Below, piece after piece: positions 1 to 64,000 of a DNA stretch of 64,000 bases. A model generated the notes under the pieces. The model saw only the letters and a program-made list of their open reading frames with translations, did not search any database and was not told the origin of the DNA. A program made the translations under genes and the position numbers. The stretch is from Absidia repens (Eukaryota > Mucoromycota > Mucoromycetes > Mucorales > Cunninghamellaceae), in NCBI GenBank assembly GCA_002105175.1, contig MCGE01000039.1:310001-374000 (forward strand), read 5' to 3'. Within the stretch, counting starts at the first letter, position 1. Every line of letters starts with the position of its first letter.

Positions 1-574
1 TTATATTTCCTTTTGAATTTTACTAATAAATACTTATGGAATGATGTATCCAAACTAAAATGGGTGTGTGAGTGTGTTGTATTTAAATGTTTGTTCTGGA
101 GTTTGTGTCTTTCTCTCTCCTGTTTTTTTTATGTAGGAAACATCGTTATCAGTTAGTTTGACTCAGGTCATTGCCCATAATTTTCACTCAAACGTGTGTT
201 CATAGGTCTCATACTGTGAAATGGTTTTGAGCAAAATAGGAGTGATGGTTTAATTGTACAGTGTTAGAGGGAGGGGGTTATTTATTTATCTGATTGTGTG
301 AATTGTGTGAACGCGTATTAGGGAGGTGGGAGGGAATAACTATATAATAGAAAACAAACTACGAAAAGAGGAAAGGGGGGGGGTGATTAAATCACCAACC
401 TAATCATAACTAAACATAATACTAAGCTAGTCGAGACATCGCCGCATAATATCTCTCTCATACGTCAGAAAAAAAAAACAACCTTTGACTAAATAAATTG
501 AGTGCAGGTAGATCGAGATTGGAAACACTAAAGATAAAATAAAAAGTGGACTTATTTATTGATTGATTTCATAC
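1..574. other. Intergenic, 3' flank of the first HET gene
   Basis: No coding sequence is convincing here. The stretch is AT-rich, with a G run near 375-385 and an A run near 470. A segment near 410-450 weakly resembles the 3' tail of the R1 repeat in minus orientation, but not well enough to call. Confidence 0.5.
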
Positions 575-2838
575 TTAATATATATTAAAACCAGGATGAT
601 CGGCAACACTGAAACAATGTGCCCAGTCATGAGTGTTTGGAAGATCATCAGGGAGCCCAAGTTCATCTAATATCCATTTATTTTTTCTAAAATTTCCAAG
701 TAAAATAATAGCGTCGTAATGATAACTTATGGTGTCAGGATAAGTGTTCGTGTTTTTTACACTATAAGCAGGAATATATACTACATCAATGGTTGCATTG
801 GGGTCATCGATTAGTAGGCGCTTGAGTAAGGCTATCTTAAGAGGCGTTGTAGAAGAATACCAATCTCTGGAGTCCACCTTCATAGAATACTCCATTGGTT
901 TTATATTGAGGTAGTACAGGTGCGAGGCATATTTTCCCTTATTATTGTTATTGTTGCTGCTGGTGGGCTGATAATGAAGCATAATGGTGGACTTGTTGGC
1001 CAAGTCAAAATTGTATGGGTATTTGGCGCTATCTAGAGTCACGTAGTCACTGTGAACTGCTGAAGATAAAGTTGATGTTGCAAACGTTGGTAGAACCGTT
1101 CCTATGTTATATGTGCATACGCTGCCTGACATAAAAAGAAGATTCAACTTGTCCTTAATACCCATGAACTCGAAAAGTTTCACTTTAACCGAAACCATGG
1201 TACTGATGTTCCATTGATCCACTTCATTTTCGCTAAGGAGAATGTTTTTATACTCCGACAGGGGTAGGATGCTGTAAAATCGATCCTCTATGAAAAAAAA
1301 AAAGTATATACTTTACTGCCGATTTCCAACAAAAAAAAAAAAAAAACGAAGGTATATTTACCATTTTTACTGGCGTTGGAATTCAGTATCATTTCCAAAA
1401 AGGTTTGTTGATTGAGTTGACGGGTCAAAGTATATTGGAATTTTAGGTGGACTGGGTTTGACGAGAACGTTTTTGTAGTGAATCTGTTGTATACGGTAGA
1501 AAAGAGTTCGGCGCTTTCGGTGTTTTGAATCGCAGACAATGAAGAAGCGTGGTCGTCAAAATCGAATTTAAAAAAGTGGATAACTTGTCAATTTCATTGA
1601 TTGCGTTTGGCGCTAATTGAATAAACCAAAATTTCAGGTTGTTTTTCTTTTTTGCAATGTTGAATTCGCTAATCACCCAAACACGAGTGGACCAATCCTC
1701 AATAAGGTCTATCAATAATTCCATAGATTGTCGGATGCTCTTGCTTCTATCAGATATCAATTGCTTCCATGGACCACACGAGGCAATTTCCTTCAAGTAA
1801 TGAGGCAATGTAGGACGATCTTCCATGGAGCCTTTACCAAATAAACTCAAAGGACAATCCGTATTATCACAGTCATGTAAACCTTCAAAAGAGTCAATGT
1901 CAGGTGCCTTAGCAAACATCTCCGCTTGATCTATTTCAGAATTTCGGTCATTCTTGTTACCCAAATGATGGCTATGTATTGCTGCTGGTGATGATGATGA
2001 TGTACATGGCAATTGACTCGTTTCGTAAATGTGATCAAGTGCTTCCACATGATTATAGTGTATGTCATGCTTTTTGTATTTCATGAAGCCATCCATAAAA
2101 TGATCGGTATATTTTGTCAGTAGTTGTCTCAAAACAGGATCGTTTGGTACTTTGGCGTCGTCAAGGAATTTTTTTTCAATGGCCGCAAGTTCGTCAAAGT
2201 TTCCGTGAATAAGGTGATAAATGTCATTGCAATAACGCCAGGAACCAATGATGGTATCATCAGTCATTGTATGTAACCGTCTCAGGTATGCCGCATGGAG
2301 ATCAGGAACAGCGACAATATATTTGGCATGTTCGTAAATGTTGGTCATTTGATAAATGGTGGCCTTCCGTCGCTCATAGTTGGTTTGGTCTACACAAATC
2401 GCATCCACCCACACATATTTGACAGATTTCAAATCAGATTCCACCGTCATCATTTGGCAAAGGTAATAAAAATCCTTCAAACTAAACGATGTGATGGATG
2501 CCGTATAACCAACACCAGTATCGATTAACATTTCCGGCAATTCGCCCCAACGGTAAGATAATGCCACGTATTCGATAGTCTCTGTGTTGTCCTCCAGCGG
2601 TTTTTCAATACAATGTATTTCTTTATCATTAGCGGCCTTTTCAATGTCGATAAGGACAATTTGGAATGGTTTCTTATTCTGTTGTTGTGGCTGCAGCAGC
2701 TGTTGAAAGTACGCTATACAAAAAAAAAAAAGCCATATCAATATCTAGTTTGTTACTTGTTCGCTTTTCTCACAAAAAAGGGTTCTATTTATATATTTGC
2801 AAAATGTACAGCGACATACCCTCCAAGTGCTGTTTCAT
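575..2838 (-). pseudogene. HET-domain gene, subfamily A, with one frameshift
   Basis: Three exons on the minus strand fit the paralogue pattern: 2838-2820 (start codon, ends in phase 1), 2713-1362 and 1287-575. The introns are GT..AG with a T-run before the acceptor. The product would be about 694 aa. It carries the HET signatures: YVALSYRWGEL near residue 55, YVWVDAICVDQ about 55 residues later, and the W-x-R-x-W-V-I-S-E block in the second half. HET proteins are known effectors of incompatibility cell death in filamentous ascomycetes; that role here is inference. The summed exon length is 2084, which is 2 modulo 3. The break is in the A6 run at 1570-1575: the frame before it runs into unrelated residues, while the frame after it restores the family pattern (F-K-F-D-F-D-D). 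This is either a real mutation, a switchable homopolymer or an assembly error. The C-terminus ends G-F-N-I-Y as in its relatives. There is no R1 copy immediately 3'. Confidence 0.8.
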
Positions 2839-4026
2839 TTTGTTTATTGTTATGAGGCTGTGGGATGGAAAAAAACAAGAAACCAATATAAAGAAGAAAG
2901 ATACGCAAGAGGTGTAAAAAAAGGAGAGAAAAAGGAAAAGAGGACGGTGGAAAATCCGAAAATTCAACATCTTACGATACGTTCTGTACGGTATAAATAA
3001 GAGAGATACGCAAGAGGTATTAGAAAGAAATAAAAGAAAAAGTGAGAGAGAGCTTTGAATATACTGTAACACAACATTGTATGTAGCACAATCTCATTGG
3101 CACACAGCTTTAAATATAAATACAAGCCTGAATATATATATTATCTGACGGCTATTACTTGATAATATATTTTAATGTAATATCAAAGTATTAAATGAAT
3201 CGAGTTTTATACAGAAGTGAAGTTCCATATCACAAACAGTGTCTGTCATGCTCCTCGATAGGGATTTTGTTCCTGAATTTTTTTAGAATATGGGAAATCA
3301 TGGGAGGCGGAGTGTAAATAACTGAGCCCTTACCTCGCTGGCTCAAAAATAAAATAAAATCAGGAACGAAGCTCAGCCCAAGAAGCTTGACAGATATCAC
3401 TCGAAATAAGAAAAGATTACTATTGTGTAAATTATTCTTCATCAATCCACTTACTACTATATTATAAAGTAATATTTGTTGGAAAAAAAATGACTGATGA
3501 AACGTAAGAATGCAGTTTGGGCTTGTTTTTTTTCTTCTTCCAAACACAGGTAAGCACCATTGCGTTCGTGCTACGTTGTTCCTTGTTTGTTTTTAATATT
3601 CTCATGACAAAAAGAGACCACATAGTACAATTCTTTAAAAGTATGTCAGTATGTATATCTTATACCATTATTAGTATTGTTTTAAAGGAAAACGAAATTA
3701 AAACTAGTGAAGTCAAGTCGACCATGATGATGCCGGCCAATAAAATAAACAACGACAGCGGAGGGTTTCTGGAGAGAATTTGAAAAAATCATGTAATGCA
3801 GTTCAGCAACAAGGTGTGTAAACAGGGGTCTCATGGAAAATGGTAGGGATATTTGATTTACTTTTTTATTTTTTTATTTTTTAACCTCGTAGTTCGGAGA
3901 ACTGTTGTTATTTGATCATCTCAAACATTCAAATGCCGCCCACGTGGCAGTTTATTTTCTCACCCACTTGTTTTTATTTTCTCCTTTTTCTTTTCTCTTT
4001 TCCTTTCATTTTTTTTCTGTTCTTCA
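2839..4026. other. Intergenic, divergent promoter-side region
   Basis: This is the upstream region of the minus-strand HET gene. It is AT-rich, with purine-rich GAGAGATACGCAAGAGGT-like segments repeated near 2898 and 3004. No supported gene. Confidence 0.4.
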
Positions 4027-4235
4027 TTGAGGTTACGTTAGACTTGGATTAGAATCAGGACTAGTTTAGAAGTGTTTTCAGACCAGGGATGACAAGATGC
4101 ATGGGGAAACCCTGTCTTTTTGGATCTAGGATCTACAACCACCATTTGTTAGGTGGCTTTTTGAAGAGTCTTCATTAGCTTAGTTTAGTGGTAGTTTATC
4201 CATATATTGTATTCAATCTTTGAATAAAATATATC
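4027..4235 (+). repeat. R1 dispersed repeat, copy A
   Basis: It shows the R1 order: GGTTACGTTAGACTTGGATTAG, then GCATGGGGAAACCC, a TTTTGGATCTAGGAT core, AGCTTAGTTTAGTGGTAG, and the terminal TTGAATAAAAT signal. No gene lies directly upstream on this strand, so it is an orphan copy. Confidence 0.75.
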
Positions 4236-5119
4236 TCTTTTTTACATGTTTCAATGAAAAAGTGGTCTTACCACTCTTTCTCTCTCATGTCTTGTGCAAG
4301 AGATCACTCTTTTAGTATCACCGTCTATGCTTTTTAATTTGTGGTGACCGTTGTTGTACTTCACTAGCATAGATGTCCGTGTTAGCCCTTCGCATTTCCT
4401 TGCACAATCTATTAGCCCCCATTTTACAATTGTCCAGTTAGATTATTAGCGTTAACCATTCTTCAAATCTCAGTTCCGCGTCTCTCATGCTTTCTCTAAT
4501 AGATCCCTTCCATTATATTCATTGTTTCAATGAATACCTTTGTCTTTATTTTTATACCCTACCTATATGCTTCAATAAATATACGCCTTTTTATCAACCG
4601 TCCTCTGACCCACCGTGCAATGTTGTAGAGCGGAGTAAACAATATTGTTATTGTAGTCCTTTTGTGAGTTTTCTACCTACCAAAAAATACTTGCTTTCTA
4701 GTTCATCCACTATGACTAGTTCCCGTCTCTCTAATAGCTTACCAGCCATAAATCAATTTATTGTTACAGATATCTATATTTTGTGCTTGATTCATCATGT
4801 AAATGAATCGAGATTCGTGCTGCGCATGTAGCCACCGCTATATAATATTTTTGCGCTACTTGTTTTATCTACGATTCCCCTCCCCCCCGCCCTCGACTAC
4901 TGTCTCAGCCCATCATTATCTTCAGTGGCAAAGGTTGGGATGAGCATCCATGACGACTCGAAAAAAAACAAACATGTTACACACCAAATGAAACATCTGT
5001 TCCATCGCACAAGCCATAAATGTAGTACAGAAAAAAGAAAATAGAGGTCCTCGCATCTTTTTCTCCCTGTCAAAGTTTGTCACTCATTCTCTTTCTCATT
5101 TTCTTTCTATTTTACCATC
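4236..5119. other. Intergenic, CT-rich leader before a HET gene
   Basis: AT-rich DNA that ends in a pyrimidine-rich stretch (TTCTCTTTCTCATTTTC type, near 5090-5115) just before the start codon at 5120, as is common in fungal leaders. An open frame at 4487-4831 has no recognisable similarity or codon pattern. Confidence 0.4.
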
Positions 5120-7384
5120 ATGACCCAAGATGACCAATTGGCAACTTCCTTTGAAGGTATGCCATTTCAGAAAAAAAAAAAAAAAGCAACTACTCTCCAG
5201 TGCGACCTAACTCCTTTCTTTTTTCCTTTTTTTTTTTTTATTTTTTTTTTTAAAAAAAAAAAGAATTATCCTGTGACGAGACCTCACAGCAAGAGCAAAA
5301 ACCATTTCATATTGTCCTTATTGATATCAAACAAACCGCCAAGGAAAAAAACATCAAGTGCATTAAAACACCCTTACTGGCAGAAAACCTACAATATGTA
5401 GCCTTGTCTTATCGTTGGGGTGAATTACAAGAAATGACGATAGATACAAAACTCGGTTATGCAGCCTCGATCACGTCGTTTGATGTGAATGACTTTTATC
5501 GACTGTGCCACATGATGACGCAGGAAACCGACCTCCGATCGATCCCCTATGTGTGGGTGGATGCGATCTGTGTGAATCAAACCAATCACACCCAAAGAAA
5601 AGCCACCATCCATCAAATGAGCCATATTTATGAACGTGCCACCTATATTTTGGCCGTGCCTGATCTTCACCTGCAGCACTTGAAGGCCATTTCTACCAAA
5701 AATAAGGAAACCATCGACATGACATGGAAACATAGTGCATTCATTTATCATGTGATTCAAGGCCACATAGAACCGCTCTTTCAATTGGACAAGACCTTTA
5801 TTGACGAGATCTTGCTCCATCGTAATTATAGTGAGGACTACAGGCAATTGGTGGTCAATATCTCCCATTATTTCACCGGTTGCTTTATCAAAAACCAAGG
5901 ATCTTATCTGAATCATAATGCTGAGGAGTTGTTCAATCATCTTCAAGCATCCAGGGACACGTATCATCCATTGGTGCGCTTTCAAAAGGTTGATTATGGT
6001 AAGAAAATGATTCTTTTTTTTTTCTTCTAAAAAAAAAGCTATCGTTAAAACCTTTTTTTTTTTTTTTTTTTGAAAAGATTCCCATCATTGCAATAGCGAG
6101 TATTGCCCTTTTAAATATTTTAATGGTCAACAGACACACTGGGAATATGCAACGAAAGGGCCTTCATGGAGTCAACAGATCAATGAAAGAAACAGGGCAA
6201 TCAAACAATCCATGGAATTTTTGACAGATCTTATTCAAGATTGGTCATCACGTGTTTGGGTAATCAGCGAATATACCATTGCGAAAAAAAAGAAAATTAA
6301 TAATTTTAGGTATTGGTTTATTCAACTCGACGTCAATGCCATAGCTGATGCTGCTGATGCTGACGCTGTTACTACGGACAACGCAATGGCATTCGAGACT
6401 TTCAAGTTCGACTTTCATCATGACGGCAATGCCATAGCTGCTGATGCTGCTGATGCTGCTGATGCTGACGCTGTTACTACGGACGACGCAATGGCATTCA
6501 AGACTTTCAAGTTCGACTTTCAACATGACGGTCCTCTCATTCGGAACCCGAATCGGTTTCCATTTGCCGTCGAAAACAACATCAAATCAGCCCATCTCTC
6601 CTTCCAAGAAATGCTGACCAAGCAACTCGCCACGCAATCGTTTCTGGAAATGATGTTAAAATCCAAGGCCAGCAAGAACGAAGATCGATTTTATAGTATC
6701 CTGCCGCTATCGGACAAGTATAAACATCACATCAAGGACATGCAGGAGTGGGGGCAAATCACGACATGTGTCGCCGTCCGATTGCAGTTGTTCAAGATCA
6801 TGACCACCAAAGACAGATTGACTCTTCTCTTTTTGTCGGGCAACGAAACGGTCTCCTATGTAGGGACGGCCTTGCCAACATTCGCCACCTCATGTATCAA
6901 TTGGGAAAGAATGCCTTTGGTATACCGTTTACCGAATGATGATGATGGTGAAAAGGATCCTCGAAACAACTACAATTGGAATTTCGACTTGACGACCCCA
7001 TCCTCTGCCATCACACTTTGCCATAATGACAGCTCGCACCAGGCGTATCTCAACGTCACACCCATTCTTTATAATATCATTTGTGATCACGACTTTTTTG
7101 AATCTGAAATAGATAAAAGAGCCATATGCGAGCTGCTTGAACTGCACCCTTGCGACGACTATATTGACTTTGTCGTTATCAGATGTTTTGACAATTGGGA
7201 CCCCAGGGAAAAGAATAATGTCCAATCAATGTATTTCTTTGAATGTGAGATCATTGTGGCCGGTAATTTTGCGAAAAACAAATGGATGCTGTTCCTTCCG
7301 CAGTTTAATTTGTTTGAGTTTGATGGAGTGCAAAGAAATCCAGATTCCAGTGATTATCTTAGTGAAGGGTTTCATATCTATTAG
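5120..7384 (+). CDS. HET-domain protein, subfamily A, intact
   Basis: Exons 5120-5156, 5264-5998 and 6078-7384 sum to 2079 nt, giving 692 aa and a stop at 7384. Exon 1 is 37 nt in phase 1, exactly as in the paralogue at 15842. The exon 2 acceptor at 5262-5263 is the one that keeps the (D/E)LSxxxTxQQ pattern shared with that paralogue. HET motifs are YVALSYRWGEL near residue 60, YVWVDAICVNQ near 118 and SSRVWVISE near 387. The second intron (5999-6077) is absent from the relatives, while the intron the relatives have before E-D-R-F-Y is missing here. Downstream of the third HET block there is a tandem duplication in the linker (6335-6427 and 6428-6534), rich in A-D-A-A-D. The C-terminus is G-F-H-I-Y. 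A HET effector role is inferred from the family; nothing in the sequence shows the partner. Confidence 0.85.
6335..6534 (+). repeat. In-frame tandem duplication inside the HET gene linker
   Basis: Two copies of a segment encoding N-A-I-A-(DAA)n-D-A-V-T-T-D, A-M-A-F, T-F-K-F-D-F and H-D-G lie head to tail. Unit 1 is 93 bp. Unit 2 is longer because of extra GCTGAT repeats. Frame is kept. It falls in the same linker where two paralogues carry frameshifts. Confidence 0.9.
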
Positions 7385-7826
7385 AATTAGCCATCAATGA
7401 TGAAATGAAGTACAGTGATTGAACTCAATAAATGAACCACTTGCCTATTATTTCTCTTCTGTTTTATTCAATTGATTAAATAGCGATCATGAGGTTTACT
7501 CAAATTCATTAAAAAATAACACTGCACAGCAAACGAACAAAAAAAAAAAAAAAAAAAAAAGAGAAGGCGGTGTTTTCCCCAGAAGCGAAATAAAAAGAAC
7601 TCCCGCTAAATCTGATGGAATGCCATTGAACATGGTTGCATGTCGACACACCAATGATTTTCGTTTTTTTCTCTCATGTTCCTGAAAAACCGATGTTGAA
7701 TTCACACGAAGCGGCGAATGAATTCCATGCCATTCTGGCTTATTGTCGATTTTACCTTGGGCCATTTTGATGTGTCTATTGTCATTACGTCAGTATACCT
7801 TTTTTTTTTTTAACTGGATTAATACT

Positions 7827-7859
<33 letters not shown>

Positions 7860-8333
7860 AAATCAGTCGATTCACAAAAAAAAACAACAACAAGCGGAAA
7901 TCCGGGGAAACTCCCAATTTGTATTTTGCCGGCAATGTATTGGATAGGAGAAGGTGAAAAAGTCCTCTCCCGGTAAAACCACAGGATGGTTCCATCCAGC
8001 CAATAAAAACCGTTGTAGTCTCGACGAAATTGGCAATGGCTTTCGTCAACGGATACCCAAAACAAGATAAAAACGCGATCTGCATTTATGCAACAGTCTT
8101 AAAATGTCAGCATGCATCCTTATTTAGAAATCTCATTGGGGCCCAAAGCGTTTGACTGCCCACATCATCTTAGTATGAAAAAAAAATAAAGTGTTAGGTT
8201 ATTTTCATTTCATTCACACCCCGTCAAAAACCCCTTTTTACATATAAAAGAAAGAAGAAAAAAAAAATGGGAGAATTTGATTTTCTGTTTTTTTTTTTGT
8301 ATACAACTTTATTATAACAACAAAACAACAACA
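7385..8333. other. Intergenic with long homopolymers
   Basis: It holds the 3' region of the HET gene (AATAAATG near 7427), A and T runs of 20 or more bases (7540-7560, 7830-7858) and the leader of the reductase gene, with CAACAACAA before the start codon. On the minus strand two short protein-like frames (7496-7765 and 7870-8085) may be relics, but I recognise neither. Confidence 0.4.
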
Positions 8334-9555
8334 ATGACTGATACACCTGCTATGGAATATGTACAATTCGGTAAAACCGGTCTTCGCGTCTCGAAAATCT
8401 GTGTAGGATGTATGGGCTTCGGCAGCCCCAAGTGGATGCCTTGGGTTTTGGAAGAAAAGGAATCGTTGGAATTACTTGGCAAGGCGTATGCTGCAGGCAT
8501 CAACTTTTTTGATACGGCCGATGTGTATTCTAACGGCATCAGTGAAGAAATCATGGGCAAGGCAATCAAGCAATTCAACATGCCCCGTGGTCGGATTGTG
8601 GTGGCTACCAAAGCCTTCTTCAAGGTGCGATCCCGAGATGACCCAGCCAGTGGTGAAGATCCTGTGAAGAATCCTGCCGATGTCAATGAATTTGGCCTAT
8701 CTCGTAAACATTTGTTTGATGCCGTCGATGCCTCTTTGAAACGTCTTGATTTGGATTATATTGATTTGGTATGTTAAAAAAAACAAAAAAAAAAAAAAGG
8801 AACCAAGACTTCAATAAACTCACAGCCTCTTGTTTTTTTTTTTTTTTTTGAAAAAAAAAAAAAATAGTACCAAATCCATCGTGCTGATCCTCTTACCCCT
8901 TGGGAAGAAACCATGGAAGCCTTACATGATTTGGTCAAGAGTGGTAAGGTGCGGTACATTGGTGCGTCGTCCATGAAAGCTACCGAGTTCCAAAAAGCCA
9001 ATGCAATTGCCGAAAAGAATGGATGGACCAAATTTGTGTCGATGCAAAACCTTTACAACTTGATGTACCGTGAAGAAGAACGTGAAATGATTCCTTACTG
9101 TTTGGACCAAGGCATCGCTGGCATTCCATGGAGCCCTCTTGCGGGCGGTATGCTCACTGGAAAGAACAGAGGCACTGCCCGTGAAGCCATCAACGCAGCT
9201 TTCATGTCTCATATGATCAGAACCATCCGCCCTGAAGATAACGATACCGTGATGGATCAAGTCATTGCTGTAGCTGAAAAACGCGGGATCTCACCTGCAA
9301 AGGTAAGCAGAAAGGAACAGGGGATTTTTTTTTTTTTTTTTTGGAAGATAATCATTGACCTTTTTTTTTCTTCTTTTTCTCTGGGACTAGGTGGCTTTGG
9401 CATGGACCTATTCCAAACCCTTTGTGACCGCACCCATTATTGGCCTCGGTAAGGAAAAGTATCTGACTGAAGCCATTGAAGCCTTCGCCATCAAATTGAC
9501 CGATGAAGAAATCCAAAGTTTGGAAGCCGTCTATGTTCCTCGCTATTCTTTATAG
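8334..9555 (+). CDS. Aldo/keto reductase (YajO-like family)
   Basis: Exons 8334-8768, 8868-9302 and 9391-9555 sum to 1035 nt, or 344 aa. Both introns have GT..AG ends and T runs. This is an NADPH-dependent TIM-barrel oxidoreductase, soluble and presumably cytosolic, reducing aldehydes or ketones. The AKR tetrad is visible: Asp60 and Tyr65 in FFDTADVY, Lys93 in VVATKAF, and His149 in YQIHRADP, which is created by the first splice. [10 protein letters not shown] and IPWSPLAGG match the cofactor-side motifs. The overall pattern is close to bacterial YajO and the fungal versiconal hemiacetal acetate reductase-like group, from memory. The ATG at 8334 is chosen because the family N-terminus (F-G-K-T-G-L-R-V-S) follows directly and it has an A-rich context. 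The substrate is unknown. It is unrelated to its HET neighbours and is followed by an R1 copy. Confidence 0.93.
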
Positions 9556-9767
9556 TTAAACTTTTTTTTTCCCTTCCTTCCTGGATAGTGAATCCATTTA
9601 TCGTGATTAAAATAAAACCCTCTGTGTTTGTTCAATTCATCCATACGCTACGGCTCATATTTACACTCCGTCAACCATTTTCTTTTGTATTCGCCCATTT
9701 TCACTTTTTTCGCTCTCTCTCTCTCTCTCTCTTTTTTTTTTTCCTTTAATTTTTGCTCACTATTCGA

Positions 9768-9965
9768 CGTCGTTGAGGTTATAGTGATCTTAGATTAGTG
9801 TTAGGACTAGCTTAGAAGGGGCTTCAGATAAGGGATGACAACATGCATGGGGAAACTCTTTCATTTTGGATCTAGGATTTTGGATCACCATGAGATGACT
9901 TGATTAGCTTAGTTTAGCGCTAGTTTGTCCATAGTTTGAATCTATATATGAATAAAATGTGTCTC
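9768..9965 (+). repeat. R1 dispersed repeat, copy B
   Basis: It begins GAGGTTATAGTGATCTTAG, contains GCATGGGGAAACTCTTTCA and TTTTGGATCTAGGATTT, and ends TATGAATAAAATG. It lies about 210 bp after the stop codon of the reductase gene in sense orientation, so it could supply that gene's poly(A) signal. Confidence 0.8.
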
Positions 9966-11139
9966 GTCTTTTCAACATCAGTCTCTTTTTTTGGTACGTT
10001 GTGCTTGTCATGTCGAATGGGCGGGTGCTTACGTATATGAAAAAAAAAAAAACTGGTGTGTCTGTGGGCCTGTGTGTGTGTGTGTGTGTTCCCATTTATC
10101 ATTTTTTATTTGTGCGCTTTTCAATCATTCATTAATGTATTATATCATTACTGTGTCATAGTGCTAGCATTCAGTTTATTTAGTATGTATAGGATACACA
10201 ACGATATAGTCTAATAATAGACGGTAAACTATCCTAAGGTAACGGGGCGTAAAATAAACTAGGTCGAATCGCTTTTATGATAAATCCAAAACTATCATTA
10301 GAGGAGAAAAACTATGTCGTCAATCCAAAAGGGGGAGGGTCGCCATGTTACCATTAGAGAAGACAGCTCGTGACAAGAGCGCTATCATGTTAATAATGTT
10401 GCATGGTATTGATGACTGTAAAGAAAGGAAAGAAGGAGTATGCCTTTCTTGTAACTATCAAGGTATGGATGGGAAAAAGAAAGGGGGATTGCTCCATTTC
10501 AGAGAAATTCTCTGAGTCGCCAGAGAAAATCCCAGAAAATTTTTTTCTCTGGAATCTCAGATAAATTACACAGAACAATCGTACCACCATGCATTGTATC
10601 GGGGATGATTTAAATTATACTGCGCGATAGCATTGTGTCAAAACAGGACGTTATTTATTCTATGTGTGAAGTATAAAAAAATAATAAATATATTTATATA
10701 AAAAATATCAAAAACTTCGAGTTACAACTAGCTGTTTAGAGTAGGGACGAATTAATGTACTATAGTGTTAGTACTTCATATTATTTTTTATCGTATCCGA
10801 TAAAAAACAAAAGCATTTGAATTTGGACATGGCTTTTACAAAGTGAAGGTATGATACACGTAAAGGAATATCATAATAAAGGGTCAAAGAGCTACGTACA
10901 ATGTCAAAATGAATAGGTTTAATATAGTGTTCAACATGGATATGATTCAATGGTTATTTATAAAAAAAATGTATACTTTAGTGAAGTACTGTATAAATAG
11001 GCATAAACTGGTGAAATGGTCAACTTGTTAATCTAAAGGATGAGGTGACGAATGTAAAACGGGATCTCTACACTAGAAGTCAAAACACACCATATAAAAG
11101 AGGCAAATCGGTACTAAATGGTAAAAAGACGAAGTATAA
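9966..11139. other. Intergenic, no gene seen
   Basis: It contains a TG microsatellite at about 10068-10090, AT-rich stretches, and no open frame with coding character. A CCTAAGGTAACG motif at 10234 is noted and rejected as a homing or rRNA site. Confidence 0.45.
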
Positions 11140-11279
11140 TTTATTCATATGTAGATAAAACCTATCACAAACTAATACGAAGCTAAACTAATGACAGTTT
11201 CATGACACTCATCTCTTTAAGATGAATGTCCTAATCTAATGGTGGGTCCGGGATCTTGAATCTAAAATAAAAGGGTTCC
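11140..11279 (-). repeat. R1 dispersed repeat, copy G, left half
   Basis: Minus-strand R1: TTTATTCATATGTAGATAAA, CACAAACTAATACGAAGC, then GAATCTAAAATAAAAGGG. It stops at GGTTCC, where a solo LTR is inserted. The sequence resumes at 11563. Confidence 0.85.
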
Positions 11280-11567
11280 TGTTAAACCAAATAAAATTAA
11301 GATATACTAAAACCTGTTTATTGTATAAATAAAGATTAAATACAAAATAAGAATATAATAAAATAAAGAGAGAGGAGGAGACAAAAAGTACTTACCGTTA
11401 TATTGAGAACGGTTTAGCGTATGAATAAAATAAGAATATAAGGTGAAGAAAAAAGGGAAAGAGAGATAAAATATAAAATGTCAAAATATAAAGAAAGTCT
11501 AAAATCTAAAATAGGCGTCGGAGTAAGAAGAGAGAAATCGAAAGAGGACCGTTATCACAACAGTTCC
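11275..11567. mobile_element. Solo LTR (283 bp) with 5-bp target duplication
   Basis: The element at 11280-11562 begins TGTTAAACC and ends TCACAACA, the TG..CA ends with short inverted TGTT/AACA repeats that LTR retrotransposons have. It is flanked by GTTCC at 11275-11279 and 11563-11567. Removing it and one GTTCC restores an uninterrupted R1 copy (AAAGGGTTCC joined to CCCATGAATG), matching R1 copies elsewhere (AAAGGGTTTCCCCATGCATG). Inside is a TATAAATAAA segment near 11326 that could be promoter or poly(A) signal. There is no internal coding region, so this is the product of LTR-LTR recombination. The strand of the LTR is not determined. Confidence 0.85.
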
Positions 11568-11612
11568 CCCATGAATGTTTCTATTGCATTTTTCAAAATG
11601 CCCCTGAAAAAA
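11563..11612 (-). repeat. R1 dispersed repeat, copy G, right half
   Basis: CCCATGAATGTTTCTATTGC, then the ATTTTTCAAAATGC hairpin arm and CCCCTGAAAAAAGTTC continue the R1 copy broken by the LTR. Confidence 0.8.
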
Positions 11613-11819
11613 GTTCATCCTTTCTACCACAACCACTTCCCCTTTGACTGCAATACATATCCAGACTGCACCCATTGTTGCCTGAGTTTCTGGAGATTGC
11701 AAACCCATTTCTTCTAGCAAATGCTTTGACGTCCTTGCACCAATCTATCTTTGGTATGGTAGATAAATGAAGTATCTTGCTGGTATTGTATTACTGCTGA
11801 TGATATTGAGATTGTTCTA

Positions 11820-13085
11820 TTCAATTACCATATCGCAAAACACATGTACGGGCCCCATCGTTCGTTATGTCCATCACACTATCCAAGTCGATTTGTGTTG
11901 CCTTGTACCTTGCTTTGATCAGGTTAAAACGGCGAGATGAGACGTCTGGTATCGACTTGAAGGGAGGGATCGGTGATGGTGGAGAGGACGGAGTGGAAGA
12001 ATTGGCGTCGGAAGGGTTGTGTCGTGACCGGTGCGTACAGGACGAGAATAAAGAATGGGGAGTAGAGTTGTTGAGGGTGTTCGACTTTTGAGAGAATGAT
12101 GCGTTCGGAATAGGGATGATGAGGGTGAATGAGATTGTCGGAGAGGGTGAAGAGGGAGGAGAAAGAAATGAGGCCACATTGTGCAGTCCAGAGACATTGT
12201 TGTGCCTGAAATTGTTGTTGGATGTTGTGTCGAGTAGGAGGATCCATTGTGTGTGTTTCTTGTAAGGCGAGGAGGTGTGATTTGACAGAGCGAAGGAATC
12301 GGATATATGAAGATTGAATTGTTTTGGATGATGTCTTCACAATGCTGTTGCAGTTGAGTGAGGACAGTTGTAGACGTATTGTTGTATCAATCATATTATT
12401 GAGTATAGGTGATGGGTTTGGCTGCTTTGCGAGGAGGTTGCTGTCGACGCTTTGCAGCAGCGGGGGTCGCTGGATTGGTCGTCTCTGGTGATTGGACTCC
12501 ATTGTTCATACAAGTTCCGTCGTCGGGTGATGGTGCCTGGTGTTGTGTATTGATGGTGGCTCGATCACGTTCATCCTTTTCAGTCCTTTGGATGTAATCC
12601 TCAATGTTTTCTTCGGTGTCCATGTTCGAATCGGCCCATGAGGTTGCTGAGAATCTAAGGGAGTTGGCTGGTTGTCACTGAGAGATTGGTCAGGATCCAT
12701 AACTTCCGAGTTGCCTTCATTGTCGGACTGTTGATCCTCTTGTTCGTGTTCCGTTTGCTGGGAATCATTGGGGGGGGTGGTCATGATCCATAGATTCTGG
12801 TACCTTCGTTGTTGGACTGTTGATCCTCGTGTTCATGTTCCGTTTGCTGGGAGTCAATGGTCAAGTCGACAACAGCAGGTGTATTGGGAGAGGGTCAAAC
12901 GCCAAAAGATTTCATTGATTCCAAGCAATTTTTTGATATTGACGAGTGTAATAAATGACAGGAGATCTTCTAATAACTGAGAGAAGCGGAGGTGAGCGAT
13001 TTCGATAAAAGTATAGATTCCTTTGGCGGTCAATTGATGGAGGTAAAAAGTGATGTTGAAACCTAAATAATTACAAATAAAAATG
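11820..13085 (-). mobile_element. LINE fragment: ORF1 part plus endonuclease N-terminus
   Basis: On the minus strand, 13050-12840 encodes an ORF1-like stretch (IYTFIEIAHLRFSQLLEDLL), followed by charged linkers. An ORF1-like frame then ends Y-T-Q-stop near 12396. Two nucleotides later a second frame opens (ATG near 12394) and carries the endonuclease/exonuclease/phosphatase pattern: LQLSSLNCNS, LLALQETH, SERIILSKV and LVLYAPV with QFFHSV. This two-cistron layout is typical of fungal non-LTR elements. The frame is broken before the catalytic D-x-N and S-D-H motifs, and the reverse transcriptase is missing, so the copy is dead. An approximate 85-bp tandem duplication lies at 12700-12860. Confidence 0.7.
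12700..12860 (-). repeat. Imperfect tandem duplication in LINE ORF1 linker
   Basis: Two units share GGACTGTTGATCCTC and GTTCCGTTTGCTGGGA (plus strand), about 85 bp apart. They encode a Gln/Glu-rich linker (QQTEHEQEDQQS type). Confidence 0.75.
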
Positions 13086-13089
13086 AGCG

Positions 13090-14019
13090 TTGGATTCTTT
13101 TTTTGTTTTTTTTAAGGAACTACCTGCTAGTGAGTCATATGGAATCCAGAGATGTGATGGGGAGCATGGGACTGGTAACGAGGGCGGCATTGATGGCTTG
13201 GATGATGATGGAGGGACGGATGGGAACAGCGTTAAAGTGGTGTGCCCAGTGTGCGCGCCAAATGTGGAGGAGGGTGGTGCTGAGAACAGGAATCCACTGA
13301 TGTGGAGAGGTGTTATAGGGAGGGTATGAGGGAAAACGGAGGCAGGTCAAGGCGAGCCACAGGCCATTGGTGGTGAAAGGGGTGTAAATAAAATGATAAT
13401 CCCAGATAGATTCCCATATTTCGACGAATTTGGGAGTTTTATTTTTTGCTGTTTTATGGCACTGAGACTGTTAAGTCATAATTTGCCCAGCTGGGTTCAA
13501 AATGGAATGTGAGAGACTAAAGAAATCCTAGGGGTAAGGAATAAAAGGGAAGGAGATATGTGTAAAGAAGGAGGACTGATTGGCGGTGGTACAATGGATA
13601 AACCAGGTGAGAATAAAAGAAAAGAGTAGAAAGAAAAAAGAAAGAAAAAAATAAAATAAACGAGTGTACTAACGGGCTCCACTAGGTGAGCGGAGGGAGG
13701 GAGGGAGGAGGGGTGGGTCTAGGGTGAGCATGGCGGTCGATCCATAGAAGGAAGGGGTCATGGGTGTCTGTGTCGGTGGGTTCAACATGTGTAGGATGCT
13801 GTAAGTATTCCATTTCTAAGAGGAGCGTGCAGATAATGAGCCATGAGCGTTTCCAGCGATTAATGGTTAATCGTGCGCGAGGTGGTTGGGAGGGGAGGCG
13901 GTTGAGAAGGAAGGAGAGAGGATTGTCAGCAGTAGCAAAGGATATGCTAAGGCGGGAGTGAAAATGGCGGCATGGCCATATGGAAGAGGTCGGCGTGCGT
14001 GGTGGGACAGAAGGAGCAT

Positions 14020-14020
<1 letters not shown>
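13090..14020 (-). mobile_element. LINE 3'-end fragment (ORF2 C-terminus)
   Basis: The minus strand encodes a degraded non-LTR ORF2 C-terminus with a C-H-K-type knuckle and a following W-E-S-I-W region near 13400-13480, then LLHIWRAHWAHHF near 13250. It ends in an A-rich tail (TTAAAAAAAACAAAAAAAG on minus) at about 13118-13095. Stops and frame changes make it non-functional. It abuts the next LINE fragment head to tail. Confidence 0.55.
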
Positions 14021-14050
<30 letters not shown>

Positions 14051-14269
14051 GTAGTATGTCGTTTATTAAAATTAAAATAAAGACCGGTTATCACGTCAAA
14101 AGAGCGGTGGCCGTGGTTAAAGAGTAAAGTATATATGTAAATATATGATGGGAAAGGATGGCTAAATGGTGAGAGGGAGTTCGTGTGATAGAGAAGAATT
14201 TGGAGAACACTAAAATCTATGGAGGGGACTGACAGAAGGAGGGGTTCGTTTTTTTTTTTTTTTTTTTTT
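14021..14269 (-). other. Retroposed 3' UTR-like segment between poly-T tracts
   Basis: On the minus strand the segment ends TTTTAATAAACGACATACTAC followed by about 29 A (14050-14022). This is an AATAAA signal about 15 nt before a poly(A) tail, so it looks like the 3' end of a retrotransposed transcript. Its 5' boundary at 14251-14269 is another A run. Confidence 0.45.
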
Positions 14270-14816
14270 GGTTACTGGCGAACCTCTGAGTGCAATATCG
14301 AAGGATATCTGCAAGGCGAATGCGAAAAACTTTTGGGCAAAGTATTTTATGAATGGTCGGCGCATTGATATGATTATTCAATCCAAGGACCTGGAAATCA
14401 GCAGTAATGAATGGAAGAAAGAAATAGGCACCAGCATCTCATTCAAACAACAATCAAAAAATATACGTAGGAACAAGGCACTATTATTAAAATGGTTGTC
14501 TTACCCGTTTCCGAATGATAGATACCAAGGCTATCTACAATGTCGATGGACTGGATCGGTAAGTGCAGTAATAGCTCAATCCAAAAAAAAAAAAAGGGAA
14601 ACTATCAAGTCTTATTATTGTTTTATAGGATCTGTGGGCTACATTTTTTCTGTTTCGCAACATGAAGACATCTTTGTTGCACGACACGTTGCCGACTTGC
14701 GGTATCCTCTCTATGTTGCGAATTTTGATGAATTTCTTGAAACCCTTGATGCACTCTTTATCTGGAAACTTTTTTTTTTGTTTTTATCTTTATCTGGAAA
14801 CACCATTATCTCCTGA
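14270..14816 (+). pseudogene. Broken copy of a recurrent Mucoromycota protein family
   Basis: The readable frame contains NGRRIDMIIQSKDLEISSNE, then QQSKNIRRNKA, then VGYIFSVSQHEDIFVA and DTLF-like FLETLDALFIWK. I remember this order (GRRID, SSNEWK, QQSKN, GY..V, ED..VA, TL..L..WK) from many uncharacterised Mucoromycota proteins; the function is unknown. The 5' end is cut off at a poly-T tract. A GTAAGT..ATAG intron at 14559-14628 would splice out of frame for the family pattern, whereas read-through inserts about 24 residues. The last 20 residues lose the family pattern. Both points suggest a relic. A different frame after 14816 ends in a KRRR and Asp-rich tail that may be coincidental. Confidence 0.5.
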
Positions 14817-14985
14817 TGAAAAATATTCTAATTCCGGCAATCAACAGGAAAAAGCAACTTTCGGTTTTGGAAATATTGTCTCTGCCAATGTCCCCTCCCC
14901 TTCCAGTCCTTTTCGTATCGCCGAGCGTCCTGTTCTCCTCCACCAAAAGACGGCGAACCAAATCCGATCACTACATTGTTTATGA

Positions 14986-15841
14986 TAGTCATGATGATGA
15001 TACAGACGATCAAGATTAAAGAGATGATTAGGGCTTTCGGTTCGCTGTATGAATTGCCCATCCCCCCCCTCTCATATATATTTCCTTCCTTCCCCTCTCA
15101 TGTATATCTACCTCATACCTTGTATCTTAGTTTGTTTTACAGTACATGAATAAAAATGACATCTTCTCCATTTCTATTTGGTTCTTGTATATGGTCATTT
15201 AGATATATAGTTCATATCATATTAGCCTGTTTTTTTTTATTACACTGACAACTGATGTTCACCCTCAAAAAATCAATGCGTGTGGGGTTGAATAATAATA
15301 TACTACGTGGACCTATTTGACAATAGTCTAGTTTATACCATCGCCTTTTCTCCTGAGACACTTTTTTTTTGTTTGTCTTCATTGGGTTGTGTTATACAGT
15401 ATCAGGAACACAGAACCTATAACCAATCTATATTTGATGTTGCGAGGAGGGCTGGGAATCGGTAGGGATCATCAAAAACGAGACGTTATGATTAGTGCGG
15501 CGTTTGAACATATCACTTTCCTTTCAAACAAAAATGGCCGTAGTAGTAACCAGGAACCAAAAAATGACAGACTGCCTGAAATAAAAAAAAAAATAAAAAA
15601 AATAAAAAAGACTTTATAAACTAAAATTTTACTCAAGATTTTTAAAGTTTTATAGACTGCTTTCATTCAGAAAAAAAAAAAAGTTGCATTTCATTGAGTT
15701 TCATGTGGCGTACAAAGTATATAGTGCATATTTTGAGTTCTCGATCCATCAAACACCAACTTCCGTGTTCCGAATCCGTTTATTCTTTTCAATCCAACAA
15801 CTCCTTTTCTTCTTTCTTCATCCATATTATACAGTACCATT
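14986..15841. other. Intergenic, upstream of the HET gene at 15842
   Basis: It holds T-rich tracts, an AATAAAAATG poly(A)-like signal near 15148 and a CT-rich leader (TTCTTCTTTCTTCATCC near 15805-15825). No supported gene. Confidence 0.4.
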
Positions 15842-18145
15842 ATGACAAAAGACAACCCTGTGAAACAAATTTTTAAAGGTATATATGTTAGCTCGACTTT
15901 CACTTGTAGACGACATAATATATATAAAAGGCGCTATTTACTAATATGACCACACCTTTTTTTTAAAAATAATAATAATAATAATATGTAGACTTGTCAC
16001 ATAAAGACACTCAGCAACAACAACAACAACAACAACAGAAAAAACCATTTGAAATCGTTTTGGTGGACATTGCAAAGGCTAAAAAGGGTGAAATTCATTG
16101 TGTTAAAATGCCTTTGGAAGGAAATGAGGAAGATTTGAAATATGTGACGTTATCATACCGGTGGGGTGAACTACAAGAGACGCTAATCGACACAAAGCTC
16201 GGCTATACAGCATCTATCACATCGTTTGACTTGAAGGATTTTTACAACGTTTGCGATAGGATGACCATGGATTCCGATTTCAAACATATCAAGTATGTGT
16301 GGGTGGATGCGATCTGTGTGGACCAACGCCCAAGCAAACGAAAAGCCACCATTTATCAAATGAGCAACATCTATGAACGAGCTGCGTATGTTTTGGCAGT
16401 GCCTGATCTTCATTCAGCTTATTTGAGGCACACATCCATAAAGAATAATGAAATCATGAAGGGTTCCCTACGTTATTGCCAAGAAATTTATCACCTTATT
16501 CATGGCAACACCGATCAACTCGCTGCTGCAGATGAAGAATTCCTCAACGACGCCTATGTCCCAACAGATCCTGTACTACGACAGTTACTCAAAAAATACA
16601 CCGACTACTTTACCGACGGGTTCATGAAGTTTAAAAGACATCATTACGGCTATTGTTCTATGCAAGCTTTCCTTCACATATGCGAAATCACTGGCCAATC
16701 AACTGTATACCCTACCACCCATCCTCAGACTCAGGTGATGACGGAAGAGACTAAGAGGGACGCTATTGAGGATTCACATCACTGTCGCGAAATGGTGTGT
16801 CCATTGCCATTGTTTGACTATACACATGAATCAGGCCCCCAAAAAGTGTGGCAATTAATGGATTCGAACTGGAAGACAAGGATCATTGAAAGAAATACAA
16901 GTATCCGACAATCCATGGAGTTTTTAGCGGATCTCATCAAGGATTGGTCGACTCGTGTGTGGGTGATCAGTGAATTCAACATTGCAAAAAAGAAAAACAA
17001 TTTCAGATTTTGGTTTACTCAATTACACGGACTAGGTCGATTTAACGACAACTTCAACTTCTTTACATTTGACTTCGAGGATGACAACCTTGCGTTACCT
17101 TCTGTCATTGATAACATCGATATCTATGCCATTGACGAAATCGATGAAACAAGATATCGCACTTCCAATCCGGTTTACATCGAATTCCATTCTATGATGG
17201 TCCATCAACTCCATCAACAAACATTTTTGGCAATGATGTTGAAATCCAAGGCCAGCAGAAATGGTAAATAATAGAACGGGGGAATGTTTATCATCTCAAT
17301 GACTCTTTTTTTTTTTTTTTTTTTTTTTTTAAATAGAGGATCGATTTTATGCGGTACTGCCGCAGTCGGAATATAAAAATATACTCAGTGACAGGAATAA
17401 AGTCAACCAATGGAATATCACCACCCTTACCTCCATCAAATTAAAACTATACGAATTCATGAACACCAAGGACAAGCTGAATTTGCTTTTTTGGTCGGGC
17501 AACGAAATATCGTCAAATAAAGGGATGCTTTTGCCAACATTTGCAACATCGACCCTTTCTTCGGATGCTCCTAGTGATTATCTCCACTATGATAGCGTGG
17601 ACGCTCCGTCGAATTTTGATTTGACCGATCCATCGGCCATCGTACTTCATCATTATCAGGTCAACAATAAGAATAGCAAGGATAGTGACGATGGGGATGA
17701 TGATGATGATGATGATGATTTGCGCCAACTGTATTATCTTCGTCTGAAACCAATGGAGTATTATATATATACGGATTCCGTCATCAATGTAAGACATGAA
17801 CACGGTGGACTTCGTCGGAGTATGATACAGTGGAAGAACCTTTTGATGGACAAGATCAATCCAAATAATAACATATCTGCTACTGCTGCTGGTGCTGCTA
17901 CTACTACAACTAATACTACTACTACTACTACTACTACTGACCTTGATATTGTAGCTATTCGAACTGCTAGGTACGATGTGAAAGGAAGTTATGGTATTTT
18001 GCCTTGTATCGTTTTGGTTGGAAGCTTTGCGGAGAACAAATGGTCACTACAATCGGAAAACGAAGAATTTGGTCGAGTTTTAGATGAGCGCTGGAAGCAC
18101 TGTTATATCAATGAAAATAACCATCGTTGTTTTGATATATATTAA
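15842..18145 (+). CDS. HET-domain protein, subfamily A, intact
   Basis: Exons 15842-15878, 15992-17263 and 17337-18145 sum to 2118 nt, or 705 aa. Exon 1 is 37 nt and ends in phase 1, like its sister at 5120. A CAA-coded run of nine Gln opens exon 2. HET motifs are YVTLSYRWGEL near residue 65, YVWVDAICVDQ near 112 and STRVWVISE near 325. The second intron sits just before E-D-R-F-Y, shared with the gene at 575-2838. The C-terminal half has an Asp run coded by GATGATGAT (17697-17717) and a Thr/Ala run coded by ACT/GCT triplets (17880-17938), both likely to vary in length between strains. It ends C-F-D-I-Y. It is the reference intact member of subfamily A. An incompatibility or cell-death role is inferred from the HET family. 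Confidence 0.88.
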
Positions 18146-18639
18146 ATCATGTCTAAACCATTTACTGTATTCACAAGAAAACCAGTCCTGTAGCGTTACG
18201 CCATGAATTTAGATCGCGTGAACTCTATATTGTGTTACTATATAGTCAATGATTCCATTCTTCTTTCTGAACATAAATAAACAAGATATGATATGAATAA
18301 TAATATTTTCTCAAATGGACGTTGTGTGCCTCTATCCTTTCAAAAAGTCAAAGATGATGATGATATGATACCTGTTATGATAACACACAATGAGGCATCC
18401 CATGTTTAATAAAATGGTACATAAATTGAAACAAACAAACAAAACAAAAAGTCTAATGCAGTGAAAAAGGAATATATTTTATTCATATCCATAAAATGAC
18501 AACTAACTGAAATAAAAACATATAGGTAAATGGGAGGGGGGAAGGACGAGTGATAGACATAATACAGTAAAGGAGGGGGGGAGGTGTCAACCCAAGCCAT
18601 CACCACGAGACAGGCAACAGCAAGCTTTTCGGTATTAGG
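18146..18639. other. Intergenic between HET gene and HET remnant
   Basis: 3' flank of the subfamily A gene with an AATAAAC signal near 18276. TATTTTATTCATATCCATAA and ATGACAACTAAC at about 18474-18506 look like the tail of a minus-strand R1 fragment. No gene. Confidence 0.4.
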
Positions 18640-18828
18640 GGGTTGTCGACATTACTCACTTTTGGGAATAGGTTGCTGACACCAGATTTGTTGCTTGGTT
18701 TCTGGGAGAAAAATGTATGGACCATGTATCCGAATGATGCCACTATCAATGAATTCAAGATGTGCTCCATGGAAGACCGAACACACAAACTTCCTGAAGG
18801 GTTCCGTGTCTATTCAATTCATTTTTAG
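18640..18828 (+). pseudogene. Remnant of a subfamily B HET gene C-terminus
   Basis: The frame reads LLLGFWEKNVWTMYP, then EFKMCSMEDRTHKLPEGFRV and Y. This is the last 50 or so residues of the HET proteins ending at 27682 and 37038 (LLGSWEKNIW, FKMCSME, LPKGFRVY). The rest of the gene is absent. The 3' flank (TTAGTTGGATCAATGCTACT, then GATTTAAACCCC) and the following R1 copy match those after 27682. It is therefore the tail of a third tandem unit lost by deletion. Confidence 0.85.
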
Positions 18829-18943
18829 TTGGATCAATGCTACTAAGAAAAACTAGAAAAGGTAAAATATGATTTAAACCCCCTTCAATTGATGGTGGTA
18901 TATTTTTTGTGGAAGACTGAAATAAAAGCGCTTATCTTCCTTA

Positions 18944-18975
<32 letters not shown>

Positions 18976-18978
18976 GTC

Positions 18979-19216
18979 ACGACAGCCTCAATGACGTGAT
19001 GTGAACTTGGATTAGTGGGTAGAATATGGATCAGGGGCATTTTGAAAAATGCAATACAAACATACATGGGGAAGCCTTTTCATTTTGGATTTAAGAGTTG
19101 CAACTGGGCATTCGAGTTTAGCCGTCCATCTTGTAATTGTATCAAGAAGACTGTCATTAGATTCGTTTAGTGTTAGCTGTCATAGTTTTATAACTACATT
19201 TCAATAAAATTTGTTT
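18979..19216 (+). repeat. R1 dispersed repeat, copy C
   Basis: GACAGCCTCAATGACGTGAT, then GGGGCATTTTGAAAAATGC (hairpin), CATGGGGAAGCCTTTTCATT, and CATTTCAATAAAATTTG at the end. It is in the same position and orientation relative to a HET gene end as copies D and E. Confidence 0.85.
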
Positions 19217-19968
19217 TATCTTTTTACCACTAATCTGTCTCACAAGTTTATTGTCTGGCCAAATGGGGTGCAACAAGTAGATTGGGGTTAGTGATGACTG
19301 GTTTTTTTTTTTTTTGCTAACAATAGCGTATATTGGCAGTAGCTTGATTATATATCATATACTATGGATTATAAAATTGGATGTACAAAGGCTCGACTAT
19401 TTTTGTAATATCGTAACTAACCCCCTTCCCTATTTATTGTATATACTACTATCACCAACACCTTTATTCTTTTGCTCACACATATGCACGCCACATAGCT
19501 TAAATATATCCCACACTTTATTTGTTTCTCGTTTCTTGTTTACAAATAAAACTCGCTTTCTTGACTCTTTCAAAATGTATTTGCTTCATCACTTGGTTCT
19601 AGTTATGTATGCAAACATCCATAAAAGTGATAGTTGTTACTTTTGATGATCACATTAGTAACACCTTTTGACTTGACTCTTTTCTTAGAAGACTCTTCAC
19701 GAAGTTTCCAAGAGATCGGCACGTTCTTTTTTTTTGGGGGAGGGGGGAGGGGGCGTGACAGTGACTGAAAAAGCAGAAAAACAAGGCAAAAAAAATATCA
19801 CTTTAGCTTGTCATAGTGTGTAACCCACTTTCCTACACGAAGCTTATTTGCTCGATGCTTCCTCTTTCTGTAAGACTAACAAGTGGAGTGGTAAAAATTA
19901 TAATCTGACAGGGCCACCTGACTGTTTTTGCGAATATTTATAGTTTTTCGTCACACACAACACGGAAA
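19217..19968. other. Upstream flank of the lectin-HET gene, duplicated in the window
   Basis: Collinear and highly similar to 28060-28854, differing mainly in homopolymer lengths. Shared blocks include GCTAACAATAGCGTATATTG, CATGCACGCCACATAGCTT-like, and CTTGTCATAGTGTGTAACCC. A TATTTATAG element near 19935 is followed by CACACAACACGGAAAATG, a candidate core promoter and leader, also found upstream of 28965 and (minus) 49534. Confidence 0.7.
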
Positions 19969-20079
19969 ATGAATCCGGTGCTCCGCATCATCACTTTGTT
20001 CTTAGAAAGATGCATCAACCTCTTGTTTTTTGTCTCTTCTGCTTTCTTTTATTTTATTTTCCATATCTTGACACAATGA
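19969..20079 (+). promoter_or_regulatory. Upstream ORF overlapping the lectin-HET start codon
   Basis: An ATG at 19969 opens a 36-residue frame (MNPVLRIITLFLERCINLLF and a hydrophobic tail) whose TGA at 20077-20079 overlaps the main ATG at 20076 as ATGA. This layout would favour translation coupled to reinitiation. The sister gene has an equivalent ATG at 28855 whose frame stops at 28959. In the minus-strand relative at 49534 the same ATG is ACG. Whether it lies in the mRNA depends on the unmapped transcription start. Confidence 0.4.
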
Positions 20080-23000
20080 CCCGCAACAAACCCACCCCTA
20101 TTCGGTATTATTATGATTTTTCGGGAAGCGATGAAGAAGAGGACGAAGAGTACGAGGAGGAAGAAGAAGGAGAATGTAAGAATAGTAATCGATCATCATC
20201 ATCATTTTAAACTGTGTCTAAATTTTAAATTTCTGGTTGTTTTTTTTTTATACAGTTGTGGTCACGGCATCAACACCAGTACAGCATCATCGCACTAATG
20301 CTGGTATTGTTTATGGAGTCGCAGCTGGGGTATGTGGTACTATTACGGACGGTGAATTAAAATGCTGCGAAGATCACAAGGTGGATGTCAAAGAACAAGA
20401 CGAATCTGCCGACGAATCCGATTCCGAAGCCGATACTACTGAAGATGACTCAGAAAGCGACAGTGTGGTTCATCGATATGCTCTAAATCCTAGTTTGTGG
20501 TTCTTTATTCGCTCCTTCCTGCCTGGATCAACTTTGGAAACTCCTCAAGTATTGACTGCCAATGTAGACAGACAAGGAATCCATATGGCTGCTTTGGATC
20601 GTGAAAACTGGCATGCTCAATTATGGAAATCTGTTGGTGGAACCTTCGTGAATTATGAAACCCAACTCCCTATTGTCGTGAATGGTAAGGGAAGGATGTT
20701 TATTTTATTAGTAAAAAAAAAAAACACTTAATTATATATTATGAAATACATGGATGAATCAAGGATGAACCAACTTCAACACACCCACTTTTTTTGTTAT
20801 ATGTATAATTTTAGGTTTGTCTGCAGGTGACACTGTGAAACAAGCCAATCAACAAAATCAACTTAAACAACAACTTTGTTCATTGACTATGGATGGTCAC
20901 TTTATCCATATTAGTGAACCCACGCTTGTCTTGGTACCAAAGGACAACAAAATAGTGCTCTCACATGTCGATCAAGTGCAACTTCAAGCATATCGATGGG
21001 GTTTCTTGATTCCTGAATTCACTGTCCAACATCATGCGCACGTGTTGCTTACTTGGAAGATAGCTATTTTGAAAAGATGGCGTAATATCAACGCTGGGTC
21101 TGCTACTTCTTCCCGTGTCCCAAATACCATTACTGCTGTGGCAAACTGGCCTCAAGAAACCTTTTTCATCACTGGTCCTAATGGTGATGGTTTGATACCT
21201 ACCAAGTCCGAAGCCTTATCTGGTCTTACTGTGCGTATATTGACTGTTGAAGAACACTCTGCTTTCCGCTGGTGCTTCAAAAACGGGTATCTTGTTCATG
21301 TGACTACTGGCCTTGTCTTGCATTCTCAAGGTAAATATAAAAAAATAAAAAAACGGTGAGAAGGTTTATTGGGTTCTGATTGTTTTTTACTTTTTGTCCA
21401 ATAGATTTGGCTAATGGAACTCGCTTGGAAATCCGCTCTCAACGTGTCGGAAAAGATGGTTGTGCTGATGAACGTCAACAATGGATTATCAAGACTGATG
21501 GATCTATTGTTTCTGGTACCAATAGGTTTCTTGGTTTAGGTGGCCGTGATGTCATTAAATTGGTCAACACTAAGAAATCTCGTCGACATATTTCTTGGTC
21601 TGTGTTCTATGGCCATTATGAAAAAGACGTTCTTACCCAATTCCGCCGTTATATTTTTTCCATGACCTCTCAACGAAGTAAGTTTCTTTTTTTTATTTAT
21701 TTATTACAAATTATAGGAAAAATGATGATAGGATTGAAAAAGCTAATTTTTTTCTTTCTTTTCTAGGCTTGTCTCAACACCAAGGGTCTCAACGCCAATT
21801 GGTTACCAAGACCTATGGTATCTACCCCAAGAAATGGATCTTCATTCGCTCAAAGCAAGACGCCAGCCTCGTGCTTACTACCTCCAATTCGGAGAAGGGC
21901 TCCAAATTGGTCCTTTCCAAACTCGACTTCAAGAACTACAAACAACAGCTTTGGCACACTCGTGACGATCAGTGTTTGGTGAACTTTGCTACCGATTACG
22001 TGATTGATGTTGCTGGTGGTCAACTTACCCAAGGAGCCAACCTTATCCAATGGAACGAAAAATTCTTGCGTCGTCATCGTAAGAACCAAATGTGGGGGTT
22101 ATCTGCGGATGGCCATATTCATCCTGAGTCACGATCTGGTTTGGTCGTTGCTCCCAAGAAGACCACCAAGGCTCATGATGGTGTGGAATTGTCCATTGTG
22201 GCTCGTGGAAGTTCGGATCATCTTGAGCAACAATGGACCTTTGCCACTCCTGTCTTCCGTAATCGTAGCGGTGCTGTCATCTCCATTGGTCTTACCGCAA
22301 ACAAGTCTACCACTGATATAGTTGTGGATGGTGTGGGTGAAGCCACCCAAACTCACTCTGACCGTCAAACCTACGAACGCACTGTCAAGAAAACCGTTGT
22401 ACGTCGCTGGGGCCTTTTCCCTAAAGATCCCTTCTTTATTCGTATGGGCGCTGGTTCTGATCGCTACGCTTTGACTGTGGAATCCAAGCCTATTGCTGAA
22501 AATATCAAGGAGCATCAAGTCATCCTACGACCCATGAACGTCAAGGCTCATAAATGGCAGTTGTGGATCTTCCGTGATGATCATTTGATCAATGCTGAAA
22601 CTGGATTGGCTTTGGACATTCAACGACATGGAGGGGACATTTTAATCGAAAAAGGATTGCAAGCACCTGTGTGCGTCCGTGAAGTCTCTATGGACGACAG
22701 CCAATTCTTTGCTCTCGGTGTTCATGGTGAGATCCACTTGCATTCCAATGCTCACCTGATTGTCACTGTCGCTAATAAGGAACGTCTTTCGGTCGATGGT
22801 GCCCAAATCGGTCTCAAGTCGATCAAGGTCAGCCGTGTGGTCTTTGAAAACAAGCAAGTCGATCGCTTGGAATCTGAAGAATGGATGCGCTGTGTTTTCT
22901 CTATCCCTATCTACCGCAAAACCACTACTACTACCACCACTTCATCCTCTGTGGCTGCTGGTGCCGTTGCTGGTGCTATTGCTGACGGTGAATTGGAAAG

Positions 23001-24826
23001 CTGCGAAGCTCGCAAGGTGGTTGTCCTAGAACATGACGAATCTGCCGACGAATCCGAATCCGAAGCCGAATCCGAATCCGATACCACTGAAGATGACTCA
23101 GAAAGCGACAGTGATGATGAGCTTTTGGAAACAGAAGATGATGATAAGGTAAAATATAATATTGGGAATACATTTTCTTTGAAATGCACTATTCAATTTT
23201 TTTTTTTTTTTTTTTTTTTTGGAATTTAACAGTCTTCGACCGATGCTTCAGCTTCTGACTCTGATCTCTCTAGTACAAGTGCCACTAGCTCTAAGCGCCG
23301 CTCTCGCCGTGAAGCCAAGAAAGACCCCTTTATCCTTGCTGTTGGTTACGTTCCTTCAGGATTTGAAAAGATTGTTCGATTCAAGAGCCATCAAGCTGCC
23401 TCCTTCCCTGAAACTGGCTACTTCTTCATCAAGAGTGATCTCCATGGTTATGTTTTGGATGTTGAAGGCGATGGTATTAAGGAAGGTGCCAAAATTAGTC
23501 TCGCTCGTATTCGATCGACCAACTTTGCTAGCCAACTCTGGACCTTCCGCGATGGATTCCTTGTAAATTTAAAGGATGATTCCTTAGTCCTGGATGGTTC
23601 CTCTGATATGGCTACTACCACCGGTAATCGTGTCCACTTGTCCAAGAAAAAGCCTGACGCCAGCACTGCCGATGATCAACAATGGGCCTGGGGACTGGAA
23701 GGTTGTCTCAAGACTTGCCGCTCTCTCGTCCTTTCGGTGAACGAATTGAAACGTTCTGACAAACATACTTATATCGATGTCTATGTGCAAGAAGAAAAGA
23801 TTCACCCCAATTCCAAATACCTTTGTCCTGAACAGCGTTGTGATATCATGATTCCTAGCATGATCCCCGTGTCACCCGAATTCTCCTCCGCTGGCGCCAA
23901 GATTGTTACTCCTCCTGCTAGTCACTCCAGTTCTACTGTCGTTGCTGCCACAGCTACTACAGCTGCCATTGGTGCCTTGTCTTACAAATGGTTCCACAAG
24001 TTGCATCGTCATACTAATATTACTTCTGAATGGGCTGACAACTGGTTTATGATTAGCCACGGGGAAGACAATCTGTTCTTGGCTGCTGGTACTGAAAAGC
24101 ATCATTCTGTTGGCATCCATGAGCTTGGCGAACATGATGATCATAAGCGATTCTTGTGGACCTTTGTGGACGGTCAATTGATCAACTACCGCTACATGTT
24201 GCGTTTGGTGCTTTGTCAAAAGAGTAAGTGAATGAGTACAACAACAACAACAACAACAACAAAAAAAAAAAAAAAAAGAGGAAGAGCAAGCAAACTCACC
24301 CTTTTATTTTAATAGCCCAAAAATGGATTCTTGTCGACACTAATGAAGAAAAGGATCAAGCCTTTGCTCTCGATTCTGCTGGTGTGATCACTTTACGTAG
24401 CCTCACTGTTGTTTACTATCTTCGCTTTGTCCCCTCTTCCTCTGGTGCTCATCTTTTGGAAACTACTCGGGATGTCTCTCAAGCCGGTCAACACTGGCAA
24501 TTGCATACCCCTGAATTATCTGACGAACATTCTGCTATCGAAGCCACTCAAGCTCGTACCAAGGCCCATACTTGGATTCGTGAACAACACAACACCACCA
24601 AATCTTGGACCATTACTCGCCGTCGTGCTTACTTCCCTACTTCCCCTTTGTTCTTTATCAAGATTGTTGTGAATAGTGAAGAATATGTGTTGGCACAAGA
24701 TGAAAAGAAATCTACTCTCGTCATCAAGAAGGTTTCATCCTCTTACGTCAAGCACCAATTGTGGACATGGCGCGATCAGCGGTTGGTAAATTACGGATCT
24801 TCTCAAGCTATTGGCATCTCAGGTAC

Positions 24827-24858
<32 letters not shown>

Positions 24859-25463
24859 ACACATATCGGGAGGTTCCTTAAAATAATACCTTTTTTTTTT
24901 TTTTTTTGAACAGGTACTTCTTTGGTTTTGGTTTCTGTCACCGAAGGATACACATGGAACTTGAACGTCGATGGACATATCCACAGTGAAGAAATTGATC
25001 AGGATCTTTTGGTTTTGGGTTATGCCGGAAATGAATTGCAACACAACACCACTGTCGAGCTCGTATCCGCCAAGGAACATCAATCCAAATACACCTTGAT
25101 CCAATGGAGCTTCTCTACGCCAGACTTTAGTAAACGTGACTCATCCACTGCTGCCAGTACTATAACGGACACCAAGGAACATACCCAAGCAAGTATCACC
25201 GCTTCCATTGAACAAGGCACCACTATCGATGATGCTGCTGAACAACATCACGATCATCATGCCGGTGCCAAGATTGCAGTTAATACTGCTGCTATTGCTG
25301 CTGCTGGTGCCGCCGCCGGTATTGTGCATCATCAACATCATCACACTGACAATATTATCTCTGCTTCCGACCAGAAGGTACATAAACGTTTGTATGACGG
25401 TTCTGACGGAAAGAACGAAGTGGATAAGGTTAGTAAAGACGGCATGTTGAATCAATGCGACAC

Positions 25464-25497
<34 letters not shown>

Positions 25498-27682
25498 GGA
25501 AGAACATTTACTAACTATCCAACAAAACCAACTCTTTTATTATTATTTTCGTGTCAAGCTCGACGAACAAGAGAAGAAGACACATTATTTTCATGTTCAT
25601 CGGAATCATCCGCATCACCCTCATCTTGGCGCCATTGCTGATCATGTTTCCTCAGCTGTAGGTGCTATTGCCTCAGGTATTGGCATCAAGCGTCGTCACC
25701 AAAAAACCGCCGAGACGACAGGAAGCCACGATCGGACATTACGATCACCATCATCAGCCACAGTCGCCACTTCAATCATAGCAACAACACCAGGAGTAGT
25801 ACCGGAAGTGCCACATTTTGAGATTGTTCTTGTGGATATCAAACAAGCTGCCGAGGACCGCCGCATACATTGTGAAAGGAAATGGCTGGATGAAGAAGAG
25901 CTGCACTATGTGGCACTCTCGTATCGATGGGGTGAATTGGATGAACAAATTGTGCCTGCAACAAAAGATTATTATGCACGCATCGTCTCGTTCCATCTGG
26001 ATGATTTCTTCAAGCTGTGTCAAGCGTTGCAGCATGAACCTGATTTGAAACATATCCAATACGTGTGGGTAGATGCCATTTGTGTCGACCAAGAAAATAG
26101 GGAGAAACGGAAAACCACGATTTACAACATGAACAGTATTTATATTCAAGCAGCTGCCATTGTGGCCGTCCCCGATTTACATGCCTACCATATCTCAACC
26201 ACGACTGTCGCCAACAGGGTCTTCATGGATACCATCCAAAATTATCGTCGTTATTTGTATTATTTGTTGCTGGGCAACTCCGAGGCGCAACACACGTTGG
26301 TGGAAATGGATAATGCATGGATGGATAAACTGGGAGTGCCAACCTCGGGTCCACATCGTCGCGATTTGATCCTCACCGCCACCACAGCGACAAGAACCAT
26401 GCCAACAACAGAACAGCGAAACCGTGGTATTACCAGCCAGTTTTTTACGCAACAACTGATGCCATTGATAGCAAATCCCCGTGGATCGACTGTAGATGCG
26501 CTCAAAGTCAAAGACCATGAGGACGAGGACGAGGACAACCAGGGACTGTCCAGTCGCATGTTACTGGAATGTCAACGGTTTGAATGGCAGCAACAATTGG
26601 ATCAACGACAAACGGAGATTCTTCAATCCGTTCAATTCTTGCAATCGATCATGGAAGACTGGTCCAATCGTACGTGGGTGATCAGTGAATGCCATGTCGC
26701 CAAACGCAAAACAGGCAAATTGAAATTCTGGTACAATCAACTCAGCTGTCCTGAATTAAACGGTCAACGCTTTTTTGAATTTGAATTTAAAAAAAAGGTA
26801 CGACGACCACAACGTCAGGAGCGTGAACTCAATGCGTCTTTACAGCAGCAGCAGCAGCAGCCAATGTTACATCCTTATACAAAGCAAATCATTGATTTGA
26901 CCCGCCACTTTGATGCCAGTATGCGCCGATGCCTCACCAAACGCACATTCCTTGAAATGATGTTACACACAAAGACCAGTCAAATCGAAGACAGGTTCCA
27001 TGCGATCCTTCCCTTGGCCACCAAATACAGAAGGTATATCAAGAACAGAGATAGTATTTCCGATTTAAGGGTGTCGAACATGTTTTCTGTGCGACTCAAA
27101 TTGATGGAATGGGTGGATACCAAGGATCGATTGGTACTGTTATTCAGTGAACATCAACCTACCCCGTCGGCATGCCCGTTCTTGCCCACCTATGCCACTC
27201 ATTTTAAAGCCATTCAACCAGGTCTGACGAAATTGCTCACACAGTACAAGTCTCAATGCAATTTTGATATCAATGCCGAAGAAGACGATGATGAAGATGG
27301 TAACGACAACAATACCAGCAGTGGTGGTGACGTGCGTCTTGTTCGTACTGGCAAGTTGGATGAACTCTGGCTTTGTCCTCGGATGTATTGTGAACGTCAA
27401 GTCAATCCTAATGGCACGTCGTCGTTCAGCCATCTGTGGTACGATTTGGGGATGGATCCTGCCAAAGACCCGTTGCATGCGGTATCCATTCCTCTTTTTA
27501 TTAACGACGACATCAAGGATTGCAGTACGAACCGTTTGTTGACATTGGATCTGCCGTTGCTTGGTTCCTGGGAGAAAAATATCTGGATTATATATCCATT
27601 TGATGTCAATAGCAAGGAATTTAAAATGTGCTTCATGGAAGACCAAAAGCACACGCTTCCTAAAGGGTTCTGTGTCTATTAA
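20076..27682 (+). CDS. Seven-module beta-trefoil (ricin-B-like) and HET fusion protein, intact
   Basis: Nine exons: 20076-20175, 20256-20684, 20815-21330, 21405-21677, 21767-23148, 23233-24223, 24316-24822, 24914-25428 and 25559-27682. They sum to 6837 nt, or 2278 aa, with every junction in frame. Layout: an acidic start (YYYDFSGSDEEE), a Gly/Ala-rich segment, and an Asp/Ser/Glu linker. Seven trefoil-like modules then run to about residue 1500. Each has Q-x-W lobes such as KQQLWHTRDD, KNQMWGLSADGHIH and EQQWTFATPVF, the (QxW)3 signature of ricin-B/CBM13 lectins. An Ala-rich and His-rich linker (AAIAAAGAAAGIVHHQHHH) follows. The last exon holds the HET region: YVALSYRWGEL near 1690, YVWVDAICVDQ near 1740, SNRTWVISE near 1940. 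No signal peptide is evident, so it is probably intracellular. The sensor (lectin) plus effector (HET) reading is inference. R1 copy D follows. Confidence 0.85.
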
Positions 27683-27817
27683 AATTCACCTTTAGTTGGA
27701 TCAATGCTACTGGGAAAAACTAGAAAAGGTAAAATATGATTTAAACCCCGATGGTGGTATATTTTTGTGGAGGACTGAAACAATAGCGTTTTCTTTCTTT
27801 CCCTTTTTTATTTTTTT
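27683..27817. other. 3' flank of the lectin-HET gene
   Basis: TTAGTTGGATCAATGCTACT and GATTTAAACCCC are shared with the flank after the 18.6 kb remnant, and in part with those after 37038 and (minus) 45254. Presumed 3' UTR leading into R1 copy D. Confidence 0.6.
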
Positions 27818-28060
27818 GTCATGACAGCCTCAATGACGTGATGTGAACTTGGATTAGTGGTTAGAATATGGATTAGGGGCATTTTGAAAAATGCAATACA
27901 AACATACATGTGGAAGCCTTTCCATTTTGGATTTAAGAATTGGAACTGGGCATTCGAGGTTAGCCGTCCATCTTGGAATTGTATCATGAAAACCGTCATT
28001 AGATTTGTTTAGTGTTGATTGTCATAGTTTTATAACTACATTTGAATAAAATTTGTATTA
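27818..28060 (+). repeat. R1 dispersed repeat, copy D
   Basis: Nearly identical to copy C over its whole length: GACAGCCTCAATGACGTGAT, GGCATTTTGAAAAATGC, and ATTTGAATAAAATTTG. In sense orientation about 140 bp after the lectin-HET stop codon. Confidence 0.88.
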
Positions 28061-28143
28061 TCTTTTTACCACTAGTCTATCGCACAAGTTCATTGTCTGG
28101 TCAAATGGGGTGCAACAAGTAGATTGGGGTTAATGATGACTGG

Positions 28144-28186
<43 letters not shown>

Positions 28187-28854
28187 AACAATAGCGTATA
28201 TTGGCAGTAGCTTGATCATATATCATATACGTCTGGATTATTAAATTGGATGTACAAAGACTCGACTATTTTTATAATATCATAGCGAACCCCACTTCCC
28301 TTCTTATCGTATATACTACTATCACCAAAACCCTTATTCTTTTGCTCACACACATGCACGCCACATAGCTTAGATATATCCCACACTTTATTTGTTTCTC
28401 GTTTCTTGTTTACAAATAAAACTCACTTTATTAGCTCTTTCAAAATGTATCGACTTCACCGCTTGGCTCTAGTTATGTATGCAAACATCCATAAAAGTGA
28501 TATTTATTACTTTTGATGATCATATTAGTAAAACCTTTTGACTTGACTCTTTTCTTAGAAGACTCCTCGCGAAGTTTCCAAGAGATCGGCACGTTCTTTT
28601 TTTTTTTTTTTTTTTTTTTTTTGGGGAGGGGGAGGGGGCGTGACAGTGACTGAAAAAGCAGAAAAACAAGACAAAAAAATATCACTTTAGCTTGTCATAG
28701 TGTGTAACCCACTTTCCTACACGAAGCTTATTTGCTCGACGCATGCTTTTTCTGTAAGACTAACAAGTGGAGTGGTAAAAATTATAATCTGACAGTGGCC
28801 ATCTGACTCTTTTTGCGAATATTTATACTTTTTGGTCACACAACAACACGGAAA
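28061..28854. other. Upstream flank of the second lectin-HET gene (duplicate of 19.2-19.97 kb)
   Basis: Same order of blocks as 19217-19968 (GCTAACAATAGCGTATATTG, TTTGCTCACACACATGCACG, CTTGTCATAGTGTGTAACCC, GGAGTGGTAAAAATTATAAT) with longer T runs (28144-28183 and 28599-28622). This shows the whole unit was duplicated, not only the gene. Confidence 0.8.
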
Positions 28855-28959
28855 ATGAATCCGGTGCTCCACATCATCACTTTTGTTCTTAAAAAAAATA
28901 CATCAACCTTTTGTTTTCTTGTTCCTTCTACTTCCTTCTATTTATTTTCCCTACCTTAG
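28855..28959 (+). promoter_or_regulatory. Upstream ORF in the leader of the second lectin-HET gene
   Basis: An ATG at 28855 in the conserved CACGGAAAATGAATCCGGTG context opens a 34-residue frame ending in TAG at 28957-28959, six bases before the main ATG at 28965. Its start is conserved with the upstream ORF at 19969 but its body has shifted frame, so its peptide is probably not what is selected. Confidence 0.35.
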
Positions 28960-28964
28960 ACACA

Positions 28965-31900
28965 ATGACCCGCAATAAAACCGCCCCTATTCGGTATTAT
29001 TATGATTTTTCGGGAAGCGAGGAAGAAGAGGACGAAGAAGAAGGAGAATGTAAGAATAACCAGCGATCATCATCATCATTTTGAACTGTGTCTAAATTTT
29101 AAAAATTTCTGGCTGTATACAGTTGTGGTCACACCATCATCACCAGCACAGCATCACCACACTGATGCCGGTATTGTTAATGGAGTGGCAGCTGGCGTGG
29201 CTATCAAAGACCATCATGATAAGAAGACGGTAAGCCAAAATAATAAAAACTAATACAAATCCTTTACTAACCCGCACCGACCAACACACACGAAAAAAAA
29301 AAAAAATCTGTATCTAGGCAGATAATCACGACGAGACAGCTCCTATTGATACTGTGGATAATCAGGAGAAAGAAAATAAGAAGACTCAAGGTCAGCCTCA
29401 TCACACTAATACCGATACTGGAGCAACAACCTGCGGGACAGCTGGCGTGTGTGGTACTATTGTGGACGGTGATCACAAGGCGGGCGTCCAAGAACAAGAC
29501 GAATCTGCCGACGAAACCCATTCCGAAGCCGATACTACTAAAGATGACTTGAAAAGCGACAGTGATGATGACAAGGTAAATGTAATATTAGCAATACGCT
29601 TTATTTTAAACAACTATTCGCTGACTTTTCTTTTTTTTTTTTTTTTTTTTTTTTTGGAATTTTACAGTCTTTGACCGATGCTTCAGCATCTGACTCTAAT
29701 CTCTCGAGCACAAGTGCCACCAGCTCCAAGCGTCGATCTCGCCGTGCATCCAAGAAAGACCAAGACCTTGCTGCTGGTTCTGTTCCTTCCAGATCTGAAG
29801 AGAATGATCAATCCAAGACCCATCAAGCTGCCTCCTTCCCTGGTGGCTGCTTCTTCATCAAGAGTGAACTCAATGATTGTGTTTTAGAAGTTGAAGGTGA
29901 TGATACTAAGGAAGATGCCAAAATCGGTCTCGATCGTATTCGACCCAACGACTACGCTAGGCAACTCTGGTCCTTCTGCGACGGATTCCTTGTAAACTAT
30001 AAGGATGATTCGTTAGTCCTGGATGGCTCAGCTGATATGGCTACTACCGCTGGTAATCGTGTCCAATTGTCCAAGAAAAATCCTGACGCCAGCACTACCG
30101 ATTACCAGCAGTGGGGGTTGAACATGGATGGCAGCATCTACATGAAGGCTAAAAACAGCCTTCTTTTGACCGTGCAAGAAAACGAAAAAATGCCACCCCT
30201 TGTCGTTTTGTCTGAACAACACCCCAATGGTGCCAAGGAACAACGATGGAGCACTATTAAGGCCGTCTTCAAAAAACAAAAAGGTAAGCGGAGGGAAAAG
30301 TAAATCCTTTATCGGAGCGATTGAAACTCATGCTCTGTTTTTGTTTATTTTTCTGTTACTACACTCACTCCAAAGCTCCCACAATTACTGCTACTATCGA
30401 AAAAACTGTGGTTCATCGATATGTTCGAAATCCTCATGGCTGGTTCTTTATTCATTCCTTCCTTCCTGGATCGACTTTAAAAGCTCCTCAGGTATTGACT
30501 GCCAACTTAGACAGACAAGGAATCCATACGACTACTTTGGATCGTGGAAACTGGCATGCTCAATTATGGACATATGTTGGTGGAACGATCGTGAATTATG
30601 AAACCCAACTCGCTATTGTTGTGAATGGTAAGGGAAGAAATGTTTATTTTATTAATAAACCCCTCCCCCCCTTAATTAGATATTATGAAATACATGGATG
30701 AATCAAGGATGAACCCGCTTCAAGACACCCACTTTTTTTTTTTTTTTTTATATATAACTATAATTTTAGGTTTGTCTGCGGGTGAAACTGTGAAACAAGC
30801 CAATCAACAAAATCAGCTTCAACAACAACTCTGTTCATTAACTGTGGATGGTTATCTTATCCATATGAATGAACCTACTCTTGCCTTGGTGCCAAAGGAC
30901 AACACAGTAGTCCTCTCACACATCGATCAAGTGCAACGTCAAGATTATCGATGGGGGTTTTTAATCCCTGAATTCACTGTCCAACATCATGCGCACGTGT
31001 TAGTTTCGTGGAAGATTGCATCATTAAAAGAATGGCGCAATATCAGGGCTGGCTCTGCTACCTCTTCCCGTGTCCAAAATGTCTCTTCCGCTGTGGCAAA
31101 CTGGCCTCAAGAAACCTTCTTCATCACTGCTCCTAATGGTGATGCTTTGATACCTTCCAAATCCGAAGCTTTATCTGGTCTTACTGTGCGTGTATTGACT
31201 GTTGAAGAACACTCTGCTTTCCGCTGGTGCTTCAAAAACGGGTATCTTGTTCATATGACTACTGGTCTTGTCTTGCATTCTCAAGGTTAAAAAAAAAAAA
31301 AACGGTGGGAAGGTTTATTGGGTTCTGATTTTTTTTTTTTTTTTGACTTTTTGTCTAATAGATTTGGCTAAAGGAACTCGCTTAGAAGTCCGTTCTCAAC
31401 GTGTCGGAAAAGATGGTTTGGCTGATGAACGTCAACAATGGATTATGAAGACCGATGGATCTATTGTTTCTGGTACCAATAGGCGTCTTGGTTTAGGTGG
31501 TCGTGATGTCATTCAATTGGTTGACACTAAGAAATCTGATCAACATATTTCTTGGTCTGTGTTCTACGGCCATTATAAGAAAGACGTTCTTACCCAATTC
31601 CGTCGTTATATTTTTTCCATGACCTCTCACCGAAGTAAGTTTTTTTTTTTTTTTTTTTTTTCAGGAAAATGATGATAGGATTGAAAAAAAAGCTAATTTT
31701 TTTTTATTTCTTTTCTAGGCTTGTCTCAACACGAAGGGTCTCGACAGCAGTTGGTTACCAAGACCTATGGTGTCTTCCCCAAGAAATGGATTTTCATTCG
31801 CTCAAAGCAAGACGCCAGCCTTGTGCTTACTGCCTCCAACTCGGAGAAGGGTGCCAAATTGGTCCTTGCCAAACTCGACTTCAAGAACTACAAACAACAA

Positions 31901-34187
31901 CTATGGCACACTCGTGACGATCAGTGTTTGGTGAACTTTGCTACCAATTACGTGATTGATGTTTTAGGTGGTCAACTTACCCAAGGAGCCAACCTTATCC
32001 AATGGAACGAAAAATTCTTGCGTCGTCATCGTATTAACCAAATGTGGGGATTATCTGTGGATGGCCATATTCATCCTGATTCACAATCTGGTTTGGTCAT
32101 TGCTCCCAAGAAGACCGCCAAGGCTCAGGATGGTGTGGAATTGTCCATTGTGGCTCGTGGAAGTTTGGATCATCTTGAGCAACAATGGACCTTTGCCACT
32201 CCTGTCTTCCGTAACCGTAGCGGTGCTGTCATTTCCATTCATCGTGCCGAAAACATGTCTACCACTGATATTGTTGTGGATGGTGTGGCTGAAGCTCCTC
32301 AAACTCACTCTGACCGTCAAACCTACGAACGTACTGGCATTAAGAAAACCGTTACCCGTCGCTGGGGTCTCTTCCCCGAGGTTCCCTTCTTTATCCGTCT
32401 GAGCGTTGGTTCTGATCGCTACGCTTTGACTGTGGAATCCAAGCCTATTGCTGAAAATGTCAAGGTACATCAAGTCACCCTACGACCCATGAACTTCAAG
32501 GCTCATAAATGGCAGTTGTGGATCTTCCAAGATGGTCATTTGATCAATGCTGAAACTGGATTGGCTTTGGACATTCAACTACATAGCAAGGACATTTCAA
32601 TCGAAGAAGGCTTGCATGCACCTGCGTGCGTCCGTGAAGTCTCTATGGACGACAGCCAATTCTTTGCTCTCGGTGTTCATGGTGAAATCCACTTGCAATC
32701 CAATACTCGCATGGTTGTCACTGTGGCTAACGGGAGACGTGTTTCGGTCGATGGTGCCCAAATTGGTCTCAAATTGATCACCGTCTGTCGCGTGGTCTCT
32801 GAAAACAAGCAAATCGATGACTTGGTATCTGAAGAATCGATGCGCTGGGTTTTCTTTACCCCTATCTACCGCAAAACCACTACTACTACCACCACCTCTT
32901 CCTCTGTGGCTGCTGGTGCCGTTGCCGGTGCTATTGCTGACGGTGAATTGGAAAGCTGCGAAGATCACAAGATGGATGTCCAAGAACAAAACGAATCTGC
33001 CTCCGATTCCGATTCCGATTCCGAATCCGAATCCGAATCCGAATCCGATACTACTGAAAATGACTCAGAAAGCGACAGTGATGATAAGGTAAATATAATA
33101 TTGGGATTACATTTTATTTGAGATACACTATTCACTTTTTTTTTTTTTTTGGAATTTTACAGTCTTTGACCGAAGCTTCAGCTTCTGACTCTGGTCTCTC
33201 TAATACAAGTGCCGCTAGCTCTAAGCGCCGTGAAGCCAAGAAAGACCCTTTTATCCCTGCTGCTGATTATGTTCCTTCCGGATTTGAAAAGATTGTTCGA
33301 TTCAGGACCCATCAAGCTTCCTCCTTCCCTGAAACTGGCTACTTCTTCATCAAGAGTGATCTCCATGGTTATGTTTTGGATGTTGAAGGCGACGGTATTA
33401 AGGAAGATGCCAAAATCAGTCTCACTCGTATTCGATCCACCGACTTTGCTAGCCAACTCTGGACCTTCCGCGACGGATTCCTTGTGAATTCAAAGGGTGA
33501 TTCCTTAGTCCTGGATGGCTCCTCTGATATGGCTACTACCACCGGTAATCGTGTCCACTTGTCCAAGAAAAAGCCTGACGCCAGCACTGCCGATGATCAA
33601 CAATGGGCCTGGGGATTGGAAGGTTCTATCTATCTCAAGGATCACCGTTCTCTTGTCCTTTCGGTGAAGGAATTGGAACGTTCTGACAAAAATACCTATA
33701 TCGATGTCTATGTGCAAGAAGAAAAGATTCACCTCACGTCCAAGAACCCTCATCCTGAACAGCGTTGGGAAATCCTCATTCCTAGTATGATCCCCGTGTC
33801 ACCCGAACCCTCCTCCGCTGGCGCCAAGAGCGTTACCCCTCCTGCTGGTCACTCCACTTCTACCGTCGTCGCTGCCACAGCTACTGCAGGTGCTGCAGCT
33901 GCTGCTACTACTGCCATTGATGCCTTATCTTACAAGTGGTTCCACAAGTTGCATCGTCACACTAATATCACCTCTGAATGGGCCGACAACTGGTTTATGA
34001 TTAGCCACGGGGGAAACAATTTGTTCTTGGCTGCTGGTACTGAAAAGCATCATTCTGTTGGCATCCAAGAACTTGGCGAACATGATGATTATATGCAATT
34101 CTTGTGGACCTTTGTGGACGGTCAATTAATCAACTACCTCTACATGTTGCGTTTGGTGCTTTGTCAAAAGAGTAAGTGAATGAGTAC

Positions 34188-34221
<34 letters not shown>

Positions 34222-37038
34222 AGAGCAAGCAAACTCACCCTTTCCCTTCTAATAGCTCAACGATGGATTCTTGTCGACACCGATGAAGAAAAGGATCAAG
34301 GTTTTGCTCTCGATTCTGCTGGTGTGATTACTTTACGTATTCTATATGTTGTCTACTATCTTCGCTTTGTCCCCTCTTCCTCTGGTGCTCATCTTTTGGA
34401 AACTACTCAGGAAATATCTCAAGCCGGTCAACACTGGCAATTGCATACCCCTGAATTATCTGACGAACATTCCGTAATCGAAGCCACTCAAGCTCGTACC
34501 AAGGCCCATGCCTGGATTCGTGAACAACACACCACCACCACGTCTTGGACTATTACTCGAGCTTCTACTACTACAACGGATACCAAGGAACAAACTCATG
34601 CAAGCAACACCGCTTCCATTGAACAAGGCGCCGCAACCTGTATTGTACATCATCAACATCACCACGCTGACAAAATTACCTCTGCTTCCGACAAGAAGGC
34701 AAACACTGAGGTACAGAAACGTTTGGATGACAGTTCTGACGGAAAGAACGAAGTGGATAAGGTTAGTAAAGATGGCAAGTTAAACCAATGCCACAAACAC
34801 ACACACACACAAAAAAAAAAAAAAAAGTTGGAAGAGCATTTACTAACTGTCCAACAAAACCAAACCTTTTTTTTTTTTTTTTTTTGTCAAGCTCGATGAA
34901 CAAGAGAAGAAAACTCATTATTTTCATGGTCATCGGAATCATCCGCATCACCCTCATCTTGGCGCCATTGCTGATCATGTTTCCTCAGCTGTAGGTGCTC
35001 TTGCCTCTGGTTTTGGCATCAAGCGTCGCCACCAAAAAACCGCCGAGACGACAGGAAGCCACCATTTGACATTACGATCACCATCATCAGCCACAGTCGC
35101 CACTTCAATAACACCGTCACCAGGCGTCGTACCGGAAGTGCCACATTTTGAGATTGTTCTTGTGGATATCAAACAAGCTGCCGAGGACCGCCACATTCAT
35201 TGTGAAAGGAAATGGTTAAATGAAGACCCGCATTATGTGGCACTCTCGTATCGATGGGGTGAATTGGATGAACAAATTGTGCCCGCAACAAAAGATCATT
35301 ATGCACGCATTGTGTCGTTCCATCTGGATGATTTCTTCAAACTGTGTCAAGCCATGCAGCATGAACCTGATTTGAAACATATCAAATACGTGTGGGTAGA
35401 TGCCATTTGTGTGGATCAAGAAAATATCGAGAAACGGAAAGCCACGATTTACAACATGAACAGTATTTATATTCAAGCAGCTGCCATTGTCGCCGTCCCC
35501 GATTTACATGCTTCCCATATCTCCACCACGACTGCCGCCACCAAAAGGGCCCTCATGGATACCATCCAACATTATCGTCGTTATTTGTATTATTTGTTAC
35601 TAGGCACCCCCGAGGCGCAACAAACGTTGGTGGAAATGGACAATGCATGGATGGATCAACTGGGCGTACCAACCTCGGGTCCACAGCGTCGCGATTTGCT
35701 TCTCACCGCCACCACTGCGACAGCGACAGCGACAACGACCACGACAAGGGCCGTGCCAACAACAGAACTTCGAAGAAGCAACAGCCAGTTATTTACGCAA
35801 CAACTGATGACATTGATAGCAAATCCCCGTGGATCGACTGTCGATGCACTCAAAGTTAAAGACCCTGAGGACGAGGGCCAGGACCAGGACCAGCAACTGT
35901 CCAGTCGTATGATAATGCTGGAATGTCAACGGTTTGAATGGCAGCAACAATTGGATCAACGGCAAACGGACGTTCTTCAATCCGTTCAATTCTTGCAATC
36001 GATCATGGAAGACTGGTCCAATCGGACGTGGGTGATCAGCGAATGCCATGTCGCCAAACGCAAAACAGGCAAATTGAAATTCTGGTACAATCAACTCAGC
36101 TGTCCTGAATTCAACGGTCAACGCTTTTTTGAATTTGAATTTAAAAAAAGGTACGACGACCACAACGTCAGGAGCGTGAACTCAATGCGTCTTTACAGCA
36201 GCAGCAGCAGCAGCCAATATTACATCCTTATACAAAGCAAATCATTGATTTGACCCGCCACTTTGATGCCAGTATGCGCCGATGCCTCTCCAAACGCACA
36301 TTCCTTGAAATGATGTTACACACAAAGACCAGTCAAGTCGAAGACAGGTTCCATGCGATCCTTCCCTTGGCGACCAAATACAGAAGGTTTATCAAGAACA
36401 GGGATACTATTTCCAACTTAGGGGTGTCGAACATGCTTTCTGTGCGACTCCAATTGATGGAATGGGTTGATCTCAAGGATCGCTTGGTACTGTTATTCAA
36501 TGAACATCAACCGACCCCGGCGGCATGCCCGTTCTTGCCCACCTATGCCACGCATTTCAAAGCCATTCAGCCAGGTCTGACAAAATTGCTCACACAGTAC
36601 AAGTCTCAATGCAATTTTGATATCAATGCCGAAGAAGGAGAAGATGGGAACGGCAATAACAATACCAGTGGTGGTGGTAGCGGCGTGCGTCTTGTTCGTA
36701 CTGGCAAGTTAGATGAACTCTGGCTTTGTCCTCGGATGTATTGTGAACGCCAAGTCAATCCTAATGGCAAGTTGTCGTCGTTCAACCATCTGTGGCACGA
36801 TTTGGGGATGGATCCTGCGAAAGACCTGTTGCATGCGGTATCCATTCCTCTTTTTATTAATGACGACATCAAGGATTGCAGTACGAACCGTTTGTTGACA
36901 TTGGATCTGCCGTTGCTTGGTTCCTGGGAGAAAAATATCTGGATTATGTATCCATTTGATGCCAACAGCAAGGAATTTAAAATGTGCTCCATGGAAAGCC
37001 AAAAGCAGACGCTTCCTAAAGGGTTCCGTGTCTATTAA
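28965..37038 (+). pseudogene. Beta-trefoil and HET fusion gene with a frameshift in the HET region
   Basis: Eleven exons: 28965-29049, 29123-29229, 29318-29575, 29668-30283, 30376-30627, 30770-31285, 31362-31634, 31719-33088, 33163-34171, 34256-34761 and 34892-37038. They parallel the gene at 20076. The sum is 7139 nt, one short of a multiple of three. The deficit is an A7 run at 36143-36149 where the sister gene has A8 (26789-26796). As read, translation stops at 36251-36253, giving about 2117 aa that keep all trefoil modules and the three HET motifs but lose the last 262 or so residues. One extra trefoil module is present at the front (exon 4, 29668-30283), and the module before the His-rich linker is missing. 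The donor after exon 6 is GTTAAA, weaker than GTAAAT in the sister. The rest of the reading frame is clean over 7 kb, so the lesion is recent, conditional or a sequencing error. Confidence 0.8.
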
Positions 37039-37174
37039 AATTCATTTTTTATTTTATCAATGCTACTAGAAAAAAAAAAGTGCTTAAACCCCACTCCTTT
37101 TAGTTTGTGGGCAAGCCAAAAAAAAAAAAAAAAAAAAAAAAAATAGATAAATCCCATTTTCTTTTCTCTTTTTT

Positions 37175-37425
37175 TTTTCGCGAATGAAGCGTCATTGGGA
37201 TCATGTGAACTTGGGTTAGCATATAGAACTTGAATCAGGGACATTTTGAAAAAAACATGACAAACATGCATGAGGAAATCCTTTCATTTCAGATCTCTGA
37301 TTTTGGAATGCCATTAGATTGGTTCTTTGTTAGTAGAGAAGTATCATGGAACCTTCCTTAGCTTAGCTTAGTGTTAGTTGTCATAGCTTCTAGACTACTT
37401 TATTTCTATTTACTTAAATAAACGC
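37175..37425 (+). repeat. R1 dispersed repeat, copy E, fused to R2
   Basis: GAACTTGGGTTAGCATATAG, GGGACATTTTGAAAAAAACATG, GCATGAGGAAATCC, CTTAGCTTAGCTTAGTGTTAG, then TTAAATAAACGCTCTGG where the R2 repeat begins. In sense orientation after the HET stop at 37038. Confidence 0.8.
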
Positions 37426-37800
37426 TCTGGCGCTCCGCTGGAGCTTTTGGAAATCTTTCGATTTATTGGGTGTCAAGAGTTTTTTTTTTTTATCACAGTG
37501 TGGGTATTGATGGGAAGGGATTAGAACCTCTGCCATTTCGCACTTTGGTGGGCAAAGCCCCTGGGGCCCCAAGCGTCGTGGTCAGCGCGCCGCCAATGGG
37601 GTGTTTTTTCGGTGTGTGTGCTGAAAGCAAAAAAAAAAAAAAATAGGGTAGCCGCTAGGTGATTTCACCATTTCGCACTTTGGTGGTCAGCGCCATGGGG
37701 CCCGACCGTCGTGCTTAGCGCTCGTTAATTGTATTTTTTTTGTGTATGTTGAAAAAGAAATCTAGGATAGCGTTTAGATGCCAAAAAAAGGTAATTCAGG
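37416..37800 (+). repeat. R2 repeat, copy 1 (two internal subunits)
   Basis: Starts AATAAACGCTCTGGCGC with a GCTCC-gct-GGAGC hairpin, then TTTTGGAAATCTTTCGATTT. Two tandem subunits follow, each with CCATTTCGCACTTTGGTGG and a (G/C)CCGTCGTG(G/C)TCAGCGC-like block (37538 and 37668). Shared with 61608-61885. On the minus strand GGTTCTAATCC near 37526 is one mismatch from a Pol III B box, so a tRNA-derived SINE is possible but unproven. Confidence 0.7.
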
Positions 37801-37879
37801 CTCCGCACACATGATTTCTATTTTTCCTGGCACCAATTTTTTCCCTTCTCTTTTTCCTTTCTTTCTTCTTTTTTTCCTT

Positions 37880-38130
37880 CATGAAAATCTGAATGATATA
37901 ATGGCAAGGCTCATTGGTATACTGGTGATCTTGGACTAGTATTAGAACTTGAATTAGAGGCATTTTCAAAAATGCAAAACAAACATCATGGGGAAACTCT
38001 TTCATTTTGGATGTAGGATTTGGGAACGTCAGTAGATTAGCATCATCTTAGGAATGGTATCATTGGATCGTCATTAGTTTAGTATTAGTTTGTCATCATT
38101 TGTATCTACCTCTGAATAAACATTCTCTTT
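37880..38130 (+). repeat. R1 dispersed repeat, copy F
   Basis: GATCTTGGACTAGTATTAGA, GGCATTTTCAAAAATGC, CATGGGGAAACTCTTTCATT, TTGGATGTAGGATT, GTTTAGTATTAGTTTGTCAT, CTGAATAAACATTC. An orphan copy following R2. Confidence 0.8.
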
Positions 38131-38849
38131 CTTATAATAAGTTTCTCTGTTGTACGTTTACATCATGAGCTTTGTCGAATATGTATGCATATGCATAGAA
38201 AAAAAAAATGTGTCTATATATATACATGAAAAAGGAACGGATTGGGTATTATGGATACTGGGTAGCAGATAAACTGACAACGTTTTGATGCAATCCACAC
38301 CGTCTTCTATTTCAAATTCCGTATCATAGACAATGAAAATATATACAGAGAAAAAAGAAGCCTGATTCCACAACCATTGACGAAGCAAAAAGATATGAAA
38401 GTGCCATTTTTCTCAGTTTCTTTTGCTCAACATTATCTCTCTACCTTTCTTTCTTTTTCTTAAAAAACCCCCAAAACACTCTATTCTTCTTCTTTTTTCA
38501 AGTACAAGTCTTCTTTTTCAGGTACAAGTCATATATACAACAAGCCTTTTTCTTTGGCGTTGTTGTGCGTTTGTGTCCTTCTGCCATGCTGTCCGCCCCT
38601 TCTCTTCTCCTCACCTCCTCTCCACTCTCCTCTCATCACTGCCGCTCTTACTTCTGACCTATATGCTAGGTACTATATTGATTTTCAAGAGGGCGGCATG
38701 TTTCCGCCTTCCATCTACAGTAGCATGTGCTTCCCCCCCCCTTTATCTCATCATGTTATTCGTACCAAATACGCTTTAACTAATCACATTTGTTCCGCGA
38801 GTAAGTTTTAAAAAAGAAAACAACATTTTATAGAATAAAGGCTAACCAA

Positions 38850-38880
<31 letters not shown>

Positions 38881-39537
38881 CCTTGAAGTGTCTCAATATT
38901 ATACCTGCTGCCATCTCAATTTTATTTTGTTCCTCGTCCCAAAATATTTTTCCACTACCCCAAATTACCTTTTTCCCCATCCCAATTTTATTTCGTCACC
39001 GTCTCAATTTGTTTATACTTGGTTTCAATTGAAAGTGAATCAACTGTAGCCGCATTAATAAATTAAACTATAAAATGAATTTAAAAGCCACGGAGCACAT
39101 CTTGAGCAACTTATTTGTTTTATTAATATCGCAAGGTATTGCAAGCATAAATGACCAAATCACAGGGGCATTATTTTCCTATACGTCGTCATACTATAAC
39201 AAACGCCCTTTATGCACACTCAATTGATAGTCTTGGGTCCGAACGTTTGTTCCCATAAGCTACAACGCATATAAAAATTAGCGTTGGCTACCAACGATCG
39301 AATAAATGTGAAAAAAAAAATTCATAAATCGAACTTCCACAAATTGGCATGCGTATTTTTTTTTTTTTTTTGAAACAATGCTGAGACAGCCAGAAATCAC
39401 ATTACAAATGAGGTAAAGAAGTCCAGCATTTTCGGCAGGTGACAACAAATGATGATATCATAGTAAAAAAAAAAAGTAGTGGTACGTGCGTCACCTACGT
39501 TGGTGATACTGTTTAGTACACTTTAAACTTTATTTAA
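38131..39537. other. Intergenic at the axis of the inverted HET array
   Basis: The centre between the plus-strand and minus-strand HET arrays. A pyrimidine-rich plus frame at 38554-38811, ending at a GTAAGT donor-like site (38802), could be a small gene's first exon but has no recognisable feature. T runs occur at 38851-38880 and 39357-39371. Confidence 0.35.
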
Positions 39538-39888
39538 TTAAAGAACAACGGGTTGCTTTGGTCGTTTGCAATAAGAATAGAGACTGTAAACTAAATAGAC
39601 CAAAATACAACTAACGGTGATGGCATTCAATACCAAATTTGCAATGGTGATGCCTTGACCATGATGACGGTAATCATCCAACTGATTTTTTACGGCGTCA
39701 TTTGCCCATTGAATGTTACAAAGTTGATCACCCACTTTGGCTTCAAAGGCAGTCAAATTCAACCCGAGAAAAGGATAGCAATAACTGCGCGGTGGCTCTT
39801 CCCCCCAAGGGCGGGGCGCTTCAAGGTAGGTAGTGTAATGAGAGTTTTCGTCGTCCATAAATTCATTAGTGAAAGCAGAGGATTCCAT
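39538..39888 (-). CDS. Small predicted membrane protein, unknown family
   Basis: A 116-residue frame starting at the ATG at 39888 (MESSAFTNEFMDDENSHYTT) and ending R-P-K-Q-P-V-V-L. A hydrophobic segment near residues 82-104 (IANLVLNAITVSCILVYLVY) followed by Lys/Arg predicts one C-terminal membrane helix with the basic end inside. The N-terminal part is acidic and Tyr-rich, with a PRPWGEEPP segment. A further minus-strand frame at 40269-40170 starts MLASKIKIILGIGPSLIAVL, another membrane-type segment. It could be an upstream exon, but I could not find a splice pair joining them. No family recognised. The plus-strand frame across it has no coding pattern. Confidence 0.45.
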   Translation of the reverse strand: MESSAFTNEFMDDENSHYTTYLEAPRPWGEEPPRSYCYPFLGLNLTAFEAKVGDQLCNIQWANDAVKNQLDDYRHHGQGITIANLVLNAITVSCILVYLVYSLYSYCKRPKQPVVL

Positions 39889-40052
39889 TTTGCCCAAAAT
39901 TTATGTAAGTATAAACAAGAGGATGGAGAAGCAAAAGCACCATTTGTCGTTTATTATTTATGCTTTTTTTTTTATTGTGATACCAATGGCTACGGGATAA
40001 ACTCTCATTGGATAATTGCAATTTTTGGAATCAACATTGACCATTGCAGATT

Positions 40053-40059
<7 letters not shown>

Positions 40060-40087
<28 letters not shown>

Positions 40088-40119
40088 GCCTGTTGGCACA
40101 CAGCTATCAAAGGAGTCTC

Positions 40120-40171
<52 letters not shown>
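40060..40171. repeat. Cluster of long homopolymers (A27, T39, A12)
   Basis: An A run at about 40058-40084, a T39 run at 40121-40159 directly joined to A12 (40160-40171). T39A12 can fold back on itself. Such runs are typical of introns here and are risky for assembly. Confidence 0.7.
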
Positions 40172-40173
<2 letters not shown>

Positions 40174-40269
40174 AGTCCAACGATATCGTATCGCTGCTAA
40201 AGCACTCCCAAGAACAGCAATCAATGATGGGCCGATACCAAGAATAATTTTGATTTTGCTGGCCAACAC

Positions 40270-41019
40270 ATTTCAAATCGGGACGATATTTTATTTTCAT
40301 CATCAGATCACGGCACGGAAGATAGTTCCAAAGAGAAATTGACATTACATAGACTTAACATGAATGTCGAGCGCAAAGGTATCATATCACCGATGTTTGA
40401 TGGGTGGGGGAGAGGAACTACTGTTAAGAGAAGACGGAGCCATGATACTGCCGCTGTTGCATGGTGGGCATGCTGATGTTATAGGAAGAAAGAGTCAGGG
40501 TGTCCTTGTTTGTTGAATGGTTGCGGTTACTTTAAAAAGAAAAAAGAACCATCATGTTGCTAATGTTGCGTGACGTCGATGGTTATCACAAAAAAAAAAA
40601 AAAAAAAAAAAAAAAACGGATGATGTTTCTTCGAATTGATTGCCGTAAACAAAAGAGAAGCAAACACCAAATCAGTGGAGTGGGAGGGTGTTGAAAGAGA
40701 ATTTATTTCTTTTTAAGGAGTTTCTATGAGAAAACGTCTTCATTAAAAAAAGGGCGGGTGTGAACGTGCGAATTGTTCGATTTTCTTATGGTACCGTACT
40801 GAATTTTTTAGTCTTCCTTTTTTAAAATATTGGATTCTGCAAACTTTTACGGTGGAACGCAGGTTTGCCTTTTTAAGATCGACAAAATAAAAAGTGGGTC
40901 AGGTATTAGGCGACTCTGTCCAGCTGTGAGGTCAGCACTTCATCTGATGCATACTGTATATATACAAAAAAAAAAAAAAAAAAAAAAAAGAACAGAATGG
41001 TGTGGGCCCAAATCAGATA
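40270..41019. other. Intergenic, no gene seen
   Basis: A runs at 40591-40615 and 40966-40989, scattered GATGTT/CATGATAC segments, no supported frame. Confidence 0.4.
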
Positions 41020-41150
41020 TCCAAAATGAACGGGTTTTCCATGCATCTTTGTCATGCATTCTTTAAAATGCCTCTGAATCAAGTTCTAGTCGCTAATCCG
41101 AGATCCCTAACACCCTCAATGAGGTTATCAATGTACACGACGTCCTGAAA
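41020..41150 (-). repeat. R1 dispersed repeat, copy H (5' part only)
   Basis: Minus-strand R1: CCAAAATGAACGGGTTTTCC, ATGCATCTTTGTCATGCATT, AAAATGCCTCTGAATCAAGT, GTCGCTAATCCGAGATC. It lies about 150 bp after the stop of the minus-strand HET gene in sense orientation. The 3' tail with AATAAA is missing. Confidence 0.75.
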
Positions 41151-41296
41151 AAGAAATTGAATGCCTTTTTTTTTTTGGGTCCCCCCCCCCCTTAAACTAT
41201 GCCTCTAAACAAAAATGATCAGCGTTTGACGTTTTTTTATGTTTTATTTTGTATTTTCTAGTTGACATAAATAAATAAATAAACCCCGATATGAAT

Positions 41297-43606
41297 TTAA
41301 TAGACTCGGAAGCCATCAGGAAGCTTGTGATTTCTATCCTCCATGGAATACATGATGGATAGTTTAAAGGCATTGGACTTGAACGGAAACATGATCCAAC
41401 AATTTTTCTTCCACGAGCCGAGTAATGGTAACTCCATTTGTTGAAGGTAGGTTCGATCGTCTTGTAGGTTAATAAAAAGCGGAATCGACACCGCCACCAA
41501 TCGATCCGCAAACGGGTCCAAGCCCAGGTCGCGCCATATACGAAGGTGACGCAGTGGGTCATTCGGCGGAATGGTGTGTAGGAATTCACAGTACATCCGA
41601 GGACGAAGCCAGAGTTCATCGAACGAGCCTGTACGAACCAGACTCACGCCACCACCGCCACCAAGATGATGGTTGTTGTTGCTACTATGACTACGACTAC
41701 TACCATCCTCATGGTCTTGATTCGAGTGGATATCAAAATTGCAGTATGCCTTGTATTTCCCCGTGAGTATACGTGGAAGATCGGTGCGGATGGCTTTGAA
41801 CTGCGTGGCATAGGTGGGCAACAGCGGTGACGCTGACGACGACATCGGTTGCCGATGACTGTATAATAAAACCAATCGGTCCTTGGTATCCAACCATTCC
41901 ATCAATTTCAGTCGCACGGAAAGCATATCGGAAATACCCCACGACGAAATACTGTGTCTGTCCTTGATATACTGTTTGTATTTGGCGGTCAACGGAATAA
42001 TCGCATGAAACCTGTCTTCCGCTTTACTGGTCTTTGTATGTAACATCATTTCAAGCACCGACCGTTTGGTGAGGCGGTGACGCATACTATATTTAAAGCC
42101 TTTGGTCGAATCAATGATCTGCATCGTATATGGATGTGTTTTCTTCAGTACGTCCAAGTCAAAAAAATGACTTCTGAGATGGCTTGCCCGGAGTGATGAT
42201 GGTTGTGTGTCAAATTTAAATTCAAAAAAACGTCGACCTTTTAATTCAGGGCAGCTGAGTTGATTGTACCAGAATTTCAATGTGCCGGTTTTGCGTTTGG
42301 CGATATGGTATTCACTGATGACCCATGCACGGTTCGACCAATCTTCCATAATGGATTGAAAGAATTGCACCGATTGAACAATGTCGTTTTGGCGTCGACC
42401 CAGTTGGTGTTGCCATTCCATCCGCTGAAGTTCCACCATCATACGACATGCCACTTGCTGGTAATAATTATAGTCTTGGTCATTATCTTTCGTCTGTGGG
42501 TCGACAACAGGCGATCGAGAACCATGGTTGTTGTTCATGATCAACGTCATCAGGGGTTCAGTAAACATAAAACTATCGGTCGTGCCTGGGGTTCCTTCCT
42601 CTGTCGTCTTATTATTATTATCATTAATTAAATCCCGACGGTACAGACCCGATGTCGGGATTCCTAAGTGATCCATCCATGCATGATCCATTATTGCCAA
42701 CGCTTTCTGCGCATCGGCTGTGCCCACCAGTAAATAATACAAATACCGACGGTACTTTTGGATCGTGTCCATGATCGCATTGTTCGCAGTGGTAGTGGTC
42801 GATAGATGGAACGCATGCAAATCAGGGACGGCGACAATGACAGTCGCATGAATGTAAATATCATTCATACGATAAATGGTGGCTTTTCGTTTTTCCATAT
42901 TTTCTTGATTCACACAAATAGCATCCACCCACACATAGTTGGTAAATTGCAAATCAGGTTCATATCGCATGGCTTGACACAGTTTAAAAAAATCATCGAG
43001 TTGGAAGGACACAATGCGTGCATGGTAGTCCTCGGTTGCCGCCACCATTTGCTCATCCAATTCGCCCCACCGATACGAGAGTGCCACATAACGTGTTTTA
43101 TCACCCAACCTTCTTTTCACGCATTGGATGGTGCGATCCTTTGCTGCTTTTTTGATATCCACAAGAACGATGTCAAAGGGTTCCAGTGAAATAGATGGTG
43201 ATGCTACAGAGGAGAAGGATGGCCTGGCTTCTTCATGCCGGTGATGACGATGTTTCTTGCTGGACGGGACTTTCCAGACATTAGTATCCTCTGCGGAAGC
43301 AGTACTACCAACTCCATCAGCCATATCAGCAGCACAAAGTCTGCTTTTGCGATATCTATGAGAATTATCAACATGATAGTTCATGGAATGACAATGAAGT
43401 TGGTTATGGGATGATGGCGATGTTAATGGTGCTGATGCATGTAGCGTCGTCCCAACTTGATAAAACCAAGAAAAGAAAAATGAGACATTCGTCCAGGGAT
43501 GATGATGATGATGATGATGATTATTCTTACCTTTTTCATTTTCTTCCTCCTCACTATCAGAAAAATCAAAATCAGTTCGTGTTTGGGTGGATGGCTTGTC
43601 GTTCAT
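41297..43606 (-). CDS. HET-domain protein, subfamily B short form
   Basis: Two exons, 43606-43531 and 43455-41297, sum to 2235 nt, or 744 aa. Exon 1 encodes the acidic start (TDFDFSDSEEEENEK) and ends in phase 1 like all subfamily B genes. The intron (GTAAGA..TCAAG) is 75 nt without stops, so unspliced reading would insert a His run. Splicing is preferred because relatives splice at the same place. It has no trefoil modules: exon 2 passes straight into the HET region. Motifs are YVALSYRWGEL near residue 145, YVWVDAICVNQ near 195 and SNRAWVISE near 395. The C-terminus is LPDGFRVY. Numbers count the spliced protein. This is the minimal gene of subfamily B and may be the ancestral or the reduced state. 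HET effector role inferred. Confidence 0.87.
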   Translation of the reverse strand: MNDKPSTQTRTDFDFSDSEEEENEKGKNNHHHHHHHPWTNVSFFFSWFYQVGTTLHASAPLTSPSSHNQLHCHSMNYHVDNSHRYRKSRLCAADMADGVGSTASAEDTNVWKVPSSKKHRHHRHEEARPSFSSVASPSISLEPFDIVLVDIKKAAKDRTIQCVKRRLGDKTRYVALSYRWGELDEQMVAATEDYHARIVSFQLDDFFKLCQAMRYEPDLQFTNYVWVDAICVNQENMEKRKATIYRMNDIYIHATVIVAVPDLHAFHLSTTTTANNAIMDTIQKYRRYLYYLLVGTADAQKALAIMDHAWMDHLGIPTSGLYRRDLINDNNNKTTEEGTPGTTDSFMFTEPLMTLIMNNNHGSRSPVVDPQTKDNDQDYNYYQQVACRMMVELQRMEWQHQLGRRQNDIVQSVQFFQSIMEDWSNRAWVISEYHIAKRKTGTLKFWYNQLSCPELKGRRFFEFKFDTQPSSLRASHLRSHFFDLDVLKKTHPYTMQIIDSTKGFKYSMRHRLTKRSVLEMMLHTKTSKAEDRFHAIIPLTAKYKQYIKDRHSISSWGISDMLSVRLKLMEWLDTKDRLVLLYSHRQPMSSSASPLLPTYATQFKAIRTDLPRILTGKYKAYCNFDIHSNQDHEDGSSRSHSSNNNHHLGGGGGVSLVRTGSFDELWLRPRMYCEFLHTIPPNDPLRHLRIWRDLGLDPFADRLVAVSIPLFINLQDDRTYLQQMELPLLGSWKKNCWIMFPFKSNAFKLSIMYSMEDRNHKLPDGFRVY

Positions 43607-44684
43607 TGTTCAGAAAATATACAAAAAAAAAAAAAAGAAGAAACAAAGAGTTTGTCTTTGTAGATATAAAGAAGATGCAGGGGCAGCGCTTTTCATTTTC
43701 AAAAACCTGTCATATGGTGTGACCGAATATAAAATGTTCTGCACCAAGAAATTTGGCACTCCATTAGGCAAGTTCTGAAAAAACAAAACGTTGAGGGATC
43801 ATCTATTGAGTATGGATCCGGAACCATTTTTAAGAAAGGGAAAAAAAAATCAATAACACGTAGATGGCGGCGTTCCACACTATGTTATCATAAGCTAGTT
43901 GATGCTTTTTAATTTCATCATCATCATGCCATCGCACTTCTAAAAAAATAATTAATAAGCAAAAAAAACTTGTCGATCACTTAGTTGCTTCTCAAACCGT
44001 CTTTTAAAAAAGTTGAAGGTTTGTACTGAAGCCATCATCAAAGTGACAAAGAATCATAATCAGTTACCAGGTACTTTACTGGAGCTAATTCAATTCAAAA
44101 TGGTCAATAATGTGATTTTTATTTGTAAACGCGAAAAATAAGGTATGTGGTATATCTAATCTACAGTTTATTAACTTTTAAATTGAGACGAAGATGAATT
44201 AAATCAAGACAGTGGTTTAATGAGCTTAGGATGGAAGAAAAAAAAATATTTGGGACGGGTAAACAATATATTGGAGATGGGCAAGATGTAATTTAGAACA
44301 TTGAAAAAAATAACTTCAGGCTGTCATAAAATAATATTGAAATCGTTGGAAATAGGTTCACGGCATGCATGGTCGCTACTGGAACATGACGGCGGAAAGA
44401 GGTGTCTATGTGTCTGCAAAGGAATAAAGGGTAAAGTAAAAAGAGGAGTGAATAGTTTCTATATCAAAAAAGTAGGCAGTCCTGCTCTTGTCCATCCCAT
44501 TTTATAATCTATGTATGCACAATATATATATATCTAACCTGCTCTAAAGTACCTGATGTCAATGCACGGCATCGTAAGTAAAAGTCTAATAGCCACATAA
44601 TTCCAATATCGTTGTTGCTCTCCCCCCCCTCCTTACCCTAGACATTTAAACTTGTAAGAAGACTAATGGTAAAAAGACAAGACA
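43607..44684. other. Upstream flank of the short HET gene
   Basis: Minus-oriented flank related to 19.2-19.97 kb in part: TTGTCCATCCCATTTTATAATC near 44488 corresponds to the reverse complement of ATTATAAAATTGGATGTAC at 19369. No gene. Confidence 0.5.
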
Positions 44685-44918
44685 TAGTTTTATTCATACA
44701 AGTTGATATTAACGCTATGACAACTGACAATAAACTAATCTAATGATGATTCCATGATACTAATCCAAGATGAAAGTAATCTAAAGCTAGTTAGAGATCA
44801 CGATTTCAAAATGAAAGGGTTTCCCCATGCATGTTTGTATTGCATCTTCTAAATGCCCCTGATTCAAGTTCTAACCACTAATCCAAGCTGATCAATGTAC
44901 ATGACATTCCGGAAAAAA
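44685..44918 (-). repeat. R1 dispersed repeat, copy I
   Basis: Minus R1 complete: ATAGTTTTATTCATACAAG, TGACAACTGACAATAAACTA, CAAAATGAAAGGGTTTCC, CCATGCATGTTTGTATTGCA, ATGCCCCTGATTCAAGTTCT, CACTAATCCAAGC. It lies about 340 bp after the stop of the HET gene at 45254, in sense orientation. Confidence 0.85.
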
Positions 44919-44998
44919 AAAAAGAAAAAAAATACAAAGAGCATGTTTTTGGTTCCTCTCCAAAAAATATACCACCAATTAAAAAGCGGGATTTAAAC

Positions 44999-45183
44999 TT
45001 TTTTTTTTTTTGGCTGGAAAAAAGACCACCTGGTGGAAGTCGCACCCAACCTAGCTGGACCGACTCTTAGAAAGACTCAAAGACGTTGGTGGTAAATCCA
45101 GTAAAAACCACGGGGACTTCCTGCTTGATGGAGATATCTCCTACCATTAGCTTCACTACATAGGCTTTTTTTTTTTTGGCTCA
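44999..45183 (-). mobile_element. Short retroposon-like insertion in the HET 3' flank
   Basis: Relative to the paralogous flank after 27682 (AATATGATTTAAACCCC), this flank is split by about 185 bp between AATATTG and TTTAAATCCC (minus strand). The insert is bounded by the direct repeat TTTTTTTTTTTTGGCT at both ends (45001-45015 and 45166-45181), so on the minus strand it ends in a 13-A tail. The body contains TGGTGGAAGTCGCACCCAAC and CACGGGGACTTCCTGC. A SINE-like origin is likely; the family is not identified. Confidence 0.5.
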
Positions 45184-45253
45184 CAATATTTTTTTATTTT
45201 TCTATTTTTCTATGTAAATCTTAGTACACAAAAACTAAAATGGGAATTTTTAA

Positions 45254-48200
45254 TTAATAAACACGGAACCCTTCCGGAAGCTGTTTCTTTTTGTCTTTCA
45301 ATGAACACATCTTGGTTTCCTTGACATTGGCATCAAACGGATACATGATCCAGATATTTTTCTCCCATGAACCGAGCAACTGCAGATCCAATGCCCACAA
45401 ACTATTGTTTTTGGACTTATCCTTCGTTTCGTCATGATGGATAAAAAGAGGGATGGAGACCGCATCCAATCGGTCCTTGGTAAGATCAATGCCCAGTTCA
45501 TGCCACAGATTATGGACGGATGACTTAGCATGTGGACTGACGTGTCGTTCACAGTACATTCGAGGACGAAGCCAGAGTTCATTCAACATACCAGTCCGAA
45601 CAAGACGTACATCATCATCACCACCACTGGTATTGTTGTTGTTACCATCTTGATCATCGTCATCATCATCACTATCATCATCTTCATCGTCATCTTCTTC
45701 TGCATCCTTTTTGGTAGTGACATCAAAGTTGCATAGTGACGCATTGCCAGTGAGAAATTTCGGCAGACGCGGGGGGACGGCTTTGAAATGCGTGGCATAG
45801 GTGGGCAAGAACGGGGAGGCGGACGGTGACAATCGTTGTTCACTGAATAACAACACCAGCCGATCCTTGGTATCCGACCATTCCATCAATTTGAGCCGCA
45901 CAGAAAGCATGTCAGACACCCCCAAGTTGGAAATACTTTGTCTGTCCTTGATATAATGTTTGTATTTTTTGGCCAAAGGAATGATGGCATGGAACCTGTC
46001 TTCGACTTTACTGGCCTTTGTTTGCAACATCATTTCAAGCACGGTGCGGCTGCTGAGGCGTCGATCCATACTGGCATTAAAGTGGCTGGTCAAATCAATG
46101 ATCTGTTTCGTGTAAGGATAGGGCTGCAAATAAGAAGAACCATGGTTGATATCATGATCCCCCGTTGTTGTTCTTTTTTTTTGGGCTTTTTTAAATTTGA
46201 ATTCAAAAAATCGTTGACCATATAATTCAGGACAACTGAGTTGATTGTACCAGAATTTTAATTTGCCGGTGCGTTTTTTGGCAATATGGTATTCACTGAT
46301 CACCCAGGTACGGTTCGACCAATCTTCCATGATGGATTGCAAGAATTGAACCGACTGACAAATATCCGTTTGCCGCTGATTGAGTTGTTGCTGCCATTCA
46401 AAACGTTGGAATTCCATCATCATGCGGCTGGGGAGTGCCCGATCGTGGTGATCATTGTCTTTGACTTTCAGCGTATCCACAGTGGAAGCCGTCACACCTC
46501 CGGAGGGAATAGTCATTAATGTCATCATTTGTTGAGTAAATGACTGGCTATTGATTCCTCGGCTTCGATGATTCGTCATTGTCGTTGTAGTTGTCGTTGT
46601 TGTGGTGGTGGTGGCGCTGGCGCTGAGAATCAAATCGCGACGATCAGAATCCTCTTTTGGCATCCCCAGTTTATCCATCCATGCATGATCCATGTCCACC
46701 AACGCTTGTTGTGCCTCCGGTGTTCCCACCAATAAATAGTACAAATAACGACGATAATTTTGAATGGTGTCCATGAAAACACTGTTGGCGGCGGTATTGA
46801 TCGAGATATGATGCGCATGTAAATCAGGGACAGCGATAATGGCAGCAGCGTGGATGTAAATTTCATTCATGCGGTAAATGGTGGCTTTCCGTTTTTCCAT
46901 ATTTTCTTGATCCACACAAATGGCATCCACCCATACGTATTCGATATGTTGTAAATCAGGTTCATGTTGCATGGCTTCGCATAATTTGAAGAAATCATCG
47001 AGACGGAAGGAGACGATGCGTGCATAATAATCTTTTGTTGCGGGCACAATTTGTTCATCCAACTCACCCCATCGATAGGAGAGTGCCACATACGGGAGTG
47101 TGTCATCCAAATGCTTTTTTTCACAATAAATGTGACGTTCCTCGGCGGCTTTTTTGATATTCACAAGAACAATTTCAAAATGTGGCGGTTCCGGCGCTAC
47201 TACTGCTGTTATTAATGACGTTGATGTAGTGACTGCTGACGATGATGGGGAATCGTATAATGTTGTCTTGAGGGTTTTGTGATGGTGACGTTTAATACCA
47301 ATTCCAGTGGCAATAGCATGTACAGCTGAGGAAACATGATCTGCAATTGCGCCAAGGTGAGGGTGATGAGGATGATTACTATGACGATGAAAATAATGAC
47401 GATGGGTCTTCTTATTTTCTTGCTCTTGATTATCCACAGTATCAACAGGAGAAATTGTGTCTAGCTCCTGCTTTCGATTCAGAAATAAAAAAAAAGAATT
47501 ATTTTGTCGGGAAGTTAGTAGATGTTCTTCCAGTAGTCTCTCCCCGATTAGATTGACCAATCTTGCCGCGTTCACTCACCTTAGCGTCTTCCGTCTTCTG
47601 ATCTTCGTCATGATGCTTTGCAGCCAACGAGGAATTAAGAAGAGGCATACCTTGAGGTCGTAGATGCAGCCTAGGAAGATGTGTAGATTGAGTTCGTTGA
47701 GGTTGACTTGGCGCATATAAAATCGATGAAAATCGCTTTTGACGGCGAAGACTAGGAAGACGGTTAACAGTAGGACGGTTAAGAGTAGGATTCTTCTCAT
47801 TTTCTTGTTCATGATCATCCTCATCATCAGGAAAAGGAGGAAGAGGAGGAAGAGAAATATTAAGAAGAGAGTCATTAATAAAACAAGTATTAAGATGAGT
47901 TGTTCTGTCTTCCTCGTCCGACTTTACGAACAAAAAAACAAAAAAAAGGAGTTTGCTGACGGTTAATAAATGCTTTTTTTTTTTGTCGCAATGGACATCC
48001 CTTTTCCATCTTTACTCACCTCGATGTCTTCCGTCTTATTGTCTTCATCATGATGTTTTTTTAAGGCAATACCACCAGCGTTTACTCCAATATGTTGGTG
48101 AGAATTTTCTGTCTTCTCTTCATGTCCACCCAAAGTATCAATTGGCGATGTCAGCTTTTGTTCGTCCATCTTAAAAGAAAAACGAAAGAAAAGGTTGGTT

Positions 48201-49379
48201 GTGTAGGCAGTTAGTGGAAGCTCTTCAACTTTTTTTTTTTTAGTCGCACTGGGTATCCCTTTCCATCGATACTCACCTCGACGTCTTCCGCCTTATTGAC
48301 TTCATCATGATGTTTTTTTAACATCACAGCCCCAGCGCCAGGACTTGCTCCAAATAACACACCACTAGAGGGATGCTCGATTTTTTCGACATGTTCGTGA
48401 ATAGTACCAGATGAGGTTTTGTCGATCTCATCTGTTTCATCTTCACTAACCGTTACACATTCATGCACCATTGGAATAGAAACGTCGTGTTCAGCATTGA
48501 GTTCAGCTTGGGTCGTTTCGTTAGCAGCGCAACCCTTGGAGCCATTGTCGAGTTCAGCATTGAGTTCAGCATTGGCCTTTTCGTTATCAGTCCATTCCTT
48601 GGAGTCTTTGACTATCTCAGGCAATTTTTCATGAGTGCCCAAGGTAATATGTACAATATCAGACTTGCCATCTTCACCATCACGTTGTATGCGCTCGTGA
48701 GTACGGTTGTGGAAAGAAATGAACCATCCATGCACCTTCTCTTTGACCTCTTCCGTCGGTAGAGAGCTCGTACCACTGGCAATAGGAACTGTGGAATGAT
48801 GGCCTTGAGTCTCTTCCTTTTGATTATCCATAGTATCAACGGGAGATGTCTTGTCTTGTTCATCCAACTTGATAAGAAAAAAAAAAACAATTTCAATTTC
48901 GTTAAGCGGTTAATGGATGCGCTCCTTCATTTCCAATGATTATTATTTTGTCGCATTGGGATTCATTTGCTGCGTTCACTCACCTTAGATTCTTCCATCT
49001 TGTCTTCATCAGGCTTGTGTTCATGTTCCAAAGCAATAGCACCAACATCAGCAGCGACACAGGTAGAACCAAATGCGACCTTGTCAATGTTCTCCTTTTC
49101 TTGCTCTTGATCAACGGGAGATGTCTCATCTTGATGATCAGGCTGGGAGTTTGTGTGTTGGTCGGTCAGGTTAGTCGAGAAAGTTGATATTTAATTTCAT
49201 TATTATTATTTTGGCTTACCGTCTTGTCATCATGATGTTTCTTGGCAGCGGCAATACCAGTAACCACGTCAGTGACAATAGCGTTATGCTGGGAAGACGG
49301 TGATGGCGGTGGTGATGATGATAGTAGTGTCACCGCATCTAGATAAAAAATAACAACCATCAATTAGACACACTCACCA

Positions 49380-49414
<35 letters not shown>

Positions 49415-49534
49415 GATGATGATCTCCATCCGATGATGGTTACTCTTACATTCTTCTTCTTCATCCTCCTCCTCTTCCTCGCTGTCCGTAAAATCATAAT
49501 CGAAATATGCAGGGACAATTGTCTTGTGGTTCAT
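45254..49534 (-). CDS. HET-domain protein, subfamily B, with a duplicated phase-0 exon array
   Basis: Seven exons on the minus strand: 49534-49450, 49338-49220, 49142-48984, 48867-48277, 48169-48020, 47921-47580 and 47470-45254. They sum to 3663 nt, or 1220 aa, with all junctions in frame. The acidic start is YDFTDSEEEEEDEEEE. Exons 3 to 6 all begin and end in phase 0. Most open with a D-E-Q-x-x-T-S-P-(V/I)-D-T motif and close with K-K-H-H-D-E-x-x-K-x-E-D-(V/I)-E after a Gly/Ala-rich hydrophobic stretch. The last exon repeats the opening motif (QELDTISPVDTVDNQEQENK), then a His-rich block, then the HET region: YVALSYRWGEL near 615, YVWVDAICVDQ near 665, SNRTWVISE near 875. A Thr run and an Asp run are encoded by triplet repeats. 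It ends LPEGFRVY. It has no trefoil modules. The role is inferred as for its relatives; the repeat array may be a flexible or assembly region. Confidence 0.86.
49379..49430. repeat. ATG/CAT microsatellite in intron 1 of the HET gene
   Basis: About 14 ATG triplets with one AAG interruption. The equivalent first introns at 43499-43522 (ATG), 20195-20207 and 29069-29082 (ATC) carry the same triplet in other lengths, so intron 1 of subfamily B is a shared microsatellite. Confidence 0.8.
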
Positions 49535-49679
49535 TGTTGAAAAAATATAAAAAAAAAAAAAATTAAAAAAAAATAGGAAATAAAACAAAGAAAAGAAAAG
49601 GATCGTGTTCGTGAAGCAGATGAGGATGATGCGGAGCACGGGTTTCGTTTCCGTGTTGTGTGTGACCATAAACTATAAT

Positions 49680-50165
49680 TTTTCCTAAAACATTCATGAA
49701 GTCATTGCCAAATTTTTAATATAGCAGTTAAACTCTCCCCTTATTGTATACACTACAACCTATTTTTTATTCTTTTGTTCATAAACACACACACACACGC
49801 ACGCACTCAATGGCGTGCGCAAGCGCATGTAGGCGTACGCCACATAGTTTGAATATATCCCACACTTTATTTATATCTCTTTTCTTCACAAATAATATAG
49901 CACATCTCACTTTAATCAAAATGTGATAAACCTTCGACTTTTTCTTTTTAAAAAAGATTATGGAGAGATCGACACCTTTATTTTTTATTTTTAATTTTTG
50001 GAGGGGCTACGGAAGGATTACTTGAAAAAAAAACAAGTATCATTTTAACTTGTCATGGTGTGTAACACACTTATTTTGTGATTTCCTTTACTATAAAAAC
50101 ATCCGCCTACTGCCACAAAGCTTATTCTTGACGTTTGCTTTTGTAGGACCAACTGGTGGAGCGGT
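49680..50165 (+). other. Locally inverted flank segment
   Basis: The sequence at 49620-49670 and at 50185-50290 matches the subfamily B upstream flank in minus orientation. This piece instead matches it in plus orientation (TTATTCTTTTGTTCA, GCCACATAGTTTGAATATAT, CACACTTTATTTATATCTC, TTAACTTGTCATGGTGTGTA). An inversion of roughly 480 bp explains this. Confidence 0.5.
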
Positions 50166-50371
50166 AAAAAAAAAAAAAAAAAAAAAAAATCGGCATCAAG
50201 CTTCTGTCCATCCAATTTTATAATCCATACTGTATGATATAAAATCAGCCTAGCGCTAATACACGCTATTGTTAGTAAAAAACACAATAAACATAACCCC
50301 AATTTAGTTGTTGCATCCCTTTCAACTAGACAATTAAACTTATGAGAATACTAATGGAAAAAAAGTAAAAC

Positions 50372-50600
50372 ATATTTTTATTCAAATGTAGATATAAAAC
50401 TATGACAACCAACACGAAGCTAAGCTAATGACAGCTCCATGATACTAATCTACCAACAAAGAACTGATCAATTGGCATTCCCAAATCAGAGATCCGAAAT
50501 GAAAGGGGTTTCTCTTGAATGTTTGTCATGCATTTATCAAAATGTCCCTGATTCAAGTTCTAACTGCTAATCTAAGTTCACACAATCCCAATGACCCTTC
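50372..50600 (-). repeat. R1 dispersed repeat, copy J
   Basis: TTTTTATTCAAATGTAGAT, CTATGACAACCAACACGAAG, CGAAATGAAAGGGGTTTC, AATGTTTGTCATGCATTTAT, CAAAATGTCCCTGATTCAAG. No gene remains upstream on the minus strand, so it may mark the end of a deleted unit. Confidence 0.8.
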
Positions 50601-52137
50601 TTCATTCGACAAAAAAAGAGAAACTAAGCAACCTTGTTTTTTTTCGGGATTTGCTCCACGTAAAACGAATTCCGACTGGCCGTGAAACGGTTTTAAGATT
50701 TTTGAATTTTCTAAAAACCGTTTTATATTTTTAGGGCACTCCACTCTGCGCCCTCCCGCCCACCCCCCATATCTTTCCACAATTATGCAGCAGTTTACGT
50801 ATATTACTCTTATACTCATTCTTTTTTTTATGTATACAATTTCTTACTCTATCTGAAATAAAGCATTTTCGTCATTTTTTATTCCTTTATGCCTTTTATT
50901 TTACCATGTTTCTAACGTATCCAAAATGCAATATTGTTGCCTAGTGAGCAAAAAAAAAAAAAAAAAAAGGGCGGTGTTGTTAGTATGCTGTATGTAGCTT
51001 TATACTAGCCCTACTAAGGACTACATGTAATAAATCACACGATACATATCGTACTTACACGCAGTATATTCTCCAGGACCTTTTATTGAAAACATATACA
51101 CTTTTTGGACATCGCCTTTAGCTGTAGACACACTCCTCTCATTTATGTATTTTATTGAAATTATATATAAAAATATACCTGTTTTATTCTTTATCTGCCA
51201 TAGTTGAAGCAGTTGCTATACTATACTCCATGTGCCAAAGGGTTCTGCTGTCTTTGTTGCTGCGCCAGAAAATAGAAGTGTTATGTTGATGGCAGTCGCA
51301 GATAAAGATTTGCTGCATAGTTTCGTTTTCTTGGTGGATCCGCAAAGTCAGAACCAAAAAAAAAAAAAGATGGGATGGTTCTATACGGGACTGATCGACT
51401 TCATTTACAGAACAATGAGAAGGTAATCCTAAATAAAAAGCTTAGTAATAATATTCTTGGACAAAGAGATTTTTCTTTTTTCTACACACATACATTGATA
51501 GATCTGACCTCAATTCATTCAGTTGCTGTTGATTGTAGTCGTTTGTAAATATTGGCATGATTGTAGTTGACCCCCAAAAAAAAAAAAAAAAAAGGCATAT
51601 TTGTGATACCCAAATCTATTCCGCATCTCCTTCATCTTTACTTTATTTATACCTCGCTCCAGACTTCTCCACTTTTGACATTTGACATAGACTTCCCTTC
51701 ACTTTATTCCCATCACACTTCGTCCCCCGCTAAATTACATGCCCAATATCACATCAAATCATTACAGGAAGACTCACCTAGCTATAGAAAAAGATATAAA
51801 TATGACATGTTTGAATACTAAATAAAAAGACCAACCAATTATATCACTTACTTCGTAGGTTTGCGTCGCGTAGGTTTCGCAGTCTTTTTTTTTTTTTTTT
51901 TGTGGGACGAAACTGGGTGAAATCAAAAGGAGCTTTTGTAAACTGTAGTGAGTACTTTAATGGTAAAGCCGATGATTCCAGTGCCAGCACTATACAATGT
52001 TTCCCATCTTGTATTTTATTTATTTATTTTTACAGTCATGATGTATCATATACATGTGCTGACAACATGGCTCTGACTCCTTATATTTTCTTAAAGAGAA
52101 CATCCATCAAGATCCTTCCTTCCCTTATTCTCTCTCT

Positions 52138-52177
<40 letters not shown>

Positions 52178-52188
52178 TATATCATACT
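50601..52188. other. Intergenic, no convincing gene
   Basis: An imperfect hairpin (ACGGTTTTAAGA and TCTAAAAACCGT arms) lies at about 50685-50735. A short frame at 51232-51426 opens PKGSAVFVAAPENRSVM but has no partner exons I can join. T34 at 52141-52174 precedes the F-box gene start. Confidence 0.35.
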
Positions 52189-53693
52189 ATGGGCCGCTCC
52201 AAAAGACAAGTGAAGTTGAAGTTGATGAATCCTACTGCTACCACTTCTGAACAATTGGATTCACATTATGATATCAAAGATGGTTTGACCAACCTGGATA
52301 TAGGTAATCACGTAAGCTGAATGTAGTGATAGATGCACTGTAGAACTACTAGTGCAATTTTAACACTAGGACACTTTTTTTTTTTTTCATCATGGCAATC
52401 AGGATCGTACCGAAAAAGAAATCATCTATAGTAATCATGAATCCAACTCTACTGATATCAATTATAATAATTTCCAATTGAATTTTGCAGGTAAAAAAAA
52501 AAAGGAGGACACCCCATTATAAGCTTTCCCAAATAAAAATACTAACTCATAGTCTACATAAAGATAAGAATCATCTCAAACGTTATGCTCGAGACATTAC
52601 TGACTATACGGCTACTGAAATTGAAATCAAGCATAATGGCGTGATTGTGCTTACACCCCATTTCCGTCAATTCCCATCTGAATTGGTAACATTGATCGTC
52701 AGTCACTGCCTTGAACAACGCGATCTTTGGGCATTATCACTTGTTAGCAAGCAATTCTATACAATAGCCAATCCTTTGCTCTGGTGTGCACCCAAAATCC
52801 AACATTCCGTTGCCTTGGATAAATTTCTTTACTCCGTAGCCACGTTCCAGCCGCCAATGGGGTTTATTATTCGCAAAATGAATTTTTCATGTCCCCAGTG
52901 GAACGATGTCCACTTTTCCCTTTTAATCCCACACCTACGCCACTTGGAAGAACTGAACATCAACGGTAGTGTACTTAACGTTAAGGAAAGTTTTCGCCAC
53001 CTACCACGTCATTGTCCAAACCTCACAAGTGTAGATCTTGAATGTAGCACCATTTCAAGCGCTGCATATACCGAATTGGGGCTGCATTGCCATCACCTTT
53101 GTCAGTTAACGTTAAGATTCGTCCCATATCTCTCTTCTGATTCTCTTAAATTCCTTCTCAACTGTCCTTTGCAAAAACTCACATTCATTTTTAATTACTG
53201 CCACGAACAGAAAAAATGCGAAGATATGATGCGTGGTCTATGGCAGTTTACTCTGTTAACTCACTTGGTAATGAAAAATATGAACGCTCTACACGGAAGA
53301 CTCGTTATGCAGCAAAATAGCGAGATCCATCCACCTTGGCCTCGTTTATCTTTACTTCACATTGACTCCTGCGACAAGATTACCGATAGTGATCTTACTT
53401 CATTTGCCAATTCTCATCCTCATCTTATGGAGCTCCGTCTTGGGCGTGCCGATCTGATTACGGATAGTTCTCTATTTGCTATTGCATCCGCTCTACCTTG
53501 TCTCACTACTTTGTATTTGAATTGCAATACAACCATCTCGGAAAATGGTATACTCAAATTAATTGAGAAGTGTCTTCAGTTGACATCTCTCACTCTGATG
53601 CATTGTACTCGCATCCCATGGAAGGTTACTCAACTGGATCATGAAGCAATTGAAAGTTACCGCAACGGAGGTATCCCAATGATCAACCATTAG
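52189..53693 (+). CDS. F-box and leucine-rich repeat protein
   Basis: Exons 52189-52311, 52403-52490 and 52564-53693 sum to 1341 nt, or 446 aa. The third acceptor (52562-52563) is the one that keeps frame and lies about 17 nt after an ACTAAC branch site. The F-box spans roughly residues 104-145 (FRQFPSELVTLIVSHC, LVSKQFYTIANPLLW), followed by C-x-x-L-T-x-L type leucine-rich repeats to the end (HCPNLTSVDLECS, PLQKLTF, LTTLYLNCNTTIS). F-box proteins recruit substrates to SCF (Skp1-cullin) ubiquitin ligases, with the LRR as the probable substrate-binding part. The partner is unknown. It shares exon layout and the L-K-R-Y-A junction with the pseudogene at 59456, and the repeat pattern with 55173 and 57847. 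Confidence 0.85.
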
Positions 53694-54299
53694 GATGCAA
53701 ATCATTGTGTCGCCATTAGTGTAGTCTCTTTTTTTTTCATATGTTCTTTTTATTGGATGAAATAAAACATGTCTTCATGTTGACTATTGATACCTTGCTC
53801 TAAAAAGTTCCCTTTTTTTCACTTTGCCCAGAACATTGCCCTGTCTTCAATTTTTTATATAACTCTTGCATTCATGTAGTAGTCAAATATGGCTTTTACT
53901 AAAATAAAGTATAAAAATAAATTAATCAACTAAACTACTACTATGAACAATACAATACACATAAAGATGCTATATATAAATACTGGGAAAGTGGAAGAAG
54001 CGCAGAATAAACATATACCGGCAAAAAAAAAAAAAAAACGGAATTCAATTTCCGCCATAAAGCAGCACAAAAGAACCGCCGCCTCCTAAAATAAGCTGCA
54101 TGAAAACAAAAAAAAAAAGTAAATAAAAGTTGCAGAATTACCCATCGCGTCGCGTTTTTGAATGTCCGGCAGAGCGCATATAATAAGAAGCTGGTTACAA
54201 TTGAGCTTTCTGTTTGGTGAACTCATATTACTATTAAAGATCTCTTTTGTAAGTGAAGTTAAATATATCATGGCACTGTCAATAATTTACTCCTTTTCT
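53694..54299. other. Intergenic, 3' flank of the F-box gene
   Basis: AATAAAAC at 53760 is the likely poly(A) signal of the upstream gene. No other gene seen. Confidence 0.45.
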
Positions 54300-54865
54300 A
54301 TTTTATTTTCTTTAGAGTGTTCTAACCGGAAAAGCTTGGACTTTTTGATAGGAACACATGGTGCAGATTTTTCGTCTAGATGGTGATGCTAATTTGATGC
54401 TGATGGAGGAGGAGATAGAACTGATGGCAAAGGTAATGTTTTTAGTGATGATTCCAGTGTAGATGATAGAGGATATAATTATTTTTTTAGACAGTTCTTT
54501 CTATAAACGTCATTTCCCATCCAAGCTGAAACTTTGTAAACTTTGTCGCCAATTTGCATGATAGTGTAAAAATGCCCACCGACAGTTTTCATAACCATGA
54601 TCCGGCCGCGAATCATATAGCATTTGCCTAGCAGACTGCCCTTGCCTATAACTTTAAGAGGATAATTTTAATTATCATTGTTGTCGTTGCTGTTGATATT
54701 ATCGGATACAGTCAGAACAGGTGCTCCGTTGAAATAGGTGTATCATATTTGGTAAATAAATCTTTAAGGGAAGAGTCAATGGTTTACAGCGTCGGCCATA
54801 CACTTTCAACAAGAGTAGTTTTCCAATAAGAAGTTGACTGATCATAATAAATAAAAACAGTAGAG
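54300..54865 (-). pseudogene. Degraded coding relic of unknown family
   Basis: The minus strand has protein-like pieces in order: SYWKTTLVESVWPTL, then a stop, then DSSLKDLFTKYDTPISTEHL, a frame change to NGAPVLTVSDNI, then GKGSLLGKCYMIRGRIMVMK and TVGGHFYTIMQIGDKVYKVS. Stops and a frameshift separate them. I do not recognise the family. The composition is unlike the surrounding AT-rich DNA, and the pieces read as one former gene. Confidence 0.35.
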
Positions 54866-55172
54866 ATTCAAATAACATAGAGAAGTGAATATCAAAACCA
54901 TTTTTTTTTTATATAGCTCAATGTCACGTAGTGTGCTTCCATTGCCCAATAGCCGATGCTATGAAGGTAGTACAGACGGTCATTCAATTTCTATTCTCTG
55001 AAATGAAGCAATTCCAAAATGTAAGCACTGATTATCGATTCTTTGACTCCAGTCAATCGGCGGGCTTTGGCTTGGCTCGTCCCTTTTTTTTAAAAAAAAA
55101 AAAAAAATTACCCACCCGTGATCATTTCATCTTTTACTTTTGTTTTTTATCAAAATAATAAAGTCTTCCAAA

Positions 55173-56539
55173 ATGAGAAGAAGTACAGCTCCCCATCCCA
55201 CCGTCACTACTGAGCAACCATCTTCTTCTTCTAATACTCACAACAACGAAGGATGTAAATCCCCTCCATTCAGTAACAAGGTAAACTCCTTTTTCAACCT
55301 GTTCTTTGTTACTGGAATGGCCCTGTAACTGACTTCTCTCTCTTGTTTTATTGTTATTAGGGAAAAGGAAACTGTCGTCGTTTACCTCAACTTCCCCCTG
55401 AAATCATCTTACTTGTTCTTCAGCAACTTCCTTGGTCAAACCATCAGCCAACTCTTCATGCCTGCACTGTCGTCAACAAAATGTTTTATTCGACTATCAA
55501 TCCCTTATTATGGAACAAACCCACGCTGCCTTCTGCGACTAATGTCCAACGTCTTCTTACTTGCCTTGATCTCCATGCTTCTCAAGATCCAGGGCAAACA
55601 CCTGGTCAACATATCCGTCAACTACGTTTGCATGGCAACTTTGTAACGGATGCTCACCTTCAACGGTTATTGCCCCTTGTACCCCAATTGACTTCCCTCG
55701 AGTTGTCTTGCTCAACACAGCTTACCGCAACAAGCATTCAATGGATTCCACATCACTGCCAACATCTCATGTCTCTTCATTTGGAAAGTATTACTTTGAC
55801 TCCCTCCATCCTGACTTCTATGGGTCAGTATTGTCGTCAGTTCCAGAAACTTTTCCTGGGTAACTGCACCATGCGACAACCAAACATGTTCATGCCGCTC
55901 GTCCAACATTGTCCTTTGAAAGACCTGACCATGATGAACTGCCACATGCATGGAAATGAAGAAACAACATTCATGGATATCATTCATTGTCACCATTTGA
56001 CCTCCTTGTATCTTTCTGGATTGGAAAGCACCATGAACCAGCTCCTTCTTTTGGCGGCGGCACCGACAACGACGACGAGTCCCAACACCAACACAGCAGC
56101 AGCAACAGCAGCAGCAACAACAACAACGACACATGCATGGCCTCATCTGGCGAAATTCGTCACCCGTGATGGGTTGGGCATTGACGATCGCACATGGATT
56201 TCATTTTTCAAGTCCCATCCACAGCTCCGGGAGATCAGTTTAGGCGATGCGTTTGGCTTGACCGACGACAGTTTGGACGCCATGGGTGCGCGGTGGCTTC
56301 CCCATCTCACGCATGTACGTGTGATCGACAATAAAAAAATAACTCCTGCTGGCGTACGACGGTGGATCCAAAACGCGTCTTCTTGTCTGGTGTCCGTCGA
56401 ATTGATTCATTGTGATCGCCTTCAGAAACATGATTTCCCTGATCTGGTGTTCCCCGCCGTCTTTAACCATAGGATTAAATTGGATGAAACAGATATCGGC
56501 AGGATGAGAGGAACCAACAAAGCGCAAATGTTAGAATGA
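55173..56539 (+). CDS. F-box and leucine-rich repeat protein
   Basis: Two exons, 55173-55280 and 55361-56539, sum to 1287 nt, or 428 aa; the splice is in phase 0. After a Ser/Asn-rich start there is an F-box (LPQLPPEIILLVLQQLPW, TVVNKMFYSTINPLLW), then LRRs with the C-P-x-L-T-x-L and H-C-P-L-K-D-L signatures of this cluster. A Thr/Ala/Asn low-complexity insert coded by ACA/GCA/ACC triplets (56060-56140) interrupts the repeats. The C-terminal repeat has VRRWIQNASSCLVSVELIHC, closely matching the pseudogene at 60.8 kb (VRRWIQNCQGLVFVMLRHC). It is a probable SCF adaptor with unknown substrate. Confidence 0.87.
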
Positions 56540-57204
56540 ACCGCAACCCCCCCCACGCTACAATAGCAACAACCACAACAACAACCGCCATCATCCCTTC
56601 TTCAACCATTATTATATGACGAACATAAACTACTACCCCATATCGTCGAATCTCCATATATCACCCTCATTTTACATTTACTGAATGGAATGACCATGAC
56701 AAAGAATGTAAGAGGATCACACACCACCTAACCCGCCGATCTCACTCCAATGGCATGGAACACAACATCAATTCAGCTGCACTCGCCAAAAGAAAATGTC
56801 ATCCATGGGCGGGCCCTGGATCAAAACAGCTTTGGAATCGGACCGACCACCACACCACCCAGCATTTCTGGTGCTCGACTGGCTATGCAATCGGGATGGA
56901 TCTTGGGATGATGTAGATGACACTGGGACTTGTTTGGTGCCACAGGTCTTTCACTCTAATTTTTTTATGGACGGTGTGTTGGGTGATTCTTGTGTGAAAA
57001 ACGCAAACGTGTGGTCCATTAGCAAGGCAATCGATGAACAACAAACAGCGTGAAAAGCGGTAACAGCAACAGCTGCATTAATCAACAGAAAAGCATGGTA
57101 CCAAGGGGGGTGGATATTCTATTACATACGGAAACTGGCATGGGCAGAAACGTGGGACAACCAACCAATCATGACGGACATCCATCATCAACGGTCAACA
57201 ACAG
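56540..57204. other. Intergenic, no supported gene
   Basis: A frame at 56796-57053 (85 codons) has an unremarkable composition and no family signature. It is C/A-rich at 56541-56600, probably 3' UTR of the F-box gene. Confidence 0.35.
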
Positions 57205-57265
57205 TACGGTCAGTGGTTTAGCTTAGTGTTAGTTACCATAGTTTATATATCAATATATGAATAAA
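57205..57265 (+). repeat. R1 dispersed repeat, copy K (3' tail)
   Basis: GGTTTAGCTTAGTGTTAGTT, CCATAGTTTATATATC and TATGAATAAAATAGGG match the last 60 bp of R1. In sense orientation downstream of the F-box gene ending at 56539. Confidence 0.65.
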
Positions 57266-57320
57266 ATAGGGTTTTGTCTTTTTATATCATTTTGTCTCTT
57301 ATATGTTTTCATTATCTTAA

Positions 57321-57323
<3 letters not shown>

Positions 57324-57384
<61 letters not shown>
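57324..57384 (+). repeat. 61-nt poly(A) tract
   Basis: An uninterrupted run of 61 A, about 80 nt after the AATAAA of R1 copy K. Consistent with a retroposed polyadenylated transcript end or with homopolymer expansion. Confidence 0.9.
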
Positions 57385-57385
<1 letters not shown>

Positions 57386-57846
57386 GCTCATTTTTTGGCA
57401 ATAGGCTATTCAATTCAATAGTATACATGTCAACCAGATACAGGAAAGGAGGCGAACATTTAGACATCATCTTGTCCACATTAATAAAAAAAAAAAGAGA
57501 GAGATAGAGACAGTATGATCCTGAGATAAATGAGTGTCAAGTATGGTCCTCCATTAACCCCTTGATTTTATTCCCCCCTCCCCAGTTTCATTCATTGTGA
57601 TGATACAATCATACTCTTTTGCACAGTACACCAGCGATCACATTCACAAAAACAGCATAACCACTGAAGAAGAAATAGCAATCAAAAAAAGAAAAAAAAA
57701 ACAATTTTATTGAAATCAGATACAATAATAATTCTATATAAAAAAAAAAAGCTAAACTATGATACAAAAGAGAAAACACCCCATCCAATCGAAAAGAGAC
57801 CCAATTCCGTTTTTAGACCCCATCTATGTGTGAGTGTGCCGCATGT
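57385..57846. other. Intergenic between convergent genes
   Basis: 3' flank of the minus-strand F-box gene, with TTTTATTG (minus AATAAA-like, CAATAAAA) near 57705. Nothing else seen. Confidence 0.4.
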
Positions 57847-59103
57847 TTACCATTGCAAGCAAGGCTGATTGACCAGGAATGCATTGTCGTCGTTTAGATC
57901 ATCGGGGTTGGGGGACTGTCGCAAAGCCAAGATCGCAGGACGATCTAATTGATCCACCGGGCTACGTCGTTTGCTGCTTCTTGTTGTTGTTGATGTTGCA
58001 GTCGCGGGGTCAACCACGTCAACCACTGTGTCACCATCCAGGTGTTGCATCTCTTGTCCCTGATGACGATACACATGACATCCCACCAGTTGAATCCAAA
58101 GGAGGGTCGGAGGTCCATGCCAGATCAAACGATGCACACCTTTCGCCGTGATGGTTGTCGTATGTGATACATCCAATGTTGATAAACAAGACAAATCGCG
58201 CGCCATGGTATCCACCAACACCACGTCAGAGAACCGACCCCCAGATAACGTCAGATGCTGGAGATCACGATGCGTTTGAAGAAACCCGCTCAATGTAGTA
58301 TCTTCCACCATCCCAAGACATCGTATCAAACGAAACGACACCAAATGAGGCCATGATGCGTCAGCAGTATTGCTGGCGGTGGTGAGAAGACATTGGATAA
58401 AGCGGTCGGCGATGTTGCTGAGGGTCAAATGGGTCAAATGGGGTAACCGAGGGAGATCCATTACGATTTTTTCTATGGTGGTGGATGTTGCTGTGGCGGT
58501 TGTCCAGCGAGCGTAATCGAGGTGGAGTGACAATTGTTTCAAAGGGCACGTGAGGAGGGGCACCACGATCTCAGGAGATAGCGGAGCACAATTCACCAAA
58601 TCAAGGCACTGGAGATGGCGGCAAGCGTCTTCGTCACCGAAGGCTTGGAACAAAGCTGGCGAGTCGATATGGCAGTCAGCCAGTCGGAAGGATGTCAGAT
58701 TTGGACAATGGCGCGGGAGACAACCCAAGCTGATATTGGAAAGACATGCTTCATTATTGATATTGAGTTCTTCCAAAAGCGACAAGCGTCTCGTAACAAG
58801 TAGAAGTTCGGCATCGCTCCAAATGTAATCCCCCAGATCCAGTTTTCTAACTTGGAGAGCAACAAGATGGCGTGCTTCCATGACACAAACAATGAAGCGG
58901 ATCGCAGTAATGGTGTTGGCTTCCTCGTCGCCGTCGTCGCCGCCGGTGCTGCTGCTGCTGGTTATGGTCGGTGAGCGCCATAAGATCGGATTGGTTTCAT
59001 GGTAGAAGAAACGGTTAACAAGCGCCAATGAATAACGATCCTTGTTGTCATCTAGTTGTTCAACGATGTTGGAGATGATTTCAAGGGGAAGGTGATGAAT
59101 CAT
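57847..59103 (-). CDS. F-box and leucine-rich repeat protein, single exon
   Basis: A 418-aa uninterrupted frame starting at 59103. The F-box is at the very N-terminus (MIHHLPLEIISNIVEQL, LALVNRFFYHETNPILW). LRR signatures follow (LPRHCPNLTSFRLADC, HLQCLDLVNCAPL, CPLKQLSLHL, LPHLTHLTLSNI). The tail is basic and Ser/Thr-rich (SKRRSPVDQL), then acidic. It lacks the 60-100 residue leader of its neighbours and has no introns, so it may be a retrocopy of the cluster or simply intron-free; no tail or duplication is visible to decide. It is a probable SCF adaptor. Confidence 0.85.
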   Translation of the reverse strand: MIHHLPLEIISNIVEQLDDNKDRYSLALVNRFFYHETNPILWRSPTITSSSSTGGDDGDEEANTITAIRFIVCVMEARHLVALQVRKLDLGDYIWSDAELLLVTRRLSLLEELNINNEACLSNISLGCLPRHCPNLTSFRLADCHIDSPALFQAFGDEDACRHLQCLDLVNCAPLSPEIVVPLLTCPLKQLSLHLDYARWTTATATSTTIEKIVMDLPRLPHLTHLTLSNIADRFIQCLLTTASNTADASWPHLVSFRLIRCLGMVEDTTLSGFLQTHRDLQHLTLSGGRFSDVVLVDTMARDLSCLSTLDVSHTTTITAKGVHRLIWHGPPTLLWIQLVGCHVYRHQGQEMQHLDGDTVVDVVDPATATSTTTRSSKRRSPVDQLDRPAILALRQSPNPDDLNDDNAFLVNQPCLQW

Positions 59104-59455
59104 TAATCAACGAAAAGACTGGAAAAAAAAATCCTGAGTTTTAAAGCAATCCCATTCGGTAATTCAAACTTACAATGTCCCATACTATAGTCATTGTTCA
59201 ACATATTGAACAAAGGTCACTTCAGACAATATATAAGCCCACACTGTAGATACTTCCTTTTTATTGTTAAAACACAACATAACCTTAAAAAAAAATCGAG
59301 ATTTTAAGTGTTTTGGCAGGTCCCTGTCAATAATGTCCCTGAAAAAAATAAAAGGTTTTTGTCGGGCTTTCGATGATTAGAAAAAGAAGGGGGAATTTTA
59401 CACGTTTTGAAATGCTCGTTATTCTTTTTACTTTAAAAACCACTAAACGAAAACC
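59104..59455. other. Divergent promoter region
   Basis: Separates the minus-strand F-box gene from the plus-strand pseudogene. TATATAAG near 59230 could be a TATA element. No gene. Confidence 0.4.
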
Positions 59456-61018
59456 ATGGCTATCAAGTACATTTCCACTCTGCTCAACAATTATCTTCTT
59501 CCGCTCTACCAAAGCCAGGAATCGGGTGATGGTGGGTCCAGTTCTTCTGTTAGTAACGAGACAGGAAGAAACACGAACACTGATCCGCTCTGGTTCTAAT
59601 ACTGTTTTATTATTGTCAGCCACAAAGAATAGGAACACCTAGCGACGATCAATACTTTTCCGATGATGGACACGGACATTCACACTTCACACGTAATGAA
59701 AAAAAAAAGGATGTTATGGAACTTCTTAGATGAAAACCATGAACTAACTTTTTATACCATAATTGATTTTTTTTGTAGGAGGCGACACCAAGCAAATGAA
59801 ACGCTACGCCGAGGGACTCCTTCAACATGAACGAAGCAACATTCAAGTGAAACCTGATGACACAGTCATTATCACCCTTCATCTTCAACAACTCCCGAAT
59901 GAAATCCTGGCACACATTATCCATTACGTTCTTGAGCCTGAACATGTTATGTCCCAACCTGATAGTCGACAAATTGATCAGCAGCTGGACCTTTGTACCT
60001 GCATCTTGGTCAACAAACAATTTTACGCAGTAGCGTATCCTTTGTTATGGCGGGAACCAGTATTAAGTAGCGATCTTACACAGTTACAACGAATGATTGA
60101 CTATTTGGTAACAAAAGAACCACCCATGGGGCATTATGTCAGAAAACTGCGTTTGGACAACATCACTTGCAACGACAATGAGCTTTTACGTTTAATGACG
60201 CACATCCCCCATTTGGAAACGCTTTCGATAGGAAATGACACTGATAATTACTTGCCACCAATAACCAGCACAAGTCTACAACATCTTCCACATCATTGCC
60301 CCCATCTCACGTCTCTCACACTATGGCGCATTCATCTGTCGTAGGCGACCATCCGTGCCATAGGTCACCATTGCCACCAATTGACGAACCTCGACTTCGA
60401 TCGCATTACCGATCTACAGGATGATTTTCTCTCTGCTCTTTCCAATTGTCCTTTGAAAAGAATTCGTGTTCGTCAAACTGACAAAAGCATCTTGACCGAG
60501 AAACTGGTGATGGATATGACAAGATTTCAAGACTTGACCGAGTTGAAACTCTCGATCTTCGAACCTTCAGGCCTTATCATGGCAATCGCCAACAAACACA
60601 ACAAGACAGCGGGGGTTCCCTGCTGGCCTCGTTTGCAAGTCCTCATCTTAATTGTTGTGATGATATTGACGATGCCACCTTTATTTGCTTTATCAACACC
60701 CATCCTCATCTTCAGGAGCTTCGTTTGGAGGGTGCCAACTTGACCAATGCAAGCCTGGATGCCATGGCGGTGTCGCTCCGTGGCTGCCTTCGCAAAGTGT
60801 GGTTCATCAGGGTGCATGGTATCTCCGCTGGTGGTGTACGCCGATGGATTCAAAACTGCCAAGGGTTGGTGTTCGTCATGCTTCGACACTGTAATCAAAT
60901 CGTGAAACGTGACGTTTTGGAAACATGTAAACCCGAGCCCAGAGGTAGTTTAAACTTGAAGGAACATGATATTTTCAAGATACGCCGTGCTCAAGGAACT
61001 GGAAACGTACATTGTTGA
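59456..61018 (+). pseudogene. F-box/LRR pseudogene
   Basis: Exons 59456-59548, 59620-59692 and 59779-61018, with a GTTAGT first donor, mirror the gene at 52189. The F-box is intact (LQQLPNEILAHIIHYV, LVNKQFYAVAYPLLW). Two lesions are seen: an in-frame TAG at 60342-60344 (the family pattern continues in the same frame after it), and a frameshift near 60630-60650, where C-W-P-R-L passes into another frame reading S-P-H-L-N-C-C-D-D. The summed exon length is 2 modulo 3, as expected for one lost base. The last part (GVRRWIQNCQGL) matches the C-terminal repeat of the gene at 55173. The decay is recent because everything else reads cleanly. The first exon is less certain. Confidence 0.78.
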
Positions 61019-61052
61019 TTAGTGAATCTACTCAATATGGTACACTGGGATG

Positions 61053-61094
61053 CTGTAGCTTAGTATAGTTTAGAATAGTACCGTCTTTTTATAG

Positions 61095-61140
<46 letters not shown>

Positions 61141-61165
61141 CTATCTCAATTTATTCAATAAAGAG
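61053..61165 (+). repeat. R1-like tail (copy L) with AT microsatellite
   Basis: GTAGCTTAGTATAGTTTAGA resembles the R1 3' part, then an (AT)n run at about 61098-61138, then TTCAATAAAGAG. Position is after the F-box pseudogene, in sense. Weak similarity. Confidence 0.4.
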
Positions 61166-61600
61166 AACACTACATATTATCTATTGACTTTCGTCGCGTT
61201 GATTGCTATGTGGCTTTTTTTTTTTTTTTTTTACAACATGCATGTCAATGCTTTTTTTTTTTTTATTATTATTTCTTTTCAAAAAACCAAAACAAAAAAA
61301 AAAAAACCACACACAAACCACTTACTGTCAGCGAAAGCCATACGATATTCCACTTCCATTCATACGATAAGTCTACAGTCTGCTTTTTTTTTTACTGAAG
61401 TATTTAAGATTCCACATATGAACGACATACCGCTGGCGGTACCCCACGTGATATAACCGCCGGCGGTTACCCGCGTGAAACTTCAACCACGCATAATTAA
61501 TGCACACACTATGACTTTGACAGACCGCATGCCAATGCCTTTTTTTTTAAGGGCAAGGTTTCTTTATCAACTGGGTTTTCCGGCTTCTTCTTCATTATTA
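61166..61600. other. Intergenic
   Basis: T and A runs (61216-61232, 61250-61264, 61294-61305). It contains the palindrome pair at 61428-61475. No gene. Confidence 0.4.
61428..61475. repeat. Two tandem GC-rich palindromes
   Basis: TACCGCTGGCGGTACCCCAC then TAACCGCCGGCGGTTACCCG. The second contains a perfect 16-bp palindrome (TAACCGCCGGCGGTTA, 61454-61469); the first is near-palindromic. Both are followed by ACCC..CGTGA, so the unit is a direct repeat of about 26 bp in AT-rich DNA. Confidence 0.75.
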
Positions 61601-61607
61601 TTTCTAT

Positions 61608-61885
61608 ATAATAAACGCTCTGGCGGTCCGCTGGAGCTTTTGGAAATCTTTCGATTTATTGGGTGTCAGAGTTTCTTTTATTAAAGTGTGGATTTTGAAG
61701 GGATGGAATTAGAGTCTTCGCCATTTCACACTATGATGGGACGCCCCTTGGAACCCAATCGTCGTGCTCAGCGCGTCGTCAACGGGTTTTTTTTGTGTGA
61801 TGAAAAAAAAAAAAAAATAGTGAAGGGATAAGAGCCTCCGGCATTTTTCGCACTATGGTAGGCTGGATGATTCAGGTTCCGCATT
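61608..61885 (+). repeat. R2 repeat, copy 2
   Basis: AATAAACGCTCTGGCGG, TCCGCTGGAGCTTTTGGAAA, CTTTCGATTTATTGGGTGTC, CGTCGTGCTCAGCGCG, and GATTCAGGTTCCGCA near the end all match the R2 copy at 37416 in order. Confidence 0.75.
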
Positions 61886-61929
61886 TTGCTTTCTAGTTTT
61901 TTTGGCCTCCCGTTTTTTTTTTGTTTTTT

Positions 61930-62444
61930 TTTTTTTCTCTTTTAGAAACTTTGAATCACCTATTCTACTCCTGTTCCCTGAAATGGCCAATATGGGAAGC
62001 ATCATTTGAAGCCATTCTACCACTAGTACCCTCAACAACAAATGATCCACGAATTTACTCCGAAATTTTGGTTGCTCCAGGAAACATGGATAACTCCATC
62101 CACCTTTGATTACTCTGCTCCTGTACTCTCCAAACGATCTCACGACATCACTGGCTCTTTATTTTACACAACACCCCATTCAACAAATCAATGTAATATC
62201 GCCCTTCACTCATCTGTTTTCTCGCCTTCGTCCTCCTCCACGCACCTTCATCATTCCAACCTCTCCTGAGACAGACGACATCCCATTTTAGTTCTGAGAT
62301 AGTAACATTTTATGTTTAGTCATTTAGCGTCTAATTCACACATTATCTATTTTCTCCCACTCTTTTATTCCCTCTATTCACCTCTCTGCGATGTGTTTCA
62401 AATTCCGCAATAAAATTCTATTTATATTGCCCTAAAAAAAAAAA
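61930..62444 (+). mobile_element. LINE 3'-end fragment with poly(A)
   Basis: The plus strand encodes the C-terminal Cys/His region typical of non-LTR ORF2 (ETLNHLFYSCSLKWPIWEAS), followed by frame changes. It ends GCAATAAAATTC and an 11-A tail at 62433-62443. 5'-truncated, dead. Confidence 0.55.
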
Positions 62445-64000
62445 TTCTCTTTTTCTTTCTTTTGCCACCCTCATCCACAACGACTTCGAACAGGAATTTC
62501 TCCACCAACTTTCCACATTTGGAATCATCCCCATCGAGACTTCGATCCCCTCGATCCAAAGCACATCCAAAACCCCGACTTCAATGACGACTCCACCAGC
62601 CAATTTGAAAAGGAACAATTTGCATTCAAGACCGTTAACCAACGTATGACCCGCACTTACAATTCATCCGCACACCTGTACGATATTTGCCGTCAGTGAA
62701 TACTTTATGCAAGAAGGATGGATCGACGAGGTAGAACGAAACATCGTCCTGAATGACCTTGCCCCACATGAGACTGACGGACCACACCACCTCTGACGCG
62801 GACTTCCTCCGTGCGACACTACCACCAGCCACACCTAACCCCACCCAACAGTAATACCAATGATTAGTACAACCACTACGTTATCATTACTCAACATCAA
62901 CGGCACCAACAAATCTGCAATCGCACCCCTCCTCGTCCATACACAACACACCGATCTCCTCCTGCTCACAGAGACATGGCTTATCTCCCCAAATAAACTC
63001 GATACCACATGGTTACAACTCCACACCTATGGCTTCAAATCCCACCCACACGCATACGTCGGAAAAATGGGCATCTCTCTCCTCATACAACCCCTCCTAC
63101 CCCCATCCCATCCATCACCTTCCCCACAGTCTCCCCCCTGAATATCGGCATACGTCCTCTCCTTCATCACCAATCACACCCTCATCCATTGCTTATATCT
63201 ACCACCATCACTCGATGACACTATCGCTCTCACTATCATTAGTTCATTGCCATTACATCACCCACACAGCACAAACACCATATCTGCGGAGATGTCAATG
63301 CACGGCTACGTGATACATTAGGCGATCACCGCACCACACCACGAGGAAAATTACTTGAAGACTGGACTCACAACAACGACATCATCATCTGGAATTCCCT
63401 CCTCACCAAAGGTCAGTATACACTAATCAAATACCAAGGCAGTAGTATTGTAGATTGGATTATGTCAACACGCCCCTTCACCGCCATGCCATCCATGAAC
63501 ATCCGGGACGACCTTTCCTTAGGTTCAGACCACAAGCTCATCCACTTCACCTTTACCACCCCCCACCACCTCCTCCCCCAAACCACAACATCAACGGTTG
63601 CTTTGGAAACTCGACCGACTCCATCAACAACGATACTACGACCATACGTCAACACATTCCTTCTTGAGTCCCAACAACTACTGGAAGAACTCACCATCCG
63701 TGACGACACTTACACAACCCCCGCCGACCTCCAGATAGACCAGCAAATCATCGACTCTCAACGACGATCTCAACAACGCTATCCATCATTCCCTCGATAC
63801 GACGATCGGCAGACGTACACCCACCGAAAAACATCGACGTTCTGGACAGTGGAAATGGACGAAGCAGTACAACAACGGGAATATTTTTATCAGAAATGGC
63901 GCAAATCCATTGGCATCAACAAACTCGAATGGTGGATTGAACACCAACGTGCCCGGGCACTCCTCAGACGCCTGATCAACAAACGGAAACGACAGCTATG
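62445..64000 (+). mobile_element. LINE fragment: ORF1 end and endonuclease, running off the window
   Basis: A degraded ORF1 end (stop near 62850, after N-P-T-Q-Q) is followed by an ATG at 62860 opening the endonuclease: LSLLNINGTNKS, LLLLTETWL, then after a frameshift CGDVNARLRDTLGDHR, RGKLLEDW, SSIVDWIMS and LSLGSDHKLIHF. These are the E, D-x-N and S-D-H catalytic landmarks of the APE-type endonuclease. More frameshifts follow (near 63150, 63600 and 63780). The window ends in the region before the reverse transcriptase (REYFYQKWRKSIG). Non-functional as read. Confidence 0.75.

What the first reader, a model, noticed from the sequence alone, without database searches (positions are those of the whole stretch)
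20076..27682. Giant fusion of (QxW)3 beta-trefoil modules to a HET domain
Seen: nine in-frame exons give about 2278 codons, with seven modules bearing Q-x-W lobes, then a C-terminal HET region. Known: HET domains trigger incompatibility cell death in ascomycetes, often joined to sensor repeats (WD40, NACHT). Ricin-B/CBM13 trefoils bind carbohydrates. Inference: a lectin-sensing recognition or immune-type receptor in a mucoralean-like fungus. I do not know of a described HET protein with this architecture.
Basis: partly seen in the sequence, partly recalled or inferred. Interest (0 to 1): 0.92.

Follow-up and report, generated by a model that had tools for sequence, protein, structure and literature searches.

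The report
Wound-gel protein fused to death domain
A soil mould has joined most of its wound-clotting protein (the part that gels leaking cell contents) to a domain that kills fungal cells in other species, which suggests a cell-death switch wired to the wound-sealing system rather than a sugar-sensing receptor.

Summary
In detail: nine exons (20076-27682) give 2278 codons without a stop, with seven beta-trefoils and a C-terminal HET domain. A tandem second copy repeats the architecture, and public annotation (Absidia repens) holds that copy as one protein. The reading as a lectin receptor needs correction. The trefoils match, one to one and in order, Gll4-Gll10 of the fungus's own ten-trefoil giant on contig C44, a member of the Mucorales family that I identify as Gellin, the wound-gelation protein. 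Identity is 80-94%, and 6 of 6 introns in the block coincide. Genome searches found Gellin-derived fragments outside C44 at seven loci, both copies included; each lies within 0.7 kb upstream of, or inside, a HET frame. On the HET tree these genes form one clade that also holds an A. cylindrospora protein. The trefoils evolve under purifying selection (omega 0.46, 0.37-0.59). The HET model's best structural matches are TIR/deoxyribosyltransferase folds, weakly. Best reading: an intracellular Gellin-HET chimera in which gel assembly clusters a HET death domain. The main rival is an integrated Gellin decoy. The anatomy is well supported, except that no transcript data exist; the mechanism is inferred.

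The parts
20076..27682 (+). Gellin-HET gene, copy 1 (9 exons, 2278 aa): the finding
20076..20175 (+). Exon 1: acidic leader MTRNKPTPIRYYYDFSGSDEEE..., taken as the recipient HET gene's own N-terminus (DFSD-type leaders also occur in HET proteins without a Gellin profile match, e.g. P0036, P0030)
20486..21095 (+). Trefoil 1 = Gll4 (80% identical to Gll4 of the C44 giant)
21147..21783 (+). Trefoil 2 = Gll5 (86%)
21823..22326 (+). Trefoil 3 = Gll6 (89%)
22417..22971 (+). Trefoil 4 = Gll7 (86%)
23404..23937 (+). Trefoil 5 = Gll8 (82%)
24031..24593 (+). Trefoil 6 = Gll9 (94%)
24633..25203 (+). Trefoil 7 = Gll10 (88%)
25273..25329 (+). Most hydrophobic 19-residue window (IAVNTAAIAAAGAAAGIVH, mean Kyte-Doolittle 1.57), matching the stretch after Gll10 in the C44 protein; possible membrane contact (inference)
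25429..25558 (+). Intron 8, joining the Gellin-derived block to the HET exon; same position in copy 2
25631..25687 (+). Second hydrophobic window AIADHVSSAVGAIASGIGI (1.32), conserved in P0002 and copy 2
25559..27682 (+). Exon 9: HET exon (Pfam HET core about 25907-26170, LSYRWG at 25916, WVDAICVDQ at 26066)
26687..26689 (+). Codon of Glu1948 in RTWVISE: conserved in 61 of 62 aligned HET proteins (the other is a gap); candidate counterpart of the TIR catalytic Glu (inference)
28965..37038 (+). Tandem copy 2 (= P0001, BCR42DRAFT_160251): leader, an apparent Gll8/Gll3 hybrid trefoil, Gll4-Gll9, HET; annotated protein ends at 36253 because the frame changes at an A run after the conserved Glu; the far end is set by likeness to copy 1
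45254..49534 (-). HET gene on the other strand whose upstream frames hold a Gellin tail repeat (48214-48909) instead of trefoils; putative ATG at 49534, exons not fully modelled
41297..43609 (-). HET gene with a DFSDSEEEE leader and no detected Gellin segment; sister to the Gellin-HET clade

Best explanation
This is a chimeric intracellular protein of Absidia repens. A leader-bearing HET gene took up a large piece of the fungus's own Gellin gene, and copy 1 now carries Gll4-Gll10. Proposed mechanism: when a hypha is wounded, flow makes Gll domains unfold, stick together and bind membranes. The Gll block of the chimera joins the growing gel, or joins Gellin itself, and this crowds the attached HET domains. 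Crowding switches on the HET domain, a predicted TIR-like NAD-consuming fold, so protoplasm at a failed or invaded wound is killed and sealed off. Shown: gene structure on DNA, source of the trefoils, shared introns, one HET clade, selection on the trefoils. Taken from family knowledge: gelation, membrane binding and death activity. Purely inferred: that gel assembly activates HET.
Confidence: 0.4

Rival explanations
1. Integrated decoy. The Gellin piece is bait: parasites, viruses or bacteria that disable Gellin to keep a hypha bleeding also touch the bait, and this trips the attached HET domain, as plant immune receptors with integrated copies of effector targets do (recalled).
For: Different Gellin fragments are kept in different paralogues (Gll4-10; hybrid plus Gll4-9; Gll10 alone; tail alone), which suits baits better than a whole machine. 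HET genes are a large family here: 150 frames scored of 171 candidates, a lower bound. Omega between copies 1 and 2 is higher than between copy 1 and Gellin (0.46 against 0.26).
Against: I know of no effector or virus that targets Gellin, and no search was made for one; no omega above 1 in any segment.
Confidence: 0.27
2. Carbohydrate-sensing receptor: the trefoils bind sugars and the HET domain responds.
For: Ricin-type Pfam matches over cut-off, trefoil fold with lectins among the structural neighbours, 11 Q-x-W motifs kept.
Against: The modules are copies of a ten-trefoil giant that I identify as an intracellular gelation protein. About half of the lobes lack Q-x-W. No signal-peptide-like N-terminus.
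Confidence: 0.1
3. A Gellin variant or HET variant in which one half no longer matters: the chimera is a passenger or a purely structural gel protein.
For: Module loss and gain between the tandem copies; copy 2 changes frame downstream of the conserved Glu.
Against: Both halves are under purifying selection between copies: Gll 0.464 (0.371-0.585), HET before the frame change 0.336 (0.218-0.564, 408 codons). Neutral simulation at three distances gave a stop-free block in 0 of 1000 runs each.
Confidence: 0.15
4. Two neighbouring genes or an assembly join, not a fusion.
For: No transcript data; intron 8 has an unusual acceptor. The lack of a Met before the HET core also occurs in two HET frames of the window without Gellin, and one C26 frame beside Gellin tail segments does have a Met 95 residues before HET.
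Against: P0001 is annotated as one protein that equals my splice. Copies 1 and 2 have no Met in the HET frame before the core. A single uninterrupted 949-codon frame on C26 holds both Gellin tail and HET. A second species has tail plus HET in one annotated protein (P0002).
Confidence: 0.04

Closest known systems
Gellin (Mucorales wound-gelation protein; Nguyen et al. 2021, as cited in PMC12712441; PDB 6lci is, by recall, from that work)
   Same: Trefoils are Gll4-Gll10 of the A. repens member, in order, with shared introns
   Different: Lacks Gll1-3 and the tail repeats, carries a HET-family leader and a C-terminal HET domain
HET proteins of Absidia, Chlamydoabsidia, Halteromyces and Cunninghamella (PF06985)
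   Same: Leader and HET exon belong to this family; HET core motifs conserved
   Different: 82 of 83 listed relatives show PF06985 alone (P0112 also PF26639) at 439-857 aa, in a search limited to 0.55-1.75 of the 707-aa query; this one carries a Gellin block of about 1400 residues
P0001, BCR42DRAFT_160251, Absidia repens (ricin and HET domains precomputed in the database)
   Same: The tandem second copy of this very architecture
   Different: Extra hybrid trefoil at the front, no Gll10, shortened annotated C-terminus
P0002, Absidia cylindrospora 1282 aa
   Same: Same leader, closest HET outside A. repens on the tree, Gellin tail segments between leader and HET
   Different: No trefoil match
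Ascomycete HET-NLRs (HET-E/HET-D: HET-NACHT-WD40; PMC10197012 passages)
   Same: A HET death domain joined to a repeated sensor-like block
   Different: No NACHT/NB-ARC match; HET is C-terminal; the block comes from a structural protein
Plant immune receptors with integrated decoys (recalled)
   Same: Piece of a cellular protein built into a death-signalling protein
   Different: No effector known, no nucleotide-binding switch

Membership tests
HET domain (PF06985) | Match over the curated cut-off | tested here: met
   50.4 bits against 22.5
HET domain (PF06985) | Conserved blocks (SYxWG, WxD, RxWxxxE) | tested here: met
   S53 Y54 W56 G57 W102 D104 invariant in 62 rows; E309 in 61 of 62, the other a gap
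HET domain (PF06985) | Triggers cell death | not testable with these tools
   Known for ascomycete HET (PMC10197012 passages)
Gellin | Gll domains homologous to the family | tested here: met
   Seven, one-to-one with Gll4-Gll10, 80-94% identity
Gellin | Ten Gll domains (number recalled; agrees with 16 of 28 relatives) | tested here: not met
   Seven in each fusion copy
Gellin | C-terminal tail repeats as in the C44 protein (profile match in 5 of 28 relatives) | tested here: not met
   No tail profile match in the copy 1 open frames
Gellin | Gels protoplasm on wounding | not testable with these tools
   Needs wounding assay
Ricin-type beta-trefoil fold | Trefoil fold | tested here: met
R-type lectin | Complete (QxW)3 signature | tested here: not met
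   11 motifs for 21 lobes
R-type lectin | Binds sugar | not testable with these tools
   Needs glycan binding assay
TIR / nucleoside deoxyribosyltransferase fold | Fold match | tested here: inconclusive
TIR NADase | Catalytic Glu | tested here: inconclusive
   Glu1948 in RTWVISE resembles the WxxxE context of SARM1 (recalled); superposition of that residue was not seen
NLR (NACHT/NB-ARC) | Nucleotide-binding domain | tested here: not met
   No such Pfam family up to E 10

The most novel reading that the evidence does not exclude
A wound-gel-triggered death switch: in coenocytic Mucorales, whose HET proteins are unlikely to serve heterokaryon incompatibility, the clotting protein itself has been built into a HET death protein, so that mechanical gelation of protoplasm is the signal that clusters and activates a TIR-like domain. 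This would be a mechanosensitive cell-death receptor with no counterpart that I know.
Probability: 0.3. Interest if true: 0.92.

Novelty: new variant of a known kind. Interest (0 to 1): 0.77.

Why it matters
[quoted passage not shown] This family gives a concrete clue to what some of them may watch: the wound-sealing protein of the same cell. It also gives a natural series (recipient HET gene, donor Gellin, tandem fusions, fragments in paralogues, a relative in a second species) in which the making of an immune-type protein from a structural protein can be followed, and it makes a direct test possible: does gel assembly switch on a HET domain?

Tried and rejected
Two-gene reading: judged unlikely on annotation, the single-frame C26 fusion, P0002 and start codons; the start-codon argument is weaker than it looks, because two HET frames without Gellin also lack a Met and one C26 frame has one. 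Lectin receptor: kept as a minor rival. NLR: no NACHT/NB-ARC. The anti-phage defence library gave 0 families for the HET part and for exon 5. PDB sequence searches of the HET exon gave nothing meaningful (best E 0.13; best E 1.8). Foldseek of the HET model gave no significant match; the TIR link rests on the second-look list and motif context.

Literature: nothing on a Gellin-HET or ricin-HET fusion was seen in searches, in open-licence PMC papers only. Lists were capped: 26 showed 20 of 8,377, 27 showed 20 of 858, 93 showed 10 of 14. Of the papers listed, I looked at passages of PMC10197012, PMC5604411, PMC12712441 and PMC4133162; the others (including both, PMC10224137, PMC10269595, and all except PMC10197012) were seen as listings only. 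One search for PDB 6lci or mdaA-1 found none.

Limits: protein searches only score candidates within 0.55-1.75 of the query length and only those sharing most words, so split or longer Gellin-HET proteins could be missed; no A. repens protein that would be the C44 giant was among the hits. Genome searches score only the best candidates. A first HET omega (0.38, 0.254-0.549, 428 codons) ran past the frame change of copy 2; I replaced it. The splice sites of the C44 gene were chosen by context resembling copy 1 plus an open frame, so the intron agreement is partly guided.
Full report
Where it lies. The window is G000:C33:310001-374000 of a 47.4-Mb genome. P0001 (Absidia repens, BCR42DRAFT_160251) has a longest contig of 374211 bases, the length of C33, and P0001 is letter for letter my splice of the second gene in this window. 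I therefore take the organism as Absidia repens.

The observation. Pfam gives Ricin_B_lectin at 2.4e-17 and HET at 3.9e-13, both over their cut-offs. AlphaFold models support both halves: Gll6-7 with mean pLDDT 81.9 (pTM 0.50, so the arrangement of the two modules is uncertain) and the HET exon with mean pLDDT 85.7. The other five modules were not modelled.

One gene. The neighbouring copy is annotated as one protein with both domain types. The HET frame has no Met before LSYRWG in copy 1 (HET starts at residue 122 of the frame, first Met at 226) nor in copy 2 (100 and 169), so an upstream exon must supply the start. This holds also for the minus-strand gene at 45254 and for 2 of the 4 Gellin-neighboured HET frames on C26. 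Of the other two, one has a Met inside its Gellin tail, and one (C26:450594-452783) has a Met 95 residues before HET and could start alone. As a control against over-reading, two HET frames of the window without Gellin (1446-2744, 5254-6027) also lack a Met there: the test shows that an upstream exon is needed, not which one. On C26:432738-435584 Gellin tail and HET share one uninterrupted frame of 949 codons. In A. cylindrospora, P0002 has both in one annotated protein. No transcript data were available.

What the trefoils are. The database holds giant ricin-type proteins of Mucorales: 28 hits to P0004 including itself, of which only P0001 carries HET in its precomputed domains. With a profile of the ten modules of the C44 gene, 16 of the 28 have exactly ten; the other 12 have between three and nine segments and include partial proteins, Mortierella-type relatives and P0001 with seven. 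The N-terminal domain of this family is PDB 6lci, 'mdaA-1' (E 2e-99). I identify the family as Gellin. PMC12712441 (passages) says that Mucorales have Gellins which, when activated during disturbance, gel the protoplasm, citing Nguyen et al. 2021. That Gellins have ten trefoil Gll domains, some unfolding under flow and some binding membranes, and that loss causes bleeding, is my recall of that paper, which is not held. That 6lci comes from that work is also recall; its release date of November 2020 fits.

A. repens has its own such giant on contig C44, minus strand from 57956. I modelled the first 11 exons (2178 residues, no stop), with ten Gll and the first tail repeat in the same exon as the end of Gll10; thirteen tail repeats in all were found, the other twelve not spliced into the model. 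Each copy 1 module matches one C44 module, in order Gll4 to Gll10, at 80, 86, 89, 86, 82, 94 and 88% identity, against 42-48% to 18 giants of other genera over Gll6-7. Introns inside the block coincide in column and phase in 6 of 6 cases for copy 1. In copy 2, the six from the one just before Gll4 to the one in Gll9 coincide as well; two further introns near its leader and hybrid trefoil were not comparable by column. The C44 splice sites were picked by context resembling copy 1 plus an open frame, so this agreement is partly guided. The simplest reading is that genomic DNA of an Absidia Gellin, with its introns, entered a HET gene.

Recipient and history. The acidic leader resembles those of HET proteins with no Gellin match, for example P0036 and P0030 and the window gene at 41297-43609, so the block sits between the recipient's own leader and HET exon. 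A tree of 91 HET rows (90 different) puts the nine Gellin-bearing rows (eight genes) into one group of ten rows with SH-aLRT 100; the tenth, C14:428769-431288, has no profile-detectable Gellin segment. The label needs 2 changes, and 0 of 500 shuffles were as low. The tree is a quick one, with only SH-aLRT support, and tandem near-copies make labels cluster. P0002 of A. cylindrospora groups with copies 1 and 2 (99), so most simply a fusion predates the split of the two species. Copy 2 has an extra trefoil that looks like a Gll8/Gll3 hybrid and lacks Gll10, whereas copy 1 lacks the hybrid and keeps Gll10. The leader region of copy 1 still carries part of the Gll7-Gll8 linker, as if an ancestor had both and each copy lost one. 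The upstream regions of both copies are 87% alike over 1310 columns.

Association with HET. In genome-wide searches with Gll4-10, with the tail and with the P0002 N-terminus, matches outside C44 (leaving aside HET-side and leader matches) fall at seven loci: copies 1 and 2 and one tail locus on C33, one Gll10 locus and three tail loci on C26. In each, the nearest Gellin segment lies within 0.7 kb upstream of, or inside, a HET frame. Covalent fusion is shown by a single frame for one C26 locus and by splicing or annotation for copies 1 and 2; for the other four it is inferred from neighbourhood. They are relatives, not seven independent events, and the searches give lower bounds.

Selection. 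Nei-Gojobori omega between copies 1 and 2 over Gll4-9 is 0.464 (bootstrap 0.371-0.585, 1213 codons) and between copy 1 and C44 over Gll4-10 0.263 (0.217-0.320, 1441 codons). Over the HET exon before the frame change it is 0.336 (0.218-0.564, 408 codons, replacing a value that ran past the frame change). Segment by segment between the copies it ranges from 0.25 to 0.68, none over 1. Neutral simulations of the block gave on average 13 to 23 stops, and a stop-free block in 0 of 1000 runs at each of three distances. The trefoils are thus maintained in the fusion; gene conversion between copies could bias these numbers.

Mechanism. Gellin responds to flow by unfolding and assembly (recalled); TIR-type domains are activated by clustering (general knowledge). 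Joining them predicts a death domain that fires where gel forms. Paralogues that keep only tail or Gll10 could still be recruited to Gellin, or could be decoys; this is the main weakness and the main rival. Secretion and sugar sensing are not favoured: acidic N-terminus, and none of the eight most hydrophobic windows in the first 49 residues; the two strongest flank the junction with HET, at a modest 1.57 and 1.32. Mucorales do not form heterokaryons by somatic fusion (PMC4133162, passages), so incompatibility in the ascomycete sense is an unlikely purpose.

Novelty. HET in Mucorales is known (52 proteins in one Lichtheimia corymbifera family, PMC4133162 passages; Apophysomyces, PMC5604411 passages). 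Gellin is known. The database entry for P0001 already shows both domain types. I saw no paper on the combination in searches, whose lists were partly capped. I rate it a new variant of a known kind: a HET protein with an accessory block that no described HET protein has, as far as these searches reach.

Noticed in passing
whole genome; window 1446-2744(-), 5254-7384(+), 15985-18145(+), 41297-43609(-), 45254-47575(-): Very large HET family: 150 frames scored of 171 candidates, all over the Pfam cut-off; 31 of the 150 rows are on contig C33 by my count of the listing, seven of them in this window.
   Followed up: partly
window 45254-49534 (-): A second kind of Gellin-HET gene (Gellin tail repeat upstream of HET) lies on the other strand beyond the trefoil-HET pair.
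   Followed up: partly
G000:C26:432738-454941 (L023-L025): Four more HET genes with Gellin segments: one with Gll10 only, three with tail segments, one of these in a single frame with HET; the other three joined only by neighbourhood.
   Followed up: partly
window 28965-37038: Copy 2 changes frame at an A run in the HET exon after the conserved Glu, so its annotated protein is cut short; whether this is real or a sequencing slip is unknown.
   Followed up: partly
G000:C44:57956-35079 (-): Thirteen near-identical tail repeats follow the ten trefoils, against two to six profile matches in the five database relatives that have any; the full gene was not modelled.
   Followed up: partly
P0025, P0026, P0028, P0029: Four of the five Mortierella-type relatives (P0025-P0029) carry a WGR domain (PF05406): another accessory domain joined to Gellin-like arrays.
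   Followed up: no
window 52482-61018: Several open frames look like F-box/LRR proteins, by eye only.
   Followed up: no
window 8190-9452: Two frames look like an aldo/keto reductase gene, by eye only.
   Followed up: no
window 11821-12505 (-): Frame with a LINE-type endonuclease look (LLALQETHT), by eye only.
   Followed up: no
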